The translations under genes were made by a program, and so were the position numbers. Source: a virus. Taken from it: DNA of 24,337 bases. The stretch lies in IMG/VR virus record IMGVR_UViG_3300044547_001615, positions 1-24,337 of that record; one strand, written 5' to 3'. The notes beneath the pieces are model-generated. The model saw nothing but the letters and a program-made list of their open reading frames with translations. It ran no database searches and was not told where the DNA came from. This document shows, piece by piece, positions 1 through 24,337 of the stretch; positions within the stretch are counted from its first letter, which is position 1; the number at the start of each line of letters is the position of its first letter.

Positions 1-116
1 GTATTGCTGGAATTGGTAATATACTGTCGTCTCTTGATAAAGACCCTATTACGGGTCTCCCCTATCTTACTTATGGGATGGGTGCCTCTTCAATTACTTT
101 AGGGGCTGCACTATAA
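1..116 (+). CDS. C-terminal end of a small unknown phage protein (partial, 5' end outside window)
   Basis: An open frame enters from the left edge (first full codon at position 3) and ends at the TAA at 114-116. The visible 37 residues are small and hydrophobic, ending in GASSITLGAAL. The stop overlaps the ATG of the next gene as TAATG, so the two are probably translationally coupled. The Gly/Ser/Leu-rich ending loosely resembles that of the next protein (LGLGSNITIF), which may mean they are related, but the fragment is too short to be sure. The function is unknown; by context it is a virion or tail-assembly gene. Confidence 0.6.
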   Translation, partial: IAGIGNILSSLDKDPITGLPYLTYGMGASSITLGAAL

Positions 117-688
117 TGCCATTAAATCCTGCACTTTTTTATTCTAATTTTAATAAAACCCATGGGTATACCGGAAAGGCCTTACCTATGATAATTTCAG
201 CTATAGCTACTGGCACATATAATTGGATTTCCGGTTCGGGTTTAAACACACTTTCAAAGTGTGCTGGTTCAAGCGGAGTTGGGGATATAAAAGGTAAAAT
301 ATCTTGCCCTCCTCCAGATGTCTCAGGTTTGATTTCTTTAGCTGAAGCAAATGGTATGGGGGGAGATGCTGTGGGTCCTTTGATTTCTTCTATCTCTTTA
401 GGTTTTGTTGAGACTATGAATACTGCTTTATATTCAGGGACTTCTTCTTCTGTGAGTACGGGTACTGAGGGTTTAACAATTATATATGCAGATGCAGGTT
501 CTCTTCAAAATCAGATTTTGTCTAATTTCACTAGTACCGGGGAAGCCACCCCCCAATTTTGTATGGCTATAGCGCAAGTTATCGCTAAAATTTCTTTAAC
601 TTGTATAGGTGTAGGGGTTATTGCACCAAAAGGCCCTGTAGCCCCTACACCTAGTCTTGGGTTAGGTTCAAATATTACTATTTTCTAG
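116..688 (+). CDS. Unknown small phage protein, 190 residues, probably tail-associated
   Basis: The ATG at 116 overlaps the preceding stop (TAATG). An AGGGG at 101-105 could serve as ribosome binding site. I do not recognise the family. The protein is rich in Gly, Ser, Ala and Ile, with alternating hydrophobic stretches (about residues 20-37, 85-105 and 145-170) and four cysteines. One of these sits in a CPPP turn near residue 64. There is no clear signal peptide; the hydrophobic stretches are interrupted by Gly/Ser and look like packed helices rather than membrane spans. It ends 12 bases before the giant gene at 701 and lies in one transcriptional direction with the baseplate genes. A structural role at the tail or baseplate is therefore an inference from position only. 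Confidence 0.6.
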   Translation: MPLNPALFYSNFNKTHGYTGKALPMIISAIATGTYNWISGSGLNTLSKCAGSSGVGDIKGKISCPPPDVSGLISLAEANGMGGDAVGPLISSISLGFVETMNTALYSGTSSSVSTGTEGLTIIYADAGSLQNQILSNFTSTGEATPQFCMAIAQVIAKISLTCIGVGVIAPKGPVAPTPSLGLGSNITIF

Positions 689-700
689 TAGAGTTTTAGT

Positions 701-3700
701 ATGACAGATTTTCTAAAAGGTTCGATTGTTATTCCCCCTCAGTCTGCAAAGACTAACCTCTCCAAATCTCAACTTAAAGGGACAGCCCTTTCTAATTTTG
801 ATGTCCTGAGTGAAGAGGCTGCTAGATTTATTGGAAATTATTATGATAGTGGTCGGGAAGAGGAATATCTATTTTGGATGGATGAGTACCCAGATTATGT
901 GAGTGCTCCAGTATCCCCAGGATCTTTACCACTAGCTTATGATATATTGCACACAGATGTTAAGTTTGCCTGGTCAAGAAACGATAACTATTTAAAAAGA
1001 TTTAATTTTGATTCTAAAAATCAAAAGTGGAGACCTCTCGCAGGCTCTAACCCTATTAATTTAGGTCAAATTATTTCTGGCAAGCGTTTTTCTTTAAACC
1101 CGACTCTATTGCCTTATGCGGCAGGCAATCCTATTTATTTTGATAAGTTTTTTGCAGGTAGTGTACCTAAAGAAGTGTTAGTGCCTGTAGTTATACCGCT
1201 ACTTGCCGATGGGGAGGCACCTCCGACCCGATTTGACCCTGGTGTAGACTTATATATTACGGAGGGTAACAATGAGATTGTATCTGTAAACCCGATTCAT
1301 CTCGGTAAAACTCTTTGGTATAATCCAATTTCTTTTCAAAAGAATATGTCGGGAGTAGTTGGCCACTTACAAGATAAATCTATTTTTATATCTCCAATTC
1401 CTGCACCAACAGAAACACCTCTTATTCGAATAGGTTTTCGCAAATATTTAGATGTTAAATTGACCGATAGTATTCCTAATTCTTGGAGTGATCCAAATAC
1501 TTGTTACGTAAACACTACTACAGGTGAATTAAAACTACATGTTGATTTAAAAAATAAACATAATACAGATAAATCTTATTATAATAATGAAGTTTTCTAT
1601 GATGGCATTCGTATGGGCTATACTTCTACCCTTTGTTCAACGGTAGAAGTTTTAGGTGAGGTGGATTCAAATTCTGGTTTTTATACGGATTATTATAAGA
1701 TAGATTTTGAATCCAATAAACCAAAGCTAGATCTCTTTTTTAAAGATTCTGCGGGTAAGATCTCCGCAGAAAAATTCTTACTTTATGCTGAAATTATTTG
1801 TTATGATAGTGATAATAAAGAAACTTCTCACAAATATTTTCGGGTAGATGATGACGATAAATTTAAAGATTCTACCTCAACAAATATTAATAGTCTCATA
1901 GAAGATTTAGCAGATGTTGAAAATTATTGTTTTTTAAATTATCAATCTCAATGCTTATATTTCTCTGAGAATATTGCGGACGAAATAGAGGGTGAAGACC
2001 ATTGTACTATCTATTTGCATCAAATTTCTTTTACACCCTTAAGCCCCTGCGATGGTCGAATTTATTCAAAAGATCTTAAGCAAACATGGAAATTAACATC
2101 AGATAATAACCCCTTAGCCAATAAGGGTCCTGGAGTGTATAGTACAAAAGAACTAGTAGCCTCTGAGAATAACTTAGGCATTGATCGGGGATACTTATAC
2201 TATACTTTTGATTCAACACCTGATTTTTCTAAATTTGTGAACTATTCAGATTATTTGCCTTATTCTGAATTAGGTATTTTTCCTTTTCAAAGTACTTCAA
2301 AAAAATACTATTCTGATTCTAGTATTTATTATAGTTTAGATAATTTATACCAGTTGAATCCATTACCCACATACTCTCTTGTAGAATATGGTAAAAAAGA
2401 TGAGCCTGTTAGATTAACGGAAGAATTTAAAAATAATAAAGTTCAATTTTTAGATTATTCCCCAGCTCAAGACCATGAACTTGAAGTTACTTATGCAGAT
2501 AAAGAACCTTTAAATCAATATGAAGATTTTTTAGTAGACTACTCAAATAAAAAATTATACTGGTGTGAGTCTAAGTCCATACCTGACGCATCAAGTTCTT
2601 TAAGAACCTCTTTTACATTTAATGCAGCACTTTTTTCTCCTAGCTTGACAGCTCCTTTTTCCAATAAGCCTTCTAGTGTTACTATTGGAGCTAGTAGCAA
2701 ATTACTTTTTCCAATGGGGTATAGCATCCCAGATATAACAGAAGAGCATTTTACTAACTTACGCTATAGTTTAAACTCCCAAACTGGGGTTATCAGTTTT
2801 AATAAGAACTTAAACAATAAAGTAGCTTATGGGTACTCGGGTTCTTATACCAATAAACTTACGGATTTAGAGTACCCTTTTAGTTTAACTCCGGGTTCTT
2901 CATATTATTTAAAAATTCTATCTGGCTCTAATAGAGGTTTCTATATTCTAAATTCCGATGGGGTTGTAGATCCGAGTACCCCTATATACAATAGCGTAGA
3001 TCAAAATTTTTCTTGGGAGATTTATGAGGCATATCCTGCTCAAGAACTTGTAAAAGAATTTTATAAGACTTTAAATTATGTTGCAGCAGACCCAAGAATT
3101 AAAGTATATATAACTCAAAGCTTATCTCCGGATTCTGATTTTTCTTTTTTAAAATCCTCCATTGAAGCAGGTAGCACTATTTATGTAGAGACTCCGAGTG
3201 GGTCGAGAATTGATTTAAAACTAGTAGAAACACAAGTTGCAGGTTCAGTAGGCTTTCCTCTCCCCGAGCCTGCTAGTACTCAAGATATTTATATCGCAGG
3301 GTCAGTAAATCCGGTCACTTTTGAATCCTTAAAAAGTAATACAGCTGATTTAAATAAAAAAGTATTATATATAACAAAGGTGTCTCCTACAGATTTTTAC
3401 TATGAGCCTGTTACAGGGACTCTTAATATACCACCTGGTTTAGTTGGCACTCTTGTTCAAGTATTAGATCTTACAAATACTTCTGATATTTCTTTTAATT
3501 CTGGTATGGGTGAAATATTCTTAACCAATGATTTAACAGAAGGTCAAACTCTAAATTTAGATTACTTTGATTGTAATGCTGCAAATATACATACAGGTGT
3601 AAAACAAACTGCTGCATCAAACACTAAAAATTTATCTCTTGGAAAACCATTTTTTAGGCCAAGCTTTAAAATTATCAAGAACGGTAGCGGTATTAGAAAC

Positions 3701-6700
3701 TATGTCTCTCTTGCAGGAAAGTTCTCTGAATTACAAAAAGGCTCTTTATTAGTACTTGAAGATAATCATGTTGTAAAGGTAGACTCTGTTAATTATGCTA
3801 CTGTTGATGGGATTGATTATACAAATATAACATTATCTCAAAATTTTTCTTATGAGGTTGGTTCTCGGTCGCTATCTAAATGTTTTGGGGTTAAATATTT
3901 TAATAATTTAGCTGCTCTAAATTTCAAACAGACTAAATTTAGTCCTATATCTCATAGAAGTTTTGGGTCTAAAAAAATAACTTTAGCAGATGATTATAGT
4001 TTATATGCTCTTGAAAACTCTATATTAGAAATTTCTTTTAATAATAACACTTATTATCATCTTGTACAAAGTGTAGATTCTTCAGGGTCAATTATATTAA
4101 AATCACCATTGAATTTTAATTTCCCAACTTCTGCAAATATTAAAATTTATTATACTCCTGTTTCAGATAACAATGTTAACAAGTGTTTATGGCTAACTCC
4201 AGATGCAGATTCCTACTTCTTAGATACAGGGCTCTCATCAGATTTACCAAAATCTTTAATATTATTTAGCTCTTATAATGTTGCTGGGCGGGAGTTACTG
4301 TTATCACAAGATTATAATATATCAGGAAATAAAATCATATTCTCAAATGATTTAAAAATAAAGACTGGTCAAAAAGTAATCTTTTTACATAACCGTTCTG
4401 TTGCACTGTTACCTGGAGTCCCTTTTAATGCTACGGCGTTAATTTATACTGATAATCCTAAAGAAGGTAAGCTTCTTGGGAAGCCTCTCTATATTTATTA
4501 TACCCACTTGTTTCCAGATACCTATCAGTCTCAGATTCAATCAGTTGCATCTTTCGCAGCTAATTTAGACCCTACTTTAACTAATACTGGTCCGAATGGG
4601 AATTCTGGCCCTCCTCAGTTATCTGGAGGTTCTACTAAGCCCTCTGGAAATACACACTACAAGTCAGAATCTGTTTGGTACCGCGCAAAAGATAGGGCTG
4701 CGCGTGAGAAGCTTGCTTACTTAAATACCAATATTTCGAGTTTCGAACAGATTTTAGAATTGTTGAGTGGTAGATTTGTGGGCGGGGTTGATGGGAAATT
4801 CAAGACATTTACTGGAAAGACCTTGAGATACCCAATACCCGAGAGATATGAAGACCCCGTTTCTGGGGAAATTCGATTTACTAAATATACTTCAAGATTT
4901 GAATCTGCTCCTTCAATACAAAGTAGAAAGTTTAGAGTTCTAAGTTCTGTGTTAGGTGTACAAAACAATATTGATGATTATATCATAACAGGATTACGTA
5001 AATCAAGTGGTGAGTATTATTGGAGTTATAGAAGAATAGCTGCACCTAGTTTTTATTCTAGATTATTTTCTACTAAAATTCCCGTGACTTCCCAGTTAGC
5101 TGATAATGGGGCCGAGGGTTATGGCTTCTTTGATACTAACGGCGAAGAGATTGGGAGTCTATCGAACTATCTTTTAGGTCCTGTGTCTAATATTCGTAAA
5201 TTAGATAAACTTTTTGATGAAAAACCCTTTGGTAGGCTTGTTTCTGCGACTTTTAGTTCGGGTACAATTACATTAATAATCTCTTATCTTGAAGATAATG
5301 CGCCACTCCCAAGTACGGCAGCAGAAGTTGCTGGGTCTAACAGTATAAATGACTTTTTAAATAATTCAAAAGTGCCGGTTTTTCCTGGTAGCGGTGCAAT
5401 ATCTAAATATTCTAAAGGTACTCCGTATGTTGTTTTCTTTAAAGATAAGGACACTGAAAATTTTAATTTTAACTATGTACGCCGTCATGTTCCAGAATAT
5501 GGTGGGTTTTTATTTGATACCGAATTATATCTTGAACTTATAGACTCTCTTTTAATTAAGGACGGTAATGAAATTGTCGGACAAAAGTTAACTGTTAGTA
5601 ATTTGAGAAACAAAAAAGGTACATCTGATACGGGAGTAGACCAAGTAGATATTGTTGAGCCGGACAGTGCCAATCCTCTTAACAAAGAGGATGTTGCAGA
5701 ACTACTAAATACTTATACCTGTGTATCTTATGCTTTCCCTTTTGTGAAAGACAGTAAAATTTCTAATTTGTCCTTAACTAATTCATCTTTAGAGCAAGGT
5801 TTGGGTGCTACCTACATAGTAGGTTCTGATATAGATTTAGATGCAGAAGAGGGTTCTTTAATTGATAACTCTTTTGGGGATGTTTCTTATGACAATCCTA
5901 CTGGTTACAATTTCTTCTTTGATTCTTCCTGCCCTCCTCCAGGAGCGCATCTTAAAGGTTTAGCTATTATTTACCCAAAAAGAATCGCCCCCTTAAAGAT
6001 CCCAGCTTTGAATGGGGGTTTTTTAGATGACTCTGGGCAAGATTCTAATAAATTTATTAAGCCTACTTTACAAGTAAATAAATATTTTAAAGAGTATCAT
6101 GACTCTTTAAAAGAATTACAAAAACTAGACGATGAGGTTAGATTATCTGAAGATATTAATTTATCGAGTAGTCAGTTTTATTTAGAAGGGGGCGGGTTTC
6201 AAATTTTAGACCCTGAGGGGTTACTTATTACTAACTTAGTTGACTCCTCTGATAATTATTTATCTCCCACAAAGTATTATCAATATAATGATCCGAATAC
6301 GAATACCCCTAAAGTTTTTCTTCCCGCATATTCTAAGTTAATTACTAATTACAAATATGAAAATTATTATGATAGTTTAAATAGTCAAGATCCATCAGAT
6401 TATATGACTGTTATTTTTAATTCTTCTTTTACCCCTGGAACTTCATCCTTAACGCTTAGTTTACCTAATGCATTACCTTGGCAAAAATTAGAGTCCTTAT
6501 TAAAATTATCTGGCTTTACTAACACCTTAGAAGTATTTTTGAGCTCTAGTACAGGAGATACTTATAATATAGTTATTTCTGGCAAGGACTTTAATATTAC
6601 GAAAACTTCCCCTAATTCAGGAATCATCAATAAGTCTGCAAGTATACAAAGTATTACAGTAATTGATTTTAATTTGTATGTTACATTTACAAAGACAGTC

Positions 6701-8269
6701 GGTATTGATATACCCTCTGAAAATTGTCCCTTTTCGGTATCTTTTAATTTTAAAACACTTCCGGTAGCTTCTAAACCTTTTGTCGAAAAAAACCATATTT
6801 TAAATGATAACTCTAATATTTTGCCCGACACATTAGATCGTCTAAGCCCTAAATTTAAAGTAAAACTATATAATGGTACCGCTATTGACTCGAACTATGA
6901 CTCTATAATTTTTGATGACAAAATTATTCTTTTAAAGAAGATGAAGGTACGTTCAGAAGATACAAAATTAAAAGCTTCTTGGATTAGATTAACTGCGTAC
7001 AAAGAAGGTAGTGTTAATTATACTTCTAATAGTGTTACGGGGACCGATCTTCTAAAATTAAATAAAGATGAAACATATTTATTTATTATGAGTTCCGGTG
7101 TCTATTGCTTATTAATTTATAACAATAATGCTTGGACATTTGCATTTGACTTATTTAATCAGAAATTCGACTCTCAGGACCTTGCAGAATTAATTTCTGG
7201 GACTTATGATCTATATAGAGTTAGAAGATATTCGGTTCTTCAACAGTATGTATTGCTTAGTGTAGCTGATATTAAAAATAGTTTACCCACTATGCAAGTT
7301 ACTCTAGATACGTACTCTACGTCGGATGAGAGTTATCGGCTAACTAGTTCTCATAAAATATTTTCAGCAATTCATTATAACTTATATTCAAAGTTAATTG
7401 GTTCTTATATTATTCATGATAATTCTAAAATATTTATAAAAAATGTTATCAAATCTGGGCAAGATGTACGTGTCGTGTTAGATTCTCGTGTTCAACTGCC
7501 TTTGATATTTTCAAATATAACTTTGTTTATTAAAAACACTAATGCACCTTTATATCAAAGTTTGTTAGAAGTAGAAGCAGATTTATTTTCAAATAAACAG
7601 ATATTATCTAATATAAATACAAAATCTGATTCCGGTGTGGTAGGTTTAAGTATAGAAAATTTACAAATTAAGGTGGCAGATTGGGATTATGCCTTAGTAG
7701 AAACCAAGTATCCTGAATATATTTCTATTAGTAATAAGATGTTACGCAACTTTAACATCTATCAAGTCAATAAAGATACGTCAACCTCAACCCTACTTAC
7801 TTTAAAAAATATTAGTTATGAGTCAACCCATTTATATCAGGGTTCTTTACAAGATCTGCCGGGTGAGAGCCATACAGTTACCTTGTTTAAAAAATCTTCT
7901 CTTGCCTCGGATCCTTTAATAAATTATTATTTCTTTTGGTTAGTAAAGTTAAATGTCATTTCTTCTAGAGATTCTCTAACTTTAAATAAATCCTATATTA
8001 AAGGATATTACCCTTTACCGGATTCTACTTCTTTAACCTATATTTATGACTCACACTATATTAGTGATCAAATTTTAAATATTTGGTTAGGGTCTGAGGG
8101 CTCCACCTATACTGATTCTTCTTCTAGTTTAGAATCTTTAATGTTAAAAGGTACAGAGTCTTATTTCTACACTCTAGATAAAAAAGCTCTTGGGTTAGCA
8201 CGAAGAGAACGCTTTAGATGGGTTACTTTTAGAACACATCGTACTCAAGGTTCTCTATTTAAATCTTAA
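701..8269 (+). CDS. Giant beta-rich presumed virion/baseplate protein, 2522 residues
   Basis: This is by far the largest gene here. It starts at an ATG 12 bases after the previous stop, behind a weak TAGAG site, and I recognise no named family. It is rich in Ser, Asn, Tyr, Asp and Thr with predicted strand character almost throughout. Hairpin-like units of the form (T/S)G-x-(I/L)-x-(F/L)...V-x-V-x-Y recur near residues 272, 692, 900, 932 and 1205. A Gly/Pro/Asn/Ser linker at about 1291-1322 separates two halves of roughly 1290 and 1200 residues. A charged, partly helical region rich in Arg and Lys follows at about 1325-1420. A short possible coiled coil lies near 1792-1815. The C-terminal 26 residues are strongly basic (ARRERFRW and on). 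The beta-rich composition argues against a tape measure protein. Position ahead of gp25-like and J-like genes suggests a large baseplate, hub or spike component; this is inference. Confidence 0.75.
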   Translation: MTDFLKGSIVIPPQSAKTNLSKSQLKGTALSNFDVLSEEAARFIGNYYDSGREEEYLFWMDEYPDYVSAPVSPGSLPLAYDILHTDVKFAWSRNDNYLKRFNFDSKNQKWRPLAGSNPINLGQIISGKRFSLNPTLLPYAAGNPIYFDKFFAGSVPKEVLVPVVIPLLADGEAPPTRFDPGVDLYITEGNNEIVSVNPIHLGKTLWYNPISFQKNMSGVVGHLQDKSIFISPIPAPTETPLIRIGFRKYLDVKLTDSIPNSWSDPNTCYVNTTTGELKLHVDLKNKHNTDKSYYNNEVFYDGIRMGYTSTLCSTVEVLGEVDSNSGFYTDYYKIDFESNKPKLDLFFKDSAGKISAEKFLLYAEIICYDSDNKETSHKYFRVDDDDKFKDSTSTNINSLIEDLADVENYCFLNYQSQCLYFSENIADEIEGEDHCTIYLHQISFTPLSPCDGRIYSKDLKQTWKLTSDNNPLANKGPGVYSTKELVASENNLGIDRGYLYYTFDSTPDFSKFVNYSDYLPYSELGIFPFQSTSKKYYSDSSIYYSLDNLYQLNPLPTYSLVEYGKKDEPVRLTEEFKNNKVQFLDYSPAQDHELEVTYADKEPLNQYEDFLVDYSNKKLYWCESKSIPDASSSLRTSFTFNAALFSPSLTAPFSNKPSSVTIGASSKLLFPMGYSIPDITEEHFTNLRYSLNSQTGVISFNKNLNNKVAYGYSGSYTNKLTDLEYPFSLTPGSSYYLKILSGSNRGFYILNSDGVVDPSTPIYNSVDQNFSWEIYEAYPAQELVKEFYKTLNYVAADPRIKVYITQSLSPDSDFSFLKSSIEAGSTIYVETPSGSRIDLKLVETQVAGSVGFPLPEPASTQDIYIAGSVNPVTFESLKSNTADLNKKVLYITKVSPTDFYYEPVTGTLNIPPGLVGTLVQVLDLTNTSDISFNSGMGEIFLTNDLTEGQTLNLDYFDCNAANIHTGVKQTAASNTKNLSLGKPFFRPSFKIIKNGSGIRNYVSLAGKFSELQKGSLLVLEDNHVVKVDSVNYATVDGIDYTNITLSQNFSYEVGSRSLSKCFGVKYFNNLAALNFKQTKFSPISHRSFGSKKITLADDYSLYALENSILEISFNNNTYYHLVQSVDSSGSIILKSPLNFNFPTSANIKIYYTPVSDNNVNKCLWLTPDADSYFLDTGLSSDLPKSLILFSSYNVAGRELLLSQDYNISGNKIIFSNDLKIKTGQKVIFLHNRSVALLPGVPFNATALIYTDNPKEGKLLGKPLYIYYTHLFPDTYQSQIQSVASFAANLDPTLTNTGPNGNSGPPQLSGGSTKPSGNTHYKSESVWYRAKDRAAREKLAYLNTNISSFEQILELLSGRFVGGVDGKFKTFTGKTLRYPIPERYEDPVSGEIRFTKYTSRFESAPSIQSRKFRVLSSVLGVQNNIDDYIITGLRKSSGEYYWSYRRIAAPSFYSRLFSTKIPVTSQLADNGAEGYGFFDTNGEEIGSLSNYLLGPVSNIRKLDKLFDEKPFGRLVSATFSSGTITLIISYLEDNAPLPSTAAEVAGSNSINDFLNNSKVPVFPGSGAISKYSKGTPYVVFFKDKDTENFNFNYVRRHVPEYGGFLFDTELYLELIDSLLIKDGNEIVGQKLTVSNLRNKKGTSDTGVDQVDIVEPDSANPLNKEDVAELLNTYTCVSYAFPFVKDSKISNLSLTNSSLEQGLGATYIVGSDIDLDAEEGSLIDNSFGDVSYDNPTGYNFFFDSSCPPPGAHLKGLAIIYPKRIAPLKIPALNGGFLDDSGQDSNKFIKPTLQVNKYFKEYHDSLKELQKLDDEVRLSEDINLSSSQFYLEGGGFQILDPEGLLITNLVDSSDNYLSPTKYYQYNDPNTNTPKVFLPAYSKLITNYKYENYYDSLNSQDPSDYMTVIFNSSFTPGTSSLTLSLPNALPWQKLESLLKLSGFTNTLEVFLSSSTGDTYNIVISGKDFNITKTSPNSGIINKSASIQSITVIDFNLYVTFTKTVGIDIPSENCPFSVSFNFKTLPVASKPFVEKNHILNDNSNILPDTLDRLSPKFKVKLYNGTAIDSNYDSIIFDDKIILLKKMKVRSEDTKLKASWIRLTAYKEGSVNYTSNSVTGTDLLKLNKDETYLFIMSSGVYCLLIYNNNAWTFAFDLFNQKFDSQDLAELISGTYDLYRVRRYSVLQQYVLLSVADIKNSLPTMQVTLDTYSTSDESYRLTSSHKIFSAIHYNLYSKLIGSYIIHDNSKIFIKNVIKSGQDVRVVLDSRVQLPLIFSNITLFIKNTNAPLYQSLLEVEADLFSNKQILSNINTKSDSGVVGLSIENLQIKVADWDYALVETKYPEYISISNKMLRNFNIYQVNKDTSTSTLLTLKNISYESTHLYQGSLQDLPGESHTVTLFKKSSLASDPLINYYFFWLVKLNVISSRDSLTLNKSYIKGYYPLPDSTSLTYIYDSHYISDQILNIWLGSEGSTYTDSSSSLESLMLKGTESYFYTLDKKALGLARRERFRWVTFRTHRTQGSLFKS

Positions 8270-8272
8270 TGT

Positions 8273-8279
8273 AGGAAGG
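8273..8279 (+). promoter_or_regulatory. Strong ribosome binding site AGGAAGG
   Basis: AGGAAGG lies 7 bases before the ATG at 8287. It sits in the 17-base gap after the giant gene and is the main reason to accept the 60-codon reading frame as a real gene. Confidence 0.7.
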
Positions 8280-8286
8280 TTTTTTT

Positions 8287-8469
8287 ATGGAATCATTTAA
8301 AAAAGTAGATGGTAAAAAGTTAGGTGAGGCTCTTTTTGGGGACTTTATTAAAGATTTAACAGCCCTCAGAGATGGTTTACAGGCCTCGATTGTGGAGCAA
8401 GAGAAAAGAATTAAAGAGCTCAAGGATCAGTCGAGTGGTCAGGTTCAAAATATAGACGAAAAGATTTAG
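8287..8469 (+). CDS. Small coiled-coil protein, 60 residues
   Basis: A short gene with a strong Shine-Dalgarno site (AGGAAGG) and tight fit between its neighbours (17 bases after one stop, 7 bases before the next start). The first half is mixed and slightly basic. Residues 20-48 form a likely amphipathic helix with heptad-like Leu/Ile spacing and charged faces (LRDGLQ, then EQEKRIKELKDQ), typical of a coiled coil. There is no membrane segment or signal peptide. It could be a small structural linker, an assembly chaperone for the flanking large proteins, or an oligomerisation factor. No family is recognised, so the function is open. Confidence 0.65.
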   Translation: MESFKKVDGKKLGEALFGDFIKDLTALRDGLQASIVEQEKRIKELKDQSSGQVQNIDEKI

Positions 8470-8476
8470 GTCTAAC

Positions 8477-10648
8477 ATGGCGGATACAAGTATTGAATGG
8501 ACAGAGTGGCATGGCTCTCCCGGGGTAGAACCCCTCGGCAAAGATAGTGATTTAGTTAAAACCGCTAAAAAGTTAGAAGCCGTTTCAGAGCTATTAGGTG
8601 TTGTGTTAGAGGTACTGGGTGTTGTTAAGAAATTTGCTGGTATGTTAGAAGACCCATTAACGGCACTTATAGTAGAACTTGAGCAAAAAGTAAAATCTTA
8701 TATGCAAGATAAGGCTGGTTTTTATCTTTCACATGACATTAATCGTCTTAAAAGGGCTTACGCTAACCGCCCTCTTGCTATATATAACCCCAACGCACCA
8801 TATGTTGAGAGAAAGCGGGCAGAGTTTCAAAGTTTTCTTGCTTTTTTACAGCAATTTAAGGGTATAGATTCTTTTAATCGGGAATACTATAAGAGATTGA
8901 CAGACACTACTATAACTCCGCGTCCAATTGCCTATAATTCAACTGTTGCAGCTCTCTTTATTACATTGGGTGGGGATGTAGATGCCATAAAGCCTATTAT
9001 TCAACTTCTTTTACTTATTGAAAATATTTGGAACTTTAAGGATTCTGAATATACAACTCTTAACGGCTTAAAATATGGATTCACATTAAAACCGGCACCC
9101 GGAGACGCTGTTGATATAGATAATACTATACATTCTTATTTAGATGTTGTTCAAGGTGTTAGAGAAGTTCAAGAGTTATCTATCACGGTAGATGCTGACC
9201 TCTTGTCGTCATTATTTGAAGATTACTATCTTGTTTTATATACAAACCCTGAAGGTTTTTTAAGGTTTGCAGATCCTCTTGAAAAAGCAAATAAATCTGA
9301 AAAAGAGGATTATAGAGTTATATACCATTTTCATAAGCCAGAAGATTTACAGCATCTGGTTTATGACGATACAAAAACACCGCCTAGTTTAAAAAATATT
9401 TCTGAGGGCAATATAAAAGTAAAGGATACTTTTGAAGAAAATAATGGGGGTGTAATCAACACAGAGAGTTGTCAGCATATTATAGATCTTAATCAACTTA
9501 TTCCAGTAAGTGAGTCTCTTATAGATTCTAATATATGGAAACTTAAATACCCACAAATTAAGCCGGATGGTTCTGGGATAGATTTAATAAATAATCCAAC
9601 GGATAAGGTTTACGCTCGAGTTTATTTTTCTAAATCTAAGAAATATTCAGCTCCTCTCGTTATTAGAAAACCGGTACCTGTTGATTTCGAGGGGGTCATT
9701 AAAACAATAACGGCTTCTTTAATTTATTATATGCAGTTCGCCTATGAACCTCCTTCAGGAGCCTCCCCTAGTACTGTTCTTGCAGATAAACTTCGTGGTC
9801 GTATCCCCGAAGATTTAATGGTGACAGTAAGGAATTATTGTTTAGGTTCTGCTTATTTGTTTAATAATGACTCCGCAGTATCCTATAAAAATATTTTGGC
9901 TAATGATATGGAATATGTGGCACTTTGCAATGCCGTGGCTGAATACCCGTATCTATTACGAGTATTCAATATTTCTAAACCTGAGGATTTTAAAATTGAA
10001 AAAGACGCCCTTATTAAAAAATTAAATGATTCTAATATAGGCAGTAGAAGTTTCTTATATAAGAACCCTGTTCCAGATATGTCCGCAGAAATTATCGCCT
10101 TTTTTGACAAAATTTTAATTGCAAAGTTTCCTACAAATGCAGAGCCAGAAGATCCGAATGCTATCTGGAAAAATTGGGGGACTGCCACTATACCTTACAT
10201 TAAGCAATTATCTGACAGATTATTTAGATTTCTAAAAGAGTTTGCAGACTCTTTAAAAGGTGCAGGCCAGGGTATTGTTAAATTTATTACTAACTTAGAA
10301 AGATATGTTAATTTTTTAAAAACCATAGTTGACTTTATTAATTTAATAATAAAAATATTTATTGAATTATACAACGCTCTCTCTGGTGATTTTTCAATAA
10401 ATTTATTATATTTCCCAGATGCAAATGGGGAAGCAGCAAGTAGTACCCAGGATCTTGCAAATAAACTTATTTCTTCTCAGATACCTCAATCCGATGACCT
10501 TAATTCAAATAATTTATATTATTTGGGGGGTGCTCTTGTATTTACCTCCGGTATTCCTAACATATTAACCACTCTATTATCTACTATTGTTGTGGATTGG
10601 GCTAAAGATGATACAACGGCGGAAGAAGAGGAAGAGGTAGAAGTATGA
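8477..10648 (+). CDS. Unknown presumed virion structural protein, 723 residues, with helical ends
   Basis: The gene starts 7 bases after the preceding stop with a weak AGG overlapping that stop. I do not recognise the family. Residues about 24-80 form a long, largely hydrophobic helical stretch (LLGVVLEVLGVVKKF), followed by a mixed alpha/beta middle. A second helical hydrophobic stretch lies at about 580-640 (FLKTIVDFINLIIKIFIELY) and a third near 685-709. The protein ends in an acidic tail with five consecutive Glu (716-720). The hydrophobic stretches carry charged residues and look amphipathic; one near 613-630 could be membrane-active. The last codons overlap the next start (ATGA at 10645-10648), so it is probably co-translated with the 320-residue protein and may partner it. 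A tail or baseplate role is inferred from context. Confidence 0.7.
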   Translation: MADTSIEWTEWHGSPGVEPLGKDSDLVKTAKKLEAVSELLGVVLEVLGVVKKFAGMLEDPLTALIVELEQKVKSYMQDKAGFYLSHDINRLKRAYANRPLAIYNPNAPYVERKRAEFQSFLAFLQQFKGIDSFNREYYKRLTDTTITPRPIAYNSTVAALFITLGGDVDAIKPIIQLLLLIENIWNFKDSEYTTLNGLKYGFTLKPAPGDAVDIDNTIHSYLDVVQGVREVQELSITVDADLLSSLFEDYYLVLYTNPEGFLRFADPLEKANKSEKEDYRVIYHFHKPEDLQHLVYDDTKTPPSLKNISEGNIKVKDTFEENNGGVINTESCQHIIDLNQLIPVSESLIDSNIWKLKYPQIKPDGSGIDLINNPTDKVYARVYFSKSKKYSAPLVIRKPVPVDFEGVIKTITASLIYYMQFAYEPPSGASPSTVLADKLRGRIPEDLMVTVRNYCLGSAYLFNNDSAVSYKNILANDMEYVALCNAVAEYPYLLRVFNISKPEDFKIEKDALIKKLNDSNIGSRSFLYKNPVPDMSAEIIAFFDKILIAKFPTNAEPEDPNAIWKNWGTATIPYIKQLSDRLFRFLKEFADSLKGAGQGIVKFITNLERYVNFLKTIVDFINLIIKIFIELYNALSGDFSINLLYFPDANGEAASSTQDLANKLISSQIPQSDDLNSNNLYYLGGALVFTSGIPNILTTLLSTIVVDWAKDDTTAEEEEEVEV

Positions 10649-11607
10649 GTTTTGGGTGGTTGGACTCTTTTCGAGCTGGTCAATGGTATTCTTTACGTTC
10701 TTTTCTTCTTAGGGAACGCAAGAATGTTCCTTTACGTGTGTCCACGATTGTTGACGAAATTAAAAGAATTGGTATTATAAAAGTTCATTATAAGAAAAAA
10801 ACAGTAGTTAAGCCAGCAGAGGATGGTGGAGGTACTATAGAGGTTATAACCGAGGAGAGGGAAGGTTTTGAGATAGGCTCTAAATATGAGCATCCCTTTT
10901 ATTACGTTGACGGAGCACCTTCTGAGACCAGACCTAACTATCAAGCACCCTCTTTATTAAAATTACTTCAGGCTTATGTGGCTCTTGGGGGAAATCCCTT
11001 AGACATATCTCTTTTTTTACAGCCAGATATTGCTTTTTATGTAGAGGGTTCGGAAAAGATTCAAAGTCAGCCCTATGGGGGGTATATTTCAGTTAAATCT
11101 GGGTTTTCTGGCGAGGATATGTCGGGGTTTTCCGAGGCTGGTCTTAGCACCATTTTGAAGCACCCTTACAATAGATTAAAGAAAAAAGACCCCTCACCGG
11201 GGCATCATGTGGCCAGAATATCTCAGGCTAGAGAATGGGCAAATAAAGAAATAACAGCAAAGAGAAACCGGATTGAAGAGAATATCATTAAACTATGTGA
11301 TTTAAGGGAACAGTTATTTATGGAGTTATTTGATACTTTAAAGACCTCCCTTTGGGGTACTTTTTCTGGTTCAGACCCAAACTTAAATTTTTTAGGTGAA
11401 CCTCTAACTGTTACATCAGACCTATTGGATATTCAGGAGGAACATTTATTTTATATTATATCTCAGATAGATAAAATTACCTTTAATACTGCTAAAGTAG
11501 ATGGGGTTACTTGTATTGACCCTAATTCTATTAAAGTTACAATAGAAGACGCCCCGAGAACTAGAATTTATCCTGATTTACCTGAAGAAAAGAACACAGC
11601 TTACTAA
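10645..11607 (+). CDS. Unknown presumed virion structural protein, 320 residues
   Basis: The start codon overlaps the previous stop (ATGA), and purine-rich GGAAGAGG just upstream serves as ribosome binding site. The N-terminal half is mixed, with a lysine-rich strand at about 44-57 and a GGNPLDIS motif near 115-122. A QPYGGY motif occurs near 142-147. Residues 190-237 form a long charged helix, probably a coiled coil (REWANKEITAKRNRIEEN and on). The C-terminal part is beta-like and ends in a hydrophilic tail. No enzymatic motif is visible. The coupling with the 723-residue gene and the gp25-like gene 10 bases downstream suggests a baseplate or tail-end structural protein. I cannot name the family with confidence. 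Confidence 0.7.
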   Translation: MSFGWLDSFRAGQWYSLRSFLLRERKNVPLRVSTIVDEIKRIGIIKVHYKKKTVVKPAEDGGGTIEVITEEREGFEIGSKYEHPFYYVDGAPSETRPNYQAPSLLKLLQAYVALGGNPLDISLFLQPDIAFYVEGSEKIQSQPYGGYISVKSGFSGEDMSGFSEAGLSTILKHPYNRLKKKDPSPGHHVARISQAREWANKEITAKRNRIEENIIKLCDLREQLFMELFDTLKTSLWGTFSGSDPNLNFLGEPLTVTSDLLDIQEEHLFYIISQIDKITFNTAKVDGVTCIDPNSIKVTIEDAPRTRIYPDLPEEKNTAY

Positions 11608-11617
11608 AGAGTCTTAA

Positions 11618-12985
11618 ATGTCTAAAGATATTTTATTATTATCTTACTGCCCACATCAAATACTCGATCAGAGGGTTTCTTTAGACCCTCTAAATCGTAA
11701 ACTGCTAGCTATAGAGAATAATTCGATAGAGGATGGTTCTTTAAAACTCTATGCCAATAAAACGTGGATTCCTCAGCAGGGGTTACTGATGCCTGCTCAG
11801 CATATCTCGGCAATAAAACTACCACTTAACTTAAAAAGTGCAGTATCTTTAATAATTAAGACCCGAGATTTGGCTGAGACTTTAACAATACCCTCTGGAT
11901 ATTACACCCCTCAAAAGATATTACCTTTTCTACAGAAAAGTAAGTACATAGCAACTGAAGTATCTAATTCGGTACTTATTTTCACAGATAAGTCAGGGCA
12001 ATTAGGTTTAAACTCTTATCTACAAATACTTGGAGGTGAGAGCCTTGGTATACCCTCTGAAAAAGTACAGGGCAGGGTACTTTACCCACCTTGGCAAGTA
12101 AAAACATCTAATTCAATTAATTTAAATTTGACGGGGACTCCTTCGCAGGCGGTTTCCCATCTAAAACTACCTATTAAATTATTACAGTCCGTAAATATTT
12201 CAATTTCAAGTGATTACACTACGGAACAGATTTCTATACCCGCTGGTTATTATACATCTGACTCAATATTAAGATTTTTAGTTGTTAGTACTCTAGTAAC
12301 TCCAGAGATTATAAATGACCAAATTATTTTAACTAATAATACAGGATTCTTAGGTAGACCTGCCCCTGTTTCTATTTATGGTGGGGATTTATTAGGTCTC
12401 CCTTCTTTGGAATTAGACCCCCCCACACTATCTAGAACCTCCATAATTTTTAAAAAACCCATACTATCCAACCCTATTTTTAAAATTTCTTATTACACAA
12501 ATCAACCTAATTGTTATCGTTGCATGGGGTCCGGAGTTGAAAACGATTATAATTTTGATACTTATGGAGAGATTAAATTAATTGAAAATGAAAATCTTTT
12601 ATATCAGGCTTGTATGAAGATTCTTTTAACAGATATAGGTTCTAATCCTTTCCATACTTGGTATGGGTCTAGCATTCAAAGTCTAATTGGTGCTAAAATG
12701 GTTACAAATGTGGCAGGAGAATTGCGAAAATTAACACTAAATGCTCTATCTAAGGTGCAAGAAGTACAAAAAACACAAAGAATGCATCAAACTGTTACCC
12801 CTAAAGAGTTACTATACACCGTAAGTTCATTAGATGTCTTAATAGATGAGGATAATCCTCAACTTATTACTTTAGATATTGCTGTAATGAATGCCTCTTC
12901 AGAGGCTATAAAATTAAATATCAATTATACCTCTGCCCAAGTAGCTGCCCTTTTCACTGGGTCTAATGTTTCTCTAGGAATTTAA
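11618..12985 (+). CDS. Baseplate wedge protein, gp25/gpW-like, with duplicated N-terminal domain (455 residues)
   Basis: The C-terminal part, from about residue 310, matches the gp25/W family of contractile-tail baseplates. It has a LLYQ-x-CMKILLT helix at 327-338, then GSNPFHTWYGS at 341-351, then a helical stretch and a closing strand pair, with VTPKELLY in the place of the family's EPR-type segment. In T4 and P2 this protein sits in the inner wedge and initiates sheath assembly. A CYRC motif (C299, C302) followed by GSG lies just before it. The N-terminal 290 residues are extra compared with T4 gp25 (132 residues). They contain two similar copies of one domain (about 62-147 and 179-263), each with an IP(S/A)GYYT motif and an (L)GG(E/D)-x-LG(I/L)PS end. 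The start has an AAAGAG ribosome site. The J-like gene begins one base after its stop. Confidence 0.88.
   Translation: MSKDILLLSYCPHQILDQRVSLDPLNRKLLAIENNSIEDGSLKLYANKTWIPQQGLLMPAQHISAIKLPLNLKSAVSLIIKTRDLAETLTIPSGYYTPQKILPFLQKSKYIATEVSNSVLIFTDKSGQLGLNSYLQILGGESLGIPSEKVQGRVLYPPWQVKTSNSINLNLTGTPSQAVSHLKLPIKLLQSVNISISSDYTTEQISIPAGYYTSDSILRFLVVSTLVTPEIINDQIILTNNTGFLGRPAPVSIYGGDLLGLPSLELDPPTLSRTSIIFKKPILSNPIFKISYYTNQPNCYRCMGSGVENDYNFDTYGEIKLIENENLLYQACMKILLTDIGSNPFHTWYGSSIQSLIGAKMVTNVAGELRKLTLNALSKVQEVQKTQRMHQTVTPKELLYTVSSLDVLIDEDNPQLITLDIAVMNASSEAIKLNINYTSAQVAALFTGSNVSLGI
11801..12058 (+). repeat. N-terminal domain copy 1 in the gp25-like protein
   Basis: Encodes residues 62-147 of the gp25-like protein. 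It aligns along its whole length with residues 179-263. Shared landmarks are KLP near the start, IPSGYYT in the middle, an IFT-DKSGQLG turn, and GGESLGIPS at the end. The similarity is clear in protein but divergent in DNA, so the duplication is old. Confidence 0.8.
12152..12406 (+). repeat. N-terminal domain copy 2 in the gp25-like protein
   Basis: Encodes residues 179-263. It carries the same landmarks as copy 1: KLP, IPAGYYT, ILT-NNTGFLG and GGDLLGLPS. The IP.G.YT signature also occurs in other viral structural proteins as part of a small beta/alpha domain; that comparison is from memory. Confidence 0.8.
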
Positions 12986-12986
12986 A

Positions 12987-15900
12987 ATGTTATTTAAACT
13001 TTATCCGGGTACCACTATAAATTCAAATTTTCAATTTTCTACAAATTTGTCAAGTAGAATTTTTGAATTTGAGGGCTCTAATTTAACCTTCCAGAAAAGT
13101 GTTAGTAGTGATAATACTGTTTTTTCAAATTCTCAATCTGTAACCCCATTTAAAGTTTTGGGTAACTCTTATACTTTAAATATACCTTTAGAAGACCTTT
13201 ATACAAGGATAACTATATCAGAAGGTACTTCTACTTATAATCTTATCGTCTACCGTATAGATGCACTAACAACCCTTCCTCCCGCTCCTACGGGATTCTC
13301 TGTAGGGTCATTAGAGACCGGTGCAAGACTTAAAGTAACAACCTTCTCCGATAAGAGAGATGCCTATAAGTCTTATAATTTTTATGCCTCTCGTGAAACA
13401 GGGGGTACTTTAACAGGTTATACCCTATTAAATTCAATACCGGTTTCCAATCCTAAAACTTCTGAATCCGATAACACTTTCTATTCTCAAAAACTTTTGT
13501 CGTTGCCAGATTCTACCCATTCGTCTATTCCGGATATTCTTACGGTTAAACTTTCAGGTGTATCTTCTGGAAATACTTTAACTTTAACTGAGGATTCTTT
13601 TAAAAAACCAGATGCTTCTAATACGCTACAAGCAACGGTATCTTTTTCAACAACACTTTACACTCAGGAATATGTGTTCGATCATACTCGAACTTCGAGT
13701 TTCCCAGATGTTCCCGATACTAGTCCTCTCTATTATGTAGCAAGTCTCATATCTTATGACCCCGTTACTAAGCGGGAACTTGAATCTCCGTTCTCTATAG
13801 AACTTTCTTCTTATCCTGTCAGGCTTGGGTCTCAGATAGTATCTCTTCCCAAGCCTACACGGCAAAATATCTTAGAAGATATAGCTAAAATAATTTATTC
13901 AGCTAAACCTGATATTTCTATACAGCCTGGATCTGTCTTAAGAGACCTTACACTAGATCCTATCAGTTTTGAGTTAGAGAGGCTGAGATTTATTATAGAC
14001 TTTTTCTATAGGGCGACTTCGTTTAGTACTCTTTTAGCTGTTGATAATGATGATACTTATTTAGAAGCTTTGCGTCAAGCATTATACCTATCTACTACAG
14101 AGAAAGCTAAAATATATTTTGATCAAGCTTTTGATAAATTAGCTTCTAATCTAGGTCAAGTACGTTCTGAGGGCACAAAGGCTCGTGGACAAGTTGTTTT
14201 CTATACCACATCAACACCTAAAGAGTCCTTATTTGTCCCCGCTGGTACAGAAGTCTCCTCCGGAACTTTAAGCTTTGTTACCTTAGAGAACTCTATAATT
14301 GATATTAATAGGCTCTTCTCTTATTTAGACCCAATTAGCGGTCGTTATGCTATTCGTGTATTAGTAGAGGCTGTAGATCCTGGTGTCGCCGGTAACCTAG
14401 GTCCTTCTCAGGTAAAAACTATCGTATCTTCGGTTCGTGGTCTTAATGTTACAAATGAGGCGTCTTTTTTCGGGGGTACCGATGGTGAAACGAATCGTCA
14501 GCTTTATGAGCGGTGCTCAAGAGTTCTTGCCTCTGTAGATAGTGGAACATCTCAAGGCTATAAACAGCTTCTTGCAGGTACAGCAGGGGTGCTAGACTCC
14601 TATGTGGCAGGTCCTGGTAATCGCTTTATGTTCCGAGATTATAGTGAGCTTTTAGATAAAAATCTTGCAGGTAAAATAGACTTATGGGTTCAAGGCTATA
14701 ACGAGGTTCAGGTTTCAGAGTCTTTCTCTGTAGATGCACTTGTTCTATATAATGAGCCGTTTGAAATTTATGACCTTCAAAATTTGAAGTTCCGACTCAA
14801 AGATACTTCTCGTGTGGATCAGGTAGTTAAAATACTTAATGTTATTCGAGATAATGGGACACCTGTTTTAGGCTTTAAGCGGGGCGATACCAATGAGTAT
14901 TTTACTCTAGTGGACTCCAGTAATGTCGCATACACATTAGAAAGTGGTATTCTAACTCTGCCTAAAACAGACCGTAACAATTCTCTTGTTTTAAATAACC
15001 TCACCTTTTCAACTCCTTTACTGGCAGATATTCAACTAACAACTCCTAGATCTTATTCATTTAAAAAGTATCAGCCTGTTAAAAGTATTGATTTAGTACA
15101 GGTAGAATCTGAGAATGGTGATTTAATAGACTTACCCGAGTATTTCTTATCTGTTCAAGATTCTCCGTATCTTCTTGGGGGTTCTGTAAAAAGTACTTCT
15201 GAAATTTCAATACCTTTTACAACAGATAATGATGCTATCCTAGATAAAATTTTATCCCAGGAAGAGGAAATTGTTATCACCAATATTAAACTTCCTGAAT
15301 ATTTTTCAAAATATGGTGTTTATACGGACTCTGTAGAAGTTTTTGAAGATTCTTCTAGAATGGTTCCGCTACCAAAAGCTAGCTATTCTATTATTTCAGG
15401 GTCTGAGACAAGTTTGACAGGTATTCAGCTCTCAAGTAATCCTGTTTATACTACAGGATTCTCTGGTAGTACATCGACTATACAACCAGGAGATACCATA
15501 TATATTAGATATAAATACCGTCCAAATATCACTGTAAATTATACCACCAATTTACTAGTATCTGCCACTCAGGCTGCTGTGGATGCCAAGAAGCATCTTG
15601 CTGCGGATGTCCTGGTAAAAGAGGCTATAGCGGTTCCTATTGATATTAGTGCAGTTGTATCCTTAAACAAAGGTGCAAGTATTTCAGCTGTAGATGCCAA
15701 TATTAGAACAAACCTGTCTAACCACTTTAGCAAATTAAAATTAGGGGACCCAGTACGGCAGTCAGATATTATAGAAATTATAGATTCTACTGAAGGGGTT
15801 TCTTATGTTCAAGTACCTCTTTTACAGATGGCTCGAACTGATTTCAGTCCCGTCATGTATGAACCCGTCTCACTGAGACAAAATAAATTTGTTGATATCA

Positions 15901-16283
15901 CTAATTCCCTCCCATTGAGTGGTTCAGGGTATCTTGTATGGAGGTCTGATTCTCTCTATCATAATGCAGTTAATACAAAAGAGACTGAAAATTATTATAC
16001 TAGTATTTTACTTGATAGGAAAGAATTAGAGCTTGTCTATGGTATAGTTTTAACAGCACCAAATTTAACCTATCCTGAATTTACTGGGCCCTATCAGGCT
16101 GCAATACTTTATAATAAAGTCTATATCACAACTCCAATAGAAGGTATAAATCCTATAAACCACGAAATTTATGCAAATTATGTGGCGTTATATGACGAGG
16201 GTCCTAAGAATATCGAACCAGAAGATATTGAGTATGCCGTCTTAGGTGAGGTCCTTTTAAAATTTGGTGAGGATACCCGATGA
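12987..16283 (+). CDS. Baseplate J-like protein (T4 gp6 / P2 J family), 1098 residues, with extra N-terminal domains
   Basis: The start lies one base after the previous stop with TAGGAA as ribosome site. Residues about 97-280 look like a fibronectin-III or Ig-like insertion (PPAPTGFSVGS, then YNFYASRETGG). Residues 289-390 carry a conserved lead-in with PGSVLRDLTLDP. The baseplate J core follows: ARGQVVFY at 399, PAGTEVSSG at 418, VDPGVAGNLGPSQV near 466, and GGTDGETNRQLYERC from 496. The typical J C-terminal domain, with conserved IPFDI-like strand and LG-x-PVRQSDI segment, lies at about 860-945. In contractile tails this protein dimerises to form the rim of the wedge and joins adjacent wedges. 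It is longer than T4 gp6 (660 residues). The gene overlaps the next by four bases (ATGA at 16280), typical of J followed by I. Confidence 0.92.
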   Translation: MLFKLYPGTTINSNFQFSTNLSSRIFEFEGSNLTFQKSVSSDNTVFSNSQSVTPFKVLGNSYTLNIPLEDLYTRITISEGTSTYNLIVYRIDALTTLPPAPTGFSVGSLETGARLKVTTFSDKRDAYKSYNFYASRETGGTLTGYTLLNSIPVSNPKTSESDNTFYSQKLLSLPDSTHSSIPDILTVKLSGVSSGNTLTLTEDSFKKPDASNTLQATVSFSTTLYTQEYVFDHTRTSSFPDVPDTSPLYYVASLISYDPVTKRELESPFSIELSSYPVRLGSQIVSLPKPTRQNILEDIAKIIYSAKPDISIQPGSVLRDLTLDPISFELERLRFIIDFFYRATSFSTLLAVDNDDTYLEALRQALYLSTTEKAKIYFDQAFDKLASNLGQVRSEGTKARGQVVFYTTSTPKESLFVPAGTEVSSGTLSFVTLENSIIDINRLFSYLDPISGRYAIRVLVEAVDPGVAGNLGPSQVKTIVSSVRGLNVTNEASFFGGTDGETNRQLYERCSRVLASVDSGTSQGYKQLLAGTAGVLDSYVAGPGNRFMFRDYSELLDKNLAGKIDLWVQGYNEVQVSESFSVDALVLYNEPFEIYDLQNLKFRLKDTSRVDQVVKILNVIRDNGTPVLGFKRGDTNEYFTLVDSSNVAYTLESGILTLPKTDRNNSLVLNNLTFSTPLLADIQLTTPRSYSFKKYQPVKSIDLVQVESENGDLIDLPEYFLSVQDSPYLLGGSVKSTSEISIPFTTDNDAILDKILSQEEEIVITNIKLPEYFSKYGVYTDSVEVFEDSSRMVPLPKASYSIISGSETSLTGIQLSSNPVYTTGFSGSTSTIQPGDTIYIRYKYRPNITVNYTTNLLVSATQAAVDAKKHLAADVLVKEAIAVPIDISAVVSLNKGASISAVDANIRTNLSNHFSKLKLGDPVRQSDIIEIIDSTEGVSYVQVPLLQMARTDFSPVMYEPVSLRQNKFVDITNSLPLSGSGYLVWRSDSLYHNAVNTKETENYYTSILLDRKELELVYGIVLTAPNLTYPEFTGPYQAAILYNKVYITTPIEGINPINHEIYANYVALYDEGPKNIEPEDIEYAVLGEVLLKFGEDTR

Positions 16284-18676
16284 TAACTAGGGATATAGAT
16301 TTACTAGAGTCTCAACAAAGACAAAAAAGAAAAGAAGATCTTTCAGAGAAAATATTTTCTGATTTTTTAGGTTTAATACCTTCTAATTATACCTCGCAGG
16401 TTATCGGACCTTTTTATACTATTCAATTTAAAGCTTTTGCAGATTTTCTCGCAGAGCTACAAGTATCTGCTGAAACACTATCTTCACAAGTCATCTTTAA
16501 TTACACCGACCCAGACTTCCTTCAGAATGTTCTAGGACTTTTAATTTTACCTGATGGTCAAATTCTTGATATAGACAATCTTGCAGATTATAAGTCTTTT
16601 TTAGTAAAATTTGTAGGTTATCTCTTACAGGGTTCTCGTCAAGCTCCGATACAGGAAGCAATAGCTTCATTATCAGATGATGTTACAATTTCTATTGTAG
16701 ATAGATTGACCAGTAACTTAGAAGATTCCTTTTTTATAGATGTTCTTGTTTCAAAAAAATCGGGTAAAGATTTTCCTACAGATTTATTTAAATTACGTGA
16801 TAATATTGATATAATTCTAGAAGTTTTAAAGCCAGCACACCTGCTTCACGAGTATCAGAATCTTTTTACAGAGGAAGATTCTGTCCCTCTGCCTAAAGAC
16901 GCCATGCTTGGTGATATCTCTCTTAATCTTTCTTTCTCTTATTATCAAGAGATGCGAAAGAACTTTACTGGGGCCGCCTATCTTTCTGGGACCCCAGCAC
17001 TTCTTCAAGGAGATACCCTTGTTGATGGTTCCGCAGATTTCTCTAGAGTTCGTCCCGGAGCGGTACTTACACTTTTTATAAGTGGCACCGCAACCCAAAT
17101 ATCTGGAAATTCTCTCATTGACACCAGTAATACTTTTTATGGGGTTTTACCAGGGGATGTTCTCACAGTCGGTTCTGAAGAGTACCGTATTGTAAAAGTT
17201 CAGGGTAGTTTAATTGAAACAGCTACTAACATCTTAAATTCTTCAAATACCTCTTACCAAATTAAATTAAAAAATTTTATTGTTCGAGAAGTTTCTCAAA
17301 AGACATTAAAAATAACAACATGGTTCCCAAGTTATCATCCTGGATGTACATATCAAGTAACTCTTGATGAAGTAGGTCAGGTTAAGCCCCGTAAAGTCAC
17401 TGAAGAAGAACTTTTAGTTGATTCTACTGGTAGAGCTTACACCAGTTTTGGACCGCTTGTTTGGTCTAACGGTAGTGAGAAATTAGCCGGTATTCAGGAT
17501 GTTCTTGTTACTGGAGGGTCTCTAAAAGCTATTGACCCTTATTCTGGAGTTTTGTATCTAAATCCAGGTTATAATCCAAAGATTAAGGTCACGTATTATT
17601 GGTATCCTAATCCCAGATTAGTGTCTGGAGGTTTGAATACTGGCGGCGCTGTCTTAAACAAGTGGGGTAGTTCTAAGGGCTCCGGGTCATATCTTAACCG
17701 CTTTGAGATGAGACAGGCTTTAAATGTTATTGATTACCCTCAGCCGTTAATCTATTCCCCTAGATACTGGGGTATTCTTTCTTCCGACTCTACGGTTTTA
17801 AATAACTATAAAATTTTGATGTCTCGGGAAGACTTATTAAATATGGGGGCTGATTTAAATACTCCTGAGACATCTTTAAATAACTACACCAAAATAACAG
17901 GGCTCTTAAATTCTACCTCTAATATTCTTAATAGGGTTAATGCCCAAACTTCTGGGGAGTATTATTATGGTAAAACTTTTAAGACAGCAGTTTTTACATC
18001 CTCTTTGGGGGTTATAGACCTGAAATCAGGCGGTATCTTTGTCGATAGTATTAAAGAGATTAAACTAAATACATCTATTTTCACAGCATACACCTTTAAT
18101 AAATCAGAACAAAAAGTATATATTTCTAATAAAGCACCCCAGACTTTTACTATTTCATATATCCCTGGATTACCCTCGACACATGCCTATCTGAAGGGCC
18201 AGTCTTTATTAGAGAGTGAAACTCTACTTTACGGCGGATCCTTACCTTTTATTGATACGGATAAGTTCTCAAGAATAGAGCGCTTGGATGTAGATAATAG
18301 TTCGGATAGCTCAATAGATAATACATTATTGCAGTTTTTCTCTGATGGAGTCCTAGCAAGTGATGGTTTTGTTGGTATAGATTTAAATGCTGATTCAGGA
18401 TATGCTGAAGAAGGTTTAAATAATGAGGGCATACTCAAAAAAGAGACCTCTTACCCACCTCTTTATTTATGGGTTGCCCCAGACGCTGCTGGTGATATGT
18501 CTATTGAAAAACCGGCTTTTAACTCTCAGCCTCAATCTCATTTAATACCAGTAGCTCAGACTTATATTTGGGGAGCTCCGGATAAAATCAATGTCTTAAC
18601 TCGGATGACAGAACCTTCTCTTCCACAAGTAATTATTGATATAGAGGGCATTTCTGGTAATTATGTAGTAAGTTGA
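16280..18676 (+). CDS. Baseplate wedge protein in the tail-protein-I position, 798 residues
   Basis: The start overlaps the J-like stop (ATGA), with GGTGAGG upstream. Position directly after J is that of tail protein I in P2-type modules. The N-terminal 200 residues are helical and contain GPFYTIQFKAFADFLAELQ (about 43-61) and DPDFLQNVLGLLILPDG (about 77-93). A QGSRQAPIQEAI segment near 120 resembles the repeat-entry region of I-type proteins. From about residue 230 the protein is beta-rich, with a short internal duplication (240-265 and 272-297, both ending in PG-x-VLT). Two hairpin motifs also found in the giant protein lie near 419-443 and 607-630. It is much longer than P2 I (about 176 residues), so equivalence is by order and N-terminal character only. 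It probably links J to the peripheral fibres. Confidence 0.72.
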   Translation: MITRDIDLLESQQRQKRKEDLSEKIFSDFLGLIPSNYTSQVIGPFYTIQFKAFADFLAELQVSAETLSSQVIFNYTDPDFLQNVLGLLILPDGQILDIDNLADYKSFLVKFVGYLLQGSRQAPIQEAIASLSDDVTISIVDRLTSNLEDSFFIDVLVSKKSGKDFPTDLFKLRDNIDIILEVLKPAHLLHEYQNLFTEEDSVPLPKDAMLGDISLNLSFSYYQEMRKNFTGAAYLSGTPALLQGDTLVDGSADFSRVRPGAVLTLFISGTATQISGNSLIDTSNTFYGVLPGDVLTVGSEEYRIVKVQGSLIETATNILNSSNTSYQIKLKNFIVREVSQKTLKITTWFPSYHPGCTYQVTLDEVGQVKPRKVTEEELLVDSTGRAYTSFGPLVWSNGSEKLAGIQDVLVTGGSLKAIDPYSGVLYLNPGYNPKIKVTYYWYPNPRLVSGGLNTGGAVLNKWGSSKGSGSYLNRFEMRQALNVIDYPQPLIYSPRYWGILSSDSTVLNNYKILMSREDLLNMGADLNTPETSLNNYTKITGLLNSTSNILNRVNAQTSGEYYYGKTFKTAVFTSSLGVIDLKSGGIFVDSIKEIKLNTSIFTAYTFNKSEQKVYISNKAPQTFTISYIPGLPSTHAYLKGQSLLESETLLYGGSLPFIDTDKFSRIERLDVDNSSDSSIDNTLLQFFSDGVLASDGFVGIDLNADSGYAEEGLNNEGILKKETSYPPLYLWVAPDAAGDMSIEKPAFNSQPQSHLIPVAQTYIWGAPDKINVLTRMTEPSLPQVIIDIEGISGNYVVS
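16997..17074 (+). repeat. 26-residue internal repeat, copy 1
   Basis: Encodes residues 240-265 of the 798-residue baseplate protein. It aligns without gaps to residues 272-297: QGDTLVDGSADF against SGNSLIDTSNTF, then RPGAVLTL against LPGDVLTV. It looks like a duplicated beta-hairpin module. Confidence 0.7.
17093..17170 (+). repeat. 26-residue internal repeat, copy 2
   Basis: Encodes residues 272-297, the partner of the copy 18 bases upstream. The F..(V/L).PGD.L.(V/I) form is a familiar small module in phage structural proteins. Confidence 0.7.
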
Positions 18677-18689
18677 ATACTTCTCTATA

Positions 18690-18705
18690 TCCTCCGTAGG
18701 GAGGA
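18690..18705 (+). promoter_or_regulatory. GC-rich RNA hairpin in the intergenic gap
   Basis: TCCTCC (18690-18695), loop GTAG, GGAGGA (18700-18705): a perfect 6-bp stem in the longest gap of the window. There is no T-run after it, so it does not look like a standard terminator. Its 3' arm is itself a perfect Shine-Dalgarno sequence but is too far (22 bases) from the ATG at 18728. A second, weak 4-bp stem (ACCT 18707-18710 with AGGT 18718-18721) could cover the likely true site AAAAGG. It may control translation, mRNA processing or mRNA stability. Confidence 0.5.
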
Positions 18706-18727
18706 GACCTAATTAAAAGGTATTTAT

Positions 18728-19375
18728 ATGTCAAATTTGGAGAAAATAGGGACACCCAAAACAGCATTTAGCTTAAATCTGGGGATGGAACAGTGCTTAC
18801 CTGTTATGATGCCTCATGGGGAATTCCATTTACAGCTTGTTGATGACGCTTCTGGGGCTGTTTTACAGGAGTGGTCAAAGACCAACACTTTAACCGAGGA
18901 TGCTGCCAAGTTTGCAGCTTGGTTGTTTGCCAATGTAAATGGCATGGCTGGCCAATCTAAGCGCCCAGTACACGGTTTAAATGGTCTTGCGGTAGGTACT
19001 GGAAAAGTTACAAACCCGGCACAAGCGAGACACCTCGAAACAGAGGTGGCTCGTGTTGCTGTTACGGATATTGTATTTAAATCAAAATCAGGTAGTAGTT
19101 TAGTACCAAGTGCCACGGCAACAAATATTCTAGATTTTACATTTAAGTTAGATTCTGGTATTGCAAATGGTCTAGCTTTGTGTGAGATGGGTCTTGTATA
19201 TATTCCAAATAACACCTTTGGGAATAAGGGGTCCTCTGGATATACTGCTAACTATCCGGCTACGCCTACGGAAGATATTCGAGATAAAGACATCCTAATT
19301 AATTATTTGTCCTTTGGTGTTATCACAAAACCAGCAAACTCAACCCTTAATATTACTTGGCGTTTAACCTTCTAA
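18728..19375 (+). CDS. Phage baseplate/tail accessory protein, 215 residues
   Basis: The ATG at 18728 follows AAAAGG at 18715-18720. The protein is beta-rich. A conserved-looking motif GLAVGTGKVTNPAQ lies at about 86-99, followed by LETEVAR and, later, ALCEMGL (150-156). The C-terminus closes with LNITWRLTF. Proteins with a GTG..NPAQ...L..E.aR pattern and an aI-TWR-lT ending occur among phage tail and fibre-associated proteins, usually near fibres; this is from memory of such proteins, not a search. No enzymatic residues are visible. Its place between the I-like protein and fibre-type genes suggests it connects fibres to the baseplate. The 52-base gap ahead of it, with a hairpin, separates it from the wedge genes, so it may be expressed at its own level. 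Confidence 0.65.
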   Translation: MSNLEKIGTPKTAFSLNLGMEQCLPVMMPHGEFHLQLVDDASGAVLQEWSKTNTLTEDAAKFAAWLFANVNGMAGQSKRPVHGLNGLAVGTGKVTNPAQARHLETEVARVAVTDIVFKSKSGSSLVPSATATNILDFTFKLDSGIANGLALCEMGLVYIPNNTFGNKGSSGYTANYPATPTEDIRDKDILINYLSFGVITKPANSTLNITWRLTF

Positions 19376-19389
19376 TAATTTTATTATTA
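19373..19389 (+). promoter_or_regulatory. AT-only inverted repeat bridging stop and start codons; no Shine-Dalgarno
   Basis: TAATAAT (19373-19379), loop TTT, ATTATTA (19383-19389). The left arm contains the stop of the 215-residue gene and the right arm ends with the A of the next ATG. No purine-rich ribosome site precedes that ATG, unlike most genes here. A ribosome finishing the upstream gene would open the stem, so coupled translation is plausible. The stem is A/T only and weak. Confidence 0.4.
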
Positions 19390-21257
19390 TGTCTAATACT
19401 CCTTTAGAAAAGCTTTCATGGTCTACTGTGCTTTTTAAGCCCGGTAGACCCTTGCTTGAAACTGAGCTAAATCTCGCACAAGATTTAGCGGAGTACAAGC
19501 GTAAAAACTTTTTAAGTCTACAGGTATCTTCTGGATTTATTAGAAAAAATCAGTTAGAAAACCCGCTATCAGATTTTGAGAAAGATGCTAATTCTCAAGT
19601 TACTTCTATTAAAAGCTCTACCCTTATTTATAACGGTGAGTTTTATTTAATACCACAGTTATCTCTAGATGCTAGTATTAATACTTATAATAAGACAGTC
19701 CTATTTTATTTAAGACTTAAAGAAGAAGAAGTAACTGCGACTGCTGCGACTGATACCGTCCCAGATTCTGGGTATACCACTTCTGGAACTACTGTTATCT
19801 CGAACATCTATAGGAACGATGTTGGTATGCCGACTGCTGTTAGAAAACAGCTCCAGTATTCGTTAGAGACAGACCTTGATTACGGTTACCATTATTTTAA
19901 TGGTATATCAAATTATACACCGGACACTACTTCGGGACTACTAAAGCATAATAGTGACGGTAGTTATGCTGTACCACTCTGTTTGGTATTTAGACGTGGC
20001 TCAAGTGCTGATAGTTTTAGCGCTACAAACTTAACGGGTTATAATGGACATGTTGAGGATAAACTGACAGGAATATACATTGAAGATATTCTTGATCTAA
20101 GACAGCATGTTTATCTACCTCAGTTTTCTTTTGAGCAGACGCTGGAGCACCAAACCAGCTTACTTTTTAATAATAGTTTAAAAACCTGGGCAGTAAGCTC
20201 AGAGGATATGGGACTCCCTTCTGGTAGTACCTCTATTGTTTCTGAGATTTCTACGACCCCGCTTGTTTATCAATCTTTACCTCGGGATTCTTCGGATACT
20301 TATAAAACTTTTTATAGTGATGTGCCAGTTGTTCGAAATATCTTGTATACAGATCTGGCAAATTTACCCAGTACCACTGGCCATTTATATTCTATTAATA
20401 CTACAGACATTGTATTTCATAAAAACAAATATTCTTTAGATTTTGTTAGTGGTTTTTCATCTTTAGGTTTATTATCTTCTGACCCCGAGTATATACAGAT
20501 TAAGTTAAATTCTGGAGGCTCCGCAAAGGTCAGTCTGTTATCTCAGACTGATTTTAATTATTTTAATAGTCGGGCAGATAAAAAATTATTTACTATCGCA
20601 CCTAAAGCGGCCATAACTCCTCAGACTGATGGTTCTTATAATACCTCTCTACTAAGTGTTGTTTATCGTGCAGTAGCACCCCAAGCTTTGGGTTCTGCTC
20701 AGCCTGTCGGCTTTAACGTACTTCTTGATTTAGTTCCTGTATATACGCCAGAATTTATATATATTTGTGCAGCAAGTAGGTATTCTAGAAATCGCCCCAG
20801 CGATTATGTCTCACCTTCGGAGCAAGTCCCTCTCGCATTACCTGCTTCTGATAAGAATATCCTAGCAGGTGCTGGGTCTCTCATTGGAGCATCTTATGCA
20901 GTTGAAGATGGCTTTATGAAAATACCTCTATTAAAGAAATCTGGATTATTAAATACTTTCGAGGTTGCTACAAAACCAGCACACAGTATAGATTCTCAAA
21001 AGAGAGCACTTTTAAGCTATACGGGGGATGCCTTTTCGTTACAGGCAGAGAGCTTAAAGGTTCCTGCAAGCCGTAAAGTTTTTTATCCCTTCTTAGCTAA
21101 AGTTACTTCTTCAAGTAGTCAACTTTGTGAGGTGGGGGATTTAATGTTAGTTGTATTATCTACTCACACATCAGATATAACAAATAGTCTCACTAATACT
21201 GATGCTAATTTTACCGTTTCAGTATTTAAGACCCAGGGATTATGGAAGGTTGTTTAA
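19389..21257 (+). CDS. Presumed baseplate-periphery or fibre-related protein, 622 residues, with PGRPLLETELN N-terminus
   Basis: The ATG at 19389 is the only sensible start although no Shine-Dalgarno is present. Residues 14-40 (VLFKPGRPLLETELN and on) match residues 26-51 of the partial gene at 24185 (VVWRQGSPILDSELN), so the two share an N-terminal domain, probably a virion-attachment element. Residues 41-110 continue with beta-like segments (SSGFIRKNQL, then LIYNGEFYLIPQLSL). The rest is Ser/Thr/Tyr-rich, beta-rich and has no membrane segment. Another feature is an alanine-rich loop near 114-121. The gene lies 13 bases after the 215-residue gene and 12 before the fibre. A role as fibre base or a structural plug is inferred from the module and motif; the exact family was not identified. 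Confidence 0.65.
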   Translation: MSNTPLEKLSWSTVLFKPGRPLLETELNLAQDLAEYKRKNFLSLQVSSGFIRKNQLENPLSDFEKDANSQVTSIKSSTLIYNGEFYLIPQLSLDASINTYNKTVLFYLRLKEEEVTATAATDTVPDSGYTTSGTTVISNIYRNDVGMPTAVRKQLQYSLETDLDYGYHYFNGISNYTPDTTSGLLKHNSDGSYAVPLCLVFRRGSSADSFSATNLTGYNGHVEDKLTGIYIEDILDLRQHVYLPQFSFEQTLEHQTSLLFNNSLKTWAVSSEDMGLPSGSTSIVSEISTTPLVYQSLPRDSSDTYKTFYSDVPVVRNILYTDLANLPSTTGHLYSINTTDIVFHKNKYSLDFVSGFSSLGLLSSDPEYIQIKLNSGGSAKVSLLSQTDFNYFNSRADKKLFTIAPKAAITPQTDGSYNTSLLSVVYRAVAPQALGSAQPVGFNVLLDLVPVYTPEFIYICAASRYSRNRPSDYVSPSEQVPLALPASDKNILAGAGSLIGASYAVEDGFMKIPLLKKSGLLNTFEVATKPAHSIDSQKRALLSYTGDAFSLQAESLKVPASRKVFYPFLAKVTSSSSQLCEVGDLMLVVLSTHTSDITNSLTNTDANFTVSVFKTQGLWKVV

Positions 21258-21269
21258 GAGGTTTATCTA

Positions 21270-23498
21270 ATGGCAGATAAGAAGATTTTTCCAGCACCAG
21301 ACCTTTTTGAGCCCATAGAGATGCACGTGGAGAAGAACTTCACGTTACCTCTGGCTAGTACTAATACTCTTGGTATTGTTAGAACCTCTATAGACCCAGA
21401 CACGAACCGTGACCCGGTTGTTCCGATTGTATATGAGGATTATGACACAGGATCTGGTACAGATCCTCTAAAAGTTAAGAATGATAAGAACGTTGGGCGT
21501 GTAAAAGCTCGTGGTATGATTTGGACTGACGGTTTAGTCTTCTCTACAAATGAAGAGAATGATGCTGTCATAGACGGGTCAATTAATATACTTGCACCAG
21601 GTAAAAATCTAACTTTAGATTCTAAAACATTCTCATCCACTAGTGATACTACAAGTATTACAGCAAGTAAGGGCGGGTCAGAGGCTATTTCTTTAACGGC
21701 AACCGGGAGTAAATCTAATATAGTACTCGGTACTTCTGGGGTTGATAGCTTTGTTAAAGTTCAAGATATTTATTTTAATGGGTCTGCGATATCTACAAAA
21801 CTTACAACTCAAACTCTTACAGTAAAGACCGACGACGATTCTTTTATAAGTCAAAGTAGCTCGACTACGACTGTTAAGAATACAGATATTTTTATTCTTG
21901 CAGATGTTGGTGGGTCTGGGTCTGGTTCTGGTAATCTAATTTTAAATTCTACAAATAATACTACTATTACAGCATCTGGGACAGCAAATCTTGTATCTAG
22001 TGCGGCAAGTGTTAATATTGCTGCAAATGGCGCTACTAGCGACCTAAATTTATTTGCAAAACGCACAACAAATATAACTTCGGAGACAGGATCCCTAGAG
22101 GTTTATTCTGCCAAAGATGCAAATATTACAGTAGGTGGTTCTTCCAACACTAATAGTAATGTAAATATATGGGCCTCGGGGACTGGGACCACTGGTGGTA
22201 GTATTAATCTATATTCAGGTCCTAAAGATGGGAGTAGTTATTTTAAACAAAATAATACCGTTACGACAATACAGAATGATACAGTTAATATTAATGGTAA
22301 GGTTTTAATAAATGGTAAAAATACGATAAATTCTTATTTGAAGGGTAATTTTTCAAGTCTCTTCTGTGGAGATGATGGTTTTTTTATTACTCACTATTAT
22401 TACGTTTCTGAAGATTTTTCGAAGGGAGTATACTCTGGAAGTTCTGAGTTTAATAAAACTCCAGGAGCCTATTTCCCGTTACTTCCATCAAAACAGGTTT
22501 TTTTTGATGACTCTACAAATTCGCCTATAATTTATAGTTTTGACGATCTTAACCGTGAAAATTTTTATAATGTTAAGAACCCATCAACCTATGATACCCT
22601 TTTTTCAATTAGAACTTATAATCAAAAATTTAAATTTATAAATTTTAATTATCTTAATAATAAATTAGATTCAGGTATAACTGTACAAGCTATGGACTTA
22701 TATCTTTCTTTAAAGAAAGAAACTAAAATTACTTCATTAAGTAGCCCTATAACATATAGGGAGAATGTTACAATTCGGGAGGAAGTTAGGGAAAGAGATT
22801 CTCAGATCACGATATCTACCTTAAAAATAGAAAATCCAGGAATTTATAGGGTAACTTTAAATGGTTTTCTTAAAAGTTCTCATCCATATCCAAGGACTAA
22901 ATCAAATTTGATTGAAAGCACAGAGAAATTAATGGTAGATAGCACCTTAAATCTACTTAAAGTTAATAACGTATCATACCCTATTACAGATGCTCTTATA
23001 GATATTACCTGGCCGTTATATTATACATTACAGGGTGAAGATTTAAACCCTCCATTATCTAGCGATTTACAAGAGCTTTATCTAGATCTGAGGTACACCC
23101 CAGAAACCAAATTAAAAAATAATAAAATAAATGTATTAGATGTTATATCTAATGATATAGACTTTAGCCCAAGAGCTTTAACTTATGATGGAAGTTCTAT
23201 TGTAAAATTTGTAGAGGGTCTTTATTTAGCCCTCGACACTAATAGGGATTATTATTTCTTTAATCCATCTAAATTAGAGTTTAAATCTAAATCCGACGAT
23301 CCCACACTTTTAGGGACACAAAAAATAAGTGTGTTTAATGAAGGCACTTATGCCTCTATTAATTTAGATTTTATGTTTGAAGTAATATCTGCGGGGTATT
23401 TTACTTTACACCCCTATTTAAAAGTGGATAGTATAGACTATCCTGATATTAACATTGGAAACTTTTTAGGCAATTTTTCAATTGTTAAAATAGGATAA
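21270..23498 (+). CDS. Tail fibre-like protein with beta-repeat shaft, 742 residues
   Basis: AAGAGG stands 9 bases before the ATG. Residues 26-38 (LPLASTNTLGIVR) resemble the short 'asttt-lG-V' element common near the N-terminus of phage fibres. Residues about 104-355 are a low-complexity array of short strands rich in Asn, Thr, Ser, Ile and Gly (SINIL, NLTLDS, SGNLILNS, NITVGG, GSINLYSG, TVNINGKVLINGKN), as expected for a trimeric beta-helix or needle-like shaft. A Gly-Ser stretch lies at 214-221. From about 356 the protein changes to a more varied, Tyr/Phe/Lys-rich globular region with higher AT content, likely the distal, possibly receptor-binding, head. No intramolecular chaperone motif or catalytic residues are recognised. 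The 212-residue gene begins four bases after the stop and may cap or assist the fibre. Confidence 0.72.
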   Translation: MADKKIFPAPDLFEPIEMHVEKNFTLPLASTNTLGIVRTSIDPDTNRDPVVPIVYEDYDTGSGTDPLKVKNDKNVGRVKARGMIWTDGLVFSTNEENDAVIDGSINILAPGKNLTLDSKTFSSTSDTTSITASKGGSEAISLTATGSKSNIVLGTSGVDSFVKVQDIYFNGSAISTKLTTQTLTVKTDDDSFISQSSSTTTVKNTDIFILADVGGSGSGSGNLILNSTNNTTITASGTANLVSSAASVNIAANGATSDLNLFAKRTTNITSETGSLEVYSAKDANITVGGSSNTNSNVNIWASGTGTTGGSINLYSGPKDGSSYFKQNNTVTTIQNDTVNINGKVLINGKNTINSYLKGNFSSLFCGDDGFFITHYYYVSEDFSKGVYSGSSEFNKTPGAYFPLLPSKQVFFDDSTNSPIIYSFDDLNRENFYNVKNPSTYDTLFSIRTYNQKFKFINFNYLNNKLDSGITVQAMDLYLSLKKETKITSLSSPITYRENVTIREEVRERDSQITISTLKIENPGIYRVTLNGFLKSSHPYPRTKSNLIESTEKLMVDSTLNLLKVNNVSYPITDALIDITWPLYYTLQGEDLNPPLSSDLQELYLDLRYTPETKLKNNKINVLDVISNDIDFSPRALTYDGSSIVKFVEGLYLALDTNRDYYFFNPSKLEFKSKSDDPTLLGTQKISVFNEGTYASINLDFMFEVISAGYFTLHPYLKVDSIDYPDINIGNFLGNFSIVKIG
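21909..21932 (+). repeat. Gly-Ser low-complexity tract in the fibre shaft
   Basis: Encodes residues 214-221 (GGSGSGSG) of the fibre protein, written with repeated GGT/GGG and TCT codons. It interrupts the strand array and may be a flexible joint. Confidence 0.6.
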
Positions 23499-23502
23499 AA
23501 CA

Positions 23503-24141
23503 ATGTTCATCACCTATAACCCAGCCAGTCCTAGTACCTCCAAAGAAATACAGTACATCCTGGATGGTTCAAATACCCTTGAGAATATTCAGGGGCGAGT
23601 TGTTATACCAATACCTAAGGGTATTGACCCTAATTTATTATTAACTACTCCAGATAACGTAGTGTCTGTTCTGCAAGAGCGTTTGGGATACTCTCATGCC
23701 CCGAGCCTACTTTCTTGGGGTGCTCTTACAAAGTACCCAACACAAAGAGCCTTTATATTAGATGGTTCCACTAATACATATACTCTTAACATATTACCCT
23801 CTCAAGAATTCTCAATGTTAAGTGCTGTTGTAGCCTTAGGTATATTTGACGGGGGTAAAGACTTCAAGGCAATAAATTCAAATACTGATTTAAGTATAAA
23901 GTTAAAAGTTACACGAAAAAGTACCGCCATAGATTCAGATACTTATGACCCACCACCAGCAGAACCTGAAGTGACCTTACAGATAAGCCCGCAACACTCT
24001 ACCCCGTTTGTTTTTGTCACAAAACCCTATATTTCAACTAAAAAGAACCCTCCTGTTACTGCTTTTGAAGTCACTGTCTCGTGGTCCGGTACAGGTAGTC
24101 AAGTTGTTATGCCCTACTTTGGGGTTATGTATAACACTTAA
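23503..24141 (+). CDS. Unknown beta-rich protein, 212 residues, next to the fibre gene
   Basis: The ATG at 23503 follows TAGGAT and lies four bases after the fibre stop. The protein is beta-rich, with no signal peptide, membrane segment or coiled coil. About residues 29-42 read NTLENIQGRVVIPI, followed by a helix near 51-62 (DNVVSVLQERLG). The second half is strand-like with a Pro-rich turn (about 148-155) and ends in hydrophobic strands (QVVMPYFGVMYNT). I do not recognise a family. Small genes immediately after a fibre are often fibre assembly chaperones, adhesins or receptor-binding tips in phages such as T4 and its relatives; whether this is one of these is undecided. Confidence 0.6.
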   Translation: MFITYNPASPSTSKEIQYILDGSNTLENIQGRVVIPIPKGIDPNLLLTTPDNVVSVLQERLGYSHAPSLLSWGALTKYPTQRAFILDGSTNTYTLNILPSQEFSMLSAVVALGIFDGGKDFKAINSNTDLSIKLKVTRKSTAIDSDTYDPPPAEPEVTLQISPQHSTPFVFVTKPYISTKKNPPVTAFEVTVSWSGTGSQVVMPYFGVMYNT

Positions 24142-24171
24142 TAGATTTTTAATATTAGAAACAGATAAATT

Positions 24172-24177
24172 TAGGAG
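24172..24177 (+). promoter_or_regulatory. Ribosome binding site TAGGAG
   Basis: TAGGAG with seven bases before the ATG at 24185 supports that start for the gene leaving the window. The 43-base gap around it is AT-rich and shows no convincing promoter or terminator. Confidence 0.65.
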
Positions 24178-24184
24178 CCTTTAG

Positions 24185-24337
24185 ATGTCAGAAACAAATT
24201 TTAATAAATTATCCGGATCAAGCCGGGATATGTCGGTTACTGATAAGTCCTTTGAGCAGGTCGTATGGAGACAGGGTTCTCCTATATTAGACTCTGAACT
24301 TAATCTTATGTCTCAGATTTCTAATGAGAAACTCAAG
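24185..24337 (+). CDS. N-terminal part of a paralogue of the 622-residue protein (partial, 3' end outside window)
   Basis: The frame begins at ATG 24185 behind a good TAGGAG site and is open for 51 codons to the right edge. Residues 26-51 (VVWRQGSPILDSELN and on) align with residues 14-40 of the protein at 19389: the G-x-P-(I/L)-L-(D/E)-(S/T)-ELNL core is the same. It is preceded by about 25 residues of hydrophilic sequence. The shared N-terminus suggests that both proteins plug into the virion by the same docking domain and differ in their C-terminal parts. The remainder of the gene is not visible. Confidence 0.7.
   Translation, partial: MSETNFNKLSGSSRDMSVTDKSFEQVVWRQGSPILDSELNLMSQISNEKLK

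Follow-up and report, generated by a model that had tools for sequence, protein, structure and literature searches.

What might a 2522-residue protein contribute to a phage when its gene lies just ahead of baseplate genes and its sequence matches no catalogued family? The question is posed by gene w2 (701..8269) in a 24,337-nucleotide stretch of viral DNA, IMG/VR record IMGVR_UViG_3300044547_001615, referred to here as the window. All genes and features of the window described below are on the forward (+) strand. The evidence indicates that w2 probably serves as a major structural component of the tail part that docks on the bacterium.

The giant gene w2 and its neighbours

The open reading frame of w2 starts with ATG and comprises 2522 codons with zero internal stops (translation table 11), and its product has a predicted mass of 283 kDa. 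The frame is considered coding because a conserved family exists at the protein level, and the preliminary description of this DNA was thus correct in proposing an uninterrupted protein of this length. It had also called the protein a domain orphan. Searches of Pfam, PHROGs, and the PDB returned no match at E ≤ 1, save one meaningless PDB match with E = 0.87, in agreement with that term, but the term is too strong, as w2 has a domain in common with the gp25-like protein w5. A faint BLAST match of w2 to gp184 of phage G (E = 0.31) was dropped after inspection of the sequence. The basic tail noted previously is evident in the last 42 residues, which have a pI of 11 and contain ten K/R and three D/E residues. 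The tail includes the motif RRxRxxWxTxRTHRTxG (residues 2501–2519; 8201..8257), which is 53% identical over 19 aa to the homologue from the metagenomic phage LR745208. Residues W2507, R2511, and G2517 of the motif are invariant in the family alignment.

Directly upstream of w2 is w1 (116..688), encoding a hydrophobic, glycine-rich protein of 190 aa with 30% identity over 139 aa to its LR745208 homologue. The 207-nucleotide gap between w2 and w3 holds the small gene s (8287..8469), which was missed by open reading frame lists with an 80-aa limit and encodes a helical-looking protein of 60 aa. Similar small open reading frames are present in about 50 loci, and the counterparts of s in relatives, of approximately 54–104 aa, usually end with RLKHGGG(S/R), that is, GGG and one residue. 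The conserved downstream partner of w2 is w3 (8477..10648), a protein of 723 aa with hydrophobic or helical ends, for which Pfam, PHROGs, and the PDB gave no notable match. It is followed by w4 (10645..11607; 320 aa), a conserved member of the same module with 30% identity to the LR745208 homologue.

The next three genes resemble those of baseplate wedges. The product of w5 (11618..12985; 455 aa) is similar to gp25, the sheath initiator: it matches PF10934 (Sheath_initiator) with E = 1e-4, which falls below the curated Pfam cut-off, and PHROG baseplate families with E-values of 3e-5 and weaker, and it is homologous to gp187 of phage G (E = 1e-14). Before its gp25 core, w5 has an extra N-terminal domain, which appears by eye to be present in two tandem copies (residues ~60–155 and 190–265) and recurs within w2. 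The w6 protein (12987..16283) is a Baseplate_J/gp6-like wedge subunit (PF04865, E = 4.7e-23; phrog_6, E = 5e-35) and a homologue of phage G gp188. The product of w7 (16280..18676) is likely the wedge protein of the gp7/gpI position, since it weakly matches gp189 of phage G (E = 1e-3) and the gene order is the same. The gp25-like and J-like genes reported downstream of w2 are therefore present. The gp25-like gene is the third after w2 among the listed genes, as had been described, but the fourth once the 60-aa frame of s is counted. Further downstream, w8 (18728–19375) matches phrog_5417, a family of unknown function, with E = 3e-16; it has homologues in Tunturi_5 and in phage G, where the homologue gp190 adjoins the wedge genes. 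The candidate fibre genes w9 and w10 weakly match DUF4815 and DUF2345, respectively.

Relatives of w2

According to sequence comparisons, w2 belongs to a family of giant proteins (approximately 2,000 to 4,000 aa) that had no name before, with relatives in at least 180 stretches of IMG/VR and in two contigs from metagenome-assembled bacterial bins. The family was collected using an alignment of six full-length relatives as the query, and 78 IMG/VR loci of the 180 stretches were kept. The closer subset was used because an alignment of 13 members diverged too much to serve as a seed for the scan of the collection. An alignment of the J protein identified 65 related IMG/VR loci, many of which contain an edge-cut giant open reading frame upstream of w3- and w4-sized genes, and the DNA upstream of these J loci yielded full-length w2 relatives of 1974–3900 aa. 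Little was found by single-sequence and degenerate-pattern searches of viral contigs for w2, and a scan of viral contigs for the C-terminal motif detected nothing beyond the LR745208 phage. LR745208.1, a 485-kb metagenomic phage, provided the sole w2 match among 50,697 phage records; its homologue has 3642 aa and is ~26% identical to w2. A literature search, with subscription journals mostly outside its scope, found no description of the family.

Complete members of the family have 1974–3986 aa. Most are ~3550–3900 aa long and have a mass of ~400 kDa each, so that w2 of the window is among the shortest. The long insertions of the relatives concentrate around w2 residues 75, 962, and 2085–2170. 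Many of the contigs encoding family members are 200–497 kb long. In one locus, L086 (11203–19225, − strand), the giant gene is present as two overlapping frames of 2017 and 669 aa, which may reflect either a frameshift introduced by sequencing or a genuine split. The 497-kb phage contig L174 encodes, at 440–5779 (+ strand), a 1779-aa protein with an N-terminus that looks by eye like a tail sheath, positioned upstream of tube-like and chaperone-like genes and matching no Pfam or PHROG family.

Gene order around the giant gene

The usual gene order in the relatives is hub-like, spike-like, w1, w2, s, w3, w4, gp25-like, J/gp6-like, and gp7-like. The order was quantified for 50 distinct complete giant genes, where each count includes only loci with enough flanking DNA. 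A hub-like gene precedes w2 in 36 of 42 loci, a spike-like gene in 36 of 44, and a w1 homologue immediately precedes it in 31 of 48. Downstream of w2 are w3 (46/49 loci), w4 (35/43), the gp25-like w5 (28/39), and the J gene (25/35). The genes are tightly packed, with intergenic gaps mostly of −1 to 3 nucleotides and a gap of ~46 nucleotides between w4 and w5. The w2–w3 gap, mostly of 166–330 nucleotides, recurs across loci of the otherwise tight operon.

The adjacency of the giant gene and the wedge genes is not universal. In LR745208 and in loci L087, L124, L141, and L165, the wedge genes are not beside w1–w2–w3, and the latter three tend to remain together, which suggests that they form a functional unit. 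In LR745208, a w3 homologue is located directly downstream of the giant gene and a w1 homologue nearby, whereas the genes w4–w9, including those of the wedge, are ~20 kb away on the opposite strand.

The labels hub-like and spike-like are provisional, as the profiles from which they derive match phage G proteins weakly. The hub-like protein of the relatives aligns to phage G gp185 (hhalign 94%, E = 1.4e-7), and the spike-like protein aligns weakly to the OB-like gp186 (E = 2.8e-4). The preliminary description had considered w2 itself as a possible hub. The hub (gp27/gpD) was rejected because the relatives encode a separate hub-like, gp185-related protein ahead of w2, and the profiles of w2 and the hub match with 0.1%. 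The central spike (gp5/gpV) was discarded in the same manner, since a separate spike-like gene precedes w2 and the profile match is 0.07%. In locus L088, just before the hub gene, a VanY/M15 D-Ala-D-Ala carboxypeptidase domain is fused to a gp184-like tail protein (18024–19712, − strand), which is possibly a tail-associated wall hydrolase.

Domains and predicted structure of w2

Two segments of w2 are similar to proteins encoded by the downstream wedge genes. Residues ~446–528 (2036..2284) align to the N-terminal domain of w5 with 91.2% and E = 1e-6 in hhalign, the E-values of which refer to single pairwise comparisons and not to a database search. The control comparisons of the same w2 profile to w3, hub, and spike, and of the C-terminal half of w2 to w5, gave 0.07–1.1%. 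A module of ~54 residues (residues ~704–755; 2810..2965), identified by hhalign and HMM, is weakly similar to the gp7-like w7 (48.7%, E = 1.8e-4), and its HMM reaches E-values down to 3e-8 in related downstream wedge or fibre proteins. Whole-protein matches of w2 to the wedge families gp25, gp6/J, and gp7 were not found. Nevertheless, w2 both has a domain in common with w5 and is encoded beside the wedge genes, the combination that was taken to mark a wedge-associated protein.

Additional conserved elements are distributed along w2. A beta repeat unit, for which a regular-expression search was too strict and an iterated HMM was used instead, is present in one to five copies in nearly all family members, with E-values down to 2e-16 in relatives; the one clear copy in the window spans residues 266–299 (1496..1597; domain E = 6e-4). 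A helix followed by the motif G-[DG]-x-D-G-K-F (residues ~1326–1372; 4676..4816), seen in column counts of 48 members, belongs to the best-conserved parts of the conservation profile. The conserved segment P-x-IPALxG-xxxDDSG (residues ~1764–1780; 5990..6040) has the invariant columns P1764, L1770, G1772, D1777, and G1779. Overall, the conservation along w2 is even, with mean pairwise identities mostly of 0.33–0.44. The C-terminal identity of 0.43 is at least equal to that of the N-terminus, and the variable zone (0.27–0.32) is internal.

AlphaFold predictions were calculated for two halves of w2 from 48-row alignments. Residues 1–1200 were modelled mostly as strands with a mean pLDDT of 63, better around residues 200–310 and 700–1150, whereas the mean pLDDT of residues 1323–2522 is 46. 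The protein had been described as beta-rich throughout, which fits the first half, but the second half also contains predicted helices, for example at residues 1324–1356 and 2404–2427. Foldseek searches of the PDB with the models gave no match at E ≤ 1e-3. In a viral library, the best matches of residues 1–1200 have E-values of 3e-4 to 7e-3 with low probability and are weak whole-length matches. These neighbours of the N-terminal half include phage virion structural, tail, tail fibre, tail tip, wedge, and DUF4815 proteins, and a few matches of ~70–90 residues to tail proteins were also obtained. Because of the low confidence of the models and the weak Foldseek matches, no fold is assigned to w2, whether Ig-like, beta-sandwich, or other.

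Possible role of w2

The sequence evidence makes it probable that w2 is a giant structural subunit, not described before, of the contractile-tail baseplate of a huge phage. This reading is based on the synteny with hub, spike, and wedge genes and on the domain in common with the gp25-like w5; the tight packing of the operon, the w7-like module, and the repeated beta units also favour a structural protein. The same reading draws on the tendency of w1, w2, and w3 to remain together, on the phage G genome, where the standard baseplate genes adjoin one another and no w2 homologue intervenes, and on the mostly stranded model of the N-terminal half with its weak virion structural, tail, and wedge neighbours. 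The low confidence of the models and the loci in which the wedge genes lie far away count against it. The proposal of an undescribed class of giant baseplate-associated proteins of large-genome phages is thereby strengthened, with at least 180 relatives, contigs of 200–497 kb, the synteny, and the w5 domain in its favour. The proteins w1, w2, s, w3, and w4 would constitute a module additional to the tape measure, hub, spike, and gp25/gp6/gp7-type wedge. Several copies of w2, six or three according to the baseplate symmetry, may pack as chains of beta-domains around the hub and spike and against the wedge. The resulting layer, large and either outer or inter-wedge in position, would stabilise the baseplate and join the rearrangement that triggers sheath contraction. 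The assembly from three or six copies and the role in triggering contraction are extrapolated from the symmetry of known contractile tails. The presence of w2 in the virion, its copy number, position, and triggering role are what we infer from these considerations.

The large, beta-rich, and repetitive w2 could instead be a baseplate-attached protein that binds the host surface with its beta-domains, whether as a giant adhesin, as a side fibre, or as a peripheral receptor-binding protein. Tail fibre and tail tip proteins are among its weak Foldseek neighbours, and part of the L088 family member matches tail fibre PHROGs. However, the even conservation of w2, with an internal variable zone and without a hypervariable tip, argues against a receptor-binding fibre. 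None of 13 family members contains a Pfam fibre, collagen, or S74 domain, the candidate fibre genes w9 and w10 lie downstream, and w2 stays tied to the hub, spike, and wedge, and we therefore consider the adhesin unlikely. It is quite improbable that w2 is a polyprotein or an assembly scaffold, which would be cleaved or discarded in baseplate assembly: the wide length range of 1974–3986 aa and the conserved basic C-terminus are compatible with such a function, but no protease domain was seen, and all parts of w2 are conserved, including the middle. An assembly factor would likewise be compatible with the synteny of w2, as would a protein that is injected.

Some phages, such as N4 and crAss-like phages, have virion RNA polymerases of 2000–3500 aa, which counts for the possibility that w2 is a virion-borne enzyme of this kind injected through the baseplate. 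The conserved D-x-D-G-K motif is superficially like D-x-D-G-D. Nevertheless, the window's w2 has GVDGKF at this place and the family mostly has D-R-D-G-K, while D-x-D-G-D is sporadic, in 14 of the 48 members and at positions scattered between 337 and 3267. Since the family has no enzyme profile match in Pfam or PHROGs and w2 has a domain in common with w5, an enzyme appears very improbable. The length of w2 and its place upstream of the wedge genes in the tail operon would suit a tape measure protein that sets the tail length. This function is extremely improbable for w2, because the relatives have a separate TMP-like gene upstream. It precedes the hub gene in five records, has open frames of 962–1320 aa, and matches PhageMin_Tail weakly, with E-values of 2e-7 to 8e-4 that are below the family cut-off. 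Furthermore, w2 is beta-rich and comes after the hub and spike in relatives, the annotated tape measure of phage G, gp183, precedes the hub, and no tape measure profile of Pfam or PHROGs matched w2, consistent with the initial remark that w2 does not resemble such proteins.

If w2 is a giant baseplate subunit, its family would rank among the largest conserved structural proteins of phages and would now be named and delimited; it occurs in at least 180 stretches of metagenomic viruses yet escaped the Pfam, PHROG, and PDB searches of this analysis. The w1-w2-s-w3-w4 order would provide a diagnostic module for the annotation of long unknown open reading frames in huge-phage genomes. The testable prediction is an extra massive layer in the baseplates of these phages.

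Comparison with known systems

Huge phages encode predicted proteins of up to 7,694 aa, some of which are tentatively structural (Al-Shayeb et al. 2020, PMC7162821). In the searched text of that paper, the very large proteins are not assigned to a family of this kind, and neither a synteny nor a function of this kind is given for them. LR745208.1, with its giant w2 homologue, can be likened to those huge phages. Giant proteins are also represented among the PHROGs, for example by phrog_2885 (4179 positions, baseplate wedge subunit) and phrog_701 (6136 positions, virion structural protein). Neither w2 nor most members of its family match the giant structural PHROGs; the relative L082 has a module of ~80 residues in common with several of them, but the similarity is local.

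Among gp25-like proteins (PF10934), the extra N-terminal domain of w5 is the part that is also present in w2 at residues ~446–528. In contrast, the gp25 core is not matched in w2, which is more than five times longer than the gp25-like protein.

The closest parallel in gene order is Bacillus phage G, which has gp183 (tape measure), gp184, gp185 (hub-like), gp186 (OB-like), gp187 (gp25-like), gp188 (J-like), gp189, and gp190. The order tape measure, hub-like, OB-like, gp25-like, J-like, gp7-position, and w8-like is the same in phage G and the w2 loci, and the homology of phage G proteins to w5–w8 and the hub is detectable, and weakly so for the spike. However, phage G has no detectable homologues of w1–w4, and the entire w1-w2-s-w3-w4 module is missing from the interval between gp186 and gp187. 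Whether many uncultured, mostly huge phages have an extra baseplate layer, built from a 280–430 kDa protein and four partners between the hub/spike and the wedge and unlike the solved baseplates, is in our estimate evenly balanced.
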